From Hornefia porci (lineage in GTDB: Bacteria; Bacillota; Clostridia; Peptostreptococcales; Anaerovoracaceae): 64,000 nt of DNA. The notes beneath the pieces are model-generated. The model was given only the letters and a program-made list of their open reading frames with translations, was not told where the DNA came from and made no database searches. This document shows, in pieces, positions 1-64,000 of the stretch. The stretch covers positions 496,001-560,000 of the forward strand of contig NZ_MJIE01000001.1 of the NCBI RefSeq assembly GCF_001940235.1, written 5' to 3'. The first letter of the stretch is position 1. Each line of letters begins with the position of its first letter. Position numbers and translations under genes: made by a program.

Positions 1-2475
1 AATGTGAAATACGATGATCTTCCGGAGAACCTTGTCAACGCCTTTGTCGCGCTGGAGGATAAAACCTTCTGGAAGCATCACGGCTTCAACTTCATCCGCG
101 TCATGGGCGCAATTAAGAGCTCCATCACATCAGGCGGTCAGGTCAGCGGCACCAGCACCATCACACAGCAGCTGGCGCGAAACGTCTATCTGACATCCTC
201 GATGTCTCAGCACACGATGAAGCGAAAAATCATCGAGGCGTGGTATACCGTGAAGCTCGAGCGCAACCTGAGCAAGAAGCAGATCATGGAAGCCTATCTG
301 AACACCATTTACCTCGGCTTCGGAAGCTACGGCGTAGAGGCTGCGTCCGAGGCCTACTTCGGCAAGCACGTTCAGAAGTTGACGCTGGCACAGTGTGCGG
401 CTCTTGCCGCTATTCCTCAGTCGCCGTCCAACTATGCTCTGGTAGAGCTTCTGGACCCCGACGCAACGCCCGGCAGCGGCACCGTTCTGAAGCGTAGCAA
501 TGAAGGAACCTATGTCATGAACGACACCAGCAAGGACCGCCGCGATACCTGTCTGGCGCTGATGAAGGAACAGGGGTACATCACCTCCGCCCAGTATAAG
601 AAGGCCACCGGCACCAGTCTGAAGAAGATGCTGAATGTCAACTTCAACGCAAACAGCTCGGGCATCGCCTACTTCACCGACTACGTGGTGGAGCAGGTCA
701 TCTCGGATCTGCAGGACAAGCAGGATCTCAGCTATGACGAGGCGTGGGACAAAGTATATAAAGGCGGTCTGAAGATCTACTCCACTCTGGATCTGAAGGC
801 GCAGAAAACCATTCAGAAGGAATTCCGCAACGACGCGAATTTCCCCTCGATCACAAATATCAGCTACGACGGCAACGGAAATATTCTGAACAAAAACGGC
901 GCTGTGGCGATGTACAAATACAGCAACTACATCAGCAACGGCCGGTTCACCTTCAAATCCAGCGAGATTACGAAGAATTCCGATAATTCTCTGACCATCA
1001 AGGCCAACAAACGGCTGAATATTTACAAGACGACCGCCAACGGACAGACGGATTACAGCATCGAGTTCCCCACCATGTATCAGTGGGCGAACGGAAAGCT
1101 GTACTCCATCTCCGGCGGATATATCAACATTCCTCAGCAGTACAAGACCCTTGACAGCAAGGGGAACGTAATCGTGTCCGCCAAATTCGTGACAAGCAAG
1201 GCGGGAAAGAAATTCTTCCATAAGAAGAACGGCCGCTATTATATCACAAAGGACGGTTACACAGTGAATCAGAAGGTCGTGCAGCCTCAGGCCGCCATGA
1301 CAATCATTGAGAACAGCACCGGCGAGATCAAGGCGATGGTCGGCGGAAGAAAAACCCGGGGCAAAATGCTCTACAACAGAGCGACCGAGCCGCGGCAGTC
1401 CGGATCTTCGATCAAGCCTCTGGCGGTATACGGTGCGGCGCTCCAGCAGAGCGTGGAGGAAATGCGCGAAGGGAAGAAGCATACCTTTGTCAACTATAAC
1501 ATCGACAGCCAGGGAACCAGCGGATGGGGCGACTACATCACCGCGGGCTCTACCGTCGTGGACGAGCGGACCACCAACAACGGCACCACATGGCCGGCCA
1601 ACGCGTCCGGCTCCTACAGCGGCAGACAGACCTTCCGCTCCGCGCTGCGGAACTCTATCAACACCTGCGCGTATAAGATCTTCATGCAGGTCGGCGTGGA
1701 CTACTCGGTCAAGATGGTCAAGAAGTTCGGAATCACGACGCTGGTGACCACCGGCAGCACCAACGACCTGAACGCCGCGGCTCTCGCTCTCGGCGGACAG
1801 ACCAAGGGCGTCACCACACTGGAAATGGCCAACGCCTTTACCACCTTCCCGAACAACGGGACCAGAGCCAAGACGCCGATCTGTTATACCAAGGTCACGG
1901 ACGGTGACGGGAACACCCTGATCACCAAGACCGTCAGCAAGGTCCGGGTGCTCGACAAGGGAGTTGCCTGGATCATGACCAACCTGCTGAAGGGCGTTGT
2001 GTCCGGCGGTACCGGTACAGCCGCTGCCGTCACGGGTACGCAGGCCGGAGGTAAAACAGGAACCACCAGTAACCAGTATGATATCTGGTTCGACGGTTTC
2101 ACGCAGAACTACACTGCGGCACTCTGGATCGGAAACGACATCAACATCTCCCTCACCAGCATGTCCGGCTACGCGGCGTCCCTGTGGGGCAAGATCATGA
2201 ATCAGCTTCCTGAAGCAGTCAAGGGCTCGTACAAAGGAATGCCCGGCGATGTTCAGTATGTCAACGGAGAATACTACGTCAAGGGGACGTACAGCTACAG
2301 CGGCTATTCCACCGGCAGAAGTACAACCGGCAACAACACCGGCGACGATAACGACGACAATAAGAAGACCCAGAACAATAACGGGAACAACAATAACAAC
2401 AATAACAACACGACTGCTGACAACGGAAATAACAATAATACAAACAACGGGAACAACACCGACGACGATGAATGA
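1..2475 (+). CDS. Class A penicillin-binding protein (PBP1A-like), 5' end cut by window
   Basis: Bifunctional peptidoglycan synthase: a GT51 glycosyltransferase polymerises lipid II and a transpeptidase cross-links the strands, at the outer face of the membrane. The frame is open to base 1, so the GTG at 4 is not the real start; the cytoplasmic tail and membrane anchor are missing. Counting from that GTG, the GT51 catalytic Glu is E18 in ALEDKTFW, followed by GTSTITQQLARN. The transpeptidase motifs are S468-S-I-K471, S551-I-N553 and K684-T-G686. The last ~60 residues are a low-complexity Asn/Asp/Gly/Thr tail, common in Clostridia PBPs and probably in the wall. It converges on rpe across a terminator. 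Confidence 0.95.
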   Translation, partial: NVKYDDLPENLVNAFVALEDKTFWKHHGFNFIRVMGAIKSSITSGGQVSGTSTITQQLARNVYLTSSMSQHTMKRKIIEAWYTVKLERNLSKKQIMEAYLNTIYLGFGSYGVEAASEAYFGKHVQKLTLAQCAALAAIPQSPSNYALVELLDPDATPGSGTVLKRSNEGTYVMNDTSKDRRDTCLALMKEQGYITSAQYKKATGTSLKKMLNVNFNANSSGIAYFTDYVVEQVISDLQDKQDLSYDEAWDKVYKGGLKIYSTLDLKAQKTIQKEFRNDANFPSITNISYDGNGNILNKNGAVAMYKYSNYISNGRFTFKSSEITKNSDNSLTIKANKRLNIYKTTANGQTDYSIEFPTMYQWANGKLYSISGGYINIPQQYKTLDSKGNVIVSAKFVTSKAGKKFFHKKNGRYYITKDGYTVNQKVVQPQAAMTIIENSTGEIKAMVGGRKTRGKMLYNRATEPRQSGSSIKPLAVYGAALQQSVEEMREGKKHTFVNYNIDSQGTSGWGDYITAGSTVVDERTTNNGTTWPANASGSYSGRQTFRSALRNSINTCAYKIFMQVGVDYSVKMVKKFGITTLVTTGSTNDLNAAALALGGQTKGVTTLEMANAFTTFPNNGTRAKTPICYTKVTDGDGNTLITKTVSKVRVLDKGVAWIMTNLLKGVVSGGTGTAAAVTGTQAGGKTGTTSNQYDIWFDGFTQNYTAALWIGNDINISLTSMSGYAASLWGKIMNQLPEAVKGSYKGMPGDVQYVNGEYYVKGTYSYSGYSTGRSTTGNNTGDDNDDNKKTQNNNGNNNNNNNNTTADNGNNNNTNNGNNTDDDE

Positions 2476-2486
2476 TCCGTCGTCGG

Positions 2487-2547
2487 AAAATCCGGAACGC
2501 TGCGGGAAGACATCAGAAAAGGTTTCTTCCCCTGCGTTCCGGATTTT
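2487..2547 (+). terminator. Rho-independent terminator of the PBP gene
   Basis: A long hairpin pairs AAATCCGGAACGC with GCGTTCCGGATTT and adds a GGGAAG/CTTCCC extension, followed by TTTTTA. It lies 12 bases after the stop codon. Confidence 0.85.
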
Positions 2548-2562
2548 TATTGCACAATAAAT

Positions 2563-2583
2563 CCCCGCGTCTGCGCCGCGGGG
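2563..2583 (-). terminator. Probable terminator of the rpe operon
   Basis: CCCCGCG and CGCGGGG pair across a 7-base loop just beyond the rpe stop on the minus strand, followed by ATTTATTG. The T run is weak, so efficiency is uncertain. Confidence 0.55.
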
Positions 2584-2596
2584 ATACCGTATTTGT

Positions 2597-3256
2597 TTAT
2601 TCAGCGCCCAGCTTCTGACGGAACTCCCGGACACGCTGTGAAAGATCCTCTGCGCCGAAGACAGCGGATCCCGCAACAACGATATCCGTTCCGGCCTCCA
2701 CGATTTCCTCCGCATTCTCAAGCTTGGCTCCGCCATCGATTTCAATCTCAAATTCACAGCCGTATTTTTCCCGGATCTCCACGAGCTTCCGGACCTTTTT
2801 CATACAGGAACGGATGAAGGACTGCCCGCCGAAACCCGGATTAACTGTCATCACAAGAATCAGATCCGCATATTCCAGAATATCCTCCAGCATGCAGATG
2901 GGCGTTGCCGGATTGACAGCCACCCCCGCTCCGACGCCATAGGAGCGGATATGCTCCACCGTGCGGTTCAGATGCGGACACGCCTCCTGATGAACGGTGA
3001 TGAACTCCGTCTTCTCCGTGACAAAATCGCCGAGATACCGGTCCGGATCCTCAATCATCAGATGAACATCGTAGGGGGCGGTCTCGAAGTCGTTCAGACT
3101 CTTCATCACAGACGCTCCGAAGCTGATATTCGGCACGAAATGCCCGTCCATAACGTCAATATGCATATAATCGGCTCCGGCCGCCGAGACAATTTCCGTC
3201 TGTTCGCCCAGTCTGGCAAAATCCGCCGACAGAATCGATGGTGATAGCTTAGCCAT
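2597..3256 (-). CDS. rpe: Ribulose-phosphate 3-epimerase
   Basis: Interconverts ribulose 5-phosphate and xylulose 5-phosphate in the pentose phosphate pathway, in the cytoplasm. The 219-residue protein has the usual family length. It opens with SPSILSADFARLGEQ and carries HIDVMDGHFVPNISFG (metal-binding His/Asp), VMTVNPGFGGQ (phosphate loop) and EIDGGAKLEN (second Asp). The gene is last in its run and its start overlaps the rsgA stop by 8 bases, indicating translational coupling. The rsgA-rpe order is standard in Firmicutes. Confidence 0.97.
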   Translation of the reverse strand: MAKLSPSILSADFARLGEQTEIVSAAGADYMHIDVMDGHFVPNISFGASVMKSLNDFETAPYDVHLMIEDPDRYLGDFVTEKTEFITVHQEACPHLNRTVEHIRSYGVGAGVAVNPATPICMLEDILEYADLILVMTVNPGFGGQSFIRSCMKKVRKLVEIREKYGCEFEIEIDGGAKLENAEEIVEAGTDIVVAGSAVFGAEDLSQRVREFRQKLGAE

Positions 3257-4124
3257 AGATATTCCTCCTCTTCTCCTTCAGTTCCTCAAAATTGCGGATA
3301 TAAGACTCATAACGCAGGGGATGAATCTCCCCGCGGCGCACAGCCTCCCGGATTCCGCAGCCCGGCTCATGGATATGATGACAGTCGTCGAATCTGCAGT
3401 TTCCGAGCCGTTCACAGATTTCCGGATAGCAGGCGTCCAGTTCGTCCTCCGTCACATCGGACAGGTCGAAGGATGTAAATCCCGGCGTGTCATACAGCAT
3501 ACCGCCGCCGGAAAGCCCGAAGATTTCCACATGTCTCGTCGTATGCCGTCCTCTCCCCGTCTTGTGACTCAGCCCGGACGTTTCCATGCCGGCGTCAGGA
3601 ATCAGCAGATTCGTGATGCTGGATTTTCCGACGCCGGAAGGACCGGCCAGCGCGGAGGCCTTCCCGGCGATTTCCGCCTTCAGCTCCGCTATTCCCTCTC
3701 CGGTACAGGCGCTGACCCGCAGAACGGGATAGACGCCCCGGTAGCGGGATGTCAGTTCACCCGCCTCTTCCTCCGTAACCAGATCTTTTTTGTTCATGCA
3801 GAGAACAGGCGTTACTCCTTTGCTCTCCGCGGTAATCAGAAATTTATCGATCACATCGAAATTCGGCGAGGGCTCCGCCGGAGCAAACACGATAACCATG
3901 CAGTCAATATTGACGACGGGCGGGCGGGAAAACAGATTCCTGCGGGGCTCCACCGCATTGACGACTCCGTCGCCGTCCTCCAGCACCTCGATCTCCACAA
4001 GGTCTCCGACCATGGGGGTGATGCCCTCCTTCCGGAAGATTCCTCTCCCCCGGGTCCTGACGATACCCTGCTCCGTCCTGATATAATAGAATCCTCCGAT
4101 TCCTTTTATGATCCTTCCTCTCAT
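3249..4124 (-). CDS. rsgA: Small ribosomal subunit maturation GTPase RsgA
   Basis: Circularly permuted GTPase that checks late 30S subunit assembly. Order: N-terminal OB fold (about 1-65), G4 motif MNKKDL, then the P-loop GPSGVGKS (about 161-168), then G3 DTPGF, and a C-terminal zinc knuckle NCRFDDCHHIHEPGC. I start at the ATG at 4124, 11 bases after AAGGAG; an upstream GTG at 4133 would sit only 2 bases from the ribosome site. It lies between the PASTA kinase and rpe. In Bacillus the homologous GTPase is a PrkC substrate, which fits the neighbourhood. Confidence 0.95.
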   Translation of the reverse strand: MRGRIIKGIGGFYYIRTEQGIVRTRGRGIFRKEGITPMVGDLVEIEVLEDGDGVVNAVEPRRNLFSRPPVVNIDCMVIVFAPAEPSPNFDVIDKFLITAESKGVTPVLCMNKKDLVTEEEAGELTSRYRGVYPVLRVSACTGEGIAELKAEIAGKASALAGPSGVGKSSITNLLIPDAGMETSGLSHKTGRGRHTTRHVEIFGLSGGGMLYDTPGFTSFDLSDVTEDELDACYPEICERLGNCRFDDCHHIHEPGCGIREAVRRGEIHPLRYESYIRNFEELKEKRRNIYG

Positions 4125-4139
4125 CAGGCGCACGGCTCC

Positions 4140-5882
4140 TTAATCATCCGAATCCTCCTCCGGATTATTCCCCGGATTATCCGGATCCGTAGACGGCGCG
4201 CCCTTACTGATCTTCAGACTGACCGACGCTCCCTTCGACACCTTGGTTCCCGCGCCGTACTGCTGCCACATGACGGTTCCCTTGCTGTACACCGTGCTCT
4301 CCTCATACAGGATCTTTCCTGTCGTAAGTCCGTAGCTCGTCAGCTTGGCCTTTGCCTCGGTGAAGCTCAACCCGGTCAAAGACGGCACAGAAATCTTTGT
4401 TTCCTCAACCGTCTTTTTACCGCTGCAAACGACGATATTCACGCTGGTGCCCTTCTCCTTCACCGTATTAGCACTCGGATCCTGACTGATGATCTGTCCC
4501 TTGGAATAATTATCGCTCTTTGCGTAGTCTACGCTCCCGAGCTCAAATTCGCCGTTCTCCTTCAGATACGATGTGATCTCATCCTTATCGTAATATTTTC
4601 CGACCAGATTCGGAACAGAGCCGGTTTTCTTTCCCGCACTGAGGTTCACAACGACCGTAGTCCCCTTTTTCACCTTCGTGTAGGCGGCCGGTGACTGCTT
4701 CGCCACATTGCCGGCGTCAATGCTGTCACTGTTGACCTTGTCGCCCTTCTCAATTTTCAGTCCCGCGTCCTCCAGCGCCTTTCTGGCTTCCGAATAGCTG
4801 AGATCCGTTACTGACGGTACGGTAACCTTGCCGAAACTGAGAGTGTTCGTCGCAAACAGCACGCCAAGGACGCCGGCGATCAGCAGAAGCGCAATCAGAA
4901 GAATGATGGGCCATTTTTTCCGCCCCTTCTTTTTGCCTTTCTTCTTGCCTTTCCCGTCAGTATCCTCCTCGGAGTCCTGCACCGCCGCCATCGGAACGGG
5001 ATTCTGCTGCGGTCTGTAATTTCTGTTATCGCTGGCCGCAAACACAGAGTCGCCGACCATATTTGTCACAAATTCAATATTCTTCAGCTCCGCAAGCATC
5101 TCATCCGCGTTTCTGTAGCGGTTGGACTGGAATTTATCTGTGGCCTTCATGACCAGCTTCTCCAGCTGCGGCGGGATTCCAGGAACGAGCCGGGAGGGCG
5201 GCGTGATCTCGTCATTGATGTGCATCAGCGCCACCTGAACCGGATTCTCGCCGTCGAACGGAACCGTTCCGGTCAGCATCTCGTACAGAACAATTCCCAG
5301 AGAGTAGATATCGGAACGCTCATCCACGTATGCTCCCCGGGCCTGCTCGGGAGAAAAGTAATGAACCGAGCCGATAATCTTGCTGGTTTCCGTCAGAGTG
5401 GAATCGCTGACCGCCTTGGCGATACCGAAATCGCCCAGTTTGGCGGTTCCCTCTGTGGTAATCATGATGTTATGGGGCTTGATGTCCCGGTGGATGATGT
5501 TGTGCTTGTGCGCCAGACTCAATGCAGAGGCAACCTCCTTGGTGATCTCAATGGCCCGCCGGTAATCCATCGGAGCCTGCTCTTTAATGATCTGACTCAG
5601 CGGTTTTCCGTCCACAAGCTCCATGACGATGAAGTGGATATTGCCCTCATGTCCGACGTCGTAGACGCTGATGATATTCGGATGCTGCAGCCCCGCCGCC
5701 GCCTGAGACTCCCGGCGGAAGCTGTCCACGAACTGCGCGTCTTTGGTATACTCCGGACGCAGGATCTTGATCGCGACAAAACGATTCAGAAGACGGTCCT
5801 TCGCTTTGTACACAACGGCCATGCCGCCTTCTCCGATCTTTTCGATCAGCTCATATCTTCCTACTAATAATTTGTTACTCAT
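4140..5882 (-). CDS. prkC: PASTA-domain Ser/Thr protein kinase (PrkC/PknB type)
   Basis: Membrane kinase that senses muropeptides or lipid II and phosphorylates cell-wall and translation proteins. The kinase domain (about 10-270) has the glycine loop GEGGMAVVYK, catalytic K39, HRDIKPHN with D133, DFG at 151 and a PEQARG activation segment. A lysine-rich juxtamembrane stretch precedes one transmembrane segment (about 324-346), then three extracellular PASTA repeats (about 352-560) and an Asp/Asn/Glu-rich tail. Length 580 is typical for a three-PASTA kinase. Its start overlaps the phosphatase gene by 8 bases, the usual kinase-phosphatase pairing. Confidence 0.96.
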   Translation of the reverse strand: MSNKLLVGRYELIEKIGEGGMAVVYKAKDRLLNRFVAIKILRPEYTKDAQFVDSFRRESQAAAGLQHPNIISVYDVGHEGNIHFIVMELVDGKPLSQIIKEQAPMDYRRAIEITKEVASALSLAHKHNIIHRDIKPHNIMITTEGTAKLGDFGIAKAVSDSTLTETSKIIGSVHYFSPEQARGAYVDERSDIYSLGIVLYEMLTGTVPFDGENPVQVALMHINDEITPPSRLVPGIPPQLEKLVMKATDKFQSNRYRNADEMLAELKNIEFVTNMVGDSVFAASDNRNYRPQQNPVPMAAVQDSEEDTDGKGKKKGKKKGRKKWPIILLIALLLIAGVLGVLFATNTLSFGKVTVPSVTDLSYSEARKALEDAGLKIEKGDKVNSDSIDAGNVAKQSPAAYTKVKKGTTVVVNLSAGKKTGSVPNLVGKYYDKDEITSYLKENGEFELGSVDYAKSDNYSKGQIISQDPSANTVKEKGTSVNIVVCSGKKTVEETKISVPSLTGLSFTEAKAKLTSYGLTTGKILYEESTVYSKGTVMWQQYGAGTKVSKGASVSLKISKGAPSTDPDNPGNNPEEDSDD

Positions 5883-6621
5883 CTAGGTCATCCTCCGTGA
5901 TCTTCAAGCAGATTATCGTAATGTTATCGTTGCCTCCGTTCATGTTGGCCATTTCTATGAGGTCGTAGCATGTGTCTCCCATCGTTTTTCCTTCCGAGAG
6001 CTTGCTCACGATATCGTTCTTCTTTACCTCCCCGTACAATCCGTCTGTACAGAGAAGGATGATATCATCTTTCATGACCGGCGCGATGAAAAAATCCGAT
6101 TCGATTTTCGGTTCCGCGCCGACGGCCCGGGTGATCATGTTTTTATTCTCATGGGACTCCGCTTCCTTTTCTGTAATCACTCCGGCCTTCACCAGACTGT
6201 TTACGTAGGTGTGGTCCTCCGTGATCTGCTCCAGTCTTCCTTTGCGATAAACATAAGCTCTGCTGTCCCCCACATTGGTAACGTACATTTTGTTTTTTCT
6301 GATAAACGCGATGACCACTGTCGTCGCCATCCCCCGGTTCTGTTCAAACCTTCTGGAGTTCTCCAGAACACGGAAGTTGATTTCCCTCACACAGGTGTCG
6401 AAATATTGATGGATCTGCCCCGGCGTCTTCAACGCGTCCACAGGATGGCGATCTACATAATCGATGATCCCCGTCACTGCGGTTCTGCTCGCGATCTCTC
6501 CGGAGTTGCTGCCTCCCACGCCGTCTGCGATCACAAAAACCCTGTCCCGGGGCATGACATAGCAGGCGTCTTCATTGTTGCTGCGCATCCTGCCCTTGTC
6601 GGTTCTGAAACCTATGTCCAT
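5875..6621 (-). CDS. prpC: PP2C-type Ser/Thr phosphatase (PrpC/Stp)
   Basis: Mn/Mg-dependent phosphatase that reverses phosphorylation by the adjacent PASTA kinase. The 248-residue protein starts MDIGFRTDKGRMRSNNEDAC, with metal ligands in NNED and in ADGVGGSNSGE (D33, G34); GDSRAY, LLCTDGLYGE and NGGNDNITII are further PP2C motifs. It follows rsmB after 22 bases. In many Firmicutes rlmN lies between rsmB and this gene; it is absent here. Confidence 0.96.
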   Translation of the reverse strand: MDIGFRTDKGRMRSNNEDACYVMPRDRVFVIADGVGGSNSGEIASRTAVTGIIDYVDRHPVDALKTPGQIHQYFDTCVREINFRVLENSRRFEQNRGMATTVVIAFIRKNKMYVTNVGDSRAYVYRKGRLEQITEDHTYVNSLVKAGVITEKEAESHENKNMITRAVGAEPKIESDFFIAPVMKDDIILLCTDGLYGEVKKNDIVSKLSEGKTMGDTCYDLIEMANMNGGNDNITIICLKITEDDLDE

Positions 6622-6643
6622 AGATTTGGCTGACTCCTTTCCA

Positions 6644-7927
6644 TCAGTACTTTTTCTTGAGCTTGCAATAATAGAATCCGTCGGTGCCTTCCCCGTTCGG
6701 CATCAGCTGCCGGCTGTGAATCAGTCGGAAATTGCTGTTGTTTTTCAGGAAATTCTCCACAACATCCGCATTCTCTATTTTATTGACTGTGCAGGTACTG
6801 TAAATGATATACCCGCCCTTCTTCAGATATTTCGATGAGGTCTGCAGTATCTGAAGCTGTTTTTTCGCCAGATCTCTGCCTTCGTTCTTTACCTTTCTGT
6901 ATTTGATCTCAGGTTTCCTGCGGACAACGCCAAGACCCGTACATGGCACGTCACAGATGACCTTGTCCGCGGTCTCCACAAGATCGGTTCTCAGTTCCTC
7001 CGCGTTATTCAGCGCGGTATGGATAATATCAATCCCCAGACGCCGCGCATGTTTCTCAATCGCCTCAAGCTTTTTTTCATAAATATCAAAGGAATATACA
7101 TTCCCCGTATTCTCCATCATTTCCGCGCAGACAAAGGATTTCCCGCCCGGCGCAGCGCACACATCGATGACCGTGTCTCCCGGCCGCGGCTCCAGAGCCT
7201 CCACTGAAGCGGCTGAACCGGCGTCCTGCACAAAGAACAGTCCTTCCGTGTATTCCGGAAGTTCCAGCAGTCCGTGTCCCTCCAGCGTCAGCACATTCTT
7301 CGAAACCTGACTGTAATACGCCTGTATGCCTCTTTCTCCCAGCCGCACCCGCAGCTCCTCCGGCGTCGTTTTCAGTGTATTGACGCGGACGGTAAACGGC
7401 GGGACCAGATTGCTTGCCGCCATCAGAGAGGCCGCGCGTTCCTCGCCGTACTGATCCAGCCACAGCTTTGTGATCCAGGGATCAAAGGAGTACGCCGCAC
7501 TGAACCGCTTCACCGGATCCTCCTCGTGAATCGGCTGTTTCAGCGTTTCCCGGCTGCGCTGAAAATTCCGGAGCACGCCGTTAATCATCTTTGTCTGATA
7601 AAAGCAGAATTTCTTCGCCATCTTCACGGTTTCATTCACCGCAGCGTAATCCGGAACAGAATCCATAAACATCAGCTGATAAATTCCCATGCGCAGAAGC
7701 ACATGGGGCTCCGCGTCCAGTTTCCGGAGTCCTCTTTTCACCAGCTGCTCCAGAAGATAGTCCAGATACAGCTTGTTCTCGAGAACGCCGTAGACCAGAT
7801 CCCTGACGAACGCCGGGGAATCCGGCTTCATCGTCCTGATCTGATTGTTCAGCTCGATGTTTGAATAGCTCGTGTTCTTCTCCATCCGAAGCAGCGTATA
7901 GTAGGCTGTTTTTCGGTTGATATCCAT
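6644..7927 (-). CDS. rsmB: 16S rRNA (cytosine-967-C5) methyltransferase RsmB
   Basis: SAM-dependent methyltransferase that makes m5C967 in 16S rRNA. An N-terminal NusB-like RNA-binding domain (about 1-140) precedes a Rossmann-fold catalytic domain with VIDVCAAPGGKS (SAM loop). The two essential cysteines lie in CDVPCTGLGVVRR and YSTCTVNKIEN; the latter is expected to be the nucleophile. Length 427 fits the family (Sun/RsmB). It sits between the zinc peptidase and the PP2C phosphatase, as in other Firmicutes. Confidence 0.95.
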   Translation of the reverse strand: MDINRKTAYYTLLRMEKNTSYSNIELNNQIRTMKPDSPAFVRDLVYGVLENKLYLDYLLEQLVKRGLRKLDAEPHVLLRMGIYQLMFMDSVPDYAAVNETVKMAKKFCFYQTKMINGVLRNFQRSRETLKQPIHEEDPVKRFSAAYSFDPWITKLWLDQYGEERAASLMAASNLVPPFTVRVNTLKTTPEELRVRLGERGIQAYYSQVSKNVLTLEGHGLLELPEYTEGLFFVQDAGSAASVEALEPRPGDTVIDVCAAPGGKSFVCAEMMENTGNVYSFDIYEKKLEAIEKHARRLGIDIIHTALNNAEELRTDLVETADKVICDVPCTGLGVVRRKPEIKYRKVKNEGRDLAKKQLQILQTSSKYLKKGGYIIYSTCTVNKIENADVVENFLKNNSNFRLIHSRQLMPNGEGTDGFYYCKLKKKY

Positions 7928-7963
7928 ACAGACCTCTCTTTGTTATCAGGAAAGTGTCCGCGG

Positions 7964-8677
7964 TCAGTCGCTGTTCCTCAGAGCGATCAGGCGCAGAAGA
8001 TTTGCCGCCGCTACAGCAACCGCCGCTACATATGTCATTGCCGCCGCCCGCAGCACTCTGCGGGATCCCTGCATGTCCTCCGGCATCACCAGCTGCATCG
8101 CCTCCATCTGCTTCAGCGCCCGGCGGCTCGCATTGAATTCCACCGGCAGAGTAATCAGATGAAACGCGATGACAACGAGAAAAGCCACGACGCCGATATT
8201 AAACAGCAGATTCCCGATCGCGGAAGTGCCCGGGTCTGCCGCCAGCAGTGCGAATCCGATAATAATCAGAATCCAGGATGCGCCGGAAGCGAAATTCACG
8301 ACCGGCACGATTCCGTTCCGCACCTTGAGAGGAACGTAATTGCGGGCATGCTGAATCGCGTGCCCCGCCTCGTGACAGGCTACGCTCACCGCGCTGACCG
8401 ACGGCACGTTGCATACAGGCTCCGACAGATTCAGTGTTCTGGACCGCGGATCGTAATGATCCGTCAGACTTCCGCCGACGGCCCGGATCTGCACATCCTG
8501 CAGCCCGTTGGCGTCCAGAACTCTGCGGGCGGCCTGCGCCCCTGTCAGCCCGTTCTGATTTCTCACCCTGGAATACCTGTTGAAAACGCTCTTCACTCTT
8601 CCCTGCGCAATGAACGCGAAGATCATTGCCGGAATCAGAATGACGACCGTTGGATCAATCCCATATCCGTAATACAT
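7964..8677 (-). CDS. YugP-family membrane zinc metallopeptidase
   Basis: Predicted membrane-bound neutral zinc protease; its physiological substrate is not established. The HEAGHAIQH motif (H102, E103, H106) gives two zinc ligands and the catalytic Glu. An N-terminal membrane segment (about 9-24) and further hydrophobic stretches after residue 120 (IVPVVNFASGASWILIIIGF; LLFNIGVVAFLVVIAFHLI) suggest a multipass protein. Members of this family (Zn_peptidase_2) are about 225-235 residues long. A strong AAGGAGG precedes the start. Its place between fmt and rsmB is common in Clostridia. Confidence 0.88.
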   Translation of the reverse strand: MYYGYGIDPTVVILIPAMIFAFIAQGRVKSVFNRYSRVRNQNGLTGAQAARRVLDANGLQDVQIRAVGGSLTDHYDPRSRTLNLSEPVCNVPSVSAVSVACHEAGHAIQHARNYVPLKVRNGIVPVVNFASGASWILIIIGFALLAADPGTSAIGNLLFNIGVVAFLVVIAFHLITLPVEFNASRRALKQMEAMQLVMPEDMQGSRRVLRAAAMTYVAAVAVAAANLLRLIALRNSD

Positions 8678-8739
8678 AAATATACTCCTCCTTATAAGTC
8701 AGTATACCATGAAATCCCTTCCTGTTGCATCAAAATCCT

Positions 8740-9666
8740 TTATTTCAGTACATCGCCGGGCAGTATTCTGTGCCCCCGGAGAAAATCCGCCGCCGCAGTG
8801 CGCCGTTTGCCGGGAAGCTGAAGCTCGGTTACCCGCAGGAGCTTTCCCCCGCAGCTGACGTCGATGCTGTCGGAATGAACCGCCGCCACAGTGCCCGGCG
8901 GAAGCTCACAGCGGGTGTCGGGACATTCGGCCCGCCAGATTTTCAGCGTTTTCTCTCTGTATGTACAAAACGCGCCCGGCCACGGGTCGAACGCCCGGAT
9001 CTGCCGCTCGATCTGCCGCGGATCACGGCAGAAATCGATTTTCCCGTCCTGCTTTTTCAGCAGAGGCGCGAACGTCGCCTCCTCTTCCTTCTGCTTTGTG
9101 TATACGGCCTCCCCCGACTCGATCTTCGGAAGCGTCTCAGCCAGCAGATCCGCCCCAAGAACCGCGAGCTCGTCGTGAAGCTGCTCAAAATTCTTGTGAT
9201 CCACCTCGGTCTCCGCCTTCGCGATCATGTCGCCGGAATCCAGCCCCTGCTCCATCCTCATGATGGTGACGCCGGTTTTCTCCAGCCCGTTCAGAATCGC
9301 ACGCTGCATGGGAGCAGCGCCCCGCAGCTGAGGCAGAAGGGATCCGTGTACGTTGAAGCAGCCGTACCGGGGAATATCCAGAACATCCTGCTTCAGGATC
9401 TGCCCGTAAGCGACGACGATGACGGCGTCCGGTCTGTAGTCCCGGATTTTCCGCCGATCCTCCTCACTGTCCTTCAGACGTTCCGGCTGAAGAACCTCGA
9501 TTCCGTACTCCAGAGCCGCCTGTTTCACCGGCGAAAATGTCACCTGCTTCCGGTTTCTGGCCCGATCCGGCTGGGTGACTGCAAACCCGATCTCATGACC
9601 GGCTTCGATCAGCTTGCGCAGCGTCGGGACGGCAAAATCCGGAGTTCCCATAAAAATCAGTTTCAT
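8740..9666 (-). CDS. fmt: Methionyl-tRNA formyltransferase
   Basis: Formylates initiator Met-tRNA with 10-formyl-tetrahydrofolate. The 308-residue protein begins MKLIFMGTPDFAVPTL and has the folate-binding and catalytic motif FNVHGSLLPQLRGAAP, then MRMEQGLDSGDMI and a C-terminal OB-like domain (about 205-308). The gene follows def after 6 bases, the usual def-fmt pair for adding and removing the formyl group. Confidence 0.97.
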   Translation of the reverse strand: MKLIFMGTPDFAVPTLRKLIEAGHEIGFAVTQPDRARNRKQVTFSPVKQAALEYGIEVLQPERLKDSEEDRRKIRDYRPDAVIVVAYGQILKQDVLDIPRYGCFNVHGSLLPQLRGAAPMQRAILNGLEKTGVTIMRMEQGLDSGDMIAKAETEVDHKNFEQLHDELAVLGADLLAETLPKIESGEAVYTKQKEEEATFAPLLKKQDGKIDFCRDPRQIERQIRAFDPWPGAFCTYREKTLKIWRAECPDTRCELPPGTVAAVHSDSIDVSCGGKLLRVTELQLPGKRRTAAADFLRGHRILPGDVLK

Positions 9667-9672
9667 ACGCGG

Positions 9673-10158
9673 TTATTCCTCTTCTCCCGGTTCCTCTTCC
9701 ATCACAGGCTCATGAATGTCGGTGGCCTTGTCCGTATAAAGGATTCCGTCCAGATGGTCGTATTCGTGGCACATCACTCTCGCATGAAAATCCTCAAACT
9801 CATATTCCTGCCAGTTTCCGTCCAGATCCTGAGCTCGCATTCTGATCTTCTGCGGCCGTTCCACCGTGCCGACCAGCCCCGGAACGCTGAGACATCCTTC
9901 CTCGCCTGTCTGACTTCCCTCTTCTTCAAGGATTTCCGGGTTAATCATGAAATAGACCTCCCCCGGTGCGGGCTCCGCCACGAACATCCGCCGCATCACG
10001 CCGACCTGCGGTCCGGCGATTCCGACGCCCTGCTCCTGACGCATAGTCTCCAGCATATCCTCCATGGTTGTGCGGATCCGGTCAGTGATTTCTGTGATTT
10101 CGCGGCAATGCTTTCTGAGTATCGCATCGCCTTCCTTAACTACATGTCTGATTGCCAT
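9673..10158 (-). CDS. def: Peptide deformylase
   Basis: Metalloenzyme that removes the N-formyl group from nascent proteins. The three signature motifs are present: GVGIAGPQVG (44-53), EEGCLSVPG with metal ligand C89, and CHEYDHLDG with H131, E132 and H135. At 161 residues it is a short, type 1-like form, ending in a Glu-rich tail. It lies 17 bases after priA and 6 before fmt. Confidence 0.96.
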   Translation of the reverse strand: MAIRHVVKEGDAILRKHCREITEITDRIRTTMEDMLETMRQEQGVGIAGPQVGVMRRMFVAEPAPGEVYFMINPEILEEEGSQTGEEGCLSVPGLVGTVERPQKIRMRAQDLDGNWQEYEFEDFHARVMCHEYDHLDGILYTDKATDIHEPVMEEEPGEEE

Positions 10159-10175
10159 TGTTCCTCCTGTGTCTG

Positions 10176-12182
10176 TTACAGCATGCTGTATGGATTGACG
10201 TCAATCGTCATGCTGCATTCGATTCTGTTCTTTGTCATCTGCTCCGCGAAGAAGCGGAGATAGTATATGTACCGGCCGCGCTCCCCCCGGGGACTTTTAA
10301 TCAGAATATGGTAGCGGAAGCTGTCCTGCCCCTTGAAATTTCCGGAAAGCTTCGGCGCGAATATGCGTTCCGCACCGGGCAGACCGGCCCGAATCAGGTA
10401 GTCCTTGCAGCGATCCGCCTGGCCGCTGGCCAGTTCCTCCGTCCCCGCGGTGAATTCCGCCGCGATCAGATCGCTGAAGGGCGGATAATTCATGAACCGG
10501 CGGACCATGATCTCCTGCCGGAAAAAGCTTTCATAATCGTGTTCTGCAGCCGCCAGCAGTGCGAAATTATCCGGGGTGCCGGTCTGGACGATCACTCTTC
10601 CCTGCCTCGTTCCTCGTCCGGCCCTTCCGGCCACCTGAGTCACCAGCTGAAAGGTCCGTTCTGTCGCGCGGTAATCGGGAATGTTCAGACTCACATCCGC
10701 CGCTACCACGCCGACCAGTCCGACATTCCGGAAATCCAGTCCCTTCGCCACCAGCTGCGTTCCGATCAGGATATCCGTTTTCCCTCTGGCGAAATCGCTG
10801 ATGATTCTGTTAATCTCCCGCGTCTTCTTCGCCGTGTCCAGATCCAGACGGCTCACAACGTAATCCGGAAACTGACGGGCGGTGAACTCCTCCACCTGCT
10901 CCGTTCCCACACCGGAAAAACGAATGTTTTCTCCTCCGCAGGACGGACACCGGGCCGGAACCGCGAATTTCTTTCCGCAGTAGTGACAAACCGCGGCGTT
11001 TTCTTTTTTGTGATAGACCAGCGAGATCCCGCATTCCGGACATTTCAGCACCTCGCCGCATTCCCTGCAGGCGATGAACGTTGAATATCCCCGCCGGTTC
11101 AGAAACAGGATCACCTGTTCCCCCGCGGCCAGTGTCCGCTTCATCTCATGGCAGAGCTGATTGCTGAACATCGTCCGGTTCCCGCACCGCAGCTCCTTCC
11201 TCATATCGACGATTTCCACCACGGGAAGAGGAACCGCGTTGTACCTGTGCTTCATCTCCAGAAGAGAATAGATTCCCTCCTTCGCCCGCTGGTAGGAAAC
11301 CACAGAGGGCGTGGCGCTTCCCAGAAGCAGCACTCCGTGGTAATGCATCAGCCGTCTGACCGCAACGTCGAGTGTCTCGTACTTCGGCGTCTGGTCGGAT
11401 TTATAGGTCGCTTCATGTTCCTCGTCCAGAATAATGACGCCGATATTCTCCATCGGGGCAAACACCCCGATCCGCGCTCCGATCACAATTCTGGCCTCGC
11501 CGCGGCGGATCCGCGTCCATTCATCGAAGCGCTCCCGACCCGTGAGCTTGCTGTGCATCACGGCGATACTCTCCTTGCCGAAACGTCCGATAAACCGCTC
11601 CACGATCTGCTTTGTCAGCGCAATCTCGGGAACGAGCATGATCGCTCCCTTCCCCATCGCGAGAGCCTGCCCGATGGCCTGCATATAGACCTCGGTCTTG
11701 CCGCTGCCGGTAACGCCGTGGATCAGAAACCGCTCCTCCCGTCCCTCGCGGATCGCCGCGCCGACGGTATCAGTCACCCGCTGCTGCTCGTCTGTCAGGG
11801 CTTCCACCGGCTGCGATTCTCCCCGGGCGTTTTTATAGGGTTCCTTTTCCTTTCCCGGCGCAGGGGGCTTTCCGTGGGGCACAAAGCATTTTACGCCGTC
11901 CATGTACCGGATCCCGTAGCGCCGGCGCATCCAGCATATGGTCTCAATCATTTCTCCGTTCAGAGAAAGACTGCCGTCCACGCTTTCAATCCTCCGGATA
12001 CGGGCGGGATCTATCTCCGGCTCCACGCCGGTCTGGAAAACAAATCCGCGCCGGTAGCCTTTTCTCCTGCCGAAGGGAATGTTCACCACCTGACCCGGGG
12101 AAAGGGGCTCGTCAGAGGCGTAGGTATAAAGCTCATCCGTATGTCTGCTGTTATTGTCTACGACAAGATTGACATAGTTCAT
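10176..12182 (-). CDS. priA: Primosomal protein N' (replication restart helicase PriA)
   Basis: 3'-to-5' DNA helicase that reloads the replisome on abandoned forks. An N-terminal DNA-binding domain precedes the helicase core with HGVTGSGKTEVYM (Walker A), LDEEHEATYKSD (DEAH box) and QVAGRAGRG (motif VI). Between the helicase lobes are paired-cysteine zinc sites (CRECGEVLKCPECG, CHYCG, CPSCGG). At 668 residues it is shorter than E. coli PriA (732) and most Firmicutes forms (about 730-800), with the shortening mainly before the Walker A motif. Confidence 0.95.
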   Translation of the reverse strand: MNYVNLVVDNNSRHTDELYTYASDEPLSPGQVVNIPFGRRKGYRRGFVFQTGVEPEIDPARIRRIESVDGSLSLNGEMIETICWMRRRYGIRYMDGVKCFVPHGKPPAPGKEKEPYKNARGESQPVEALTDEQQRVTDTVGAAIREGREERFLIHGVTGSGKTEVYMQAIGQALAMGKGAIMLVPEIALTKQIVERFIGRFGKESIAVMHSKLTGRERFDEWTRIRRGEARIVIGARIGVFAPMENIGVIILDEEHEATYKSDQTPKYETLDVAVRRLMHYHGVLLLGSATPSVVSYQRAKEGIYSLLEMKHRYNAVPLPVVEIVDMRKELRCGNRTMFSNQLCHEMKRTLAAGEQVILFLNRRGYSTFIACRECGEVLKCPECGISLVYHKKENAAVCHYCGKKFAVPARCPSCGGENIRFSGVGTEQVEEFTARQFPDYVVSRLDLDTAKKTREINRIISDFARGKTDILIGTQLVAKGLDFRNVGLVGVVAADVSLNIPDYRATERTFQLVTQVAGRAGRGTRQGRVIVQTGTPDNFALLAAAEHDYESFFRQEIMVRRFMNYPPFSDLIAAEFTAGTEELASGQADRCKDYLIRAGLPGAERIFAPKLSGNFKGQDSFRYHILIKSPRGERGRYIYYLRFFAEQMTKNRIECSMTIDVNPYSML

Positions 12183-12194
12183 CCGAATTCTCCG

Positions 12195-13205
12195 CTACAG
12201 CAGGAAAATTCCGTGTCTCCTGCACTCCTCTGTCATCTCCTGCGGCCAGACGGATACCTGAACCTCGCCGATATGCGCCTTGCGCAGGAAATACATACAC
12301 AGTCTGCTCTGTCCGATACCGCCGCCGATGGAATACGGAAGCTCATCGTTCAAAACAGCCCGGTGATACGGCAGCTGACGTCTGTCCTCATTTCCCGCGA
12401 GCTTCAGCTGACGCTCCATGGCCGCGGCGTCCACGCGGATACCCATGGACGAAATTTCAAAGGCCCGGTTCAGTACATCGTTCCAGAGGATAATATCTCC
12501 GTTCAGTTCCCAGTCGTCGTAGTCCGGAGATCTGCCGTCGTGCTTCTCGCCGGACCGGAGCGCGCCGCCGATTTTCTCGATGAAGACAGCTCCGTGATCC
12601 CGGCAGATCAGGTCTTCTCTCTCCTTCGGTGTCTTGTTGGGATACAGATCCTCCAGCTCCTGCGCCGTAATGAAATAGATCTCATTGGGAATCTCCGTCT
12701 GTACATCGCGGTAGAGCCGGTTTACATAGTCGCCGAGATTTTTGACCGCATTGTAGATCGTCGTAACAGTCTCGTGAAGGTATTCCGTGGAGCGCTGCTC
12801 CTTTGTGATAACCTTCTCCCAGTCCCACTGATCCACGTACACCGAGTGAAGATTGTCCATCTCCTCGTCCCGGCGGATCGCGTTCATGTCCGTGTAAATT
12901 CCGTGTCCCGGCTTGATTCCGTACTTTCCGAGGGCGTAGCGTTTCCACTTGGCCAGGGACTGCACAATCTCCACGCGTTTCTCGTCCATGTCCTTCAGCG
13001 TGAAGTCCACCCGTCTCTCCACGCCGTTGAGATTGTCGTTCAGTCCCGATTCAGGGATGACGAACAGCGGCGCAGAAACCCGGCGGAGGGAGAGACCGTA
13101 GGCCAGCTCCGACTGGAAGTAATCTTTGATTTTCTTAATGGCTCTCTGTGTTTCCAGAGGGTTCAGCAGTGCTTTGTAGCCTTCAGGCAAAATCAGTTCA
13201 GACAT
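12195..13205 (-). CDS. asnA: Aspartate-ammonia ligase (asparagine synthetase A)
   Basis: ATP-dependent synthesis of asparagine from aspartate and ammonia. Starts MSELILPEGYKALLNPLETQ at the ATG at 13205, 8 bases after AAGGAG; the frame is open to 13265 but that extension overlaps queH and lacks a ribosome site. Class II aminoacyl-tRNA-synthetase-like motifs include RVSAPLFV, VDFTLKDM, YVDQWDWEKV and GGGIGQSRLCMYFL. The 336-residue length matches the family. No T-box or other leader fits the 35-base gap after queH, so it is probably cotranscribed with queH. Confidence 0.95.
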   Translation of the reverse strand: MSELILPEGYKALLNPLETQRAIKKIKDYFQSELAYGLSLRRVSAPLFVIPESGLNDNLNGVERRVDFTLKDMDEKRVEIVQSLAKWKRYALGKYGIKPGHGIYTDMNAIRRDEEMDNLHSVYVDQWDWEKVITKEQRSTEYLHETVTTIYNAVKNLGDYVNRLYRDVQTEIPNEIYFITAQELEDLYPNKTPKEREDLICRDHGAVFIEKIGGALRSGEKHDGRSPDYDDWELNGDIILWNDVLNRAFEISSMGIRVDAAAMERQLKLAGNEDRRQLPYHRAVLNDELPYSIGGGIGQSRLCMYFLRKAHIGEVQVSVWPQEMTEECRRHGIFLL

Positions 13206-13240
13206 ATATTTTCTCCTTGTCAATAAATTATTATCGTAAT

Positions 13241-13900
13241 CTAGTCGTTTTTGGAAAACAGACACCCGCAGTAATTCTGCCGATACAGTCCGTATTCCCT
13301 GGAAAGCTGTACGCTGCGCTGGAAGCCGGCCTTTTTCTTGAAGTCGCGGTCCAGATACTCAATCCCGAACTCCGTCGCAAGCGCCCGGCCGATTTCGGAA
13401 ATTCTGCGGTAATCCTTGTGCGGGCTGACAGTGAGAGTCGTGCCGAAGATCGGATAACCGTGCTCCGCGGCAAACGCGGCGGTTCCTGCCAGGCGCATCT
13501 GAAAGCATACGGTGCACCGGGCGCCTCCCTCCGGTTCCTGTTCCAGTCCGCGGACGCGTTCCAGGTACCGCTCCGGATCGTAGTCGCCTTCAACAAAGGT
13601 TATATGGCCGCGTTCTCCCGCCGCCCGGCGATTGACCGCGTCAATAAAGCGGATCTGCTCCGCCTTGCGTTTCTCGTATTCCTCCCGGTCCGTAATACAC
13701 GGATTATAAAAAAAGACTGTAATGCTGTAATCCGGCAGCAGCCGCTCGATTACAGCGGTACTGCACGGCCCGCAGCAGCTGTGCAGCAGAAGATTTTTCT
13801 GCTCCAGACGGCTCCCGACGGGATCAAACCGGCATTCTGTCCGGCTCTGACCGCAGTATGCGAGACCGCAGTCGCCGGCTTCACGTTTTTTCTCCGTCAT
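13241..13900 (-). CDS. queH: Epoxyqueuosine reductase QueH
   Basis: Last step of queuosine biosynthesis, in place of QueG: reduces epoxyqueuosine in tRNA to queuosine, using an iron-sulfur cluster. The start is the ATG at 13900 behind GGAGGAAGT; upstream sequence in this frame is antisense to the radical SAM gene. Cysteine motifs are SCCGPCS, NPC, ARCTVCFQMRL and the C-terminal NYCGCLFS. YEKRKAEQIRFID and TTLTVSPHKD are also typical of the family (formerly DUF208). Length 219. Confidence 0.93.
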   Translation of the reverse strand: MTEKKREAGDCGLAYCGQSRTECRFDPVGSRLEQKNLLLHSCCGPCSTAVIERLLPDYSITVFFYNPCITDREEYEKRKAEQIRFIDAVNRRAAGERGHITFVEGDYDPERYLERVRGLEQEPEGGARCTVCFQMRLAGTAAFAAEHGYPIFGTTLTVSPHKDYRRISEIGRALATEFGIEYLDRDFKKKAGFQRSVQLSREYGLYRQNYCGCLFSKND

Positions 13901-13924
13901 ACTTCCTCCAACGCTTAAAATCAC

Positions 13925-13953
13925 TTCACAATCATAACAATTTATTATATCAT
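13925..13953. promoter_or_regulatory. Overlapping divergent promoters of queH-asnA and the radical SAM gene
   Basis: Plus strand: TTCACA at 13925-13930, 17-base spacer, TATCAT at 13948-13953. Minus strand: TATAAT (13944-13949) lies within the same few bases, with only a poor -35. The 80-base intergenic stretch is very AT-rich compared with its neighbours. Confidence 0.55.
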
Positions 13954-13981
13954 AAAAATATGCTGAAAGGAAGGAAAAAGG

Positions 13982-14959
13982 GTGATGACAAAGGGATGTA
14001 AAGTGAATTCTGAAGGGAATTGCGAAGTGACTGCTGAAGTAAATGCTGAAGTGAATGAATATGGGGAATCTCTGCGGATTAACACCATCGGCCGATGGCT
14101 GAAAAGCCGCTTCGGTCAGAAGATGGTGAAACTTGCTCTGGACGGCGGCTTTACCTGTCCGAACCGGGACGGAACAAAGGGATGCGGCGGCTGCCTGTTC
14201 TGCGGAACAGGCGGGGGCGGCGATTTCGCATCCACCGTCGAGGACCAGATCCGCCTTCTGTCGGACAAATGGCCGGATGCCGGACATCTCGCCTATTTCC
14301 AGAACCATACGAACACTTATGCGCCCGTCGAAGTGCTTCGGGAGAAGTATTCCGCCGCGCTGAATTCGCCCGGCATCCGCGGCCTGGTGATTGCCACCCG
14401 CCCCGACTGCCTGCCGGAAGATGTTCTGGAGCTTCTGGATCAGATAAACCGTGAACATTTCATGTGGCTGGAGCTGGGGCTTCAGACCGGCAATGAAACC
14501 ACCGCCGGGAGAATCAACCGGTGTTATGACAATTCCGTTTTCGAGTCCGCCATGTGCAGACTGCGGGAGCTCCGGATCAGGGCAGTGGTTCATCTGATTC
14601 TGGGGCTTCCGGGGGAAACCCGGGAGGACATGATGGAATCCGTACGGTATGTGTCTGAAAGCGGCGCCTGGGGAATCAAGCTGCATCTGCTGAACGTGGT
14701 CCGGGGGTCACGTATGGCAGACGAATATCCCGGGTATGTTCCCTTTCAGAGTATGGAAGAATACATCGATCTGGTCTGCGATATTGTCGAGATGCTGCCC
14801 CCTGAAATGGTGGTCCACCGCCTGACGGGAGACACGCCCCGCAGGGATCTTATCGCACCGGAGTGGAGTTACCGCAAGCGGAGCATCCTGAACGGCATTT
14901 ATGCCGAGCTCCGCAGACGCGGCACATATCAAGGGTTCAGGAGCCCCTCACGATCTTGA
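13982..14959 (+). CDS. Radical SAM protein, TIGR01212/YhcC family
   Basis: Radical SAM enzyme of unassigned substrate. The cluster motif is CPNRDGTKGCGGCLFC (three cysteines in the CX8-CX2-C spacing of this family rather than CX3CX2C), followed by QTGNETTAGRINR and LILGLPGETREDMM. The first ~30 residues are an added, repetitive stretch rich in Glu/Val/Asn (EVTAEVNAEVNE) before the family-typical IGRWLKSRFGQKMVKLALDGG. Start GTG at 13982 or ATG at 13985; AAGGAAGG precedes both. The 3' end overlaps the convergent glucosaminidase gene by 23 bases. Confidence 0.88.
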   Translation: MMTKGCKVNSEGNCEVTAEVNAEVNEYGESLRINTIGRWLKSRFGQKMVKLALDGGFTCPNRDGTKGCGGCLFCGTGGGGDFASTVEDQIRLLSDKWPDAGHLAYFQNHTNTYAPVEVLREKYSAALNSPGIRGLVIATRPDCLPEDVLELLDQINREHFMWLELGLQTGNETTAGRINRCYDNSVFESAMCRLRELRIRAVVHLILGLPGETREDMMESVRYVSESGAWGIKLHLLNVVRGSRMADEYPGYVPFQSMEEYIDLVCDIVEMLPPEMVVHRLTGDTPRRDLIAPEWSYRKRSILNGIYAELRRRGTYQGFRSPSRS

Positions 14960-16757
14960 CCGTATAGGTCCGTTTCAATCCGGAAGATGCCGTACACACC
15001 ACCTTGAACGTATTGGTTCCCGACGAAAGAGATTTCTTTCCTGTTCCTGAAACCTTCGCGGAGGTTCTGCTCGCCGCGCCGGCGGAAATCGTCGCCGAGG
15101 ACACACTTTTGCCGACATAGACCGTAAACGACTTCGTATAACTCTGCGATGAGCTGCTGATCTTCGTGTAGGTTCTGCCGCCGGCCGTGACCTTCAGGGT
15201 CTTCAGATAATAATTATTGTCCTTTTTCCAGCTGGAGGACGGAACCTTGCAGGCGCTCGACGGCATATTTTTATAAACGGGGATATAGAATACGATCTTT
15301 TTGTCGTAAATCTTGTATTTCTTATAACTGGACGCGGTGGATACCGATGTGTTCCGCGGCGCGTAGACCGCCGTCATATAGACGTGAGTTCCTACCCTGC
15401 TCAGTCCGTTCATCACATTGAAATGCTCCAGATAGGCGCAGCTCTGGTTATTTGCGATAAAATTCGAAGCGATGTACTTCGCCCCTCCCCGGATCGCTTT
15501 GTCAATGCTGGTCCAGGGACGGAGATAACTGGAGCCGCTTCCCGCGTACCGGATACCGTTGGACGCGCCGCCGCTGGCGGAATCGTAGGCGCCGATGTTG
15601 AACACGTTATACACCTTCCGGCCACTGACCGTTCCGCTGTTGATTTTAGAGCCCTGCTCCTCCAGCGCCTTGGCAGTCAGATAGACAGGACTGATGTTGT
15701 AGCTCTTCGCCGCCGTGACGAAGCTTCCGGAATTTTTGTAGAGGTAGCTGTTCCTTCCCTTCGTCATGGTCTTCACCATGGAAAGCGTCTGATAAGAGGA
15801 ATGGTACCGGTTGTCTTCAAACATGAACACATGCGTGTCATCCAGCCAGTTCCTCGGGTCCATATAAAATTCCACGCACCCCTCGGAGGCGGCGATGAAC
15901 TTCGCTCCGTCCTTCGGCGCGTACCTGTTGGTCAGATAGTTGTAACAGCCTTTCTCCACAGAGCGGTAGGAGTACGGGAAGGTCGTGTAGACCAGATTGG
16001 TTCCCGTCCTCTCTGTCATCCGAGAGACCGCATCCGACCAGTCCAGTCCTGTGTTTACCGCCACAAATTCCCATTTTGGATGCGCTTTTTTCAGCGCGGC
16101 CAGTTTCTTTGTGTAACTGGAAGGAAAGCCCTTAAAGGACGTTGTGGACGTAGATGAGGAGGATGAGCTGCTTTTCGAGGAGGACGAGGATGACGTGCTC
16201 TTCGAAGAAGACGCGGTCGATGAAGTCGAACTCAGCTTGACGTAGCGGGCAATCACATAATAGTATTTGGAGCCGACCTTGATTTTATACCACTTCTCTC
16301 CGTTCCGGTCATAAGCGGTCAGCACCACCTTGACTGATTTTCCTTTTTTATAGACAGTCTTCTTCGCGTAGCTCCAGCCGGCGCCGGCCCGGATGTTGAC
16401 GTCCGCTGTAGTCTTGCCCGACACGGTGACACTGTCTGCGTATTTCACGAGATCCGAACGGATGTATCCCTTATAACTGCTGATATAATACCACTTGTAT
16501 TTCGCTTTCGTGCTTTTTTTCGCCGTGAAATATTCCGCCTTGATAGAGAATTTCTTACCCTTGGACAAAGTCCTGACCTGCGCAGAAGACACCGACGCGG
16601 AAGCGCGGATAACGGATGCGGTCTTTGCTGTCCCGGAGGCAGCAGGCTTCGACGCAGCGAAAACGTCCGTGCCGCACATCATCATCGCGAGGATGATTCC
16701 GAACAGTGTCACGGATATCGTTCTGACACGGGTATTCTTTTTTACTGAAATGATCAT
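14937..16757 (-). CDS. Secreted SH3b-domain glucosaminidase (GH73-like) with Ig-like C-terminus
   Basis: Probable exported peptidoglycan hydrolase cutting at N-acetylglucosamine. Start at ATG 16757 behind TTGGAGTA; the longer frame upstream runs into tdk. A signal peptide spans about 1-35 (basic start, VTLFGIILAMMMCGTDVFA). Two SH3b-type modules follow (about 40-175), the second with ADVNIRAGAGWSY, then a Ser-rich linker, then the glucosaminidase domain (about 215-480; YLTAKALEEQGS carries the likely catalytic Glu). The last ~85 residues resemble a cadherin-like beta-sandwich. It lies 17 bases after tdk. I infer a role in wall turnover. Confidence 0.85.
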   Translation of the reverse strand: MIISVKKNTRVRTISVTLFGIILAMMMCGTDVFAASKPAASGTAKTASVIRASASVSSAQVRTLSKGKKFSIKAEYFTAKKSTKAKYKWYYISSYKGYIRSDLVKYADSVTVSGKTTADVNIRAGAGWSYAKKTVYKKGKSVKVVLTAYDRNGEKWYKIKVGSKYYYVIARYVKLSSTSSTASSSKSTSSSSSSKSSSSSSSTSTTSFKGFPSSYTKKLAALKKAHPKWEFVAVNTGLDWSDAVSRMTERTGTNLVYTTFPYSYRSVEKGCYNYLTNRYAPKDGAKFIAASEGCVEFYMDPRNWLDDTHVFMFEDNRYHSSYQTLSMVKTMTKGRNSYLYKNSGSFVTAAKSYNISPVYLTAKALEEQGSKINSGTVSGRKVYNVFNIGAYDSASGGASNGIRYAGSGSSYLRPWTSIDKAIRGGAKYIASNFIANNQSCAYLEHFNVMNGLSRVGTHVYMTAVYAPRNTSVSTASSYKKYKIYDKKIVFYIPVYKNMPSSACKVPSSSWKKDNNYYLKTLKVTAGGRTYTKISSSSQSYTKSFTVYVGKSVSSATISAGAASRTSAKVSGTGKKSLSSGTNTFKVVCTASSGLKRTYTVKIVRGS

Positions 16758-16774
16758 ATTTACTCCAAATCCGG

Positions 16775-17359
16775 CTACCGATCGGGTCCCAGACGTCCAT
16801 CGTTGTAATGCTTGCGGCAGAGCGACACGTACATGTCGTTTCCGCCGATCACAATCTGCTCCCCCTGCTTCACGATGTTTCCGTTCACCAGCCTGGCAAC
16901 CATCGTCGCCTTTCTGCCGCACCAGCAGATCGTCTTGATTTCCTCGATCTTGTCGGCGTAGGCAAGCATATAATACGATCCCTCAAAGAGTTCATTTTGA
17001 AAATCGTTTTTCAGTCCGTATGCCAGCACAGGCACCTCGAAACTGTCCACGATCTCAGCCAGTTCTTCCACATGATGCTTCTTCAGGAACTGACACTCGT
17101 CGATCAGCACACAGTCAACGGGATGATCCGTGTTCTTCTGGATGAAGAGATCCAGAATGTTCGTATCCTCGTTCACGATGTCGGCCTCTCTCTGCAGCCC
17201 GATGCGCGAGGTGATCAGTCCGACGCCGTAGCGGTCGTCCACCGACGGAATCAGAGTGAGAACGTGTTTCCCGCGTTCCTCATAATTATAAGCGACCTTG
17301 ATGAGTTCAATCGATTTGCCCGCGTTCATCGTGCTGTAGCGATAATATAACTGTGCCAT
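16775..17359 (-). CDS. tdk: Thymidine kinase (type II)
   Basis: Salvage kinase converting thymidine to dTMP. The 194-residue protein has a P-loop STMNAGKS (9-16), the DEC motif [13 protein letters not shown] with the catalytic Glu, a lasso-type substrate loop and zinc cysteines in ICWCGRKAT and the C-terminal CRKHY. It is preceded by its own promoter and GGGAGG. Confidence 0.96.
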
Positions 17360-17384
17360 GTTCCCTCCCGAATCATTTGGTTCT

Positions 17385-17413
17385 ATGATACCAAAAATTT
17401 ACCGCATTCGCAA
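17385..17413 (-). promoter_or_regulatory. tdk promoter
   Basis: On the minus strand TTGCGA (17408-17413), a 17-base spacer and TATCAT (17385-17390) form a sigma-A promoter 26 bases upstream of the tdk start. Confidence 0.65.
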
Positions 17414-17433
17414 GACTATATTCTGAGCAGGTA

Positions 17434-17463
17434 TTGCAAGAAAATTGAGCCGTGTGGTATACT
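17434..17463 (+). promoter_or_regulatory. Promoter of the 17516 gene
   Basis: TTGCAA (17434-17439), an 18-base spacer and TATACT (17458-17463) point right; AGAAGGGA lies before the ATG at 17516. Confidence 0.6.
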
Positions 17464-17515
17464 GTTGACAGAATTTCAATGAAAATCCGGCCAACAGGCA
17501 GAGAAGGGAAGCATC

Positions 17516-17977
17516 ATGTCAGATAACAGAAAATACATCAACAAAGCAAAATCCATCGTGATCAGCCGCAGTGAGGACTTCCGCCCCTATCTGGATCTCT
17601 ATATTTCGGAATCCAGGGCCCGGGGAACCGCGCTGAATCACCTGCCCTATCTCCGCTCCACCATGACCGGTATCTTCGAGGCCTCCATTCACCAGGCGCT
17701 GGGCGAGGCTCTGACCGAACGGGACAGCCGTCTGCTGGTCCGGAGGCTCTACCGCCTCTGCGAAAACCTGAAGCGTACAGAAGCGACGACCCGCCTAAAT
17801 CTGCACACCCCGGCCTATGCGGCGGCCGTCATTGCGGGAGCCCTCTCCGGAAATCCCCTCACTGACCGGGAGATCAATTCGCTGGAGCCGCTGGACCAGA
17901 GCGTCCGCGCCTACTTCGAGATGGCCGAAGAGAAGCTGCACAGGCAGCTGGACGCACCGGAGGCTCCGGCCGACTGA
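17516..17977 (+). CDS. Unrecognised 153-residue protein
   Basis: I do not recognise a family. The protein looks soluble and alpha-helical, rich in Arg, Leu and Glu, with no signal peptide, membrane segment or cysteine cluster. It begins MSDNRKYINKAKSIVISRSE and ends Ala/Pro-rich. It stands alone on the plus strand between divergent tdk and the tRNA cluster, with a good promoter and ribosome site and codon use like its neighbours, so it is probably a real gene. Confidence 0.7.
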   Translation: MSDNRKYINKAKSIVISRSEDFRPYLDLYISESRARGTALNHLPYLRSTMTGIFEASIHQALGEALTERDSRLLVRRLYRLCENLKRTEATTRLNLHTPAYAAAVIAGALSGNPLTDREINSLEPLDQSVRAYFEMAEEKLHRQLDAPEAPAD

Positions 17978-18070
17978 CCGTCCGCTCGCAGAGCGTTCTC
18001 AGTTCATTCTCAGCATTTTCCCCTCAGTTTTTGTTATATACAAAAGATACAAAAGATTTTTCTGCAGCGT

Positions 18071-18120
18071 ACAAAGAAAAATCGGCAACCGCCGAACTTC
18101 AATGTTTGCAGCGGTTGCCG
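18071..18120 (-). terminator. Terminator of the tRNA operon
   Basis: CGGCAACCGC pairs with GCGGTTGCCG across an 18-base loop; on the minus strand ATTTTTCTTTG follows directly. It lies 6 bases beyond the last tRNA. Confidence 0.85.
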
Positions 18121-18126
18121 TAAAAA

Positions 18127-18202
18127 TGGTGCTCAGACTCGGAATTGAACCAAGGACACGAGGATTTTCAGTCCTCTGCTCTACCTACTGAGCTATCTGA
18201 GC
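18127..18202 (-). tRNA. tRNA-Phe (GAA)
   Basis: 76-base cloverleaf with anticodon loop CTGAAAA, acceptor stem GCTCAGA/TCTGAGC and encoded CCA. Last gene of the tRNA operon. Confidence 0.95.
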
Positions 18203-18224
18203 ACATCATTATTAACTTGTAAAT

Positions 18225-18301
18225 TGGTGGGCCACCAGGGACTTGAACCCGGGACCTGCCGGTTATGAGCCGGATGCTCTGACCAACTGAGCTAGTGGCC
18301 C
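18225..18301 (-). tRNA. tRNA with CAT anticodon (Met elongator, or Ile2)
   Basis: 77-base cloverleaf, anticodon loop CTCATAA, acceptor GGGCCAC/GTGGCCC, encoded CCA. Absence of an initiator-type C1-A72 mismatch rules out fMet; elongator Met and TilS-modified Ile2 cannot be told apart by eye. Confidence 0.85.
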
Positions 18302-18311
18302 ACATTTCTGA

Positions 18312-18388
18312 TGGTCGGGGTGGCAGGATTTGAACCCGCGACCCACTGGTCCCAAACCAGTTGCGCTACCAAGCTGCGCTACACCCCG
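18312..18388 (-). tRNA. tRNA-Pro (TGG)
   Basis: 77-base cloverleaf, anticodon loop TTTGGGA, acceptor CGGGGTG/CACCCCG, encoded CCA. Confidence 0.95.
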
Positions 18389-18418
18389 ATACAACGAGCC
18401 CGCGCTGTGGGTCGAAAA

Positions 18419-18494
18419 TGGCAGGGGCAGAAGGATTCGAACCCTCGACACGTGGTTTTGGAGACCACTGCTCTGCCAACTGAGCTATACCCCT
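18419..18494 (-). tRNA. tRNA-Trp (CCA)
   Basis: 76-base cloverleaf, anticodon loop CTCCAAA, acceptor AGGGGTA/TGCCCCT, discriminator G, encoded CCA. Confidence 0.95.
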
Positions 18495-18502
18495 ATAAAA
18501 AA

Positions 18503-18592
18503 CGGAGAAGGCGAGATTCGAACTCGCGCTGCCCATAATTGAACACTAACGGTTTAGCAAACCGTCCTCTTCAGCCACTTGAGTACTTCTCC
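18503..18592 (-). tRNA. tRNA-Ser (GCT), no encoded CCA
   Basis: 90-base class II tRNA with long variable arm and anticodon loop TTGCTAA. After CTTCTCC and discriminator G the sequence runs TTTTTT rather than CCA, so a CCA-adding enzyme must complete it; it is the only one in the cluster lacking CCA. Confidence 0.93.
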
Positions 18593-18629
18593 AGGTGCAT
18601 GAACCGGCGATATATCCCGAATCCCTAAA

Positions 18630-18715
<86 letters not shown>

Positions 18716-18740
18716 ATGATGGCGGTGATTCGTAAAAAAA

Positions 18741-18816
18741 TGGTGACCCATCGGAGATTCGAACTCCGGACACCTTGATTAAAAGTCAAGTGCTCTACCA
18801 CCTGAGCTAATGGGTC
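18741..18816 (-). tRNA. tRNA-Lys (TTT)
   Basis: 76-base cloverleaf, anticodon loop CTTTTAA, acceptor GACCCAT/ATGGGTC, encoded CCA. Confidence 0.95.
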
Positions 18817-18821
18817 GTAAC

Positions 18822-18896
18822 TGGCTGGGGTAGCAGGGATCGAACCTACGCATAAGGGAGTCAAAGTCCCTTGCCTTACCACTTGGCTATACCCCA
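18822..18896 (-). tRNA. tRNA-Gln (TTG)
   Basis: 75-base cloverleaf, anticodon loop CTTTGAC, acceptor TGGGGTA/TACCCCA, encoded CCA. Confidence 0.95.
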
Positions 18897-18918
18897 CTAT
18901 CACATTGATTAAAATAAT

Positions 18919-18995
18919 TGGTGAGCCCGCAGAGATTCGAACTCTGGACACACGGCTTAGAAGGCCGTTGCTCTATCCAGCTGAGCTACGAGCCC
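18919..18995 (-). tRNA. tRNA-Arg (TCT)
   Basis: 77-base cloverleaf, anticodon loop CTTCTAA, acceptor GGGCTCG/CGGGCTC, encoded CCA. Confidence 0.95.
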
Positions 18996-19009
18996 ACACT
19001 ATTTGTTTG

Positions 19010-19083
<74 letters not shown>

Positions 19084-19088
19084 AGAAT

Positions 19089-19163
19089 TGGAGCGGAAGA
19101 CGAGATTCGAACTCGCGACCCTCGCCTTGGCAAGGCGATGCTCTACCCCTGAGCCACTTCCGC
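19089..19163 (-). tRNA. tRNA-Gly (GCC)
   Basis: 75-base cloverleaf, anticodon loop TTGCCAA, acceptor GCGGAAG/CTTCCGC, encoded CCA. Confidence 0.95.
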
Positions 19164-19167
19164 ATAC

Positions 19168-19252
19168 TGGTCGAGGGAGATGGATTCGAACCATCGTAAG
19201 CTCAGCTAACGGATTTACAGTCCGCCCCCTTTAGCCACTCGGGCATCCCTCG
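19168..19252 (-). tRNA. tRNA-Tyr (GTA)
   Basis: 85-base class II tRNA, anticodon loop CTGTAAA, acceptor CGAGGGA/TCCCTCG, encoded CCA. Followed upstream by an 87-base AT-rich gap before tRNA-Thr with no clear promoter. Confidence 0.94.
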
Positions 19253-19339
19253 ACATCATCAATGTATAATGGGATCTGCGTAGAATCTGTGTTGACTCTA
19301 CCAAATCGCGTATTCAATTTCAAAGGTTCAAGCTTTGCA

Positions 19340-19414
19340 TGGAGCTGGCGGAGGGAATCGAACCCCCAACCTGCTGATTACAAATCAGCTGCTCTACCGT
19401 TGAGCCACGCCAGC
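19340..19414 (-). tRNA. tRNA-Thr (TGT)
   Basis: 75-base cloverleaf, anticodon loop TTTGTAA, acceptor GCTGGCG/CGCCAGC, encoded CCA. Confidence 0.95.
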
Positions 19415-19418
19415 AAAT

Positions 19419-19495
19419 TGGCGACCAAGACGAGGCTCGAACTCGTGACCTCCAGCGTGACAGGCTGGCATTCTAACCAACTGAACTACTTGGCC
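19419..19495 (-). tRNA. tRNA-Asp (GTC)
   Basis: 77-base cloverleaf, anticodon loop CTGTCAC, acceptor GGCCAAG/CTTGGTC (one G-U pair), discriminator G, encoded CCA. First tRNA of the operon. Confidence 0.95.
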
Positions 19496-19668
19496 ATATA
19501 TGTCCTTGATTGTCCTCACAGTCCGGAGCCGCTTCAGGCGATCGTTTCCGGGCACTCATCACCATGTCCGAATCCGCGTCACCTGCCTGTATGACAGCGT
19601 TCCCCCGACCGGGCCAGACGCCCAAGTCCTGCGGTATTGCGGTGTCTATGTTCTCGACACAGTTAGTA

Positions 19669-19697
19669 ACTATACAGTAAATCGCGGTGTTTGTCAA
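19669..19697 (-). promoter_or_regulatory. Promoter of the tRNA cluster
   Basis: A near-consensus sigma-A promoter reads TTGACA (19692-19697), 17-base spacer, TATAGT (19669-19674) on the minus strand. The ~165-base leader between it and tRNA-Asp holds no gene that I can see. Confidence 0.8.
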
Positions 19698-19739
19698 TAG
19701 AAAAATCCAAAATTCTTTTACAAGATTTTGCGCGGGATT

Positions 19740-20375
19740 TTACCGGGGACGCGGCACCTTCACCAGAGCGTGCTCCACACGCTCCACCATATCCCCCCCG
19801 CCGGCAATGCCGGTCAGAGCTGCGATGCATGACTCTGTCACGGACGGATCACAGGTCAGGCGGAACCCTACCCTGTCCAGATACTCAAAATCCGACAGTG
19901 TCACACTCTCCCCGAAATCATGGTTCTGAACCCGGTGAAACGCCTTGTAATCGATTTTGCAGATGAGAACGTCTCTTTGTTCCACATCGCAGATTCCCGC
20001 CGCCTCAAGGCCGATTTTGGCGCTTGAGGTGTACGCCCGGACCAGACCTCCGGTCCCCAGCTTGATCCCGCCGAAATAACGGGTCACCATCACAGCCGTG
20101 TCCGTCACTCCCAGGGAGACCAGCAGCTGAACGATCGGCGCGCCGGAGGTTCCCTGCGGCTCGCCGTCATCACTGCCCCACTGCACCTGCATGGCATCGC
20201 CGAGCACCATGGCCGGCACATTATGCGTCGCATCGCGATATTTCTTTCTTATTTCTTCAAAAAAGGCCTCTGCGGCCTCTCTGTCTCCGCAGGGCATGAC
20301 ATGGGTGATGAAACGGGACCGTTCAATGATCTGCTCACCCTCGCCCGGTCCTGCCACCGTGCTGTACAGTTTCAT
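19740..20375 (-). CDS. yigZ: YigZ/IMPACT family protein
   Basis: Member of the conserved UPF0029/IMPACT family; the precise bacterial role is unsettled, with a translation or proteolysis link proposed. The N-terminal domain carries RSRFITHVMPC and THNVPAMVLGD, and GSDDGEPQGTSGAPIV and RYFGGIKLGTGGLVRAY are family signatures. Residues ~140-205 form the small RNA-binding-like DUF1949 domain. The start overlaps the hflX stop by 4 bases (ATGA), so the two are coupled. Confidence 0.92.
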   Translation of the reverse strand: MKLYSTVAGPGEGEQIIERSRFITHVMPCGDREAAEAFFEEIRKKYRDATHNVPAMVLGDAMQVQWGSDDGEPQGTSGAPIVQLLVSLGVTDTAVMVTRYFGGIKLGTGGLVRAYTSSAKIGLEAAGICDVEQRDVLICKIDYKAFHRVQNHDFGESVTLSDFEYLDRVGFRLTCDPSVTESCIAALTGIAGGGDMVERVEHALVKVPRPR

Positions 20376-21652
20376 TTTGTAAACTCATACTCCTTCAGTC
20401 TCTGATGATCCGCGGAGGAAAGCTCGGTCAGAAATTCCGTGCCCGTTTCGCGGTATTCCATGGAGATCACATTTGTTTTATCACAAAGGTAGGACGACAG
20501 GTCGCCCCGGTCATAGGGAATCAGGAGTCGGACAGTCTCCGTGTCAAAGACCCGCTCTTCAATCTCTCCGACCAGTTCTTCAATGCCTTCTCCCGTCTTC
20601 GCAGACAGGAAAAGATTCCGCTCGCCCGATTCGGGGACGGTCAGTCCGTCAGCGATGTCCATTTTGTTGAACACCGTCAGTTTTTCTTTGTCCCCGGCGC
20701 CGATCTCCTCCAGGACACGGTTGGTCACGTCGATCTGGAACTGATTGTCCTCATAAGACGCATCCACGACATGCAGCAGCAGATCCGCATACCGCACCTC
20801 GCTCAGCGTCGCCTTGAAGGCCTCCACCATTCCGTGAGGAAGCCTGCTGACAAAGCCTACCGTATCGACAAGGATGAATTCATGGCCGGAATCCAGCCGG
20901 ATGCTCCGCTGCTGCGTGTCCAGCGTGGCGAAAAGCATATCCCTTTCGCAGACGGACTTCTCCTCCTTGTCGGACAGCGCAAGAAGCCGGTTCATCAGCG
21001 CCGATTTCCCGGAATTCGTATATCCCACCAGTGCGACGACAGGAATGTCTGCCTTTTCTCTGCGGCTCCTCTGCACGCTGCGATTCGTTCTGACTCTGGC
21101 CAGCTCTGCCCGGATGTCGTCCATCCTTCGTTCGATGTGACGCCGGTCTGTCTCCAGCTTCTTCTCGCCGGGACCTCTCGTCCCGATCCCTCCGCCCAGC
21201 CGGGAAAGGGATTTTCCGAAGCCGGTCAGACGAGGCATCCTATACTGAAGCTGCGCAAGCTCCACCTGCAGTTTTCCCTCCGCAGAGGTGGCTCTGGACG
21301 CAAAAATATCCAGGATCAGAATCGTCCGGTCGATAATTCTGACGCCGATGGCGTCTTCCAGGTTCCGGAGCTGCATCCCGGTCAGCTCATCATTGAAAAC
21401 AACCATATCGGCTTCCATATGCTTCGCCATCTCGGCCAGTTCCAGAACCTTGCCGCTTCCAACCAAAGTAGCGGTGTTCGGCTTCTCCAGCGACTGCACC
21501 GCTTCTCCGATCACTTCAACAGAAGCTGCCTCCGCAAGGCCTCTCAGTTCCTGCATGGAATAAGAGATGTCCCTGTTCCGCTGCAGACCGACCAGAATCG
21601 CTCTGTAGCATTCCTCCTCAAGCACTCTGTTATCTTCTGTGAATCTCAGCAT
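20372..21652 (-). CDS. hflX: Ribosome-associated GTPase HflX
   Basis: GTPase that splits stalled or hibernating ribosomes. The N-terminal nucleotide-binding domain (about 1-190, with the glycine-rich GGGIGTRGPGEKKLETDRR near 155-175) precedes a helical linker and the G domain with GYTNSGKSALMNRLL (G1), DTVGFVSRLPH (G3) and VFNKMDIADG (G4). Length 426 is typical. The ATG at 21652 directly follows the codY stop with no clear ribosome site, suggesting coupled translation. Confidence 0.95.
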   Translation of the reverse strand: MLRFTEDNRVLEEECYRAILVGLQRNRDISYSMQELRGLAEAASVEVIGEAVQSLEKPNTATLVGSGKVLELAEMAKHMEADMVVFNDELTGMQLRNLEDAIGVRIIDRTILILDIFASRATSAEGKLQVELAQLQYRMPRLTGFGKSLSRLGGGIGTRGPGEKKLETDRRHIERRMDDIRAELARVRTNRSVQRSRREKADIPVVALVGYTNSGKSALMNRLLALSDKEEKSVCERDMLFATLDTQQRSIRLDSGHEFILVDTVGFVSRLPHGMVEAFKATLSEVRYADLLLHVVDASYEDNQFQIDVTNRVLEEIGAGDKEKLTVFNKMDIADGLTVPESGERNLFLSAKTGEGIEELVGEIEERVFDTETVRLLIPYDRGDLSSYLCDKTNVISMEYRETGTEFLTELSSADHQRLKEYEFTK

Positions 21653-22429
21653 TTAAATATCGATCTTGTCAATTTCTCCGCGCAGGAATTCGTTGGTGAT
21701 CTTGATCCGGGTTCCCTTCATTCCGAGGGATCTGGATTCGATCACGCCCGCGCTCTCCAGCTTTCTGAGGGCGTTTACGATGACGGAACGCGTGATTCCG
21801 GATTTGTCGGCTATCTTGCTGGCAACCAGAAGTCCCTCGTCGCCCTCCAGCTCCGCGAAAATCTTTGTAACCGCATCCAGCTCGGAATAGGACAGAGTCT
21901 CCAGCGCCATGTTGACCGCATTCTTTTCTCTGCTGTCAGCCTCTTCCTCCATCGTGATTCCCCGGGTAACCTCCAGACCGATGACCGTCGCGCCGTACTC
22001 GCAGATCGCGATGTCCTCATCGTTATAAGCGCGGTCCGGACGGGCAAGCAGAAGCGTCGCCACCCGCTTTCCGCCGAAGATAATCGGTACGATGACGTGA
22101 TACTTCGACGCCATCTCATAGTCCTCGCCGTAGATTTCCTTGATGCTGTCGTAGATCAGATTTTCCTTTGTCTCCGTGATCTCGAGGAACTTGTCATTAT
22201 ACTGCTCCGGCAGACAGGAGATTCCTTCTTCTTCAATGATCAGAGGAGCCTCCTCGCCCTCTTTATACTTCGCGGCAAGCACCTTTCCCCGTTTGTTCAT
22301 GATGTAAACGTTGGAATTCAGCAGCTCTCCGATTGTTTCACAGAGCTCGTCGAAGGACACGTATCCTGACGCGCTCTCTGAAAGCATCCAGTTCATTTTT
22401 CTGATTTTTTCTAATAGTTTTTCGCTCAT
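21653..22429 (-). CDS. codY: Global transcriptional repressor CodY
   Basis: GTP- and branched-chain-amino-acid-sensing repressor of stationary-phase and nitrogen genes. The N-terminal GAF domain (about 1-155) holds the effector pocket; the C-terminal winged helix (about 195-258) contains LVASKIADKSGITRSVIVNALRKL. Length 258 matches Bacillus CodY. It follows hslU by 27 bases, the conserved Firmicutes arrangement hslV-hslU-codY. Confidence 0.97.
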   Translation of the reverse strand: MSEKLLEKIRKMNWMLSESASGYVSFDELCETIGELLNSNVYIMNKRGKVLAAKYKEGEEAPLIIEEEGISCLPEQYNDKFLEITETKENLIYDSIKEIYGEDYEMASKYHVIVPIIFGGKRVATLLLARPDRAYNDEDIAICEYGATVIGLEVTRGITMEEEADSREKNAVNMALETLSYSELDAVTKIFAELEGDEGLLVASKIADKSGITRSVIVNALRKLESAGVIESRSLGMKGTRIKITNEFLRGEIDKIDI

Positions 22430-22456
22430 GTTAGTCTCCCATTCTTTAAAAAAGTA

Positions 22457-23902
22457 CTAAAGAATATATTTATCAACATCATCCCTGCGGATGGTGTCGT
22501 TAAACTTGTTTTGTACAAAGGCCCGGTCGATGATGATTTTCCCGTCCTCATCCGGCTCCGGAATCTCGTAGGAAATATCCTCCAGCAGAATCTCCATAAT
22601 CGTATGCAGTCTGCGGGCCCCGATATTCTCGTTCTGCTCGTTCATCAGGAAGGACATCTCCGCAATCTCATCGATGGCGTCATCGGTGAACTCCAGATGG
22701 ATCCCCTCTGTGGACAGCAGCGCCTGATGCTGCTTGGTAATCGCGTTCTCCGGCACCGTCAGAATCTTGACGAAATCCTCCTTGTCGAGATTGTTCAGCT
22801 CCACACGGATCGGGAACCGTCCCTGCAGCTCCGGAATCAGATCCGTCGGCTTGGAGGTATGAAACGCGCCGGCGCCGATGAACAGAATATGATCAGTCTT
22901 CAGCGGTCCGTACTTGGTGTTGACGACGCTTCCCTCGACGATGGGCAGAATGTCTCTCTGCACGCCCTCTCTGGAAACGTCTGCACCCGATGTATAGCGG
23001 CCGCCCGAGGCGATCTTGTCGATTTCATCGATGAAAATGATGCCGTTCTGCTCTGCGTTCTCCAGAGCCTCATCCGTCACCTGATCCATATCCAGAAGGT
23101 TCTGAGCCTCCTGCTCCCGAAGGATCTTCCGCGCCTCTTTGACGCGTACACGTTTTTTCTTTGTCTTCTGCGGCATCATATCGCCGAATATATTTCCGAT
23201 GGCAATGCTCATGCCCTCGTTGCTCATGTCGAGCTGATTCCCCTTCGGCGTGTCGTTCACCTCAATCTCGATGAACTGTTCCTCCAGAAGGCCGTCGTGC
23301 AGCTGCTGGCGCACCTGGTCGCGGGCCATCTCCACATCCGAGGATTCCGGCTCCTCCTGCTCCTTCTTCCGCTGACTTTCCTCATACAGCTGCTTCTGGC
23401 TCGGATAGCCGCCGCTGTTCATCAGAAAATCGAAGGGATTTCTGGATCCGCCGGTCTTCTCCTTTCCCTTGTGTGCGCCGGGAATAATCGCCTCGATGAT
23501 TTTCTCCTCTGCGATGCCGTCTGCAATGTCATATTTCTCCTGCATCTTCTCGGCTTTAGTGATCCGCATGGAGGCCTCCGCCAGATCCCTGATCATGGAA
23601 TCCACATCCCGGCCCACATAGCCGACCTCCGTGAATTTAGTGGCCTCCACCTTCACAAAGGGCGCTTTCATGAGCTTCGCCAGCCGTCTGGCGATCTCGG
23701 TCTTTCCACAGCCGGTAGGTCCCTGCATCAGGATGTTTTTCGGCGTAATCTCCTCCCGCATTTCCTCCGGAAGAAGGCTTCTTCTGTATCTGTTCCGCAG
23801 GGCAATCGCGACGGATTTCTTCGCCTCATCCTGCCCGATGATATATTTATCCAGCGCGGCGACGATTTCCTTCGGCGTCATGCTCTGAATCTTCTGAGTC
23901 AT
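22457..23902 (-). CDS. hslU: HslU ATPase subunit of the HslUV protease
   Basis: AAA+ unfoldase that feeds substrates to HslV. Start MTQKIQSMTPKEIV at 23902, behind GGGGGATT and 16 bases after hslV; the longer frame overlaps hslV. Walker A is GPTGCGKTE, Walker B FIDEID, sensor GRFPIRVEL. The inserted I domain (about 110-240) is the usual charged, variable region. Length 481 is slightly long for the family. Confidence 0.97.
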   Translation of the reverse strand: MTQKIQSMTPKEIVAALDKYIIGQDEAKKSVAIALRNRYRRSLLPEEMREEITPKNILMQGPTGCGKTEIARRLAKLMKAPFVKVEATKFTEVGYVGRDVDSMIRDLAEASMRITKAEKMQEKYDIADGIAEEKIIEAIIPGAHKGKEKTGGSRNPFDFLMNSGGYPSQKQLYEESQRKKEQEEPESSDVEMARDQVRQQLHDGLLEEQFIEIEVNDTPKGNQLDMSNEGMSIAIGNIFGDMMPQKTKKKRVRVKEARKILREQEAQNLLDMDQVTDEALENAEQNGIIFIDEIDKIASGGRYTSGADVSREGVQRDILPIVEGSVVNTKYGPLKTDHILFIGAGAFHTSKPTDLIPELQGRFPIRVELNNLDKEDFVKILTVPENAITKQHQALLSTEGIHLEFTDDAIDEIAEMSFLMNEQNENIGARRLHTIMEILLEDISYEIPEPDEDGKIIIDRAFVQNKFNDTIRRDDVDKYIL

Positions 23903-23918
23903 TGCTGCAATCCCCCTT

Positions 23919-24458
23919 TTACAGTTTCTCGACCGTGATATGGTCGTTGGTATAGACACAAATTGACGACGCGATGCGCAGTGATTCCCGCACAATTTCC
24001 TCAGCGTTCATATCTGTATGATTGAACAGCGCGTTCGCGGCAGAATACGCGTAGTTTCCGCCGGAGCCGATGGCGACAAAGTCCTGGTCAGGCGCGATTA
24101 CCTCGCCGTTGCCGGAGATAATCAGCATCTGATCCCGATCCACCACGATCATCAGAGCCTCCAGGCTTCTCATCCCCTGGTCTCCGCGCCAGAGCTGCGC
24201 CAGATCGACGGCGGCCCGCTTGAGGTTTCCGCCGTGTTCCTCCAGTTTTTTTTCGAATTTGTCGGTCAGGGAAAAGGCGTCCGCCACCGAACCGGCGAAT
24301 CCCGTCAGAACCTTTCCTTTGAAAATCTTCTTGACCTTCACGGCGCCGTTTTTCATGATCGCCGTTTCGCCCATCGTAACCTGTCCGTCGCCGCCGATTG
24401 CCACATCATCTGCGCTGCGGCGCACCGCGCAGATCGTCGTTGCATGTAACTGCTGCAT
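23919..24458 (-). CDS. hslV: HslV peptidase subunit
   Basis: Proteasome-like threonine peptidase, dodecameric partner of HslU. Start at ATG 24458 behind AAGGAG. The expected nucleophile is T7 or T8 in [11 protein letters not shown], so a short MQQLHA propeptide must be removed; E. coli HslV has only the initiator Met before [22 protein letters not shown] and [12 protein letters not shown] are family motifs. It lies 11 bases after topA. Confidence 0.96.
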
Positions 24459-24469
24459 TTTTCTACTCC

Positions 24470-26530
24470 TTATTCTTTGTAGTCGCATTCCTTATTAGAG
24501 CATTCCAGTTTTTTCTCCCCCTTGCTCACCTTCTCCACAAGAAGACTTCCGCATTTGGGACACTGCTTGTTTACCGGCTTGTTCCAGTACGACTGGTCGC
24601 ATTCCGGATAGCCGCTGCAGCCGTAAAAGATTTTTCCCTTCCGGCTTCGTTTCTCCACGATATCCTTCCCGCACCGGGGACACTTGACGCCGATCGTCTT
24701 CACAATCGGCCGCGTGTTGCGGCACTCGGGATAGCCGGAGCACGCGATAAAGTCACCGTACCGGCCGGCCTTTATGACAAGCGGCCTGCCGCAGAGCTCG
24801 CAGAACTCGCCGGTCGGCTTGTCCTCCACAACAACCTTCTCAATGGCTTCGTCCGCCTTGTCCAGTTCCTGCTTGAACGGACCGTAGAAATCCCGAATCA
24901 GAGATTTCCACTCTGTGCCCTTCGCCTCCACGTCGTCCAGCTTATCCTCCATGCTCGCGGTAAAGCCCGCGTCCACAATCTCATGGAAATACTGTTCCAT
25001 CAGATCGGTGACGATGAAGCCCAGCTCCGTGGGAACCAGCGTTTTCTTCTCCCTCTTGACATACTTCCGCTCTGAAAGCGTGCCGACGATGGGAGCGTAG
25101 GTGCTCGGCCGTCCGATGTCCCGATCCTCAAGTTCCCGGACCAGGCTCGCCTCCGTAAACCGCGACGGCGGCTGCGTGAAGTTCTGCTCGCCGCCGACCT
25201 TCTGCAGCTTCAGTTCTTCATTCTCTGCGAGCTCAGGCAGGATCCGGTCCCGGTCCTCATCGTTTCCGCCGCCGTAGACCTTCTGGTAGCCGTCGAAGAG
25301 CAGCTTGCTCCCCGTCGCTCTGAAGAGATACTCTCCGTTCCGGATGTCCACCTGCATGCCGTCATACTGCGCAGGCTTCATCTGGCTGGCGATAAAGCGG
25401 TTCCAGATCAGCCTGTAGAGGCGGTACTGATCTCTCGACAGCTGATCCTTCAGTTCGTCCGGCTCCAGATCGATGATGCTGGGGCGGATCGCCTCGTGGG
25501 CGTCCTGAATGTCCTTTTTCTTATTGGAGAACACGTTGTTCCCGAGATACTGCTCTCCGTATTTTTCTGCAATAAACCCGGCCGCGGCGGTCCGGGCCTC
25601 CGCGGAGATCCGGACGGAATCGGTCCTCAGATATGTAATCAGACCGATGGTACCCCGTTTCCCGGCGTCCACGCCCTCATAAAGCTGCTGCGCAATCATC
25701 ATCGTCTTGCGGGTGTTGAAGTTCAGTTTGTTGGATGCTTCCTGCTGCAGCGTGCTGGTCGTGAACGGCGCATACGGCTTCTTGCTCCGCGGTTTTCTGT
25801 TAATCGCGGAAACCGTATATGTGCCGGACTCCAGTTCCTTCAGAATCGTGTCGTTTTCTTCCCGGCTTCCGATTGCAAGCTTTTTCCCGTTTCTGGAATG
25901 CAGTCTGGCGGAAAAGTCCGGGTCATGCTCGAACTCCGCGCTGATGGTCCAGTACTCCTGCGGCACAAAATCCCGGATTTCCTTCTCCCTGTCGCAGATA
26001 ATCTTCAGCGCCGCCGACTGCACGCGTCCCGCCGACAGACCCTTGCGCACCTTGCGCCAGAGCAGCGGACTGATCTGATAGCCTACCAGGCGGTCCAGCA
26101 CGCGCCGGGCCTGCTGAGCGTCCACCAGATTCTGATTGATCGGCCGCGGATGCTTAATCGCTTCTTTAATTTTCGATTTGGTGATTTCATTAAATTCAAT
26201 CCGGCACGGACTGTCAGGATCAATGCCCAGCAGATATGCCAGATGCCACGAAATCGCTTCGCCCTCCCGGTCAGGGTCCGTGGCAAGATACACCTTCGAT
26301 GCTTTTTTCGCTTCTTTTTTCAGTTCCTTTATCAGGTCGCCCTTTCCGCGAATGGAAATGTATTGTGGTTCAAAATCCTGATCAACGTCGATGCCGAGCT
26401 TGCTCTTCGGCAGATCCCGGACATGCCCCACCGATGCGATGACACGGTAACGGGAACCCAGGTACTTTCCAATCGTTTTCGCTTTGGATGGCGACTCAAC
26501 AATCACTAACGTTTTTTTACTATTCGCCAT
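24470..26530 (-). CDS. topA: DNA topoisomerase I
   Basis: Type IA topoisomerase relaxing negative supercoils. Start [19 protein letters not shown] at 26530 behind TGGAGGA. Toprim motifs include [15 protein letters not shown]; the active tyrosine is in [14 protein letters not shown]. Three C-terminal tetra-cysteine zinc ribbons follow (CELCG...CSGYPEC, CPRCG...CSGYPEC, CPKCG...CSNKEC). Length 686. In many Firmicutes trmFO and xerC lie between topA and hslV; both are absent here, so topA joins the hslVU-codY operon directly. Confidence 0.97.
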
Positions 26531-26564
26531 TATTCCTCCAAAAAATATTTGATAAACGATTCGT

Positions 26565-26592
26565 ATTATAACACAAATCCGTTTTACGTCAA
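26565..26592 (-). promoter_or_regulatory. topA operon promoter
   Basis: TTGACG (26587-26592), a 16-base spacer and a perfect TATAAT (26565-26570) on the minus strand, 35 bases before the topA start. Confidence 0.8.
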
Positions 26593-26606
26593 ATATTCTC
26601 AATATT
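26592..26606 (-). promoter_or_regulatory. Candidate CodY box at the topA promoter
   Basis: AATATTGAGAATATT matches the CodY consensus AATTTTCWGAAAATT at 12 of 15 positions and abuts the -35 element. It would place the topA-hslVU-codY-hflX-yigZ operon under CodY control. Match counting is by eye. Confidence 0.45.
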
Positions 26607-26648
26607 CATTTTTTCACAGTTGTTTCTCTGTGTCAACTGAAATATTGT

Positions 26649-27026
26649 TCACATTCTGTTCACAAAAACTCTTCCCATTGAACTTACCACCAGTCCCTTC
26701 ATTTCAAGCACAGTAATAATACCGTTGATTTTCTGCGGCGGAAGCATGGTCAGACGGCACAGCTCGTCACTTGTGAGCTCAGAATGTTTCCTGATCTGAT
26801 CGAAAATATTTTTTTCATCCTCCCCAAGAATCTCCCGGATTTCTGATGAATTTTCCGGAATAATTCCCAGACCGCGGATCAGTTCCTCAATCACGAGGAG
26901 CGGCATCACGCCCTCTGAGATGATCTGATTGGAACCGAAACTGGCAGGGCTGGTTATGTTGCCCGGCACAGCGTAGAGCTGTCTGCCCTGCTCCTCCGCA
27001 AACTCGGCCGTAATCAGCGCACCTAT
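26649..27026 (-). pseudogene. dprA: dprA 3' fragment, interrupted by prophage
   Basis: The C-terminal part of the DNA processing protein that loads RecA on incoming single strands. GALITAEFAEEQGRQLYAVPGN is the DprA Rossmann-fold end, followed by GSNQIISEG and a DprA-type winged helix (SSEIREILGEDEKNIFDQIR onward). The residues just upstream (GLVI) do not fit DprA, where Lys/His-Ser-Gly is expected, so the prophage junction lies at about 27018-27026. The 5' part must be beyond the right window edge. dprA-topA adjacency is standard. Confidence 0.85.
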
Positions 27027-27082
27027 CACCAACCCGGTGAGATAACATTGCACGAAACGAAACTGTTCTATAATGGCGGTAT

Positions 27083-27144
27083 TGCAAATAAGAAAAAGCG
27101 CACGTTCGGCTACCCCATTCTAACACGCCTTTTCCTAATTTGCA
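27083..27144. repeat. Imperfect 18-19 bp inverted repeat at the prophage left end
   Basis: TGCAAATAAGAAAAAGCG at 27083-27100 faces CGCCTTTTCCTAATTTGCA at 27126-27144, with 25 bases between. It lies between the dprA junction and the recombinase stop. It could be recombinase or attachment-site architecture, or a terminator without a clear U run. Confidence 0.55.
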
Positions 27145-27161
27145 TAGGTAATTGCTGAAGT

Positions 27162-28613
27162 TTACTCTGGAAAGATAGATTTTAAAAAATAAGCCTTGTT
27201 CCTGACAGATTTTGTACGGATGATTATCACCGTTCCATCAAGGAAATGATACTCGGTATCACCACTGCTATGATAAATGCAATGCTCAAACACCTTGCTT
27301 ACAAGGCTAATATCCATTTTCGTAAGCGGCTCCATACCATCAGTGATTGCAATAAATTGCTTAGCCCGGACACGTTCGAGTGCGTTCTCTGAATTTAGCA
27401 TTCTCTCCCACTTTCGCATATTCGTTTTTCTTCTGGAAAGGATCTTATTCCAGGCGGCCACAAAGCCATCAAACAGTTCCCGTTCATAGAGGACATCGCT
27501 TTCAACGCAGTGGCGCTTCCCTTTTTCCCTATATCTTTGTCCGCACTCCCAGGTAATCACCTTCCCCCAGCTTCTGGTAAGCGTTCTTCTCGAATATGTA
27601 TGACCGCAGCAACCGCAGATAACCTTATGCGAAAACGGCCTCTTATCTGTAAACTGGCCAAGCGTGGTAAGTTTATGTTCCTTCATGAATGCCTCTCGCC
27701 TGTCAAGCTCAATCTGCACAGCCTCCCATATTTCTTTATCTATAATTGCCTCGTGATCATTTTTAATGTGATACATCGGAAGCTGCCCTTCATTCTTTGC
27801 AATCTTATGTGACAGAAAGTCCGGCGTGTACCATTTCTGCAGGTATACATCTCCCATATGCTTCTCATTACGAAGTGTTTGCTTTACAGTACTGACTTTC
27901 CAAGCTGGTTTTCCCAAGGCTCCAGGGATGCCCTTTTCGTTTAATGTCCGTGCAATGATATCCGGATTCATCCCTGTGATAAAGGCTGAATACATCCATT
28001 TGACCACCTTGGCCTGCTCCGGATTTTTGATAAGATTTCCTTCCTCATCCTTGTCGTAACCGTAAAATCGTGATGTGCACATTGACCATTTCCCCTGAGA
28101 GAATAATGACTGCTTCCCCCACACAACGTTCTCAGAGATTGCCCGGCTCTCGTCCTGCGCAAGGGATGCAAGAATTGTGAAGAGAAGCTCGCCGGATGCT
28201 GCTGTTGTATCCACATGCTCTTTTTCAAACAGGATGCCGATTCCCATATCCTTTAGCATCCGGGAATAATGCAGACAGTCCTGCGTGTTACGTGCAAAGC
28301 GGCTGATTGATTTAGTAATGATCATATCAATGAATCCAGCCTTACAGTCTTCGATCATCCTGTTAAACTCGCTTCGCTTTCTGGTGTTAGTTCCGGAGAT
28401 TCCTTCATCGGCATAGATTCCAGCCATCGTGTAATCAGGATTCTTCTCAATGTATTCGGTGTAATATGCCACCTGGTTTTCAAAGGAATTAAGCTGCTGA
28501 TCCTGCTCACTCGACACCCTGCAGTATGCTGCCACCCGAATTTTTTTCTTTTCCGTCACCTGCTTTCCGGCCATCCTTTTACTCGCAGGGATGCGTATGA
28601 TTTCTCTTGCCAT
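27162..28613 (-). CDS. Large serine recombinase (prophage integrase 1)
   Basis: Site-specific recombinase for integration or excision. Resolvase-type catalytic domain: AAYCRVSSEQDQQLNS (nucleophile in RVSS), YADEGISGTNTRKR, ITKSISRFARNTQD. Then the recombinase domain (YGYDKDEEGNL onward), one zinc ribbon (ICGCCGHTYS ... ECGQRY ... KRHC) and a helical C-terminus. Start at ATG 28613, two bases after the stop of the neighbouring recombinase; 483 residues, normal for a large serine recombinase. Confidence 0.93.
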   Translation of the reverse strand: MAREIIRIPASKRMAGKQVTEKKKIRVAAYCRVSSEQDQQLNSFENQVAYYTEYIEKNPDYTMAGIYADEGISGTNTRKRSEFNRMIEDCKAGFIDMIITKSISRFARNTQDCLHYSRMLKDMGIGILFEKEHVDTTAASGELLFTILASLAQDESRAISENVVWGKQSLFSQGKWSMCTSRFYGYDKDEEGNLIKNPEQAKVVKWMYSAFITGMNPDIIARTLNEKGIPGALGKPAWKVSTVKQTLRNEKHMGDVYLQKWYTPDFLSHKIAKNEGQLPMYHIKNDHEAIIDKEIWEAVQIELDRREAFMKEHKLTTLGQFTDKRPFSHKVICGCCGHTYSRRTLTRSWGKVITWECGQRYREKGKRHCVESDVLYERELFDGFVAAWNKILSRRKTNMRKWERMLNSENALERVRAKQFIAITDGMEPLTKMDISLVSKVFEHCIYHSSGDTEYHFLDGTVIIIRTKSVRNKAYFLKSIFPE

Positions 28614-28615
28614 AA

Positions 28616-30235
28616 TTAGTCCTTTCCGTACGGGCACTCATCTGAAGCCTCATACTCTTCTTTATCCATGTATGTAAAAAAACTGTTACCAATATCATCC
28701 GTGAATGGAATAACTGTAACAGGCTTTTTCAGTTCTCCCCAGGTATCTGAGATTTCTGCCGGAAGCGAACGCATCTGGCATCTTTTTCCTTGACTTTTAT
28801 ACCAGTTTTTTGCTGTTTTACATTTCCAGTAGGGAACCCCTCCTGTAAACCCATGAACCATGACTTCGCCGCAATATGGGCAGAAGAGTTTTCCGGAGTG
28901 AAGATAGGTATTTCGTGTGTATCTGTTCTTCCCTGACTCCGGTTTTTCAGGATGCTTTCTCCTTACCACATTACGCTTCTGCGTTTTTTTCTTTTTTGAT
29001 TTCTCAGGCCTGTGAAACTCGTTCGGATAGGTGTGATCCTGTTCCCATTCGATCTTGGGATAGGCTTCAACACGATCCATACCGTACTCGTCTTTATATT
29101 GAACCACTACAAGTTCCTCGTCTATACCTTCCCAGCCTTTCAGGAACTTTGCCGGAACATAAACACCCGGACAGCTTTCCGGCGACCATTTAAGACGCGT
29201 ACTGCACATCCAGTATTCAAAGCTCTGATCTTGATTCCATTTGTGATAGAGTTTGCAGCCGCAGTATGGACAGAAGAGTTTTCCGGAAAGTGGGTATGTG
29301 GACTGATTGGAATGCCTGATGCTTTTTACAGGAATTTTATGCGCATAGGCCTGCGACCTGTCATCCAGCACCTTCTGAACGGCATCCCACTGTTTTCGGT
29401 TTACGATAGCCGGATGTACATCTGTCAGGTGCCACTGATCAAGTTCTCCGGTATTCTTACACGTTTTCCGATGACCATCGTTATAGGTTTTCTGCAGAAT
29501 GCGATCACCCTTGTAGGCTTCATGGCGAAGCATCTTCCGGATCTGACCACCGCCCCACTTGCAGCCCTTTGGTGATGGAATGCCCTGTTCATTCAGGTAA
29601 CCGGCAATCTTACTTGCCCAGATTCCCTTTTCAGAAAGTTCAAAGGCGAGCCGGACAGTCTTTGCCTGCTCCTCATCAATGATAATCTCACCGTTCTCAT
29701 CCTCGGTGTATCCATACAACCGGGAGAGGTTAAAGTACGGTTCACCTCTTTTGAACTTATTTCGGATGGTCATCCGGACGTTTGATGAATTGCTCTCGCT
29801 TTCTGCCTGTGCAAAAGCCGCAAGGATAGTAAGCATCAGCTCCCCCTCCTGCGTCATTGTGTCGATGTTCTGAAGCTGAAAGAAAATCGCTACACCGAGT
29901 TCTCTCATCTCCCTTGATGCCTTTAGCACAGTCTCGGTGTTTCTTGCAAACCGGGAAACGCTTTTTACGACAATCATGTCAATCCTGCCTTTCCGAGCAT
30001 CCTGCAGCATCTTCTGAAACTGTGGCCTGTTTTCGCTATATCCTGTGATCCCCTGATCAGCATAGATCCCGGCAAACTCCCATGCTGGATTTGCTGTTAT
30101 AAAGCGTCTGAAATATACTGTCTGATTCACAAAGGAATCTTCCTGCTCATTACTATCCGTTGAAACCCGGACATAGGCGCAGACACGTTTCTTCTGAAGC
30201 TCTCTTTTTCTTGTTTCAATTTTCTGTACCTTCAT
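28616..30235 (-). CDS. Large serine recombinase (prophage integrase 2)
   Basis: Second recombinase of the same superfamily: CAYVRVSTDSNEQEDS (nucleophile in RVST), YADQGITGYSENRPQF, VVKSVSRFARNTET. It has two zinc ribbons (CPYCGCKLYH and CPYCGEVMVHG) separated by a Lys-rich linker, where integrase 1 has one. 539 residues; start at 30235 behind GGGAGG. Both recombinases are coexpressed from one promoter-like box. Which one performs integration, or whether both are needed as with CcrA/CcrB, cannot be told. Confidence 0.92.
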   Translation of the reverse strand: MKVQKIETRKRELQKKRVCAYVRVSTDSNEQEDSFVNQTVYFRRFITANPAWEFAGIYADQGITGYSENRPQFQKMLQDARKGRIDMIVVKSVSRFARNTETVLKASREMRELGVAIFFQLQNIDTMTQEGELMLTILAAFAQAESESNSSNVRMTIRNKFKRGEPYFNLSRLYGYTEDENGEIIIDEEQAKTVRLAFELSEKGIWASKIAGYLNEQGIPSPKGCKWGGGQIRKMLRHEAYKGDRILQKTYNDGHRKTCKNTGELDQWHLTDVHPAIVNRKQWDAVQKVLDDRSQAYAHKIPVKSIRHSNQSTYPLSGKLFCPYCGCKLYHKWNQDQSFEYWMCSTRLKWSPESCPGVYVPAKFLKGWEGIDEELVVVQYKDEYGMDRVEAYPKIEWEQDHTYPNEFHRPEKSKKKKTQKRNVVRRKHPEKPESGKNRYTRNTYLHSGKLFCPYCGEVMVHGFTGGVPYWKCKTAKNWYKSQGKRCQMRSLPAEISDTWGELKKPVTVIPFTDDIGNSFFTYMDKEEYEASDECPYGKD

Positions 30236-30255
30236 GGTATCCCTCCCTTCGATTG

Positions 30256-30293
30256 GCAGTACTATAAATCACTCTGTCTTCGCGATTAGTCAA
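30256..30293 (-). promoter_or_regulatory. Promoter-like box E, upstream of the recombinases
   Basis: TTGACT (30288-30293), 11 bases, CAGAGTGA (30269-30276), then TTTATAGT. One of five copies of the same bipartite motif in the prophage. It lies 21 bases before the start of integrase 2. Confidence 0.6.
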
Positions 30294-30329
30294 GTAATAA
30301 AGCGGCTGTTCACCCCAGAGTTTTTAAAG

Positions 30330-30366
30330 GCAAAAAGAAAATGCCCGAGGGGACTCCTCCCGGGCA
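30330..30366 (-). terminator. Terminator after the endolysin gene
   Basis: TGCCCGGGAGG and CCCCTCGGGCA pair with a short AGT loop, and ATTTTCTTTTTG follows on the minus strand. It ends the late transcript before the recombinase genes. Confidence 0.88.
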
Positions 30367-30373
30367 CGGTTAC

Positions 30374-31612
30374 TTATTTCAGTATTTCATTTACGCGCCT
30401 TTGCACCGCGTTATAATCATATCCAGCAGCAGTGAGACGTTTCTTCCTTTCGCTGCCATTTCCCCACTTGCCAGCGATCACCTCTTCGGCAAGCGCGTTG
30501 ACAGATTTTCTAGAATCCACCTTCACATCATATCTGGTCAGATTCCACTTTTCAATAATTCTGCAGAGCTTATCAACATAGGTAAGACTGGTTGCATAAC
30601 CACCTGCCCTGATGATTTTGATGGCTTTTCTGTAGTTCCTGCAGCCCTTCAGTCCGGCGTAACGCAGTTTACTGCCGTTCTTCGCTCCGTTAAGATAAGC
30701 GGAATGATCGGCGATGGATTTTTCAATATCCGGATACTTCCTGAAGTCTGCTGTGACCGTTATGTACGACCCATCCTTACTCTGTTCCTTCGTCTTTTTT
30801 GTATAGACGGACTTGCCGTCCCAGACAGAACCCGACCATGTGTTACCGGACAGAGACTTCTTCATGCCAAAGCAGTTATTAGCATTCTGAGCCAGTTCTG
30901 ACTTTCCGTAGCCAGACTCCAGAATAAACTGCGCCAGCGACACGGAGGCAAGGATGCCAGATTTCTTCTGATCTGCGGTAAAAAGAGCACCAACTTTCCT
31001 GATTACATCAGCATCTGACAAGTTTTTCAGACTTGAGGCTTTGAGCCCTGTGGTGATCTTTTTCTCAGATCCACCGAGTTGTCTGGTAACTTCTTTGGCC
31101 AGCTTGCCCAGTCTGCTATACAGCCAGTTGCCCGGACACGACTTGTTGGCAAACCATCTGTGGACAGTGATGACCATCTCATCAGATTTCGGTGTATAGT
31201 TCAGTGTCCTGCTTTTATCCCCCAGCCACAGCAGTTTTTTCTTGCCATTGCGTTTACAAATATCCACGCAAAGTTTCACGAGCGTTGCGTAAACCCTGCT
31301 GTTCATCCTGTACGGTTCTTTCGTATCAGATGCACATTCGATCGTAACAGCTCTCTGGTCATTGGCATTTGAGGATGTACACCAGGAGCGGTTCTTTTCT
31401 TCTACATAAAGCCCTACACGGCCATCCCGGTCAATGCCATAATTACTGGAAGCCTGTGTGCTGCTCTTTGCAAACCATGATCCGAGTCCCTCTGCCGTAC
31501 ACTGACCCACCACGCAGTGAGGCGATATCCGGTCGATAGTGTGCGTTCTCCTTCCGGAATGATTCGGTGACAGTTTCTTATATGCCACCAGTTTGCTGTT
31601 TGTGTAACCCAT
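30374..31612 (-). CDS. Bifunctional phage endolysin: amidase + glucosaminidase + CW_7
   Basis: Lysis enzyme cutting peptidoglycan at two bonds. Start MGYTNSKLVAYKKLSPNHSG at 31612, one base after the holin stop; the longer frame runs over holin. An N-acetylmuramoyl-L-alanine amidase domain (about 1-150; SSNYGIDRDGRVGLYV, NDQRAVTIE) is followed by a GH73 glucosaminidase domain (about 185-325; AQFILESGYGKSELA with the likely acid Glu, NNCFGMK) and a CW_7 wall-binding repeat at the end (VNALAEEVIAGKWGNG). 412 residues, no signal peptide, hence holin-dependent. Confidence 0.92.
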   Translation of the reverse strand: MGYTNSKLVAYKKLSPNHSGRRTHTIDRISPHCVVGQCTAEGLGSWFAKSSTQASSNYGIDRDGRVGLYVEEKNRSWCTSSNANDQRAVTIECASDTKEPYRMNSRVYATLVKLCVDICKRNGKKKLLWLGDKSRTLNYTPKSDEMVITVHRWFANKSCPGNWLYSRLGKLAKEVTRQLGGSEKKITTGLKASSLKNLSDADVIRKVGALFTADQKKSGILASVSLAQFILESGYGKSELAQNANNCFGMKKSLSGNTWSGSVWDGKSVYTKKTKEQSKDGSYITVTADFRKYPDIEKSIADHSAYLNGAKNGSKLRYAGLKGCRNYRKAIKIIRAGGYATSLTYVDKLCRIIEKWNLTRYDVKVDSRKSVNALAEEVIAGKWGNGSERKKRLTAAGYDYNAVQRRVNEILK

Positions 31613-31613
31613 G

Positions 31614-32027
31614 TTACTCTCCCTCCTTTTCCGCTCTCTTATGGAGCTGTTCCAGTACATCTTCCAGCTGATCCGGGATGGGCAGTCCAAGATGCCCTGC
31701 ATTTTCCAGAAGGCTGACGCCTTCATTTGACAGGTAGAAGAAAATGACGGCTGTACGCAGAATTCCTTCCTGTCCGATGACCTGCACATCGATGATATTG
31801 GCAATGCCTACAAGCACAAAAACAAGGACTTTTCTGCAGATTCCTCTGAATCCCACTTCGCTCGACAGTCTCCTGTCGGCTATCGCACACATCACCCCGG
31901 TCAGGTAATCGGCAATAACGAATGCTATCAGTGCGTAAAGCAAACCATCACATCCTCCCAGATAATAACCTATCCATCCTCCCAGACCCGCGAATACAGT
32001 CTGGATCATAATCCAAAATTCTTTCAT
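31614..32027 (-). CDS. Phage holin (phi LC3/Cph1-like holin family)
   Basis: Small membrane protein forming the lysis pore for the adjacent endolysin. 137 residues with three hydrophobic segments (about 5-25, 27-50 and 66-86), then an amphipathic stretch and a charged C-terminus (LHKRAEKEGE). YLTGVMCAIADRRLSSEVGFRG is characteristic of this holin family. Its stop lies one base before the endolysin start. Confidence 0.88.
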   Translation of the reverse strand: MKEFWIMIQTVFAGLGGWIGYYLGGCDGLLYALIAFVIADYLTGVMCAIADRRLSSEVGFRGICRKVLVFVLVGIANIIDVQVIGQEGILRTAVIFFYLSNEGVSLLENAGHLGLPIPDQLEDVLEQLHKRAEKEGE

Positions 32028-32042
32028 AATAAATCTCTCCTT

Positions 32043-32177
32043 TCACATGACTTTCCAGTCATTCTTCAACTTTGATTTCTCCGGTAACACGTCATTCATA
32101 ACGAGCAAAAATAAAAGAGCCCATCCCAGCGGAATGCCGAGGCAGACTCCTGCGAGCAAATATATAATTGTGTGCAT
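32043..32177 (-). CDS. 44-residue membrane peptide in the lysis cassette
   Basis: Starts MHTIIYLLAGVCLGIPLGWA, one transmembrane segment (about 3-26), then a charged tail ending NDWKVM. AAAGGAGG sits 8 bases before the ATG and the gene fits between fibre and holin genes on the same strand. I do not recognise a family; a second holin, antiholin or pinholin-like role is possible from position and topology only. Confidence 0.7.
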   Translation of the reverse strand: MHTIIYLLAGVCLGIPLGWALLFLLVMNDVLPEKSKLKNDWKVM

Positions 32178-32191
32178 GATTGAATCCTCCT

Positions 32192-33808
32192 TTATGCGGT
32201 TCTTCTCCATATGTAGACACTAAGGTACGGCGGCATATTATTGCCACTCGTTCCTTTTCCAGTTGTTCCTGTTGTGCCACTGAACCCGTGTATATGCCCT
32301 GTGGAAAGTGCCGCTTTTTGTCGGTAAATTGGGTTATCTTCTGACCGCACCACGTTTGTTATACTGCTTCCGGTTCCCTGTTTGATTGTTTTTCTTGTAA
32401 TTCCATCCCCACTAAGTGCCAGAGTTAATACACAAGTATTATCGTTATCAAAGGGGTGCTTATGTCCGGATTCAGCTGCCGTGTTTCCTGAGAATAAGTG
32501 TGCGTGAGACGGCAACATATCGGCAGTCATTGTATCACTTCCTCCAGTATTTCCAGCAGCATAATTTGAACCAGCCGCAAGTAAGAATCTGTCACGCACT
32601 CTTTCCCATGTGCCGCCAAAAAGCGTAGCAGGGCTTGTGGAGCTCACGCTCATATAGATTGAACCAACCGGATATATCAGGTCAAAGACCGTACCAAATC
32701 TGCCGTCCGGATTACAGAATGAAGGAATCCCGTCCCAGTTTATCCTCATCCTGCCATTACTGAAGCCCACAGAGTAGGCCGAACTGTCACCTGATCTATA
32801 AGTAACCGTAATTGTTACTCTGCAGACAGGTACGCCCATCTGACCGATCTGAAATACAGACTGCCCGGAAGGAATCTTGATCATTCCGTCACTGTGAACG
32901 GCTTCAATATCCTCATCAACGTCAAGTGTCTTACCGTTTGAAAATTCAATATGGATCACTGTATGTGCCGATAATATTTCCATGACACCTGTGTTTGCCT
33001 TTGCGTCAAAACCATAATTATAGAGCTTCACCAGTTGTATCGTGCTCGCAGCCGACCAGTTGATGAGAGTCTGCTCGTAGATCTGTGTTTCGGTTCTCGG
33101 ATTGGTTAGGGCCTCAAAAGCTGTACTGCCCTCAACAGAAGATTCTATGTGCATCTTGTACCCATCAAAGGTCATATGTGCCAAGTCACTGGCTCCAACT
33201 GCTGCAGTACGTTCTCCGGAATCAACATCTACCATCGTGATTCCATCGCCCGTTTCCAATTCCAGCTTTTCCGATGAAATTCGCATCTGATTTCCTCCAT
33301 CCTGACCAATTTTAACTTCTTCTCCGAACCTGGCCAGCACATCACTACCATCTCTGATCTCAATCGAGTCGCTACCAATCAGCACATTCCTTCCGGAAGG
33401 ATTGGATGGCGTCTGACCTGATCCATTTCTCATGTCTGCTACCATCACGCCCAGTTCATCTGCTGCCATGAAATTGGTAGCTGTTTTCTTCGCGTTCTGT
33501 GCCTCATTATATGCCTGCTTTGCTGCCTCATAGGATGAAGACTTGGACACCACAGACCAGCTAACTCCTCCATCTGTAAAAGAAGTCAGATCGCAGGTAT
33601 AAAGGCTGTTTGTAGAAGTTCCATCATAGGCTGGCTCTGATATGCTCCAACCGGACGGCACGGTCTTATTCGACACATAGCTTTTTCCCTGAGCTTCTGT
33701 CGGTTGAGAAGGTGTTGAAGTAGATGCTGCAATTCGATAAAATCGCCAAGTTGCACTTACGTCTCGTTCCTTTGATACCGTAATCGTTTCTCTTGCTTTG
33801 ATCGCCAT
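32192..33808 (-). CDS. Tail fibre protein with tail-collar C-terminus
   Basis: Probable receptor-binding or baseplate fibre. N-terminal ~100 residues resemble the start of the preceding fibre gene (MAIK...ITV). The middle contains coiled-coil-like and beta-rich sequence. The C-terminal ~180 residues form a phage tail-collar module: YPVGSIYMS, LFGGTWERVRDRFLLAAG, LPSHAHLFSG, HIHGFSG and MPPYLSVYIWRRTA. The His-rich turns probably bind metal in a trimeric knob. 538 residues. Confidence 0.85.
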   Translation of the reverse strand: MAIKARETITVSKERDVSATWRFYRIAASTSTPSQPTEAQGKSYVSNKTVPSGWSISEPAYDGTSTNSLYTCDLTSFTDGGVSWSVVSKSSSYEAAKQAYNEAQNAKKTATNFMAADELGVMVADMRNGSGQTPSNPSGRNVLIGSDSIEIRDGSDVLARFGEEVKIGQDGGNQMRISSEKLELETGDGITMVDVDSGERTAAVGASDLAHMTFDGYKMHIESSVEGSTAFEALTNPRTETQIYEQTLINWSAASTIQLVKLYNYGFDAKANTGVMEILSAHTVIHIEFSNGKTLDVDEDIEAVHSDGMIKIPSGQSVFQIGQMGVPVCRVTITVTYRSGDSSAYSVGFSNGRMRINWDGIPSFCNPDGRFGTVFDLIYPVGSIYMSVSSTSPATLFGGTWERVRDRFLLAAGSNYAAGNTGGSDTMTADMLPSHAHLFSGNTAAESGHKHPFDNDNTCVLTLALSGDGITRKTIKQGTGSSITNVVRSEDNPIYRQKAALSTGHIHGFSGTTGTTGKGTSGNNMPPYLSVYIWRRTA

Positions 33809-33810
33809 GC

Positions 33811-34869
33811 TTATCCCTCCAATCTTGCCTCATACACCGCCTTACTTGCCACGTCCGTTGCATTGACTGTAAGTGTCGCCCCGGTACCAACCGCAGAGCT
33901 GCCGCCATCCTTATACCACTTGATCGTGCCAAGTGCTGTGAGCGCATTTCCGGTAACTTCTGTACCTGCCTTATATACATGAGCTGTTAAGATCGTGCTC
34001 CCGGAGTTGCTCTTAAAGATATTACCGTTACTCGCAGTAATGGAGATCAGAATTGCATCTGCTCCGGGATTTCCCTGCGTCCCCTGCTTTCCATGTGCGG
34101 AGACGGAATAGCTGATGCTGTCGGATCCGGAGGTATACTTGATTGTCGTTCTTGTCCAGAGATACTGTCCTTGCGTAGTAGTGGCCACAGGCGACGTGCT
34201 CCAAGTTCCAGTCGGAGCGGATGTCCCAGAGGTACCCACCTGATATTCCACCACCGTAGATGAAATGCCACGCCCGGCAGCGCCCTGCCCACCTGTCTGC
34301 CCGTGGGCAGCAACAGAATAGCTGACAGAATCAGAGCCAGAGGTGTATTTGATTGTAGTCCTTGTCCAGAGATACTGCCCCTGTGCGGTTGTTGCTACAG
34401 GGGATGTGCTCCAAGTTCCAGTCGGCACAGTTGTCCCTGAAGTACCTACCTGATATTCAATAACCGTTGAGGAGATGCCGCGTCCCGGATCACCTTTGCC
34501 GCCTGTCGCTCCAGTCTTAGCAATTCCAAAGGAGAACACCTTGTTGATCGTGACCGATCCGTCAAGTACGACCGGAATTGTTACAATGCCTCCGGCAGCC
34601 ACGCTTGTCGTGACCGTAATGGTCAAAGTATTAGTGCTGGCATTCCAGCTTGTCGTTACGCCAGAAGGCTTTGTGATTTTTGTATTGTCGACTGATATGG
34701 TCGGAACCTCATCGCCGCGCAGTGCCTGAATGACAGTTGTCGTGCTCTGCTGGGATGCGATTTTCCCGTCCTTATCTCCGGCAAAGGTAAACGAGTCATT
34801 TGTCAGATTGACAGAATACCCGTCTGTCAGGTCGACGACGGTGATTTGATCTGAAGATTTGATTGCCAT
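33811..34869 (-). CDS. Tail fibre protein with two 70-residue repeats
   Basis: 352 residues. After an N-terminal domain with Thr/Val-rich beta sequence (about 1-120) come two tandem repeats of exactly 70 residues (129-198 and 199-268), each beginning GRGISST and containing TGTWSTSPVATT and QYLWTRTTIKYTSGSD, with short collagen-like Gly-X-Y stretches between them. The C-terminal ~85 residues share a module with the next upstream protein. Likely a structural fibre segment; no enzymatic motif seen. Confidence 0.8.
   Translation of the reverse strand: MAIKSSDQITVVDLTDGYSVNLTNDSFTFAGDKDGKIASQQSTTTVIQALRGDEVPTISVDNTKITKPSGVTTSWNASTNTLTITVTTSVAAGGIVTIPVVLDGSVTINKVFSFGIAKTGATGGKGDPGRGISSTVIEYQVGTSGTTVPTGTWSTSPVATTAQGQYLWTRTTIKYTSGSDSVSYSVAAHGQTGGQGAAGRGISSTVVEYQVGTSGTSAPTGTWSTSPVATTTQGQYLWTRTTIKYTSGSDSISYSVSAHGKQGTQGNPGADAILISITASNGNIFKSNSGSTILTAHVYKAGTEVTGNALTALGTIKWYKDGGSSAVGTGATLTVNATDVASKAVYEARLEG
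34066..34485 (-). repeat. Two in-frame 210-bp repeats in the fibre gene
   Basis: Units 34276-34485 and 34066-34275 encode nearly the same 70 residues, but differ at many third codon positions. The protein is conserved more than the DNA. Confidence 0.85.
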
Positions 34870-34880
34870 TATGCTTCCTC

Positions 34881-36242
34881 CTAATCTGTGATTAATTCAC
34901 ACATGAATGTTACTTTTGTATCGACTTCCTCTGGCGTCAGCGTCAGAGTGAAGCCATCATCGGATAGCTTGTGATCGCTTGCTACGATGATGCCAAAGGT
35001 GTCTTCACCGAGCTTCTGCCAATACCACTGAAGATGTGCAGAAGTTCCGAATGTCTTTCTAAGATCAGTGTTGTTTGTAATGCGCTGTCCGCCAATATAG
35101 ATAGCCACGGTAAGTACCGTATTGACAGAATTGTTTTTAAAGACCGTGCCTCTGGAAGAGTCGATCCGAAGCACGGTAGCATCGATCCCGTCCTTGAGTG
35201 TGACCGATTTATCCCCCACTATGATTTCTGCCCCGGTATCCGTCTGCCGGGTGCTGATATCCAGTGTGGTAAGAAGGTCGGACAGCTTCTTTGATCCACC
35301 CAGCGTTACCTTGCTGCCACCGATGTTGATGGAATCCGGGATACCATCGTTATTGCTGGCATAAAAAATGATGAAGGCATCTTCCCCACCGATATACTGC
35401 GGCCGGGAAGATGAGAAATTGATCGACTCACCAAAAATGGCGACCAGGTTTCCCTCATCGTCATACACTCGCAGCCCATCCCCGGATAGCAAAAGCTTAT
35501 ATCCTTCGTTATCTTTCGTGACCCAGAGCCCCGCATCGGTTAAGGCGAGGTGGCTTGCCACATAACTTGTTACCGCTTCATCAACGGAGGTAAGCTCGTA
35601 GTAGCCTTGCTCCTTCGGATTTCCTTCTGGGCTGATCACAACGTTATATTGATCGCCATACTTTGTGAAATAATACTTCCCGGATACCACTTCCGTATCT
35701 TCTGTTGGTGCATATTCTCCGTGTTCTGAAATCCACGTAAGTGTGCCCACCACATCCTCGACAACCGATAACTGCGAGAGTGCTCCGTTTGCTGCCTTGT
35801 TTGCTGTCACTGCAGATGCTTTTGCTTCCTTTGCAGCATCATCCGCTTCTTCTGCCTTTTCATGGGCTTTCTTTGCTGATGCTTCCGCGCTATCGGCAGC
35901 CTCCTTTGCCCGTTCCGCATCTTCGATCGATGCCTCTGCAATCTCCTTTGCTTCAAAAGCCGTATCTCTTGCCTTAAACGCCTCCGTGTTATCAGTTGGA
36001 GGAGAAGATGCATTTCCGGTAAGCCATGCCCGGCCGCCAGAAACTCTTACCTGCACCACATCTCCTGCTTTCGCATTCATCGTCATCCGGGCAGGTGTTT
36101 CATCGATACCTCCCGGGATATGCACCCAAGCAATGCTCCCCTCTACACGGATCACTTCTGCCTGCGTGTCATATGGTGAAGTGCCTTTCTGGTTAGCAGC
36201 GCCGATGAGCTGTACCATTTCTTTGCTCATACTTTTGCTCAT
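34881..36242 (-). CDS. Phage baseplate/tail protein with coiled coil
   Basis: 453 residues, role inferred from position. An N-terminal OB-like region (about 15-70; VIRVEGSIAWVHIPGG, AKAGDVVQVRVSGGRAWLTG) is followed by a long Ala/Glu/Lys coiled coil (about 90-150), then tail-fibre-like beta sequence. The last ~90 residues (LRIDSSRGTVFKNNS onward) match the C-terminal module of the next fibre protein. Its start overlaps the hub gene by 4 bases. Confidence 0.75.
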   Translation of the reverse strand: MSKSMSKEMVQLIGAANQKGTSPYDTQAEVIRVEGSIAWVHIPGGIDETPARMTMNAKAGDVVQVRVSGGRAWLTGNASSPPTDNTEAFKARDTAFEAKEIAEASIEDAERAKEAADSAEASAKKAHEKAEEADDAAKEAKASAVTANKAANGALSQLSVVEDVVGTLTWISEHGEYAPTEDTEVVSGKYYFTKYGDQYNVVISPEGNPKEQGYYELTSVDEAVTSYVASHLALTDAGLWVTKDNEGYKLLLSGDGLRVYDDEGNLVAIFGESINFSSSRPQYIGGEDAFIIFYASNNDGIPDSINIGGSKVTLGGSKKLSDLLTTLDISTRQTDTGAEIIVGDKSVTLKDGIDATVLRIDSSRGTVFKNNSVNTVLTVAIYIGGQRITNNTDLRKTFGTSAHLQWYWQKLGEDTFGIIVASDHKLSDDGFTLTLTPEEVDTKVTFMCELITD

Positions 36243-37243
36243 ATCTTTTTAACCTCCTCGCTTGTCTTCGCACCATATCCAAGCTCGATCCGCTGCGAGG
36301 TGATCTGAAAGAGTCCGTCAAGTCCCTGCACTGGATACCGAAGCCGCACCACATCCCCTACAAGAATGTCCGGATGATACCGTCTGTCGTAGGCTGCGGT
36401 CATAGCGATGCTCTGAAGTTCGTGTAGACTTCTCAGGGCATATTCTGAAATGCTCTCCCCGGTATTGAAGTCACAGGAGGTTTCTTCTGCCCAGACTTCC
36501 CTGCCCCGGTTCACCGTTGACAAGGGACTATCCGGAGAATCATCCCGTGCAACAGAGGAAAGATCATCCTGCACCGCCCGGAAGACATTCGGACAGGAAT
36601 ACCAGTCATAATCCACTGATATAGTCGGCTCGATGACATCCTGATCGATAGGATCAAACTGCGCAGCTTCCGTCGCCGCTTCCGGGCAGATCTCAATGGT
36701 TCCGTTTCCGGTGATTCTCATTCTCCAGCCAATGACAGAGAGAACCTTTTCTGCCATCGAAAGTCTTGTCTCCCCATCCTCTGCGATGATTGATTTTGAG
36801 ATCCCGGGAGACGCGCCGCTAATAAAGATCGGTGCTGGTGATACCGATAGCAGATCTTTTACTACCTCCGCGCCATTTACGCCAGATGGAACATAGTACC
36901 CCCTCTCAAGCAGCACATCCGCAGCTGGTTTTAATACGGAGTAGCACTCCAGCGTGCCCGTCTCAAAGTATCCGTCGATGTCCTGTTTCGGACTTGTTGC
37001 AAGGCCAGTAAAAAGAGGTACATGGGATGCTGATCCGTTTTGCCACGCATCAAGATAAATCCGGATGTACCTCTCTTTTCCCTGCTCATATGATTTGCAC
37101 TCAATATCTGCGGAATCTTTCAATCCCCCTTCTGATCTTGTAATTGTTCCACCTGTGATTTCAAATCTCTCTTTTTCTCGCCAGCTTGCCGGATCAATAT
37201 AGTAGCCATAGTAGCTTGCGCTGAATCCATTCTTCCAGTTCAT
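36239..37243 (-). CDS. Putative baseplate hub protein
   Basis: 334 residues, beginning MNWKNGFSASYYGYYIDPAS. The pattern of an N-terminal beta domain, a middle segment with VLLERGYYVPSGVNGAEVVKDLL and a C-terminal domain ending VGDVVRLRYPVQGLDGLFQITS resembles gp27/XkdQ-type hub proteins, which anchor the tail tip. The assignment rests on these features and on position after the tail-tip gene. Confidence 0.6.
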   Translation of the reverse strand: MNWKNGFSASYYGYYIDPASWREKERFEITGGTITRSEGGLKDSADIECKSYEQGKERYIRIYLDAWQNGSASHVPLFTGLATSPKQDIDGYFETGTLECYSVLKPAADVLLERGYYVPSGVNGAEVVKDLLSVSPAPIFISGASPGISKSIIAEDGETRLSMAEKVLSVIGWRMRITGNGTIEICPEAATEAAQFDPIDQDVIEPTISVDYDWYSCPNVFRAVQDDLSSVARDDSPDSPLSTVNRGREVWAEETSCDFNTGESISEYALRSLHELQSIAMTAAYDRRYHPDILVGDVVRLRYPVQGLDGLFQITSQRIELGYGAKTSEEVKKI

Positions 37244-37244
37244 C

Positions 37245-40200
37245 TTATGTGTCCTCCTCGCTTAACCATTCGGAGAGCGTCAGTCCATCCAGCTCCTCCG
37301 GATCTACCCTTGTGACAGATAAGCTATACTCTGCCCGGATCGTATTCGAATCATATCTTCTGTCTTCGCTGACCTGTATGTCACACTTAAAGCTCGAGCC
37401 ATCCACTGTCCGAAGATGACAGATACCCGGATAGGCAGCGAGCCTTCTGAACTTACGCATGGTATCCTGATCCTGTATCGTGACCGTCGATCCCTTAAGC
37501 GATGCCGTTCTTCCAACTGCCTTATTCCAGTCGCCTGTAACAGAGCCGCCCAGATATCTTGTTTCCTTGAAGTCTTTTTCCCATGTGTTGGAATGGGTGA
37601 CATCATAACGAAACTCGATCTGTTCACCATCAAAATCGATCAGGGAATAGATGAGGTTTATGCTGTCCCCATCCTCCGCCGTAAGATCAAGCCATGCGAT
37701 CTCGTTATCTTTTGTGATATAGTCTCCGTCTTTTGTACGGTAGACGATCCGGTGCCCTCCAAACTCACCGATAGCAGGATACGGATCAACATAAGTTGTA
37801 CCGAAACTACCGCCAGAGACAATAAGCTCCGGCTGATCGGCAGAGAGCCTATAGATATCACAGGTATCTCCGTCCTGGTAGCCTTCCGGTGCAATTGGCG
37901 TGATATAGCTCACCATATCCTTTACTTCCGCATGGCCTTCCGGCATCACCGCCTGATGCGACCAGTGCACTTCAAAGTCAAGACGTGCCTCTGCGCTCTG
38001 ACCAAGGCTATCCTGCACGGTTGCTATAAGTCTATAGCTTGCACCATCATCAAGGATGCCGATTAGATCTTCCTTATTCACGGTGATCATATCTTCTCCT
38101 GTCTGGGAGTGAAACAGTATGGTTTCGCCTTCAAAGCCATTAAAGTCCGATTCATCTGGGCGATCCATGTGATAGTCTTCCGCTCGCTCGATTACTAAAA
38201 TAGTGGTACCTCCAATGCCCGCCCCGGTGACATGCACGGTAAGCGGCATTGCAGCAAGCGACATAACCGTTCTTGTGTTATCGTCTACTGTAATCTCCTG
38301 CTCCACGAGATTTGTTTCATCAATTACCGCTGCCAGTTCTTCTGCGATCGTAATCGGAACTGGATCTGACCATTCATCCGAGACTCTTCCGGAAGCCGAT
38401 ACAACCCTCACACAAAGATAATGCATCTCCCCAGATGCCCAGCCGAGATTTTTTGCAGAAAGTGTCAGATGCTGCGAAGTTTCGGTACGCCCGATGATCT
38501 TGTCATAGCGGACGCCATCTCCTGTGATTTTTGCCTCACATACTTCTGCGTAGGCCTGCCCGGTACCATCCCCGGATACATATGACCAGAAACATGTGAT
38601 GCTCCCATCCGATGGAATGATGCTTTTTGAAAGCATGAGTGTCGGAATGCTTGGCGCAGATGAAAGATCAATCATGGCTACCTTAGACCATGCTCCGTAC
38701 ACCAGATTTTCTCCATACCCTTTTGCAAGACGCACTCTGAAATACCATCTCTTTCCGGTCTCAAGGCCGGAGACATTCCACTCCCCGGCGTGTGTATTAC
38801 TGATCGTATAGGTTTCCGGCTCTGACGTGCTCTCCCATGCATCCTCATGATCTGCCCAAGACAAAACAGTACTCTGAGCCTCGCGCCATGTCCAGTCCCA
38901 TACCACCTTTACGGTGCCGCTTATGCTGGTTGGGTTCACTTTTACGTTCTCGGGAGCATGCGGCACCTGACCACCTTGCCAGACGGGAGCATCCGATTTC
39001 ATACGTGCCGTTACAGTATATGAATCCACACCATCCGCCCGGGTAGTGCTTTCAAAGCTACCCACGCAGGCATAGACACCAAATTCGAATGAATCCTCAT
39101 CTGACCAGTCCGGGCACTGCACGGATACCTGCGTCTGGCCAGCCGGGATGATTCCAACCGTCGCCGCCTTCCCGGGATCTGATCCTGTGCGATATTGCAC
39201 CACAAGGAATGCCCCCGGAACCTCGGATTTATTATTGGCCGTAATCGTTGCACGGTGCGTTGTATCATCGGTCTTTACATCTGTAATTTCAGGATCAATA
39301 AGCGATCCTGCTCTTACAAGTACCCATCCGCTATATGTCGTCTGATATAGATGCGTGGAACTTACCCGTACAAACAGGCACTCGTCCTTTTCCAGTCCCT
39401 GACCGATAAAAGAGGAAGCTGCTCTTCCTGCTCCGGCCATCGTTCCGATTACGCCATCTGCGTTTCCGTTATATGTCAGGTTCTCTCCGGGAACCTTAAT
39501 GGCATACTCAGCCGTTGTTGAATTCACCGGATAAGAACTATTATTTGTCTGTGACCAGGTGACTTTTACCTGCATGCCCCCGGCCTGATTGGTCACTTCT
39601 CCTTTTACGTTCGTCGCAGCATTCGGTGCAGAATACACCCGGCTGGCATAACACCACTCGCTTGCTCCGCCTGCGCCTCTTGCCCGTACCCGAAACCATC
39701 TGGTATGGGAACCGGATGCTATGGTAGAGGCAGTTTCCGTGTAGGTCTTACTTCCGGACGCCCCTCCGGTATCTGCACTCCATCCTTTATCGCCGCCATA
39801 ATCGTAGCCTGTAACCAGCTTTGTCTGAAACTCCACATCGGCAAAGGGCTTATGACCATTTGAAGTATCCACGCTCCAAGTGAAGGTGCACTGGTTATAA
39901 TTCGTCTCACTTGCTGAAACAGAAAGACTGGGTTTTGCAGGAGCTTCTATCTTGAATACCTGACTCACCCAGTCTGACCATTTTTCTTTCTTTGAAATAC
40001 CCCTCACCCGGAACTTAAATTCTGTGATCTTTGGCTTTCCCTTATACGGATAATAGTTTGAAGCAGAAAGCGAAACAGATCTGCTGGTAGTGCCTTTTGC
40101 GATGTTTGCAGCAGACGACCATTTGTCTGATTTGCCTGCACGGTTTACAAGATAGGAAAACTGCTGCTTATCGCTATAGGATTCTCCCTTCTTCCATGAG

Positions 40201-40268
40201 CAGGCAAACTTCATAGCGTTCCTTGCTATGGATAGGCCTTTTGGCTTTTTACTTGTTTTCTTTGCCAT
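37245..40268 (-). CDS. 1007-residue tail protein with fibronectin type III-like domains
   Basis: Large structural tail protein immediately downstream of the tape measure. A Lys-rich start precedes several ~90-residue beta-sandwich repeats of FN3 type (for example APAKPSLSVSASETNYNQCT, HAPENVKVNPTSISGTVKVV). The C-terminal ~200 residues change character (HIVYRTKDGDYITKDNE-like; FRYDVTHSNTWEKDFKETRY; SFKCDIQVSEDRRY) and may form the distal-tail-like attachment part. FN3 domains are typical of tailed-phage surface proteins and may bind carbohydrate on the cell. Confidence 0.75.
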   Translation of the reverse strand: MAKKTSKKPKGLSIARNAMKFACSWKKGESYSDKQQFSYLVNRAGKSDKWSSAANIAKGTTSRSVSLSASNYYPYKGKPKITEFKFRVRGISKKEKWSDWVSQVFKIEAPAKPSLSVSASETNYNQCTFTWSVDTSNGHKPFADVEFQTKLVTGYDYGGDKGWSADTGGASGSKTYTETASTIASGSHTRWFRVRARGAGGASEWCYASRVYSAPNAATNVKGEVTNQAGGMQVKVTWSQTNNSSYPVNSTTAEYAIKVPGENLTYNGNADGVIGTMAGAGRAASSFIGQGLEKDECLFVRVSSTHLYQTTYSGWVLVRAGSLIDPEITDVKTDDTTHRATITANNKSEVPGAFLVVQYRTGSDPGKAATVGIIPAGQTQVSVQCPDWSDEDSFEFGVYACVGSFESTTRADGVDSYTVTARMKSDAPVWQGGQVPHAPENVKVNPTSISGTVKVVWDWTWREAQSTVLSWADHEDAWESTSEPETYTISNTHAGEWNVSGLETGKRWYFRVRLAKGYGENLVYGAWSKVAMIDLSSAPSIPTLMLSKSIIPSDGSITCFWSYVSGDGTGQAYAEVCEAKITGDGVRYDKIIGRTETSQHLTLSAKNLGWASGEMHYLCVRVVSASGRVSDEWSDPVPITIAEELAAVIDETNLVEQEITVDDNTRTVMSLAAMPLTVHVTGAGIGGTTILVIERAEDYHMDRPDESDFNGFEGETILFHSQTGEDMITVNKEDLIGILDDGASYRLIATVQDSLGQSAEARLDFEVHWSHQAVMPEGHAEVKDMVSYITPIAPEGYQDGDTCDIYRLSADQPELIVSGGSFGTTYVDPYPAIGEFGGHRIVYRTKDGDYITKDNEIAWLDLTAEDGDSINLIYSLIDFDGEQIEFRYDVTHSNTWEKDFKETRYLGGSVTGDWNKAVGRTASLKGSTVTIQDQDTMRKFRRLAAYPGICHLRTVDGSSFKCDIQVSEDRRYDSNTIRAEYSLSVTRVDPEELDGLTLSEWLSEEDT

Positions 40269-40269
40269 A

Positions 40270-43209
40270 TCACACCGTCCTCATCTCAAGCCGCATCTGC
40301 TTGACAAACTTTCTCGCCCACTCCTCTGGATTTTCTGCACCGGAGACTTCCACGTTGATATTCACATCACCGCTTCTTCCTCCTCCGGCAGAAAGAAATG
40401 CATCTACGATCTCATCACCGATACCGGAGACCGCTGCTGTGATCATATTCATCAGGGAGTCTGTCCCGACAACGGTTTCTGATCCGGCCTCACCGCCGCC
40501 AAGGAGCATATTTCCCTTCATGCCAAAAATGGTCGGGCTATTAAGGATCATGCCCTTTTCCATCGCCTTGGCATACCAGCTAACAGAAAATGATGGAAGA
40601 GATCCTTTCCCTCCGATACCAAACGGTGCCTTACCGCCAGATACACTGATATGCGGCAGTTTCAGATTGCTGAATATCCTGCCGATGGATAACGGGAAGA
40701 ATCCTTTTATCTTGCTGATGATTCCACTGATTGTAGACTTCGCAGAATTGATCGGTGAGATCATTGCGCTCTTGATTCCGTTCCATGCAGAACTTGCCGT
40801 TGATTTGATACTGCTCCATATTCCGGATAGTGTGGACTTGATCGCCTGCGCTGGTGAGGTGACTGCCAATTTTATGCTGCTCCACACCGAGCTTGCTGTC
40901 GACTTCATGCTCCGCCACACCGAAGAAGTTGTGCTTTTCACACTGCTCCAGATGGAAGAAAGTCCCGTCTTGACTGCCCGGATCGGAGTCAGAATCGCAG
41001 TCTTAATCCCATTAAAGACCTTACTTGCCAGCGTCTTAATGCCGTTCCAGAGACTGGCCGTAAATTTCTTGATGCCATTCCATATCTTCCTCCAGTTCGT
41101 ACCGAACCATCCGAGCACCGTATTTGTTATATTTTTTATCGTGTTCAGTGCGGCTGATAGGATACCTTTGATCCCGTTCCAGACGGAAATAAAGATCCGC
41201 TTTACTCCCTGCCACACCTTTTTCCAGTCCCCGGTGAAGATGCCGATAAAGACATCCAGCACTCCGATGATCACATCAAGGACGGTCTGCAGTACGACCG
41301 CGATTACCTTAAATGCCCCTTCAAAGAGTGGTGCAAGGATCGCACAGAAGCCCTCCCATATCTTTTTCATGGTGCCTGCAATCTTCGAAAAGTCGATGCC
41401 AAGACCATCAAACCGGGACTTGATTTCTTTGACGAATTTACCGATCGTATTTTTGATTCCATTCCAGATCTTGATCATGGAGCTTCGGAACTTCTCGTTG
41501 GTACGCCATAAATGAATAAAAGCCGCTGCAAGCACAGCGACCACACCTATAACGATTCCGATCGGTGATAATAAAAATCCGAAGGCCTTAGATAAAATGC
41601 TTGTCATGCCTCCAGCTTTACTGATCGCGCCTGACACTTTTGATAGGCCTCCTCCAAGTTTTGAAAAGGCCTGCAAAGCAAGTCCGATCTTTGAAGTTAC
41701 CGTCCCTATCACCATGAGCATAGGCGCCAGTGCTGCGATGAACATTCCAATCCTGAGGATCGCATTCCTCTGCCCCTCGCTCATGTTATTTAATTTATCT
41801 ACAAAGCCCTGTATGGCAGATACGACTTTTCTTATCATCGGCATCAAAGCATCACCAAAGGAAATGGCGAGCTCCTGCAGCTGGCTCTTTAAGATCGTGA
41901 GCTGTCCGGTCAGGTTATCCTGCATGATCTCGCTCATCTCAAGCGCAGAGCCATCGCAGTTATCAATGGCACCTTCCAGCTTTTCAATATCCGAAGGAGC
42001 CGCGCTCATCAGAGCAAGGAAACCCGACATGGCATTCTTGCCAACAAGAGACTGTGCTGCCTGCGCCTTTTCGGACTCAGAAAGCCCGGAGAAGGCCTCT
42101 CTGGTATCGGCAAGGATATCTCTGAGGTCACGCATGCTGCCATCCGCATTGGTGGTGGCAATCGTGACATCGCCGATGTTCTTGCCGCTGATCGTGAAGT
42201 CCTTAGACAGGTTATTCATGATCGTTCTAAGTGCAGTACCTGCCTGTGTGGACTTAATTCCGGCGTTTGCCATAAGGCCAATGGCCTCCGCAGTATCTTC
42301 TGCAGAAAAACCAAGTGCCCCTGCAATCGGAGCACAATATTTAAATGTCTCACCCATCATGGAGACATTTGTATTCGCGTTTGATGATGCCGATGCAAGG
42401 ATATCCGCAAAGTGACCGGAGTCCTTCGCCGTAAGACCGAAGGCTATCAGCGCATCTGTTACGATGTCCGATGTCGTTGCCAGATCCTCTCCGGACGCTG
42501 CCGCAAGATTCATAATGCCTTCCACACCAGAGAGCATATCCTCGGTCTTCCAGCCTGCCATCGCCATATAGTTCATAGCTTCGGCAGCTTCCGATGCGGA
42601 GAACTTTGTCCTGGCACCCATCTCTCTTGCCTTGGCACGGAGCTTATCAAAGTCTTCTCCGGTTGCACCGGATACCGCAGCAACCTTACTCATGGAGACA
42701 TCAAAGTCGGCAGCGGTCTTAACAGAGACAGCACCAAGCGCTGCGACTGCACCGGAGACCGGCATGAGCTTTCTTCCGGCACCGGAAATGGAGTCACCGA
42801 CCTGCTGCATCTTGCCGCCGACCTCAGCCATCTTTACGAACTTCGATTCACAGGCTTTGGCTTCTGCTTCCAGACGCTTCAGTTCATTTTCCGTCTCTAC
42901 AATCTCGCGCTGCAGGGCATCGTACTTGTCCTGTCCGAGCTCACCACGCTCCAGCTGCTCCTTTGCCTGCTTTTGTGCTTCCTTTAAGCCATCCAGCTTT
43001 TCCTTTGTCTGGCTGATGGATTCCTTCAGGAGCTTCTGCTTCTGTGAGAGAAGGGTGGTGTTCTTCGGATCAAGCTTAAGAAGCCTGTTCACATCGCGGA
43101 GGCTCGACTGCGTGGTGCGGATATTGTTGTTGACGCCCTTTAGCGCCTTGTCGAGACCAGTAGTATCGCCACCGATCTCGACTATAATGCCTTTGATTCT
43201 GCTTGCCAC
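40270..43209 (-). CDS. Tail tape measure protein
   Basis: 979 residues; sets tail length and is ejected at infection. GTG start at 43209 behind GGAGGTGA. The N-terminal coiled coil (about 25-130) leads to a TP901-type core (ADFDVSMSKVAAVSGATGEDFDKLRAKAREMG; TKFSASEAAEAMNYMAMAGW). Two hydrophobic segments lie mid-protein (AILRIGMFIAALAPMLMVIG; LLSPIGIVIGVVAVLAAAFI). Around 650-850 are repeated Trp-containing units such as SSIWSSVKSTTSSVW. Normally the tail chaperone genes are next to it; here the split regulator and the mobile element intervene. Confidence 0.93.
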   Translation of the reverse strand: MASRIKGIIVEIGGDTTGLDKALKGVNNNIRTTQSSLRDVNRLLKLDPKNTTLLSQKQKLLKESISQTKEKLDGLKEAQKQAKEQLERGELGQDKYDALQREIVETENELKRLEAEAKACESKFVKMAEVGGKMQQVGDSISGAGRKLMPVSGAVAALGAVSVKTAADFDVSMSKVAAVSGATGEDFDKLRAKAREMGARTKFSASEAAEAMNYMAMAGWKTEDMLSGVEGIMNLAAASGEDLATTSDIVTDALIAFGLTAKDSGHFADILASASSNANTNVSMMGETFKYCAPIAGALGFSAEDTAEAIGLMANAGIKSTQAGTALRTIMNNLSKDFTISGKNIGDVTIATTNADGSMRDLRDILADTREAFSGLSESEKAQAAQSLVGKNAMSGFLALMSAAPSDIEKLEGAIDNCDGSALEMSEIMQDNLTGQLTILKSQLQELAISFGDALMPMIRKVVSAIQGFVDKLNNMSEGQRNAILRIGMFIAALAPMLMVIGTVTSKIGLALQAFSKLGGGLSKVSGAISKAGGMTSILSKAFGFLLSPIGIVIGVVAVLAAAFIHLWRTNEKFRSSMIKIWNGIKNTIGKFVKEIKSRFDGLGIDFSKIAGTMKKIWEGFCAILAPLFEGAFKVIAVVLQTVLDVIIGVLDVFIGIFTGDWKKVWQGVKRIFISVWNGIKGILSAALNTIKNITNTVLGWFGTNWRKIWNGIKKFTASLWNGIKTLASKVFNGIKTAILTPIRAVKTGLSSIWSSVKSTTSSVWRSMKSTASSVWSSIKLAVTSPAQAIKSTLSGIWSSIKSTASSAWNGIKSAMISPINSAKSTISGIISKIKGFFPLSIGRIFSNLKLPHISVSGGKAPFGIGGKGSLPSFSVSWYAKAMEKGMILNSPTIFGMKGNMLLGGGEAGSETVVGTDSLMNMITAAVSGIGDEIVDAFLSAGGGRSGDVNINVEVSGAENPEEWARKFVKQMRLEMRTV

Positions 43210-43237
43210 TGGTCTTCACCTCCAATCTCAGGGCGTA

Positions 43238-43268
43238 ATAAAAGCACCTCCGAAGAGATGCCTTTTAT
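43238..43268 (-). terminator. Terminator of the XRE-membrane regulator
   Basis: On the minus strand GCATCTC and GAGGTGC pair around a TTCG tetraloop, with A-rich 5' and TTTTATT 3' flanks. It closes the regulator unit before the tape measure gene. Confidence 0.85.
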
Positions 43269-43288
43269 GCTCGTATCTCAGATAATTT

Positions 43289-43813
43289 TTATTCTTTTAG
43301 CGGCAGTTGCTGTACCTCTTTGCCGACTTCTTCGCCGCCATGTTCGTCAAAATAAGTTTCAATTGCTCGGCCTGCTTCGTTTGCATCCTTGCATGACGCG
43401 ATATCTATATTATCATCGATATATCTATCGCCTTCCGTAGAGACGATTTTATAATTCTTGTCATATTCAATCCTGTATTCATATTCTTTGCCATCCAAAG
43501 AATACACCCATTCTGTCGAGCCGTCGAAGCCCAGATTCGCACCTTCAAGATTTGCGCTCATATACATGCCACCCAATATTGTCAGGCCGGGAATGATCAG
43601 GAATATTATGATTGCCAGTATGATGACCGTCTTCCATATACGTTTTGATCGTCTGTTTTTAATACTGAGCTGCTCATTTATTCTTGCAAGCTGCTCTGCC
43701 AGCGAATCCGTTTCTTCTACAGGGATTTCATCCTTACCAAGCAGATCACTTACTGATACATCCAGCTCATCCGCAAGTTTAGAAAGCATATCAGCATCAG
43801 GGACTGAATATCC
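43289..43813 (-). pseudogene. 3' half of split XRE-family membrane regulator
   Basis: From the GGGA junction the frame reads GYSVPDADMLSKLADELDVS, the end of an XRE helix-turn-helix domain, then a linker, one transmembrane segment (TVIILAIIIFLIIPGLTILG) and an external ~90-residue domain ending VGKEVQQLPLKE. The matching 5' half is at 51266-51376. Together they give a ~210-residue protein. A start at the internal ATG 43789 could yield only the linker, membrane and outer parts without DNA binding. Confidence 0.88.
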
Positions 43814-43814
43814 C

Positions 43815-43834
43815 GTTTCCCTTAGTTAAAGATA
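43815..43834 (+). repeat. Left terminal inverted repeat of the element
   Basis: GTTTCCCTTAGTTAAAGATA; 18 of 20 bases match the inverted right end at 51246-51265. Confidence 0.88.
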
Positions 43835-43856
43835 TTGTTGGGTATCTCAAGATGTG

Positions 43857-45479
43857 TCATTCGATTTTGCCGATAAAGCGGTAGAAGATTTCCACTTCCT
43901 GTTCCCGGCTTCCGTCCTCACTTTTGACCGCTTCATGGACAAGGATTTTTTCAATCAGCGTATTCAGAAGTTCAGCCGTCAATTCTGTGGGATTGACATA
44001 CTGTTTCATCAGACCTATCCACTTTTCAGCGTCAACCGCTGTCTGGGCGGCGGTCTCCATCGCTTCGTGAAGCCGTTCAATTTTTACGTCCAATTCTCGC
44101 TGTTCGCCCTGATACTTTTCGGACAGCATATTGAAATTGTATTCTGTAATGCGTCCGGCAGACCAGTCCTCATACATTTTTGCAAACAGGGTGTCTACTT
44201 CTGCTTTGCGCTTTTCCGCCTTTTTCAGTTCGGCTGTCTGCCGCTTCCTTGCAGTATTGCGTTCCTTGTCGCTGGCGTTAAGTAGCCGTTTCAGAAGTTT
44301 GTCCCCATCCTGCTGTGCCAGCACAGACCAGTATTGCAGACGGGAAAGGACATAGGCGTAAAGCACATCATAGCGGATATAGTGCATGGAACACTGGTGC
44401 AATCCTTGCCCGTACTTGCTACAATGGTAGTGGGCATAGGGATTTTTGTTCTGGCTGTTCATACCATAGGCCAGCGACCAGCCGCAGTCCGCACATTTTA
44501 CCAGCCCGGAAAATATCTGTGTTGTGCCGTTCTTCTGCCGTCTGCGCCTGTTGCAAATCTGCTCCTGTACTTGACGGAACACATCTTCGGAAATAATCGC
44601 TTCGTGGGTGTTCTCCACACGATACCATTCCTCTTTTGGCTTGCGTACTTTCTTCTTGTTTTTGAATGAAATGTTGGTCTGCTTATTGTGGACGCTGTGT
44701 CCGATATAGGTTTCCTCTTTCAGAATACTTTTCACCTGCGCTATCGTCCACGCATAGGCTTTTTCCTCCGGCGCTCCGGCATAGATATTTGCGAAAGTGC
44801 CGTATCTCTGGAAATTCAGCCAGCCGGGAGTAGGTACTTTTTCTTCGACCAAAATCCGTGTAATGCTGGCGGCTCCCCGGCCATGAACGGCAAGGTCAAA
44901 AATCTTTTCGATAATCCACCTTGTTTCCGGGTCAATCAGAAGATGGCCTTTCTTATCTGGGTCTTTGACATAGCCAAGCGGAGCATAGGCTCCATAGTGT
45001 GCGCCATTTGCGAACCGTGTCCGCATGGCCGCCTTTACCTTTTTGCTGGTCTGGCGGGCGTGCATTTCATTCAGAATGTTGAGGAATGGGGCAAGCTCAT
45101 TCTCTCCGTTGATGGTGTCCACATTGTCATTGACAGCGATATAGCGGACGCCTTTGCTGGGAAAGTAGATTTCCGTGTACTGGCCGGTCAGAATGTAGTT
45201 TCTGCCTAAGCGGGATAAATCCTTCGTAACAACGCAGTTGATTTTCCCGTCCTCAATGTCATCAATCATTCTCTGAAAATCCGGCCTGTCAAAGTTCGTT
45301 CCAGACCATCCATCGTCGATATATTCATCTATGACATTCAGGCCATGCTCGGCGGCATATTGCCGGAGCATCATGCGTTGTGTCTGAATACTCCCGCTTT
45401 CTCCTTGCAGTTCATCGTCCCGGCTCAATCTCATATAAAGCGCCGTGTTGTAAATCGTAGTATTGTAAGGTTGTTTCAC
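43857..45479 (-). CDS. tnpX: Large serine recombinase, TnpX/TndX type
   Basis: Excises and inserts the element, with crossover at GA dinucleotides in characterised relatives. Start GTG at 45479, 9 bases after AAGGAGG, giving 540 residues. Catalytic Ser is S19 in YMRLSRDDE; YIDDGWSGTNFDRPDF and VVTKDLSRLGRNY are resolvase motifs. A recombinase domain, zinc ribbon (CADCGWSLAYG ... HCSKYGQGLHQC), long coiled coil and C-terminal DUF4368-like segment (LNTLIEKILVHEAVK) follow. The stop lies 42 bases from the left end of the element. Confidence 0.93.
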   Translation of the reverse strand: MKQPYNTTIYNTALYMRLSRDDELQGESGSIQTQRMMLRQYAAEHGLNVIDEYIDDGWSGTNFDRPDFQRMIDDIEDGKINCVVTKDLSRLGRNYILTGQYTEIYFPSKGVRYIAVNDNVDTINGENELAPFLNILNEMHARQTSKKVKAAMRTRFANGAHYGAYAPLGYVKDPDKKGHLLIDPETRWIIEKIFDLAVHGRGAASITRILVEEKVPTPGWLNFQRYGTFANIYAGAPEEKAYAWTIAQVKSILKEETYIGHSVHNKQTNISFKNKKKVRKPKEEWYRVENTHEAIISEDVFRQVQEQICNRRRRQKNGTTQIFSGLVKCADCGWSLAYGMNSQNKNPYAHYHCSKYGQGLHQCSMHYIRYDVLYAYVLSRLQYWSVLAQQDGDKLLKRLLNASDKERNTARKRQTAELKKAEKRKAEVDTLFAKMYEDWSAGRITEYNFNMLSEKYQGEQRELDVKIERLHEAMETAAQTAVDAEKWIGLMKQYVNPTELTAELLNTLIEKILVHEAVKSEDGSREQEVEIFYRFIGKIE

Positions 45480-45578
45480 CGTAAAAATCCTCCTTCTAAA
45501 GAAACAACCCACGCTTACAATACTTTTGCTCTATGGCAATTATATCATAAGCGTGGGCGTGTTATCAATGATGGGCTA

Positions 45579-45773
45579 TCAGGTTGAAGCGGCTTTTTCT
45601 GCGGTATGCCGCACCACATCTACAATCAGATCACCGAGGGGCTTCCCGCCTGCGGCGAAGTGTTCGGAGATTTTTATACGGTTGTTCCCACATACAAAAT
45701 ACTGCGTGCCGTTCTCTGCTTGTATAACCTGCCCTGTTCGGGGTGTAAAAATATCGCTTTCACTTTTTGCCAT
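45579..45773 (-). CDS. Small element protein (possibly TnpW-like)
   Basis: 64 residues from ATG 45773, 8 bases after GGAGG: MAKSESDIFTPRTGQ, then NGTQYFVCGNNRIKISEHF and LGDLIVDVVRHTAEK. Its size and place between relaxase and recombinase genes recall the small tnpW gene of Tn4451-type elements, but I cannot confirm family membership by eye. No function is known to me. Confidence 0.6.
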   Translation of the reverse strand: MAKSESDIFTPRTGQVIQAENGTQYFVCGNNRIKISEHFAAGGKPLGDLIVDVVRHTAEKAAST

Positions 45774-45845
45774 CCAGTGTCCTCCATATTCAGTTTTCAA
45801 GGTACAATGCCGCACAGAGGCGGCGAAAATTTCTGCTTATATCTA

Positions 45846-46790
45846 TCACCTTTCCTTTACCGTGTGCCGCTGCTGACGTTTCAGTTCCGCCAGTATATCC
45901 GGCGGGATACGGTCAACCAGCCGCTGTAAATTGTCCAGTTCGCTTTTCAGCTTTGCCCGTTCCATCGTATCTTTCATCTTTCCTTTTTCGCTGGCCTTTG
46001 CCCTTGCTTCCAACTTCTCATTCTCCGCCAGCAGGTCATTGATTGTGACCTTGTACTTTTTCAACTGCCCGGAGAAATTCTCCATCTGCGGGAACCACTT
46101 TTTCAGCATGGAGAGGGCTTCCTCTTTTTTCTTTCCGGCGTTCAGCGGGTTAATGCCGTCCAGTGTGGCTTCAATGGCTCTTGCCTGCCGGGAGAGGGAA
46201 ACCGCCTGTTTGAAAAGCCGGGTGGGGATATGCTTCCGGCCTGTCCTGCTGGCGCTCTCCCCACGCTCCAAGTCAGGATATTTCTCCACCATATAGGCGT
46301 GAAAATCGTCCTGCCACTTCGTCAGGTTTGCCCGGTTGCCGATAATCTCCTTTGCACACAGGCGGTTGTCCTTTGTCAGCGGAACAAAGGTCAAATGCAG
46401 GTGGGGCGTTTTCTCGTCCATGTGTACCACCGCCGACACGATATTTTCCCGTCCTACCCGGCCAATGAGGAAGTCCGCCGCCCTCTGGAAAAACGCCTGT
46501 ATCTCCTTTGGGGATTTCCCCTTGAAAAACTCCGGGCTGGCAGTTACCAGCGTATCGACAAACCGTGTGCTGTCCTTGCGGGTTCGGCACCCGGCCTGTT
46601 CAATGCGGTTTTGAATGAAATGATAGTACCTGCCCTCTGGCTTGACGATATGAAAGTTGTACTTGCTCCGGCTTGTGTCAATGTCGGGGTTGCTGGCGTA
46701 TTGTTCTTTCTGTCTTTCGTGATGGGCTTCCAGCGGCCTTGCCGGGTTGCCCTTGTGCTTCTCAAACCGCAAAATTGCGTGTTGTGCCAT
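45846..46790 (-). CDS. MobV-family relaxase (Mob/Pre, TnpZ-like)
   Basis: Nicks oriT and pilots single-strand transfer in conjugative mobilization. MAQHAILRFEKHKGNPARPLEAHHERQK contains the N-terminal MobV motifs, and VVHMDEKTPHLHLTFVPLT is the HxDExxPHxH metal motif. The 314-residue protein ends in a Lys/Glu coiled coil. Start 46790 behind AAAGGAGC. The corresponding pMV158-like oriT is 4.3 kb away at the other end of the element. Confidence 0.92.
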   Translation of the reverse strand: MAQHAILRFEKHKGNPARPLEAHHERQKEQYASNPDIDTSRSKYNFHIVKPEGRYYHFIQNRIEQAGCRTRKDSTRFVDTLVTASPEFFKGKSPKEIQAFFQRAADFLIGRVGRENIVSAVVHMDEKTPHLHLTFVPLTKDNRLCAKEIIGNRANLTKWQDDFHAYMVEKYPDLERGESASRTGRKHIPTRLFKQAVSLSRQARAIEATLDGINPLNAGKKKEEALSMLKKWFPQMENFSGQLKKYKVTINDLLAENEKLEARAKASEKGKMKDTMERAKLKSELDNLQRLVDRIPPDILAELKRQQRHTVKER

Positions 46791-46930
46791 TCTGCTCCTT
46801 TCCCCATTCCTTTCCTATCCGGGGTTTTCCACAGGGAAAATCCCGCAGAAATTAGCTCGGATAGGATTGGAATGGATAGAATATAAATAAATCTTTTTAA
46901 TCTTTGTATTTCTATATACCGTCCGGTTTT

Positions 46931-46969
46931 CGTACTTCCGGGGAGTGATTTCCTCACTTCATAAGTACG
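46931..46969. repeat. Nested inverted repeat between relaxase and RepA genes
   Basis: CGTACTT (46931-46937) faces AAGTACG (46963-46969), with AGTGA/TCACT nested inside. It could be a replication or regulatory site of the element; its role is unknown. Confidence 0.4.
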
Positions 46970-46973
46970 GTTT

Positions 46974-47369
46974 TCAGCCCTCCGGCGTACCAGAACCGGA
47001 TTTCTTGAAGTCGGTGTTTGGAACCGCTTCATAGGATTTTGGGAAAATGCGGTTGGGTTTTCCACAGCCCTGCTTCTGGATCTCCACCAGCCCGGCGTAT
47101 TGCAGTTCCCGCAGGGTGTTTACCGCTTTCTGCCGCCCACAGTGGAGCAGGTCAACCACCTCGCAGATGGGATAGTACAGATAAATCCGTCCGCAATCAT
47201 CCGCCCACCCATTCTTGCGGGATAACTCTGTCCGGCGCAGGATAAAGGCGTACAGAACCTTTGCCTCGTTGGACAAGGGCTTGAATGTGGGGGCTTCAAA
47301 GAGGAAATTCGGGAGCCGGGTGAAGCTGAACGCCTTTTCCGGCTGATGGATATAGATGGTATTTGTCAT
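46974..47369 (-). CDS. RepA_N-domain replication initiator-like protein
   Basis: 131 residues: YIHQPEKAFSFTRLPNFLFE, LSNEAKVLYAFILRRTELS and LLHCGRQKAVNTLRELQYAG are typical of the RepA N-terminal (replication initiator protein A) winged-helix domain found in plasmids and integrative elements of Firmicutes. The protein is only the N-terminal domain size, so it may be an accessory or autonomous mini-initiator. Start 47369; the 110 bases before it contain small hairpins (e.g. AGCCCCGGTTTGGGGCT). Confidence 0.85.
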   Translation of the reverse strand: MTNTIYIHQPEKAFSFTRLPNFLFEAPTFKPLSNEAKVLYAFILRRTELSRKNGWADDCGRIYLYYPICEVVDLLHCGRQKAVNTLRELQYAGLVEIQKQGCGKPNRIFPKSYEAVPNTDFKKSGSGTPEG

Positions 47370-47480
47370 AGTGCGTTTTGTGGACGGTTAGAAGCCCGTT
47401 TTCCGGGGCGGGCGATACTTTATACCACCAGCCCCGGTTTGGGGCTTGCGAAGCCTGATAAATCAAGGCTTTTTTCGCTC

Positions 47481-47894
47481 CTAACTGTCCACAGCAGACC
47501 TCCTTTTCCGTTCACTTTCTGTTTTCTGCCGCCTGTGAACTCTGGCGGCACAGCCGGGGCAGTATTTTGCCCGGTTGGATTTGGGGACGAACACACCGCC
47601 GCAGACCTCACAGCGTTTCAAGTCCTTATCCCGGAAAATCTCCGCTTCCAGCGTCCCGTCCAGCGGCAAGACCGCCCAGCGGAACCACTTACAGCAGACC
47701 GAGAAAGAAATCGTCTGCGGACAGGTGCAGGTGTCCCCATCGTCAAGGACAATGCAGTTGCCGTCCTCACAGCAACAGCACTCCCGGCGTATCAGGCTGG
47801 CCGCCTGTTTTCTCTGCGCCGGGGTCATGCGGTAAAGGGAACCGTCCGGCCTGCGTTCCAGCGGCGGCAAGTCTTTATAGGGGTTATCTCTCAT
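47481..47894 (-). CDS. Cysteine-rich VLP-domain protein
   Basis: 137 residues from ATG 47894 behind GGAGGG. MTPAQRKQAASLIRRECCCCEDGNC and the later KRCEVCGGVFVPKSNRAKYCPGCA match the Cys_rich_VLP protein common in conjugative and mobilizable elements of Clostridia; at least 15 cysteines suggest two metal-binding clusters. The C-terminal ribbon resembles a zinc finger. Function unknown; it lies next to the repA-like and relaxase genes in such elements. Confidence 0.85.
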   Translation of the reverse strand: MRDNPYKDLPPLERRPDGSLYRMTPAQRKQAASLIRRECCCCEDGNCIVLDDGDTCTCPQTISFSVCCKWFRWAVLPLDGTLEAEIFRDKDLKRCEVCGGVFVPKSNRAKYCPGCAARVHRRQKTESERKRRSAVDS

Positions 47895-47990
47895 GCGTTC
47901 CCTCCATTTTGCTTTCCGTTGCCGTTCTCCCCGAAAAGGTTTCCTGCCCCATTCCTGCGGCGTGTTCCGGCGTTGGCACGCTCCTCGCAA

Positions 47991-48013
47991 CTTCGGGACA
48001 TTTTGTCCCGAAG
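47991..48013. repeat. 23-bp palindrome, copy 1
   Basis: CTTCGGGACA-TTT-TGTCCCGAAG, perfect 10-bp arms. A degenerate second copy is at 50872-50894, beyond the cargo genes. It lies within the 338-base gap between the VLP and XRE genes. Confidence 0.75.
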
Positions 48014-48120
48014 TCCGACTCCTTGCGGTGCTTCCCCAGCCGGGGTATTCCTTTTCGGACGGTCATTCTGTTTTCAAGGTGCCGTCCATCGATGAACTAC
48101 CCTAAGTCTACACGAAAAAA

Positions 48121-48205
48121 ATGCAATTCCCGGAATATTGCGAGAATTGCATTTTGATGAAGTTTACACTTTGGAAATTGCATTTTTGCAATCATTCTGT
48201 ATAAT
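48121..48205 (+). promoter_or_regulatory. Promoter and four-half-site operator of the element's XRE regulator
   Basis: TTGCAT (48178-48183), 16 bases, TATAAT (48200-48205) precede the regulator. ATTGCA-TTTT-TGCAAT (48177-48192) is a perfect palindrome over the -35. A second pair, ATGCAATTC (48121-48129) and GAATTGCAT (48144-48152), lies upstream. The shared half-site TGCAAT(T) suggests autoregulation by the XRE protein. Confidence 0.65.
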
Positions 48206-48232
48206 GGAAGTATGCGGAGGAGGTGCGTATCT

Positions 48233-49036
48233 ATGGCTTTACCCGGAACGCCCGGACAGCGGATTTCCGATTTATGCAACGGGAACCACATCACACAAAA
48301 GGAACTTGCGGAGAAGATAGGCGTTTCCGCTTCCCAGTTGAGCCGCATTGTCAGCGGCGAAACAAGAACGGTCAGCAGTGATATTCTCATAGGTGTGGCA
48401 AAGGAATTTAAGGTATCGACAGACTACATACTGGGCTTGTCTACCGTGAGCGTTCGTAAAAGCTACGATATTTCTGAATTAGGCTTGTCCGAGGGAGCCG
48501 TGAGGGGGCTTGTGACGGGTGCTGTTGATGTGCAAATCCTCAACCGCCTGTTGGAACACAGGAATTTTCCTAAGCTGATAGATTTGATACGGATTTATTT
48601 TCAGGATACGGCGGCAAAGGGCATAACAGCAAGAAACCAGCTTATCGAGATGGCAACGGCTTCCCTGTCCGACCTGATGAAAGAACACCCGGAACACCGG
48701 GCAGAAGCGAAGCAGGATTTACAGCTTTTGAACGCCCAAAAGATAGGGGAACATGAAGCGGAGATTGAAAAAATCAAAAATGTGTTCCTGGCTATCCTGC
48801 GGGACATTAAGAAAGACATTGACAACGGGGAACAGCCGGGAGAAGCTGTGACCGCCGCTATGTTCCAAGCCATGCGGGACGCACTGGCGGAACAGAAACA
48901 AAAACCACTTTCCATTGACGATGTAACGGCGATGATAGCTGGACAGATCGGACAGCTTACACCGATGGATAAAGAAACTGTTGAAATGTTCCAGCAGTTT
49001 GCGAAGAAGATGATTGAGCAGGCAGGAACAAAGTGA
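48233..49036 (+). CDS. XRE-family regulator of the mobilizable element
   Basis: 267 residues from ATG 48233 behind GGAGGAGG. An N-terminal helix-turn-helix (ITQKELAEKIGVSASQLSRIVSGETRTVSSDILIGVAKEF, about residues 20-60) is followed by a long alpha-helical region, partly coiled coil, without membrane segment. It is the first plus-strand gene of the element and reads toward the cargo. It probably represses its own promoter and may govern the divergent mobility genes. Confidence 0.88.
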   Translation: MALPGTPGQRISDLCNGNHITQKELAEKIGVSASQLSRIVSGETRTVSSDILIGVAKEFKVSTDYILGLSTVSVRKSYDISELGLSEGAVRGLVTGAVDVQILNRLLEHRNFPKLIDLIRIYFQDTAAKGITARNQLIEMATASLSDLMKEHPEHRAEAKQDLQLLNAQKIGEHEAEIEKIKNVFLAILRDIKKDIDNGEQPGEAVTAAMFQAMRDALAEQKQKPLSIDDVTAMIAGQIGQLTPMDKETVEMFQQFAKKMIEQAGTK

Positions 49037-49064
49037 TAAATTTGAATTGTGAGGGAAAATACAG

Positions 49065-49610
49065 ATGAATCAAGGAAGAATTATTGTGATTACAGGCTCA
49101 CCGGGGACAGGAAAAACAACAACTGCGTCAATTGTCGCAAAGGAATCAGATATGGATAAATCAGTGCATATGCACACCGATGACTTTTTTCATTACTTAA
49201 GCAAAGGCGCAATACCACCACATTTGCCAGAATCCAACGAGCAAAATCTGGTTGTCATTGAAGCCTTTTTAGAAGCTGCAAAGCGATATGCTCGTGGCGG
49301 ATATGATGTAATTGTAGATGGGATTGTCGGGCCATGGTTTTTGGAGCCATGGAAAGCTCTTGCCCAAGAAGATTACGAGGTACACTATATTGTATTAAGA
49401 GCGAGTAAAAAAGAAACTATGAAGCGAGCTGTGGAACGCTCAAAATTAGATAGAAAAACAAATATTGAATTAGTGGAAACAATGTGGGAGCAATTTTCCG
49501 GTTTGGGAGTATATGAATCAAATGTCATAGACACAACTACATTCACAATTAAAGATACGGTTTCCGCAATAAAAGAAAGAGTTGCATGTGGGACGTCTTT
49601 ACTATCTTAG
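49065..49610 (+). CDS. P-loop kinase of the AAA_33/zeta-like class
   Basis: 181 residues: GSPGTGKTT (11-19) is Walker A, MHTDDFFHYLS resembles the acceptor-binding loop of small-molecule kinases, and DVIVDGIVGPWFLEPW follows. The lid region is Arg/Lys-rich (AVERSKLDRKTN). Chloramphenicol phosphotransferase-like and zeta-toxin-like ATPases share this pattern; the substrate is unknown. It precedes the ANT(6) gene and is visibly AT-richer than the mobility genes, so it probably arrived with that cargo. An antibiotic-modifying role is only a guess. Confidence 0.75.
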   Translation: MNQGRIIVITGSPGTGKTTTASIVAKESDMDKSVHMHTDDFFHYLSKGAIPPHLPESNEQNLVVIEAFLEAAKRYARGGYDVIVDGIVGPWFLEPWKALAQEDYEVHYIVLRASKKETMKRAVERSKLDRKTNIELVETMWEQFSGLGVYESNVIDTTTFTIKDTVSAIKERVACGTSLLS

Positions 49611-49652
49611 ACATTCCCATTTGTCAGGAAGATAGCAAAGCCAGCCGAGCCA

Positions 49653-49697
49653 GTCAACGGTCAAGATGAACGGCGCATTTCATGCGCCGCCGTTGAC
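49653..49697. repeat. Nested hairpin between kinase and ANT(6) genes
   Basis: GTCAACGG (49653-49660) faces CCGTTGAC (49690-49697) and contains GGCGCAT/ATGCGCC. It lies in a 175-base GC-rich gap in otherwise AT-rich cargo. Transcript-end or leader structure is possible. Confidence 0.5.
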
Positions 49698-49785
49698 AGT
49701 CCCGCCCGTCTTTGCTAAAGGGTAATCAAGGCGGGAAAGCCCTAAAATGGCTTCACACCTATTTCAATAATTGGAGGAGATAAAA

Positions 49786-50652
49786 ATGAGATCAGAAAAG
49801 GAAGTTTATGATATTGTTTTGAATTTTGCAAAAACAGACAAACGCATTCGCATGGTTACTTTGGAAGGATCTAGAACAAATACAAATATTCCGCCTGATG
49901 ATTTTCAGGATTTTGATATTACTTTTTTTGTTACGGATATGGACAGCTTCACAAGTGATGATAAATGGCTAGATATATTTGGTGAAAGGTTGATTCTGCA
50001 AAAGCCGGAAGATATGGAATTATTTCCAGCTGTAGAAAAGGGATTTTCATATTTAATGCTGTTTACTGATGATGTTAAGATAGATTTAACTTTGCTGCCG
50101 CTGGAACTGATAGACGAGTATTTTACATGGGATAAACTGGTAAAGTTACTGTTGGATAAAGACAACCGTATCGTAAAGCCGCCAATACCAACGGATATAG
50201 ACTACCACTTGCAGAAGCCTACTCAAAGAATGTTTGACGATTGCTGTAATGAATTTTGGAATACTACAACATATGTAGTAAAGGGCTTATGCCGCAAAGA
50301 AATTCTTTTTGCTATTGACCATATGAATGATATAGTACGAAAAGAATTGCTTCGCATGATTTCCTGGCTGATTGGTATCAAACAGGGATTTCATTTCAGT
50401 TTGGGAAAAAACTATAAATTTATGAAGCAATATGTCCCAGAGGAATTGTGGGAACGACTTATGTCCACTTATAATATGGATTCCTATCCCCATATGTGGG
50501 AATCCTTTGAACAATGTATGGCATTGTTCCGGGAGGTTTCGTCAGAAGTGGCATGCCAGTTGGATTACCAGTATCCACTATATGATGAAAAAATCAGTAA
50601 TTATGTGATTCGGCAAAAGAAAAAATATGGCATTGAAGATGATAACAAATAA
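49786..50652 (+). CDS. Aminoglycoside 6-nucleotidyltransferase ANT(6) (aadE type)
   Basis: Adenylates streptomycin at O-6, predicted to give resistance. 288 residues from ATG 49786 behind GGAGGAG. The polymerase-beta-like nucleotidyltransferase motif is LEGSRTN (G28, S29) with carboxylates in FQDFDITFFVTD (D42, D44); LFGERL-like WLDIFGERLILQKPEDMELFP, FDDCCNEFWNTTTYVVKGLCRKEILFAIDH and LGKNYKF are ANT(6) hallmarks. It reads more like the ANT(6)-Ib branch than Ia. All active-site motifs are intact. Confidence 0.93.
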   Translation: MRSEKEVYDIVLNFAKTDKRIRMVTLEGSRTNTNIPPDDFQDFDITFFVTDMDSFTSDDKWLDIFGERLILQKPEDMELFPAVEKGFSYLMLFTDDVKIDLTLLPLELIDEYFTWDKLVKLLLDKDNRIVKPPIPTDIDYHLQKPTQRMFDDCCNEFWNTTTYVVKGLCRKEILFAIDHMNDIVRKELLRMISWLIGIKQGFHFSLGKNYKFMKQYVPEELWERLMSTYNMDSYPHMWESFEQCMALFREVSSEVACQLDYQYPLYDEKISNYVIRQKKKYGIEDDNK

Positions 50653-50871
50653 AATTTTTTCAATCGAAAAAATTTATTTTGATTATTCAATTTTGAAAAA
50701 CTGAATACCTCAAAATCAGAAAGAGAGCGGCCAAGCACTTTGAGGGATTGGCCGCCTTGTCCACCCATCCAGCGGGACAGCGGGCGGAGGTCAAGGCCGG
50801 GTGTAAACCCGTTCATTTCAGCCTTGACGGTTGCCCGTTGTCCTGCTACTTTTCCGGGAGTGTGGCCACAA

Positions 50872-50894
50872 CTTCGGGACACTTTGTCCACAAG
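50872..50894. repeat. 23-bp palindrome, copy 2 (degenerate)
   Basis: CTTCGGGACA-CTT-TGTCCACAAG, differing from copy 1 at 47991-48013 in three positions; here CAACTT/AAGTTG extends the pairing. Confidence 0.65.
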
Positions 50895-51063
50895 TTGGAG
50901 CGTAGGACGAGGAACTGGGGCTTTCATATACGCCCTGTCTGCTGATGAGTCCAGACCTGCGCTTGCGGCTCCACGCCACGCAAGCACAGCCCTGTTTTCC
51001 TGCCGCTTCAAATGCCCTTGCCCTCCCCGGCGGCAACGGCATTTTCACGGCAACGCCGGCAGA

Positions 51064-51104
51064 GCGTATAACACACTACACTTTGCTTCGCAAAGTCGTG
51101 TGCC
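51064..51104 (-). other. oriT of the MobV/pMV158 type
   Basis: On the minus strand GCACACGACTTTGCGAAG, then CAAAGTGTAGTGTG and TTATAC. This matches the pMV158 oriT layout: inverted repeat (GCACAC-ACTTT / AAAGT) followed by TAGTGTG/TTA, the known MobM nick. The predicted nick is between 51072 and 51071 on the minus strand. The family agrees with the relaxase at 45846-46790. Confidence 0.8.
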
Positions 51105-51137
51105 AAATGGGGGCGTTGCCCCCTTTGGAAACCCCCA

Positions 51138-51189
51138 CAAGAAAAGGCGGTACGCTACCCCTCCACGGGGCGCATACCGCCTTTTCTTG
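51138..51189. terminator. Long bidirectional hairpin near the right end
   Basis: CAAGAAAAGGCGGTA pairs with TACCGCCTTTTCTTG; A-rich on one side and T-rich on the other, so it can terminate in both directions. It may isolate the element's right end from flanking transcription. Confidence 0.7.
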
Positions 51190-51245
51190 TTATCCAGCCC
51201 TCCGGCTGTATCGGTTGAGCAAAAGTCCGCGTGGGATTGATGTGG

Positions 51246-51265
51246 TATCTTTAACTTTGGGAAAC
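51246..51265 (-). repeat. Right terminal inverted repeat of the element
   Basis: Read on the minus strand: GTTTCCCAAAGTTAAAGATA, 18 of 20 identical to the left end. Confidence 0.88.
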
Positions 51266-51376
51266 TCCCTTCTCCCACTTGGAAATAGTCTGTCTTGTGA
51301 CATGGAGCCTGTTTGCCAGAGCCTCTTGGGTGAAGCCTTTGTTTTTTCTGATTGTCTTTAAGTTCTGATTCAGCAT
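51266..51376 (-). pseudogene. 5' half of split XRE-family membrane regulator
   Basis: ATG 51376 behind AAGGAGG reads MLNQNLKTIRKNKGFTQEAL ... TRQTISKWEKG, a canonical XRE helix-turn-helix, for 37 codons up to GGA at the junction. It then runs into the element and stops after four codons (VSQS). Joined at GGGA to 43813 it continues KWEKG-YSVPDADML, the expected XRE sequence. The promoter remains attached to this half, so a ~41-residue HTH peptide could still be made. Confidence 0.9.
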
Positions 51377-51389
51377 TGACGCCACCTCC

Positions 51390-51443
51390 TTACACTGAAA
51401 TTCTTTACATTTTCAGTGTAAAGAGAGCATTGCGCACCATCAA
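51390..51443 (-). promoter_or_regulatory. Promoter and 11-bp inverted-repeat operator of the split regulator
   Basis: TTGATG (51438-51443), 17 bases, TACACT (51415-51420). TTACACTGAAA (51390-51400) and TTTCAGTGTAA (51411-51421) are perfect inverted arms spaced by 10 bases, covering the -10 and the start region. This fits autorepression by the XRE protein. Confidence 0.65.
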
Positions 51444-51508
51444 GCAACGCAAATTAACATCAGTGTTTTTCTTAATAATAGTCTACCATACAAAGTATCA
51501 TCCCTCCA

Positions 51509-51673
51509 TCAGAACTTATCGAAATCTTCCTGTGTAGCAAGCTGTCTGTATTTCACGCCATCGTTTGTTTTCTCCGTCCAGATATCCAGTACCAGACCCA
51601 CGGTCAGAAGATCGAGGTCTGATACGGATATCCCGATTTCTATGCAGCGCAGAAGGAACAGTGGCGTGGTCAT
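51509..51673 (-). CDS. Tail assembly chaperone, downstream ORF (gpT-like)
   Basis: 54 residues if started at the ATG at 51673, which overlaps the stop of the upstream chaperone as ATGA: MTTPLFLLRCIEIGISVSDL ... EDFDKF. It is the second half of the gpG/gpT pair in siphoviruses. The -1 frame is open back to the A7 run at 51697-51703, so it can be made as a gpG-T fusion of about 178 residues. Confidence 0.75.
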   Translation of the reverse strand: MTTPLFLLRCIEIGISVSDLDLLTVGLVLDIWTEKTNDGVKYRQLATQEDFDKF

Positions 51674-52044
51674 TTCGCGCTCACTTCTGCTAATCCTTTT
51701 TTTGATTCAATGTCCGTCAAAAGATTCTCGCCCCAGAGCTCCAGTATCTCCGGGAGCACCTGATAGATCGAAAACATCTCAAACTGATCCAACCATTCGT
51801 CGATGGTCTTCGGAATGGACGGATCAGCATGATAGGCCATGATGTAGGCGACGTTCTCAAAAATCTCAAGATCATCGATTTCCATGTTCTCGTCTTCTCT
51901 GGCCTTCTTGTTATATGATTTCTCAAGCTTTGCGAGGTCTTTGAAGATGTCCCGTTTGAACTTGATGCGGTAGAGGCGAGGCACCGTCGCAGAGGAGCGG
52001 AACTTCACCTCTTTGCCGCTGATATTAATTGTTTTCTCAATCAT
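51670..52044 (-). CDS. Tail assembly chaperone (gpG-like)
   Basis: 124 residues, starting MIEKTINISGKEVKFRSSAT; acidic, mostly helical (LYRIKFKRDIFKDLAKLEKSY, EIFENVAYIMAYHADPSIPKTIDEWLDQF), as for Firmicutes phage tail chaperones that bind the tape measure protein during tail assembly. It lies directly after the major tail protein gene. The tape measure gene should follow at once but is 8.3 kb away because of the regulator unit and the nested element. Confidence 0.82.
   Translation of the reverse strand: MIEKTINISGKEVKFRSSATVPRLYRIKFKRDIFKDLAKLEKSYNKKAREDENMEIDDLEIFENVAYIMAYHADPSIPKTIDEWLDQFEMFSIYQVLPEILELWGENLLTDIESKKGLAEVSAK
51697..51703 (-). promoter_or_regulatory. A7 slippery heptamer for -1 frameshift
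   Basis: Codons TCA AAA AAA GGA give A-AAA-AAA in the frame required for tandem -1 slippage. After the slip the ribosome reads AGG ATT AGC AGA AGT GAG, with no stop, into the gpT frame. Confidence 0.7.
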
Positions 52045-52047
52045 CGA

Positions 52048-52632
52048 TTATTCTCCTTCCGTAGCTGCGACAGAGATATAGACTGCCTTGTACCAGTTTG
52101 CATAGGTGTCCGCATCCGTGCCGTCACCGGTACGTGCCTTTACGAGGCCGTCGGCTCTCGGATCAGCAGTGATGGAGAGTTTCTCTGTACCCGGCTCGAT
52201 GGTATCTTCCTTGGTTTCCGACTCGATGGACGGACGGGAAGAGCTACAATTGTACAGCACGTGACGGATGCAGTTGACATCGCCGTCAAACTCAAAGAGC
52301 AGTGCAAACTTCGTGCTCTCGGCATTGGTACTCTTTTCGATCAGCACGCCTTTGCTATCGAGTTCTTCCTGCAGGATCTCTGTTCTGAACCACTCCGGGA
52401 TCAGTGCAATCTCAAGATCGCCGGAATAGCCGTTGTTGGTTACCGACCTGAAATAGACGATGCCATCTGCATAAAACGGACTGGACTCACCTTCCGCATC
52501 GAGGGATATTGATACAGCACCTGGGATCGCTTTCGGAGTCCCGTAGGTGAATGTTGTCACGCCATCTGTCACCGTCTCTGTGAGAACGGCAGCATGGACA
52601 TTCTTCAGGTTGTATTTCACTTTGTTTCCCAT
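52048..52632 (-). CDS. Major tail protein
   Basis: 194 residues forming the tail tube. MGNKVKYNLKNVHAAVLTET, IPGAVSISLDAEGESSPFYADG and YSGDLEIALIPEWFRTEIL are typical of the phi13-type major tail family of Firmicutes siphoviruses. Located between the tail terminator and the tail chaperone as expected. Confidence 0.9.
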   Translation of the reverse strand: MGNKVKYNLKNVHAAVLTETVTDGVTTFTYGTPKAIPGAVSISLDAEGESSPFYADGIVYFRSVTNNGYSGDLEIALIPEWFRTEILQEELDSKGVLIEKSTNAESTKFALLFEFDGDVNCIRHVLYNCSSSRPSIESETKEDTIEPGTEKLSITADPRADGLVKARTGDGTDADTYANWYKAVYISVAATEGE

Positions 52633-52634
52633 AG

Positions 52635-52952
52635 TTAAACCTCCATTTCATAGAGAACTTCATATAGGTTTTCTTCTTCGATATAACTTTCTGTTTTGTC
52701 ATAAAAAATTCCGGCCTTATCGAGCATGCTCTCCACAAGCTCTTCTGAAGCCGGATCTTTTATGTCGGTATATAGCTCGATATCAAGAAGACTCACCTTG
52801 AAGTAGACCTTTCCGTCTGCTGCAAAGTTATGACTTCCTGGCACGAAATATATAAGAAACGGTGGATCGGGCGACTCTCCTTCTGCAAAGTGGTGATAGG
52901 CAAAAGGAAGCCCGGTCTCTGTTAGCATCGTTACGATTTCTCCCAGCCTCAT
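52635..52952 (-). CDS. Putative tail terminator/completion protein
   Basis: 105 residues: MRLGEIVTMLTETGLPFAYH, PPFLIYFVPGSHNFAADGKVY, then an alpha-beta segment (ELYTDIKDPASEELVESMLD). The size and position directly before the major tail gene fit a tail terminator. The start overlaps the previous gene by 4 bases. Confidence 0.7.
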   Translation of the reverse strand: MRLGEIVTMLTETGLPFAYHHFAEGESPDPPFLIYFVPGSHNFAADGKVYFKVSLLDIELYTDIKDPASEELVESMLDKAGIFYDKTESYIEEENLYEVLYEMEV

Positions 52953-53326
52953 ACCTTAAGTCTCCTTCTGATTTCCGCTTCGATCTCCTTTATCGCATAG
53001 CTTTCTGCTGGAGCGATGTGCTCCTTTCCGGGTACTCTGCCACCACCGCGTTTAGCATGCCCTTTTTCAAGAAGATGCGTGAGCCCCGGTTTCTTTCTGT
53101 TATGGATCACCACAGAGTGCTTGCCCCGGAAGTTCTGTTCCCTTCTTACCGACCATCCTTTGCTATAGCCGCCGTACTTTCTCGGAGAAGCCCCGGTTAC
53201 CCTCTTCTTTGTCTCTTTTGAGACCTGCTTAACCGAAATCTCCACATCCTGATCGGCAGCATCCTTATATTCCTCCAGCATTTTTATGATTTCATCGGAT
53301 AACTGCTCCGGCTTGATCTTCTTCAT
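52949..53326 (-). CDS. HK97 gp10-like neck protein
   Basis: 125 residues, basic: SKETKKRVTGASPRKYGGYSKGW and HNRKKPGLTHLLEKGHAKRGGGRV are the hallmark of the HK97 gp10 family, which joins head and tail. Overlaps both neighbours by 4 bases in a tightly coupled connector block. Confidence 0.88.
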   Translation of the reverse strand: MKKIKPEQLSDEIIKMLEEYKDAADQDVEISVKQVSKETKKRVTGASPRKYGGYSKGWSVRREQNFRGKHSVVIHNRKKPGLTHLLEKGHAKRGGGRVPGKEHIAPAESYAIKEIEAEIRRRLKV

Positions 53327-53667
53327 GTGCGGTCACCTCGCGGTATTATTTCTGCTATGATCTGAAGCTTCTCATGCCGAAACTGCACATCATCCACGCT
53401 TACGATGTTATATGCCTCGCCCTGAAATCTGATTCTGTATTCTTTTGAATTAAGCCCAGCGAGCTTCTTTGCCCAGCGGATGATAAAGGTGACGCTTCCC
53501 TGCTCGATAGTCTCAGGGCTTACCCCATATTCATCGCCAGAGGATAGATTCGCGTAGCAAAAACAACTATGAAAATCCGTCCATTTTGAAGTATGGTTTC
53601 CGATCTTATCGATCACCGTTTCATGTTTTTCGATTAAAAGCCGTCTTCGCATTGATCCGATGTCCAT
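53323..53667 (-). CDS. Head-tail joining (head closure) protein
   Basis: 114 residues: MDIGSMRRRLLIEKHETVID, then beta-rich sequence with FIIRWAKKLAGLNSKEYRIR and YNIVSVDDV. The pattern matches phage head-tail joining proteins (SPP1 gp16-like). Placed between the connector and the gp10-like gene. Confidence 0.85.
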   Translation of the reverse strand: MDIGSMRRRLLIEKHETVIDKIGNHTSKWTDFHSCFCYANLSSGDEYGVSPETIEQGSVTFIIRWAKKLAGLNSKEYRIRFQGEAYNIVSVDDVQFRHEKLQIIAEIIPRGDRT

Positions 53668-53949
53668 CTAAAACACCTGCCTTCTGATCCCAAAAAGAAG
53701 TGACCGAAGCATCATGATCAGTTCATGATAATCGGCCTTCTCCCTGTGCTCATATAAATAGGCGATGGTGTATAGCATGGCAGCTCTTACTGTCGCCTTC
53801 TCTTCTTCAAACTCCTCAGCGGATAGCCTTGCGATATCCCGGCAGAGATGCTCCGCCGATTCTATGATATTTGTCACAAGGCTATCCTCATCATCGGAAT
53901 CAATACGAAGGTACAGCTTTGCCTCATCCAGTGTGATCAGCATTGCCAT
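53668..53949 (-). CDS. Head-tail connector (gp6-like adaptor)
   Basis: 93 residues: LITLDEAKLYLRIDSDDEDSLV, then a helical body (IIESAEHLCRDIARL, AAMLYTIAYLYEHRE). This is the classic phage connector signature, a ring under the portal. It follows the capsid gene by 11 bases. Confidence 0.9.
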   Translation of the reverse strand: MAMLITLDEAKLYLRIDSDDEDSLVTNIIESAEHLCRDIARLSAEEFEEEKATVRAAMLYTIAYLYEHREKADYHELIMMLRSLLFGIRRQVF

Positions 53950-53960
53950 ACCTCCTTACC

Positions 53961-55169
53961 TTAGCCCTGACTGGAGCTTGTTCCTTTGATCTTCAGTGTC
54001 TTTACTGCCTCCGGAAGGATCAGCTTGCCATCCACTCTCTGAGATGCAAGGAACCCGATCTGACCGTTTGCAGCATAGAGCTCATTCAGTCTCTTGAAAG
54101 ATCTGCCCTGACGATCTGCGATCCAGTAGTAAGAGAAATCACCGAAGGCGATGACCTTGTTTCCGGCTTTCAGTTCCGGTGCAAAGGTGGATGTGTAGTA
54201 CGGACGGTTCAGGATCATGTCCGGCTGGCCTGCCTGTACGGAAGGCTGCCATATATAGTTCTTGTTACCATCCTGCAGTTTTCTCAGTGCCTTGACCGTG
54301 GAATCATTCAGAATCCATACTGCCTTGCTGCGGTACGGAGCTCTCAGGCTGTGATACAGATCCATAATATCGTCAAAGGTGATATTCACAGAACTTGCGG
54401 TCACGCCATCTTCTGCATCCACAAGGACACCTGTCGGCTTACTGCTGCCATCACCCACGAAGAAGGCTTCCTCTTCCTTGGTGCCGATACGTCTTGCAAA
54501 CTCGGTCGCAATGTAGCCTTCCAGATCAAATACGGAATCGTTCAGAAGCTCCTCAGAGATCTTGATTGCAGTCCCGAGCTTATATGCGCTGATGGACTTG
54601 ATGCCGAAGGTCTCATCGCTTTCCGGATAGAGTCCGTTCTCATCCATCCATGCTGCCTCGCCGTGACCAGTGACAACCGGGATCTTTCTGTCTCCGGAAG
54701 ATGTCCTGATGATGGTCGCGATCTTTCTTAAGAAGTTTTCTTCCTGCAGGGCATCGACGAGCTTTCTTTCAAACTCATCTGGTACCAGGTAGCCACCTTC
54801 GGAGTCCGTTCCGATGGTCAGTGTGTTTTTGATCTCGTAAGGATTCCCCTTGTCGCGGATCACGTTCCAGAAGGCCTCTCTGTATTCATCAGATGCACGT
54901 CCTGCCTTCTTCTCCGGCGTTCTTCCCTCGCCCGGCTGATTCATGATCGGCATCGAGGTCGGTCTTGCAAGCTCCGCATCGATGGCCGCCTGTCTTTCCA
55001 GACGCTCGATCTCTTTTCCGAGTGCGATCACGTCTGCTTCCATCTTGTCGTAGGTGGCGGTATCCTCTGCCGAAAGCAAACCGTCCTCCCCTCTTTTACT
55101 ATCGAGGAAGTTCTTAGCTGCGTCCCATGCCTTAGCTCTTTTTTCTCTCAGTTCTAAAATCCTGTTCAT
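53961..55169 (-). CDS. HK97-fold major capsid protein
   Basis: 402 residues. An N-terminal coiled-coil delta domain (about 1-95; LELREKRAKAWDAAKNFLDS, MEADVIALGKEIERLERQAA) would be removed by the prohead protease; the shell domain follows (ESDETFGIKSISAYKLGTAIKISEELLNDS, GDGSSKPTGVL, AVWILNDSTVKALRKL). Order portal-protease-capsid is typical of HK97 phages. Confidence 0.94.
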   Translation of the reverse strand: MNRILELREKRAKAWDAAKNFLDSKRGEDGLLSAEDTATYDKMEADVIALGKEIERLERQAAIDAELARPTSMPIMNQPGEGRTPEKKAGRASDEYREAFWNVIRDKGNPYEIKNTLTIGTDSEGGYLVPDEFERKLVDALQEENFLRKIATIIRTSSGDRKIPVVTGHGEAAWMDENGLYPESDETFGIKSISAYKLGTAIKISEELLNDSVFDLEGYIATEFARRIGTKEEEAFFVGDGSSKPTGVLVDAEDGVTASSVNITFDDIMDLYHSLRAPYRSKAVWILNDSTVKALRKLQDGNKNYIWQPSVQAGQPDMILNRPYYTSTFAPELKAGNKVIAFGDFSYYWIADRQGRSFKRLNELYAANGQIGFLASQRVDGKLILPEAVKTLKIKGTSSSQG

Positions 55170-55180
55170 GATATCCTCCT

Positions 55181-55864
55181 TTAGTGTGCGATCAGGTTGA
55201 GCCTTTTCTCAAGCTGAGCAATTGGTGTTCCAGTTTTCTTTTCCGGAATAAGTTTTGACAGGAGCGAGTTTGTCACCGCTGCCCTTGAAAACATCATCGC
55301 CTCCGGCTGCTTCTGCTCTTCGTCTTCGAAGAGGATCTTATCTGCAAAGCCAAGCTCTACCGCCTTCGATGCGTTAAACCATGACTCGGCATCCATGAGG
55401 TTTGAAAGTCTCGTCCTCGACATCCCGGTCTTGATCTCGTAAGCGTTCATAATGGATTCCTTCACTTCATCCAGCATGGCAACGGCTCTCTTCATTTCGG
55501 AAGAGTCTCCGATAGCCACCGTCATCGGGTTGTGAATCATCATCATGGCCACAGGCGACATCAACACTTCCGTCCCGGCCATCGCAACAACGGATGCTGC
55601 GGAAGCCGCAAGGCTGTCGATCTTTACCGTCACCCCTTCCGGGTAGTCCATCAGCATGTTGTAAATCTGGGCAGCAGCAAAAACATCACCGCCCGGACTG
55701 TTGATCCAAACCGTGATATCTCCTTCGCATTTATCCAGTTCCACCTTAAACATCTTCGGTGTCACCTCATCACCAAACCAGGTCTCATCGGAGATTTCAC
55801 CGCTTAAGATCAGAATATCCGGTTCACCTTCATTTCTGATCCAGTTCCAGAATTTGCGTTTCAT
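55181..55864 (-). CDS. ClpP-type prohead protease
   Basis: 227 residues from ATG 55864 behind GGGAGGTA. Serine protease of the S14 fold that processes the capsid: ITVWINSPGGDVFAAAQIYN, nucleophile S88 in SLAASAASVVAMAG, catalytic His H111 in MMIHNPM, acidic residue later. Its start lies 35 bases inside the portal gene. Frame upstream of 55864 lacks a ribosome site. Confidence 0.93.
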   Translation of the reverse strand: MKRKFWNWIRNEGEPDILILSGEISDETWFGDEVTPKMFKVELDKCEGDITVWINSPGGDVFAAAQIYNMLMDYPEGVTVKIDSLAASAASVVAMAGTEVLMSPVAMMMIHNPMTVAIGDSSEMKRAVAMLDEVKESIMNAYEIKTGMSRTRLSNLMDAESWFNASKAVELGFADKILFEDEEQKQPEAMMFSRAAVTNSLLSKLIPEKKTGTPIAQLEKRLNLIAH

Positions 55865-57131
55865 CTTGGATACCTCCCTTATCCTGCGATCCTGCAGAGT
55901 CTCCGGCAAAGAGGCCTGCGTCCTTCAGCTTCGTCATATTTCCATTGATCAGATAGAGATTGCCGCCTTCCTTATCCGGGATAGGATTCAAATCTTCCAT
56001 CTCTCTGATATCATTGGCGCTCATCCAGCCATTCTGTCTTGCTGTTGCATAACCGTTCATACGGCTTTGGTAATCGCCCCGGATCAGCCCGTCCACATTG
56101 AGCTTAATGAAGTAGTCCTGCTTTTCTGCCGGAAGAAGCAGCGACCTGGTCATTGCCTGCTCCCAGCGCACGACCCACGGCTCAAGCGTATACATCACAA
56201 ACTCCAGAGACTGCTGCTCGATATTGGAAAAGGTCGAATGTTCGAGCTCTCCGATGAGGTGCAATGGCACGCGGTACAGCCGCGCAATCTCGCTGATCTG
56301 AAATTTCCTCGTTTCCAGAAACTGCGCTTCTTCAGGAGGAATTCCGATCTGCTGATACTTCATGCCCTCCTCAAGCACGGCCACCTTTCCGGCATTCTTT
56401 GATCCGCCGTAGGCTGCCTGCCAGCTATCGCGTACTTTTCCGGGATCTTTAAGTATACCCGGATGCTCCAGCACGCCACCCGGATGTGCACCGTTAGCAA
56501 AGAAGCTCGCTCCATACTCCTCACAGGCGATAGACATGCCTACTGCATTCTTTGCCATTGCGATCGGACTCATACCCACAAGACCGTCGTAGGCAAGTCC
56601 GGGTATATGAAGCACATCCTCTTTTGAAAGCGTTACTGTCCCATATTTATCGAAGTTCGGATTCTCATCGGTCGATCTGGTATAAGTATAATAGAGCTCG
56701 CCATGTGCATCTCTCCAGACTTCCATCCTGTTTGGTAGAAGCGGATAGAGAGCAACCACCCTTCCAGCTCCGTCCCGGATAATCTGGGCATAGGCATTGC
56801 CGTAAAGAAGAAGGTGACTCATCAAAGTCTCCCGGAAGACGTAACTTGTCATTTCGCTGTTTGGTTCATCATGCAGGATATGGTACAGGGGATGCCCTGG
56901 CACGCGCTCTTTACCACCGTCCGGTCTGTATTTATATACATGAAGTGGCAGGCTCGCAAGTGCTTCTGAAAGCACTCTCACACAGGAATACACAGCAGTT
57001 GTCTGCATCGCCGTATACTCATTTACCGTCTTACCGCTACTGGTGTTTCCAAACAGGAAACTGTAGGTTGTCCCCTGCATGTTATCTTCCGGTTTATCTC
57101 TTGATTTGAACAGGCCACTAAAAAGTCCCAT
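55830..57131 (-). CDS. HK97-family portal protein
   Basis: 433 residues, dodecameric DNA channel at the head vertex. Start MGLFSGLFKSRDKP at 57131, 7 bases after AGGAGG; an ATG at 57137 is too close to that site. AVYSCVRVLSEALASLPLHVYK, LYGNAYAQIIRDGAGRVVALYPL, PEEAQFLETRKFQISEIARLYRVP and FVMYTLEPWVVRWEQAM are canonical portal motifs. Confidence 0.95.
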   Translation of the reverse strand: MGLFSGLFKSRDKPEDNMQGTTYSFLFGNTSSGKTVNEYTAMQTTAVYSCVRVLSEALASLPLHVYKYRPDGGKERVPGHPLYHILHDEPNSEMTSYVFRETLMSHLLLYGNAYAQIIRDGAGRVVALYPLLPNRMEVWRDAHGELYYTYTRSTDENPNFDKYGTVTLSKEDVLHIPGLAYDGLVGMSPIAMAKNAVGMSIACEEYGASFFANGAHPGGVLEHPGILKDPGKVRDSWQAAYGGSKNAGKVAVLEEGMKYQQIGIPPEEAQFLETRKFQISEIARLYRVPLHLIGELEHSTFSNIEQQSLEFVMYTLEPWVVRWEQAMTRSLLLPAEKQDYFIKLNVDGLIRGDYQSRMNGYATARQNGWMSANDIREMEDLNPIPDKEGGNLYLINGNMTKLKDAGLFAGDSAGSQDKGGIQDETQILELDQK

Positions 57132-57142
57132 ATACATTCCTC

Positions 57143-58735
57143 CTAAAATGTAATAATGCCCCTCTCGTCATAAACGCTTGATTCATTTCCTGCATTTCGG
57201 ATGCAGCGATCAAGCCCCATGATGAGAGCGACAATACCGTCGATTTTCTCTGTTGATTTTTCCTTATCCGGTTTGATATTCCCTGCAGGATCCTGCCGCA
57301 TGACGACGTTTCCTGCCATCCAGCGGAGTACCGGATTGCCTCCGTGGATGATATTTCCTTCCATCAAGAGCTTATACAGTTCTTTTGATGGTGGGCTCAT
57401 ATCCTTAAAGCCCTGCCCGAAAGGAACCATCACAAAGCCCTCGCCCTCCAAATTCTGCACCATCTGTGTTGCATTCCATCTGTCGTAGGCAATTTCTTTG
57501 ATGTGATATTTCGTGCCGAGCTCTTCGATGAAATTTTCAATAAAGCCGTAGTGAATGACGTTTCCTTCCGTCGTCTGAATATATCCTTGCCGTTTCCAGA
57601 CATCATAAAGAACGTGATCGCGTCGGCAACGCAACTCCAGCGTCTCCTCCGGAAGCCAGAAATACGGGAGTACGATATACTTTTCAAAGCTATCCCGTGG
57701 TGGAAATACCAGCACCAGCGCTGTAATATCCGATGTGCTCGAAAGGTCAAGCCCGGCGTAACACTCCCGGCCAGAGAGTAACTTTTCATCGATCTTCTCA
57801 TTACCGCACTTATATACATGATCCGGAATCCATGCCACAGCAGAGTTCGTCCAAATATTAAGCCGAAGTTGCTTAAATACATTCTCTTCTGCCGGATTAT
57901 CCAACGCATCCTTATATGCCTCCATCACACGGTCAATTCCAATCGTATGTCCAAGGGAAGGATTTGCCTTATACCAGTTTGCTTCATCATTCCAGTCATC
58001 TTCATCGGAAAGACCATATACAACCGGATAGAATGTCGGATCGTTTTTCTTCCCTGCCATAATATCCAGTGCCTTACTGTGAAGTTCATAGCAGATACTG
58101 TTCCGATCGGTTCCTGCCGTTGTGATGATAAAGAAAAGCGGCTGCTCTCTGGCATCGCCGGATCCTTTTGTAAGGACGTCATATAACTTCCTGTTCGGCT
58201 GCGCATGAATCTCATCAAAGACAAGGCCTGAGACATTTAAGCCGTGCTTGGTTCCGGTCTCTGCAGACAGCACCTGATAGAATCCAGCATTCCGGTAATT
58301 GACGATCCGCTTTCCGGCTGTCATGACCTTAGATCGTTTTCTTAGTGCCGGACTCATCTCAACCATCTGCCTTGCCACATCAAATACGATAGACGCCTGC
58401 GCCCGGTCACAAGCAGCACCGTAAACTTCTGCTGAAGCCTCACCATCTGCGTAGAGAAGGTATAAGGCAATTGCAGCAGCAAGTTCACTCTTCCCCTGCT
58501 TCTTTGGAATTTCCACGTAAGCTGATAAAAACTGCCTCTTTCCATCTGCTTTCACGATCCCAAAAATATCCCGTACAATCTGCTCCTGCCACGGCAGCAG
58601 GAGAAACGGCTTTCCTGCCCACTTGCCTTTGGTATGACATAGATTTTGAATAAATCGCACCACCCGGTCTGCCTTCGCCTCATCATAATGGGATGAGGCG
58701 AGCATGAACTTTGACGGTACATATTCAAAACCCAT
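57143..58735 (-). CDS. Terminase large subunit
   Basis: Packaging ATPase and nuclease, 530 residues from ATG 58735 (9 bases after GGAGG; ATG 58741 is also possible). ATPase: PKKQGKSELAAAIALYLLYA (Walker A-like) and LVFDEIHAQPN (Walker B). Nuclease: YAGLDLSSTSDITALVL with metal-binding Asp, and IAYDRWNATQM. Pairs with the P27-type small subunit just upstream. Confidence 0.95.
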   Translation of the reverse strand: MGFEYVPSKFMLASSHYDEAKADRVVRFIQNLCHTKGKWAGKPFLLLPWQEQIVRDIFGIVKADGKRQFLSAYVEIPKKQGKSELAAAIALYLLYADGEASAEVYGAACDRAQASIVFDVARQMVEMSPALRKRSKVMTAGKRIVNYRNAGFYQVLSAETGTKHGLNVSGLVFDEIHAQPNRKLYDVLTKGSGDAREQPLFFIITTAGTDRNSICYELHSKALDIMAGKKNDPTFYPVVYGLSDEDDWNDEANWYKANPSLGHTIGIDRVMEAYKDALDNPAEENVFKQLRLNIWTNSAVAWIPDHVYKCGNEKIDEKLLSGRECYAGLDLSSTSDITALVLVFPPRDSFEKYIVLPYFWLPEETLELRCRRDHVLYDVWKRQGYIQTTEGNVIHYGFIENFIEELGTKYHIKEIAYDRWNATQMVQNLEGEGFVMVPFGQGFKDMSPPSKELYKLLMEGNIIHGGNPVLRWMAGNVVMRQDPAGNIKPDKEKSTEKIDGIVALIMGLDRCIRNAGNESSVYDERGIITF

Positions 58736-58737
58736 GA

Positions 58738-59208
58738 TCATTCACCTCCAAGCAGCATCTCCATATCATCTTCTGTATCTGTCGCAGCACCGTCACCAAC
58801 AATCCTTGATCTTGCGGATGGCGTAAGGCCGAACTGCTCGCAGAAGCGGAGCATATCGCGTCTGTTGGTCTGCGCGATCGTCACCTGCGGCACCTGCTGC
58901 AGATATCCATTCGGTGTCCTAACAATGCTCCCATGCTGGGTGAGAAATTCCTCCGCCTCCTTCCATCTGGCATATGCCTGACAGTATCCGGCAAAGGCCG
59001 CCATATCCATATCCGTAAGAAGCCCCATCTGCTCTAAGACTTTGCTCATGCGCTTCCATTCCTTCTTCGCTTCATCCTCAAGCCACGCAGGACATCTCGG
59101 CGCGTTCTTTTTCGGTTTTGGCTCATTTGTATTTAAGCTGCGCTTTCCGGGATTGCCTTCCAGCATCTTGATCGCTGTTGGAGTCGGCTTTCTTCCCCTT
59201 GTAGCCAT
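58738..59208 (-). CDS. Terminase small subunit, P27 family
   Basis: 156 residues from ATG 59208, 9 bases after AAGGAG; an earlier ATG at 59217 touches the ribosome site. MATRGRKPTPTAIKMLEGNPGKR is the diagnostic P27 opening; CPAWLEDEAKKEWKRMSKVLEQMGLL and QFGLTPSARSRI follow. Recognises phage DNA for packaging. First gene of the morphogenetic block; its leader carries three hairpins. Confidence 0.94.
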   Translation of the reverse strand: MATRGRKPTPTAIKMLEGNPGKRSLNTNEPKPKKNAPRCPAWLEDEAKKEWKRMSKVLEQMGLLTDMDMAAFAGYCQAYARWKEAEEFLTQHGSIVRTPNGYLQQVPQVTIAQTNRRDMLRFCEQFGLTPSARSRIVGDGAATDTEDDMEMLLGGE

Positions 59209-59232
59209 CGCTATCATCTCCTTTGTCACATT

Positions 59233-59288
59233 AAAAAAAGACCCTGTCGGTCTCATCTATCTCTACGAGAGATAGCCCCTTAAGGGCT
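59233..59288 (-). terminator. Tandem hairpins ahead of terminase, last with a T7 run
   Basis: On the minus strand: AGCCCTTAAGGGGCT (59274-59288), TATCTCTCGTAGAGATA (about 59259-59275), then AGACC-GACAG-GGTCT followed by TTTTTTT (59233-59253). The last is a terminator between accessory genes and the structural operon, a likely control point for late expression; a cos region is another possibility. Confidence 0.6.
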
Positions 59289-59314
59289 TCCCTCCTCTTT
59301 GTTTTCGTTTTTTC

Positions 59315-59591
59315 TTAGGCGTTCATCATTGCCCATGCAATCGCGTGTCCGTTGTCTTCAAACTCGACTTCGCTGACCGCTGCAAGGCCTATCGTTCCCT
59401 CGCAGGAAAGGTCATCGTCCAGATGCTCGTAAACCTGCGAAGTAGCAAGGCTTGTTTCTTCCGGTGTAGTAGTGCCCTGCGATCAATACCTTGTCGCCGT
59501 AGTTCAGGAGCTTGCTCCAGCGGCATTCGAGGTCTTCCGGTGTGGTCGGGTTTGGCAGCCTGTACTTTCTCATTCCTTCGTTAATGGTCAT
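59315..59591 (-). pseudogene. Small phage gene with a one-base frameshift
   Basis: ATG 59591 behind GGAGGATA reads MTINEGMRKYRLPNPTTPED ... LIAGHYYTG, then leaves frame and meets TGA after 60 codons. The +1 frame, open from before the break, continues PEETSLATSQVYEHLDDDLS ... AWAMMNA to a TAA at 59315. The shift lies near 59455-59470 in CACTACTACACCGGAAG, without a homopolymer. Family unknown. A sequencing error cannot be excluded. Confidence 0.7.
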
Positions 59592-59635
59592 TGTCTTATC
59601 CTCCTTGAAATTTCAGTGTTTTGCTTTCCTTTTGG

Positions 59636-59671
59636 TATGTGTATATTCGCTCTAACAGGAGGATATATCAA
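59636..59671 (-). promoter_or_regulatory. Promoter-like box A
   Basis: TTGATA (59666-59671), 11 bases, TAGAGCGA (59647-59654), then ATATAC. The leader from here to the ATG at 59591 is almost identical to the one at box B. Confidence 0.6.
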
Positions 59672-59720
59672 GTTAATTCTGCTTTTATTTTAAGTCTTTA
59701 TATCGATACAATATGTACGA

Positions 59721-59741
59721 GAGAAAGAGCCATAAAGCTCT
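59721..59741 (-). terminator. Short terminator after the 59762 gene
   Basis: AGAGC-TTTATG-GCTCT then TTCTC on the minus strand, 20 bases beyond the stop. Confidence 0.5.
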
Positions 59742-59761
59742 GTTCTCTGCCGCTTTCCAGC

Positions 59762-60103
59762 TTAGATGATCTCTTCTTCTTTCAGCTCGTCGTAGGTCTC
59801 TTCCAATATCTGTTCAAGCTCCTCCCAAGAGTCTACGATCCAGCGTGGCGCGCCCCACGGATTTGTCCGGCTTCCGTCGCCTGCCTCGGTGAGCTCCACG
59901 GCCTCGTCGGTTATGACCAGCCTGCCTTTATATTCAAAAATGAAGGCGGCTCCGTCGAAGTAGTCCCAGCACTCTTTTGCCTTCTTTGAAAAGCCCTCCG
60001 GAAGCGTAAGCTCGATGGCTTCCTTTGCTGCCGCCGGATCATTTTTGTCAATCGGGTACTCTCCGCAAAATGTAATCTGATTATCTTTCCTTAAGAATTT
60101 CAT
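59762..60103 (-). CDS. Unrecognised phage protein, 113 residues
   Basis: Acidic, soluble: MKFLRKDNQITFCGEYPIDK, FEYKGRLVITDEAVELTEAG and a Glu-rich end (ELEQILEETYDELKEEEII). No known domain seen. AAGGAGGCTGCC precedes the ATG; it follows the 60114 gene by 10 bases, so the two are cotranscribed from box B. Confidence 0.75.
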   Translation of the reverse strand: MKFLRKDNQITFCGEYPIDKNDPAAAKEAIELTLPEGFSKKAKECWDYFDGAAFIFEYKGRLVITDEAVELTEAGDGSRTNPWGAPRWIVDSWEELEQILEETYDELKEEEII

Positions 60104-60113
60104 GGCAGCCTCC

Positions 60114-60440
60114 TTAGAATGTCTCGATGTAGGTAAGGTTCATGCTTTGAAGATCATGGATAAGCTCCGCACCTCTTCTGATCTCGTCGGCTGTTATTAG
60201 AAGTTCCTCCGGCGTAGGGCTTCCGCCCATCTTCCTGACGCTTGCGCTTGCTTCAATGGCCTCCTCGACCCTTCTTGCCGCCCAGTCGGTGTTCTCTGTT
60301 GTCCTTGCAAGAAATGTGAAGTTCATTTCTTCGCTAATGATCTCCGGCAGGCCTGTCACGGTGCTCATCTTCTCGCTTACCGTAAAGCCGTGTGCTCTTG
60401 CTGCTTCTTTGATTCTTTCGCAAATTTCCATCTTTGTCAT
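60114..60440 (-). CDS. Unrecognised phage protein, 108 residues
   Basis: Helical: MTKMEICERIKEAARAHGFT, ENTDWAARRVEEAIEASASV and PTPEELLITADEIRRGAELI. No domain recognised. First gene behind box B, with GGAGGATA 5 bases before the ATG. Its leader is a near copy of that of the frameshifted gene at 59315-59591. Confidence 0.75.
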   Translation of the reverse strand: MTKMEICERIKEAARAHGFTVSEKMSTVTGLPEIISEEMNFTFLARTTENTDWAARRVEEAIEASASVRKMGGSPTPEELLITADEIRRGAELIHDLQSMNLTYIETF

Positions 60441-60482
60441 TGTCTTATCCTCCTTGAAATTTCAGCGTTTTGCTTTCCTTTT

Positions 60483-60520
60483 GGTATGTGTATATTCGCT
60501 CTGAATGCACATAATAGCAA
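60483..60520 (-). promoter_or_regulatory. Promoter-like box B
   Basis: TTGCTA (60515-60520), 11 bases, CAGAGCGA (60496-60503), then ATATAC; 63 of the next 65 bases to the ATG match box A. Confidence 0.6.
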
Positions 60521-60570
60521 GTTATATTTCGAGGATTTTAAGACTATATTTCGATACAATCACCACAAGC

Positions 60571-60590
60571 AAAAGAGCCTTCTGGCTCCT
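60571..60590 (-). terminator. Terminator after the 60606 gene
   Basis: GGAGCC-AGAA-GGCTC then TTTTG on the minus strand, 15 bases after the stop. Confidence 0.6.
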
Positions 60591-60605
60591 AAGCTCTGCT
60601 TATTC

Positions 60606-61082
60606 TTAGCAGACCGTGAAGTGGATTCCGAGGATCTCTTTTTCGCGGTTTTCTCCGAAGCGGCGTTCCCATCTTTTGATGGTGCAAAGCCCGTCCATCT
60701 TGCAGCCTGCTGCTGCAAATCCGTGCAGGTTTTCCATGACCGCTGTGCTCTGGTTGGTGTAAACGAAGGTGCCGATCCCGGCTTCCTTCAGGCAGCTTAC
60801 GAAGTCTTCCACCTCGCTCTCCCAAAGGAAATCGTCCATCTGCAGTTCCTCGTTTTCGTGCTCAATGCTCTCGCAAAATGCTCTGTAGGCTTTGCAGGCT
60901 CCCTGCGAAATCGGGAAAGTCATGTACGCCTTCTCAGCGTACCAGCCTTTAAGCTCCTCTGAGTCCCAGCTGTAGGTGTCAATGATCTCCTGCTTCTTTG
61001 CTTCATGGGCTTTCTTCGCCTCATCATAGACTCTTGCGATCTCCATCAGGTTATCAAAGTGTGCGTTTTCTTTCTTCAGCAT
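60606..61082 (-). CDS. Unrecognised phage protein, 158 residues
   Basis: Start MLKKENAHFDNLMEIARVYD at 61082, 8 bases after GAAGGAGG. Soluble, mixed charged; a coiled-coil-like start is followed by WDSEELKGWYAEKAYMTFPI and ERRFGENREKEILGIHFTVC. No family recognised. It forms its own unit between box C and a terminator. Confidence 0.75.
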   Translation of the reverse strand: MLKKENAHFDNLMEIARVYDEAKKAHEAKKQEIIDTYSWDSEELKGWYAEKAYMTFPISQGACKAYRAFCESIEHENEELQMDDFLWESEVEDFVSCLKEAGIGTFVYTNQSTAVMENLHGFAAAGCKMDGLCTIKRWERRFGENREKEILGIHFTVC

Positions 61083-61120
61083 TTTCTGTTCCTCCTTCAA
61101 ATGTATGTGTTCCTTTTTGC

Positions 61121-61156
61121 ATGTACATATATCACTCTGAAGGCAGATAATAGCAA
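61121..61156 (-). promoter_or_regulatory. Promoter-like box C
   Basis: TTGCTA (61151-61156), 11 bases, CAGAGTGA (61132-61139), then TATATG. A TTGACT partly overlaps upstream (61154-61159). Confidence 0.6.
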
Positions 61157-61182
61157 GTCAATTCTGCACATATTCTGAGTAT

Positions 61183-61581
61183 TTATTCCGATACTTTTTC
61201 GTCCTTGAGCTCATGGATCGCGGCGATAACACCTTCCTGATCTTCGATGTCCACGCCAATGGCTGCAAGGGCTTCTCTCGTACCACAGTCCGGACAGATT
61301 TCGGTCTTATTATCCCGGCGTGAAAGTGCCGGATGGCAGGTCAAACTGCCTCCGCAGACCGGACAGACCCGGCGCACAATATCCTCACCGTAGCATACCG
61401 ATAAGCTGGAGCCGTTATCCCAGCGCACCATGATCGATCCGATATCATCAACGCCTGTTACGGTACCGAGCGTTCCGGCTGGTGGTGCCTGCATATCATC
61501 CATTTTGACAAGCTCTATACGGGAGCCTGCCGGGTATCTTTTTCTGATACCCTCTACGATCTCTCTTGATGGGAATCTCAT
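61183..61581 (-). CDS. DUF4314-type protein with C-terminal zinc ribbon
   Basis: 132 residues. IRKRYPAGSRIELVKMDDMQ, APPAGTLGTVTGVDDIGSIM and VRWDNGSSLSVCYGED form the small beta-barrel DUF4314 module common in phage and plasmid genes of Clostridia. It is followed by RVCPVCGGSLTC ... EICPDCGTREAL, a four-cysteine ribbon. Function unknown; nucleic-acid binding is possible. ATGA overlap with the preceding gene. Confidence 0.8.
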   Translation of the reverse strand: MRFPSREIVEGIRKRYPAGSRIELVKMDDMQAPPAGTLGTVTGVDDIGSIMVRWDNGSSLSVCYGEDIVRRVCPVCGGSLTCHPALSRRDNKTEICPDCGTREALAAIGVDIEDQEGVIAAIHELKDEKVSE

Positions 61582-62357
61582 GCCTGCCCCCTCCCTTCTT
61601 TCTCCAGCCTTCTCTTTTCTTTCATGGCCGCTTTGAACTTCTCCGCGTCCTCGTCTGTCCGAAATGCTGAGTGACCAGCGAGCCTCTTTAGAAGGTGCAT
61701 TCTCGTTTCCTTATGCTCTGCTCCATCAAAGCCGAGGGAAACAATCCATACCCGGAAGTAATATTTCTCGTTTTCCGGTGTATGCTCCTTTGCCCTGATC
61801 CGCTTGGACTCCTTTGCCTTTTTCACCATCGCCGCTGCAAGCTCCGTGAAGGCTTTGTTTTTCCCGGGATCGTCTCCCATCGGGAAGGTAAATGTCACAG
61901 AATCTTCTTCTATGGCAAGCCCCGTGATGCCGCCTGCCTCGTTTATAAAGGCAAGCAAGCTTTCTTTATCTTCCTCCGATGTTTCTTTCATGAGGCCGAT
62001 CATCTCATCTGTTACGGAAAAATACTCGCCTCCTGCAGCCTTGTTCAAAAGGTACTGGCGGCTATACAGCATGTTCACAAGGTTTCGTATGCCCTGTGCA
62101 TCCAGATTCTCTGCCGCAATCTTTACGATGAGCTCCATCGGTACCTCCTCTGCGTAGCCTTCTTCAATCAGAAACGGCAGCAGCTTTTCTTCCAGAGCAT
62201 CATCCTCTGATGTAATACTCCCGTCTCGGTTTACGATTGCAGCTCCAATCTGGTAGGCAAAACTCGGTGCTCCGGCGTAGTGCATTTCTTCCCCGAGGAA
62301 GGCCGCCACCTGCTGCGCCATCTCTTTTCTGTTCTCTGCTTTTGTTTCAATTCTCAT
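61578..62357 (-). CDS. Unrecognised phage protein, 259 residues
   Basis: Acidic and helical, MRIETKAENRKEMAQQVAAF, with EIYF-like EKYYFRVWIVSLGFDGAEHKETRMHLLKRL near the end and a basic tail. I recognise no catalytic motif. First gene behind box D and coupled to the DUF4314 gene by ATGA. Similar genes occur among accessory genes of gut phages and plasmids in my recollection, with no assigned role. Confidence 0.75.
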   Translation of the reverse strand: MRIETKAENRKEMAQQVAAFLGEEMHYAGAPSFAYQIGAAIVNRDGSITSEDDALEEKLLPFLIEEGYAEEVPMELIVKIAAENLDAQGIRNLVNMLYSRQYLLNKAAGGEYFSVTDEMIGLMKETSEEDKESLLAFINEAGGITGLAIEEDSVTFTFPMGDDPGKNKAFTELAAAMVKKAKESKRIRAKEHTPENEKYYFRVWIVSLGFDGAEHKETRMHLLKRLAGHSAFRTDEDAEKFKAAMKEKRRLEKEGRGQA

Positions 62358-62390
62358 CTGTTTGACCTCCTTTTCCTTCAGTGGTTTTTT

Positions 62391-62428
62391 GGTAGTCTAT
62401 ACATCACTCTGAAGGCTCTATAAGTCAA
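62391..62428 (-). promoter_or_regulatory. Promoter-like box D
   Basis: TTGACT (62423-62428), 11 bases, CAGAGTGA (62404-62411), then TGTATAGA; 34 bases before the ATG at 62357. Confidence 0.6.
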
Positions 62429-62443
62429 GCAGATAATGTGTAT

Positions 62444-63685
62444 TTATTCAGATTCTTCCACCTCTGATACCGGGATCTTTTTACCGTCCCGGATCACATA
62501 AACATCCGTCTTTCCGGTCGCTTCCATGTAACGCCAGACGATGACGTCCACAAACTTTTCATCAAGCTCAACCCCGTAGCAGATCCGTCCTGTCTCCTCT
62601 GCTGCGATGAGCGTCGAGCCGGAGCCGAGAAACGGATCAAGCACGATGCAGTTGCTCATACAGGAGTTTTTCATCGGATATGCCATAAGAGCCACAGGTT
62701 TCATTGTCGGGTGCTCCCGGCTTGCCTTTGGCCTGTCATATTCCCAGACGGTTGTCTGCTTTCTGTCGGAGTACCATTGGTGCTTGCCGCCGATCTTCCA
62801 ACCGAAAAGGCATGGTTCATGTATCCATTGGTATGGGCTTCTCCCGAGCACCAGCGCATTCTTCTTCCATATGCAGCAGCCTGACAGATAAAAGCCTGCG
62901 TCCGTAAATGCCCGGCGCACAGTCAGGCCTTGCGTATCTGCATGGAATAAATAGATCGAAGCATCCGGCTCCATGTTCTGCTCCATATTTACAAGTGCCG
63001 CGAACAGGAACTTATAGAAGTCCTCGTCGGCCATATTGTCGTTTTTGATCTTCCCGGCGGTCTCCTCTACATCCACGTTATATGGCGGATCTGTTACTAC
63101 CAGGTTGGTCTTCTTTCCGTCCATCAGAGTATGAAATGTCTCCGGCAGCGTCGAGTCGCCGCAGACTACCCTGTGATCTCCAAGAATCCAAACATCACCG
63201 AGCTTTGCTTTCGTCGATTTTGCAAGCTCTGCTTCAACATCGAAATCATCCTCGGTAATATCCTTGTTATGTACCTTGGAGAAAAGCTGCCCGATTTCCG
63301 GTGGCTCAAATCCGGTCAGGTCAGTATTGAAATTTTCCTTCTGAAGGTCTACAAGAAGATCTGCGAGAAGCTGTTCATCCCACGCGCCTGTGATCTTATT
63401 GAGCGCAACGTTCAATGCTTTGACTTTTGCCGCATCTTCAATGTGTACCATTACACACTGGACGGTATCGTACCCCATATCTCGGAGTACGGTCAGCCGC
63501 TGGTGTCCGCCAATCACTGTCATATCGTAGTTAACAATAATCGGCTCAACGTAACCAAACTCCTGAATCGAATTCTTGATCTTTTCGTATTCCTTATCTC
63601 CAGCTTTTAGCTTCTTTCTCGGATTATATGTTGCTGGCTTAAGATCGCTTATGGCCAGTTCTTTCCATTCCATCGCCTTATCCAT
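62444..63685 (-). CDS. DNA methyltransferase fused to ParB-like domain
   Basis: 413 residues. The N-terminal ParB/sulfiredoxin-like domain (about 8-100) has NPRKKLKAGDKEYEKIKNSI and VIGGHQRLTVLRDMG. The methyltransferase (about 165-400) has DPPYNVD at 199-205 and later DPFLGSGSTLIAAEETGR, the order of beta-class amino-methyltransferases; N6-adenine is more likely than N4-cytosine. No restriction gene is seen beside it, so it is probably an orphan phage methylase that protects or marks phage DNA. Confidence 0.9.
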   Translation of the reverse strand: MDKAMEWKELAISDLKPATYNPRKKLKAGDKEYEKIKNSIQEFGYVEPIIVNYDMTVIGGHQRLTVLRDMGYDTVQCVMVHIEDAAKVKALNVALNKITGAWDEQLLADLLVDLQKENFNTDLTGFEPPEIGQLFSKVHNKDITEDDFDVEAELAKSTKAKLGDVWILGDHRVVCGDSTLPETFHTLMDGKKTNLVVTDPPYNVDVEETAGKIKNDNMADEDFYKFLFAALVNMEQNMEPDASIYLFHADTQGLTVRRAFTDAGFYLSGCCIWKKNALVLGRSPYQWIHEPCLFGWKIGGKHQWYSDRKQTTVWEYDRPKASREHPTMKPVALMAYPMKNSCMSNCIVLDPFLGSGSTLIAAEETGRICYGVELDEKFVDVIVWRYMEATGKTDVYVIRDGKKIPVSEVEESE

Positions 63686-64000
63686 TCGCTTCCTCGCTTT
63701 CCTTTGGACTGATATACGGATCGCGGCCTTCCTCTTCCCGGAAGAAGCGATCTCTTACATAGCAATCATGGGAGCAGTAACGCCTGCCCTTATTGCCGTA
63801 TGCTTTGAATTCCCTGCCGCAATACACGCAGGTCTTTTCATAAAACGCGTCTTCACTTCTGTTGATCCGCTCCGGGTGCGCCTTCCACCATTCGCGTCTG
63901 CATTTATCTGAGCAGAACTTTCTCCTGCGTCCGGTGAGCGGCTGCCCCAGTTCCTTGCCGCACCAAAGACATGCTCTGCCAAGCTCAATCTGTTCCCGGA
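63678..64000 (-). CDS. Double zinc-finger phage protein, 5' end beyond window
   Basis: The frame is open to base 64000. It has two similar cysteine modules: ACLWCGKELGQPLTGRRRKF-C-SDKC and TCVYCGREFKAYGNKGRRYC-SHDC, the MYM/TRASH-like CxxC...CxxxC pattern, followed by an acidic tail. It overlaps the methyltransferase start by 8 bases. DNA or RNA binding is likely; a larger domain may lie upstream. Confidence 0.8.
   Translation of the reverse strand, partial: REQIELGRACLWCGKELGQPLTGRRRKFCSDKCRREWWKAHPERINRSEDAFYEKTCVYCGREFKAYGNKGRRYCSHDCYVRDRFFREEEGRDPYISPKESEEANG

What the first reader, a model, noticed from the sequence alone, without database searches (positions are those of the whole stretch)
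59636..62428. Promoter-like cassette repeated five times in the prophage
Minus-strand boxes at 59636, 60483, 61121, 62391 and 30256 share TTG(A/C)(C/T)(T/A), exactly 11 bases, then (C/T)AGAG(T/C)GA, then an AT-rich TATA-like stretch, each 20-60 bases before a gene with a strong ribosome site. Boxes A and B are near-identical for 65 bases through the start codon, and upstream pieces such as TTGTATCGA and GAATAAATAC recur. The spacing would be 21 to the TATA-like part or 17 to GATNTA/GAATAT, so this is not a plain consensus promoter. It links the recombinase genes to the accessory genes and may be a phage regulon read by a phage activator, repressor or sigma factor.
Basis: seen in the sequence. 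Interest (0 to 1): 0.75.

Follow-up and report, generated by a model that had tools for sequence, protein, structure and literature searches.

The report
Gut-phage promoter linking recombinases and cargo
Five near-identical stretches of DNA in this prophage are copies of a promoter-like switch that a widespread group of gut bacteriophages places before its integration genes and its cargo genes, and what protein reads it is still unknown.

Summary
TTGNYW-N11-YAGAGYGA occurs five times in the window, all minus strand (100 Markov windows: mean 0.06, maximum 1). In the 2.8-Mb genome its exact copies lie only in this prophage (5) and a second one (3). It is not local: 305 unique, 125 non-redundant copies came from viral and genome contigs, and named carriers include Ca. 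Heliusvirales gut phages and phages of Streptococcus and Erysipelothrix. When only the downstream half was searched, TTG appeared unselected at the fixed distance (99, 97, 97% of 80 sites). 57 of 59 sites lie 52-105 bases before a start codon. A copy precedes the serine-recombinase operon in 17 of 18 compared phages, and the 'virulence-related' gene in 17 of 18 (my reading). So this is most likely a dedicated phage promoter class: -35-like and -10-like parts 17 bases apart with a conserved spacer TTCAGAG. The obvious reader, the PHROG_36/Ltr activator, is doubtful: some relatives carry other, phage-specific repeats after its gene, and two boxless phages have it too.

The parts
62384..62456 (-). 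Box 1, before the 259-aa 'virulence-related'/amidoligase-like gene (61578-62357); core TTG..GA at 62404-62428; element given as -63 to +9
   Evidence: (score 41.1)
61112..61184 (-). Box 2, before the DUF7698 gene; core 61132-61156
   Evidence: (score 64.7)
60476..60548 (-).
   Evidence: (score 33.1)
59627..59699 (-).
   Evidence: (score 25.3)
30249..30321 (-). Box 5, before the tandem serine recombinases; core 30269-30293; weakest copy
   Evidence: (score 12.1)
61578..62357 (-). First box gene: 'virulence-related' family protein, PHROG_2443 (annotated amidoligase); no significant PDB fold match
61183..61581 (-). DUF4314 protein, overlapping the first box gene, presumably the same operon
60606..61082 (-). 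DUF7698 protein after box 2
60114..60440 (-). 108-aa accessory protein after box 3, no Pfam or PHROG match
59762..60103 (-). 113-aa accessory protein, second gene after box 3, no Pfam or PHROG match
28616..30235 (-). Large serine recombinase after box 5
27162..28637 (-). Second large serine recombinase, overlapping the first, presumably the same operon
62444..63685 (-). ParB-N + N6/N4 DNA methyltransferase (PHROG_498) directly upstream of box 1; family in 18 of 18 compared box-bearing phages plus W19 and W20, not in W21-W23

Best explanation
The boxes are copies of a dedicated promoter class of Ca. Heliusvirales and related phages. Host RNA polymerase binds it through phased A/T tracts (about -62, -51 and -41), a -35-like element TTG(C/A)TA (here also TTGACT), and a -10-like element with A at -11, 17 bases apart; a phage-supplied factor reads the conserved spacer TTCAGAG (-20 to -14) and makes the otherwise poor promoter fire. 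Its regulon is the serine-recombinase operon and the accessory operons beginning with the 'virulence-related' gene, each copy working as an independent start. Shown: recurrence, fixed geometry, placement before genes, and near-restriction to phage-type genes where looked at. Inferred: that RNA starts there, that host polymerase is used, and that the specificity factor is phage-encoded.
For: Fixed geometry without selection: 80 non-redundant sites found by the downstream half show T, T, G at -15, -14, -13 in 99, 97, 97%. In 22 records of 1.17 Mb the spacer is 11 in 59 sites against 14 for all other lengths 3-19 together (most of those records were chosen because they hold the box). For the AGAGTTA variant, the right spacing gave 56 viral stretches and one base less gave 1. 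Three A/T tracts about 10 bases apart and the downstream CCAAAAGG were not part of the selection. 57 of 59 sites lie 52-105 bases before a ribosome site and start; the two others lie inside the SNF2 helicase gene (coordinates). Of 36 box-bearing records, 33 hold 2-5 strict sites; reversed control 1 in all. Recombinase and 'virulence-related' slots carry a box in 17 of 18 phages each (by reading; W07 checked). In the host's taxonomic family 10 of 119 genomes hold the pattern, reversed control 0; of 15 sites outside the own genome 14 read as full boxes, 13 with a start 54-78 bases on, 9 of them before recombinase or 'virulence-related' genes. So host genes seem not to use it, which points to a phage-supplied reader.
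Against: No transcript data. No reader identified: the families in all 18 compared phages are recombinase, methyltransferase, SNF2 and structural genes; the only regulator present in all is the two-type PHROG_36 protein, against which there is other evidence. The HTH/zinc protein family is in 11 of 18 by clustering. The box looks equally conserved in Streptococcus and Lachnospiraceae phages, which could also mean that the invariant host polymerase reads it alone.
Confidence: 0.58

Rival explanations
1. Host sigma-A polymerase alone uses the box: constitutive or infection-entry promoters for recombinase and cargo genes, like moron promoters.
For: Upstream A/T tracts, 17-base spacing and A at -11 fit the main sigma factor; the sequence is much the same in phages of very different hosts; box genes are separate from the presumed Ltr late promoter.
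Against: The box avoids the consensus: C rather than A at the fourth -35 position in 78%, G or T at -12, and a conserved TTCAGAG spacer; the sigma-70 scan marks 0 of 4; 109 of 119 genomes of the host's family have no copy, so host genes seem not to use it. Terminator-like hairpins lie between successive boxes in 10 of 26 intervals, no more than the density of such hairpins in the same genomes would suggest (no formal test), against a general moron layout.
Confidence: 0.2
2. The PHROG_36/Ltr late activator encoded just after the SNF2 helicase reads the boxes, which are then late promoters.
For: Matches at E up to 0.01 in 35 of 38, 11 of 14 and 18 of 19 records; present in all 18 compared phages; sigma-region-4-like C-terminal domain; [quoted passage not shown] In 12 of 17 phages, this prophage included, no convincing repeats follow its gene, so its target there is open.
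Against: Right after the gene, period-10 repeats that differ between phages stand out in OWN2 (ATGTCC), W14 (TTGGCAC) and W08 (TTGGCA) at 0 of 200 shuffles each, and less clearly in W02 (TTGCAAC, 5 of 200) and W09 (ATGTCC, 8 of 200); W03 (TGCAAC by eye) is not above chance in the test (33 of 200). The boxes of these phages do not follow that variation. Two quite different types of the regulator go with the same box. W22 and W23 have the regulator and no box. The family profile also rings in all 14 control cell genomes, so presence is weak evidence.
Confidence: 0.15
3. The boxes are operators of a repressor, or recombination sites for cargo cassettes, rather than promoters.
For: Boxes 3 and 4 are 67 of 70 identical through the start codon, as expected of duplicated cassettes; one copy lies at the recombinases; three of the 33 records with strict copies (G014, G021, W12) also hold one on the opposite strand.
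Against: 30 of those 33 records hold copies on one strand only, 57 of 59 lie 52-105 bases before starts, with promoter-like geometry and A/T tracts; no clear dyad by eye; nearly the same sequence in phages that must differ in immunity.
Confidence: 0.05
4. A structured RNA leader.
For: Conservation continues to about +9 into the presumed transcript.
Against: Consensus fold of 33 sites has energy -0.04 kcal/mol and no compensatory pair; no Rfam match at gathering scores in the window other than tRNA; the most conserved bases lie upstream of the presumed start.
Confidence: 0.02

Closest known systems
Ltr/RinA-type late promoter of Gram-positive phages (P23 of phage Phi13)
   Same: [quoted passage not shown] Phi13 paper seen as passages only.
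   Different: P23 needs 18-base repeats between -107 and -42 upstream of a TATA box and drives late genes; the box sits inside the promoter core, is present 2 to 6 times in most phages looked at and also stands before the recombinase operon.
T4 middle promoters (MotA box with AsiA) (recalled, from no call)
   Same: A phage-specific element takes the place of the -35 while a -10 part remains; multiple copies; host polymerase; the recalled MotA box resembles TTGCTA.
   Different: No AsiA or MotA homologue was sought; the box has a conserved part in the spacer too.
Ordinary sigma-A promoter with UP element
   Same: 17-base spacing, upstream A/T tracts, A at -11.
   Different: Non-consensus -35 and -10, conserved spacer; no copy in 109 of 119 genomes of the host's family.
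Candidatus Heliusviridae/Heliusvirales (de Jonge 2022, PMC9226167)
   Same: This prophage has all nine listed core genes.
   Different: The main text holds neither 'promoter' nor 'regulator' (0 occurrences each; passages seen), so the box is an added feature of that lineage.

Membership tests
Ca. Heliusviridae (prophage) | Nine shared genes: DUF2800, DUF2815, DNA polymerase I, VRR-NUC, SNF2 helicase, TerL, portal, Clp protease, major capsid | tested here: met
   for the list; one search finds all nine (PF10991, which I recall as the renamed DUF2815, at E 7.8e-77)
sigma-A consensus promoter | TTGACA and TATAAT-like hexamers 16-18 apart, at least 9 of 12 | tested here: not met
   marks none of the four boxes in 59500-62600; the 30256 box was not scanned
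sigma-A consensus promoter | Transcript start 6-9 bases after the -10 | not testable with these tools
   no RNA data
Ltr/RinA-type late promoter | Direct repeats upstream of the promoter core | tested here: not met
   in 75 bases upstream of 52 sites of 17 phages, only 1 site (box 3 here, TCGAAAT twice) has repeats of period 10, 11, 18 or 20-22 matched by at most 3 of 60 shuffles, no more than chance; only A/T tracts conserved from -70 to -37
Ltr/RinA-type late promoter | Activated by the regulator encoded just upstream | not testable with these tools
   needs an expression assay
[quoted passage not shown]
   position after SNF2 fits; repeats after the gene stand out in 3 of 17 phages and are suggestive in 2, none in this prophage
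Ltr family (protein L031:2519-3010) | Small basic protein | tested here: not met
   163 aa, but isoelectric point 5.16
T4 MotA-type middle promoter | MotA and AsiA homologues in the phage | not tested
   resemblance of the -35 part is recalled only

The most novel reading that the evidence does not exclude
A whole order of gut phages shares a second, lineage-invariant promoter class with its own dedicated reader, neither Ltr nor host sigma alone (candidates: the ParB-methyltransferase next to box 1, or an unrecognised sigma-remodelling protein). It ties recombinase expression to a set of swappable cargo cassettes, so any gene that acquires a box joins the integration programme.
Probability: 0.35. 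Interest if true: 0.78.

Novelty: new variant of a known kind. Interest (0 to 1): 0.62.

Why it matters
Ca. Heliusviridae were found in 190 of 196 participants of one cohort (bulk phage populations, PMC9226167, passage). A promoter signature of about 45 bases, readable without annotation, would mark which of their genes are controlled together with integration and excision. It gives a direct way to list cargo genes in many gut phages and makes the question of how these phages switch between integration and lysis testable. I found no description of it in the held library: the sequence strings occur in 3 papers, unrelated by title; 'Heliusvirales' in one review, not opened; a search for promoter motifs in clostridial prophages listed five papers, none opened. 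Searches for late activators gave nothing or listings, of which I saw one paper in passages.

Tried and rejected
Idea that AGAGTTA-type phages lack the regulator: suggested by G016 and G018, dropped because 11 of 14 such records match PHROG_36. Two of the three PHROG_36 misses (G010, G014) show no SNF2 gene in the parts fetched, so they say little.

HTH/zinc protein as universal reader: 11 of 18 box-bearing phages by clustering, so not universal at that sensitivity.

Moron layout with a terminator after every cassette: 10 of 26 intervals, about what the density of such hairpins would give; not supported as a general rule.

RNA leader: no covariation. Plasmids: only two weak matches at E 10. 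Fold of the 'virulence-related' protein: no significant PDB match; weak rows to Pup ligase, Dop and glutamine synthetase are not evidence.

W19 and W20 were first taken as boxless; the profile scan found 2 and 1 copies. W20 lacks the recombinase and 'virulence-related' clusters yet has a box. That leaves only W21-W23 as boxless relatives, too few to point to a reader.

Checked on review: in a first count I took repeats after the Ltr gene as present in 6 of 17 phages. One search listed repeats in 9 of 17, three of them (W04, W10, W12) AT-rich and not convincing; the shuffle test bears out 3 clearly and 2 weakly, and not W03. I moved the Ltr rival up and the best explanation down slightly for this; (regulator present in two boxless phages) works the other way.

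Sites dropped: near-duplicates before counts (124 to 80; 60 to 35; 305 to 125). In one search the script's class labels missed several cases; the 17 of 18 counts are my reading of its rows (W13 is the exception in both; W04's recombinase copy is a variant; W10's recombinase copy scores only 8.5). One row there (W01 43405, score 11.5) looks like chance. The cluster of 'virulence-related' proteins also takes in amidoligases. W16 and W18 were searched but not fetched. Some phages in the profile's training set and the tested records may be the same viruses under two names.
Full report
The pattern is real. TTGNYW-N11-YAGAGYGA occurs exactly five times in the 64-kb window, always on the minus strand, and no further copy appears at one mismatch. 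First-order Markov windows hold 0.06 on average and at most one (100 windows). In the whole 2.81-Mb genome there are eight exact copies: the five here and three in a second prophage at C1:2.455-2.479 Mb. There are 28 further sites at one mismatch, against 18 for the reversed control pattern, so a few of those may be more than chance; I did not follow them.

It is not a local repeat. A scan of viral contigs for the downstream half alone (TTCAGAGYGATRTATRKAC) stopped at 120 stretches. Of 124 distinct sites, 80 remained after removing near-duplicates; although nothing upstream was selected, CTTGCTATTA stood at a fixed distance in nearly all (T 99%, T 97%, G 97%). Selecting the upstream half instead returned the downstream part (35 non-redundant sites; the A of GA in all 35, TATATGTAC and ACCAAAAGG in most). 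A genome scan gave 29 stretches, in Lachnospiraceae, Oscillospiraceae, Absicoccus and an Ammonifex MAG among others; one, in a Sporocytophaga MAG, lacks the rest of the element and looks like chance.

Which phages carry it. Blastn of one box against named phages matched 32 records at E up to 10, among them gut phages of Ruminococcus, Agathobacter, Coprococcus, Dorea and Blautia, Streptococcus Javan phages, Erysipelothrix phi1605 and Terrisporobacter TPDSL_ph1. The 13 gut records that I opened carry the label Ca. Heliusvirales. The nine core genes of Ca. Heliusviridae are listed in PMC9226167 (passages), and this prophage has all nine. Plasmids gave two weak matches.

Where the copies sit. In 36 box-bearing records, 33 hold 2-5 strict copies and the reversed control one in all; in 30 of the 33 the copies are on one strand only. 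Of 59 strict sites in 22 records, 57 lie 52-105 bases before a ribosome site and start codon; the two others lie inside the SNF2 helicase gene. A 50-column profile from 125 sites finds copies in 25 of 28 records, the exceptions being the Pasteurella, Paenibacillus and Staphylococcus phages W21-W23; Markov shuffles of three times that DNA gave two scores above the threshold. Reading its rows, 17 of 18 compared phages have a box before the serine-recombinase operon and 17 of 18 before the 'virulence-related' gene (W13 lacks both; W07's recombinase was checked). The two places are 19 to 29 kb apart in 15 of these; here they are 32 kb apart, including an inserted element, and W04's record is permuted.

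Anatomy. Numbering the TTG as -35, the 125 sites show A/T tracts at -63 to -61, -52 to -50 and -42 to -39, with little in between, a spacing of about one helical turn as in UP elements; -35 TTG(C/A)TA; spacer G(G/C)C-N-TTCAGAG at about -24 to -14; A at -11; and CCAAAAGG from +2 to +9. TTG, AGAG and the A were part of the selection in that set; they were free (TTG; A). Three common -10 forms occur: GTGATATATG, GCGAATATG and GTTAATATG. The last marks a set of 56 viral stretches with up to six copies each (one base less in the spacer gave one). The profile also shows copies with TGG in place of TTG (W15, W17, W06, W07, G004, W20).

Probably not a host promoter. In 119 genomes of the host's family, 10 contain the pattern and the reversed control occurs in none; of 15 sites outside the own genome, 13 have a ribosome site and start 54-78 bases on (nine before recombinase or 'virulence-related' genes by reading), one more is a full box without a start in reach, and one is chance. 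Whether each lies in a prophage was not checked further.

Who reads it. The first suspect was the 163-aa protein encoded beyond the window after the SNF2 helicase (L031:2519-3010). The family profile is loose and rings in all 14 control cell genomes. The protein stands where the late regulator Ltr is described for phage Phi13, which needs repeats at -107 to -42 (PMC13123087, passages).

Three things speak against it. First, right after the gene some phages carry period-10 repeats that differ between phages: ATGTCC in OWN2, TTGGCAC in W14 and TTGGCA in W08 (0 of 200 shuffles each), TTGCAAC in W02 (5 of 200) and ATGTCC in W09 (8 of 200). OWN2 and W09, with the same repeat, have nearly the same recognition helix. 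The other 12 of 17 show nothing convincing, this prophage among them. Boxes of these phages do not follow that variation, and no such repeats stand upstream of the boxes (1 of 52 sites). Second, two unlike types of the regulator go with the same box. Third, W22 and W23 have the regulator and no box. I therefore think Ltr reads its own sites and something else serves the box, but this rests on few phages.

By gene content, the families in all 18 compared phages are the recombinases, the ParB-methyltransferase, SNF2, tape measure, portal, TerL and protease, with the 'virulence-related'/amidoligase cluster in 17 and W12 by eye. The ParB-methyltransferase, directly upstream of box 1 here, is also in W19 and W20, which have boxes, and not in W21-W23, which have none; three negatives of other lineages cannot prove a link.

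Best reading. A promoter class for host RNA polymerase whose specificity is completed by a phage factor, controlling integration genes and cargo separately from the presumed Ltr late promoter. Recurrence, geometry and placement are shown; transcription, polymerase and reader are inferred. I found no paper in the held library that describes it.

Noticed in passing
window 43289-51600: A mobile element appears inserted in the phage's late region between tape-measure and tail genes: serine recombinase with DUF4368, RepA_N initiator, a zeta-toxin/CPT-like kinase and a streptomycin adenylyltransferase. The ends are my guess.
   Followed up: partly
window 26649-27053: The prophage's recombinase end abuts the C-terminal part of dprA (PF02481 end and DprA winged helix), so the phage probably sits in dprA; the other end was not examined.
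   Followed up: partly
window 59412-59591: The gene after box 4 is a 59-aa frame, while relatives after the same kind of box have 91-92 aa (W14, W01): it looks truncated.
   Followed up: no
L035:6700-6790 and the same slot in W08 and W14 (weaker in W02, W09): Short direct repeats of period 10 and a TATAAT-like stretch just after the Ltr gene, differing between phages.
   Followed up: partly
L164, L185, L311, L331, L351: A set of phages in which nearly all copies read AGAGTTAATATG, up to six per phage; three of 14 records mix this form with AGAGCGA.
   Followed up: partly
L031:993-2307: Two genes of secreted-looking proteins (by their N-termini) lie between the regulator and the HNH gene of this prophage.
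   Followed up: no
L232 (MW387018): A box-bearing phage is recorded with Gardnerella as host, an actinobacterium; whether the host label is right was not checked.
   Followed up: no
window 18130-19495: Cluster of 14 tRNA genes on the minus strand.
   Followed up: no
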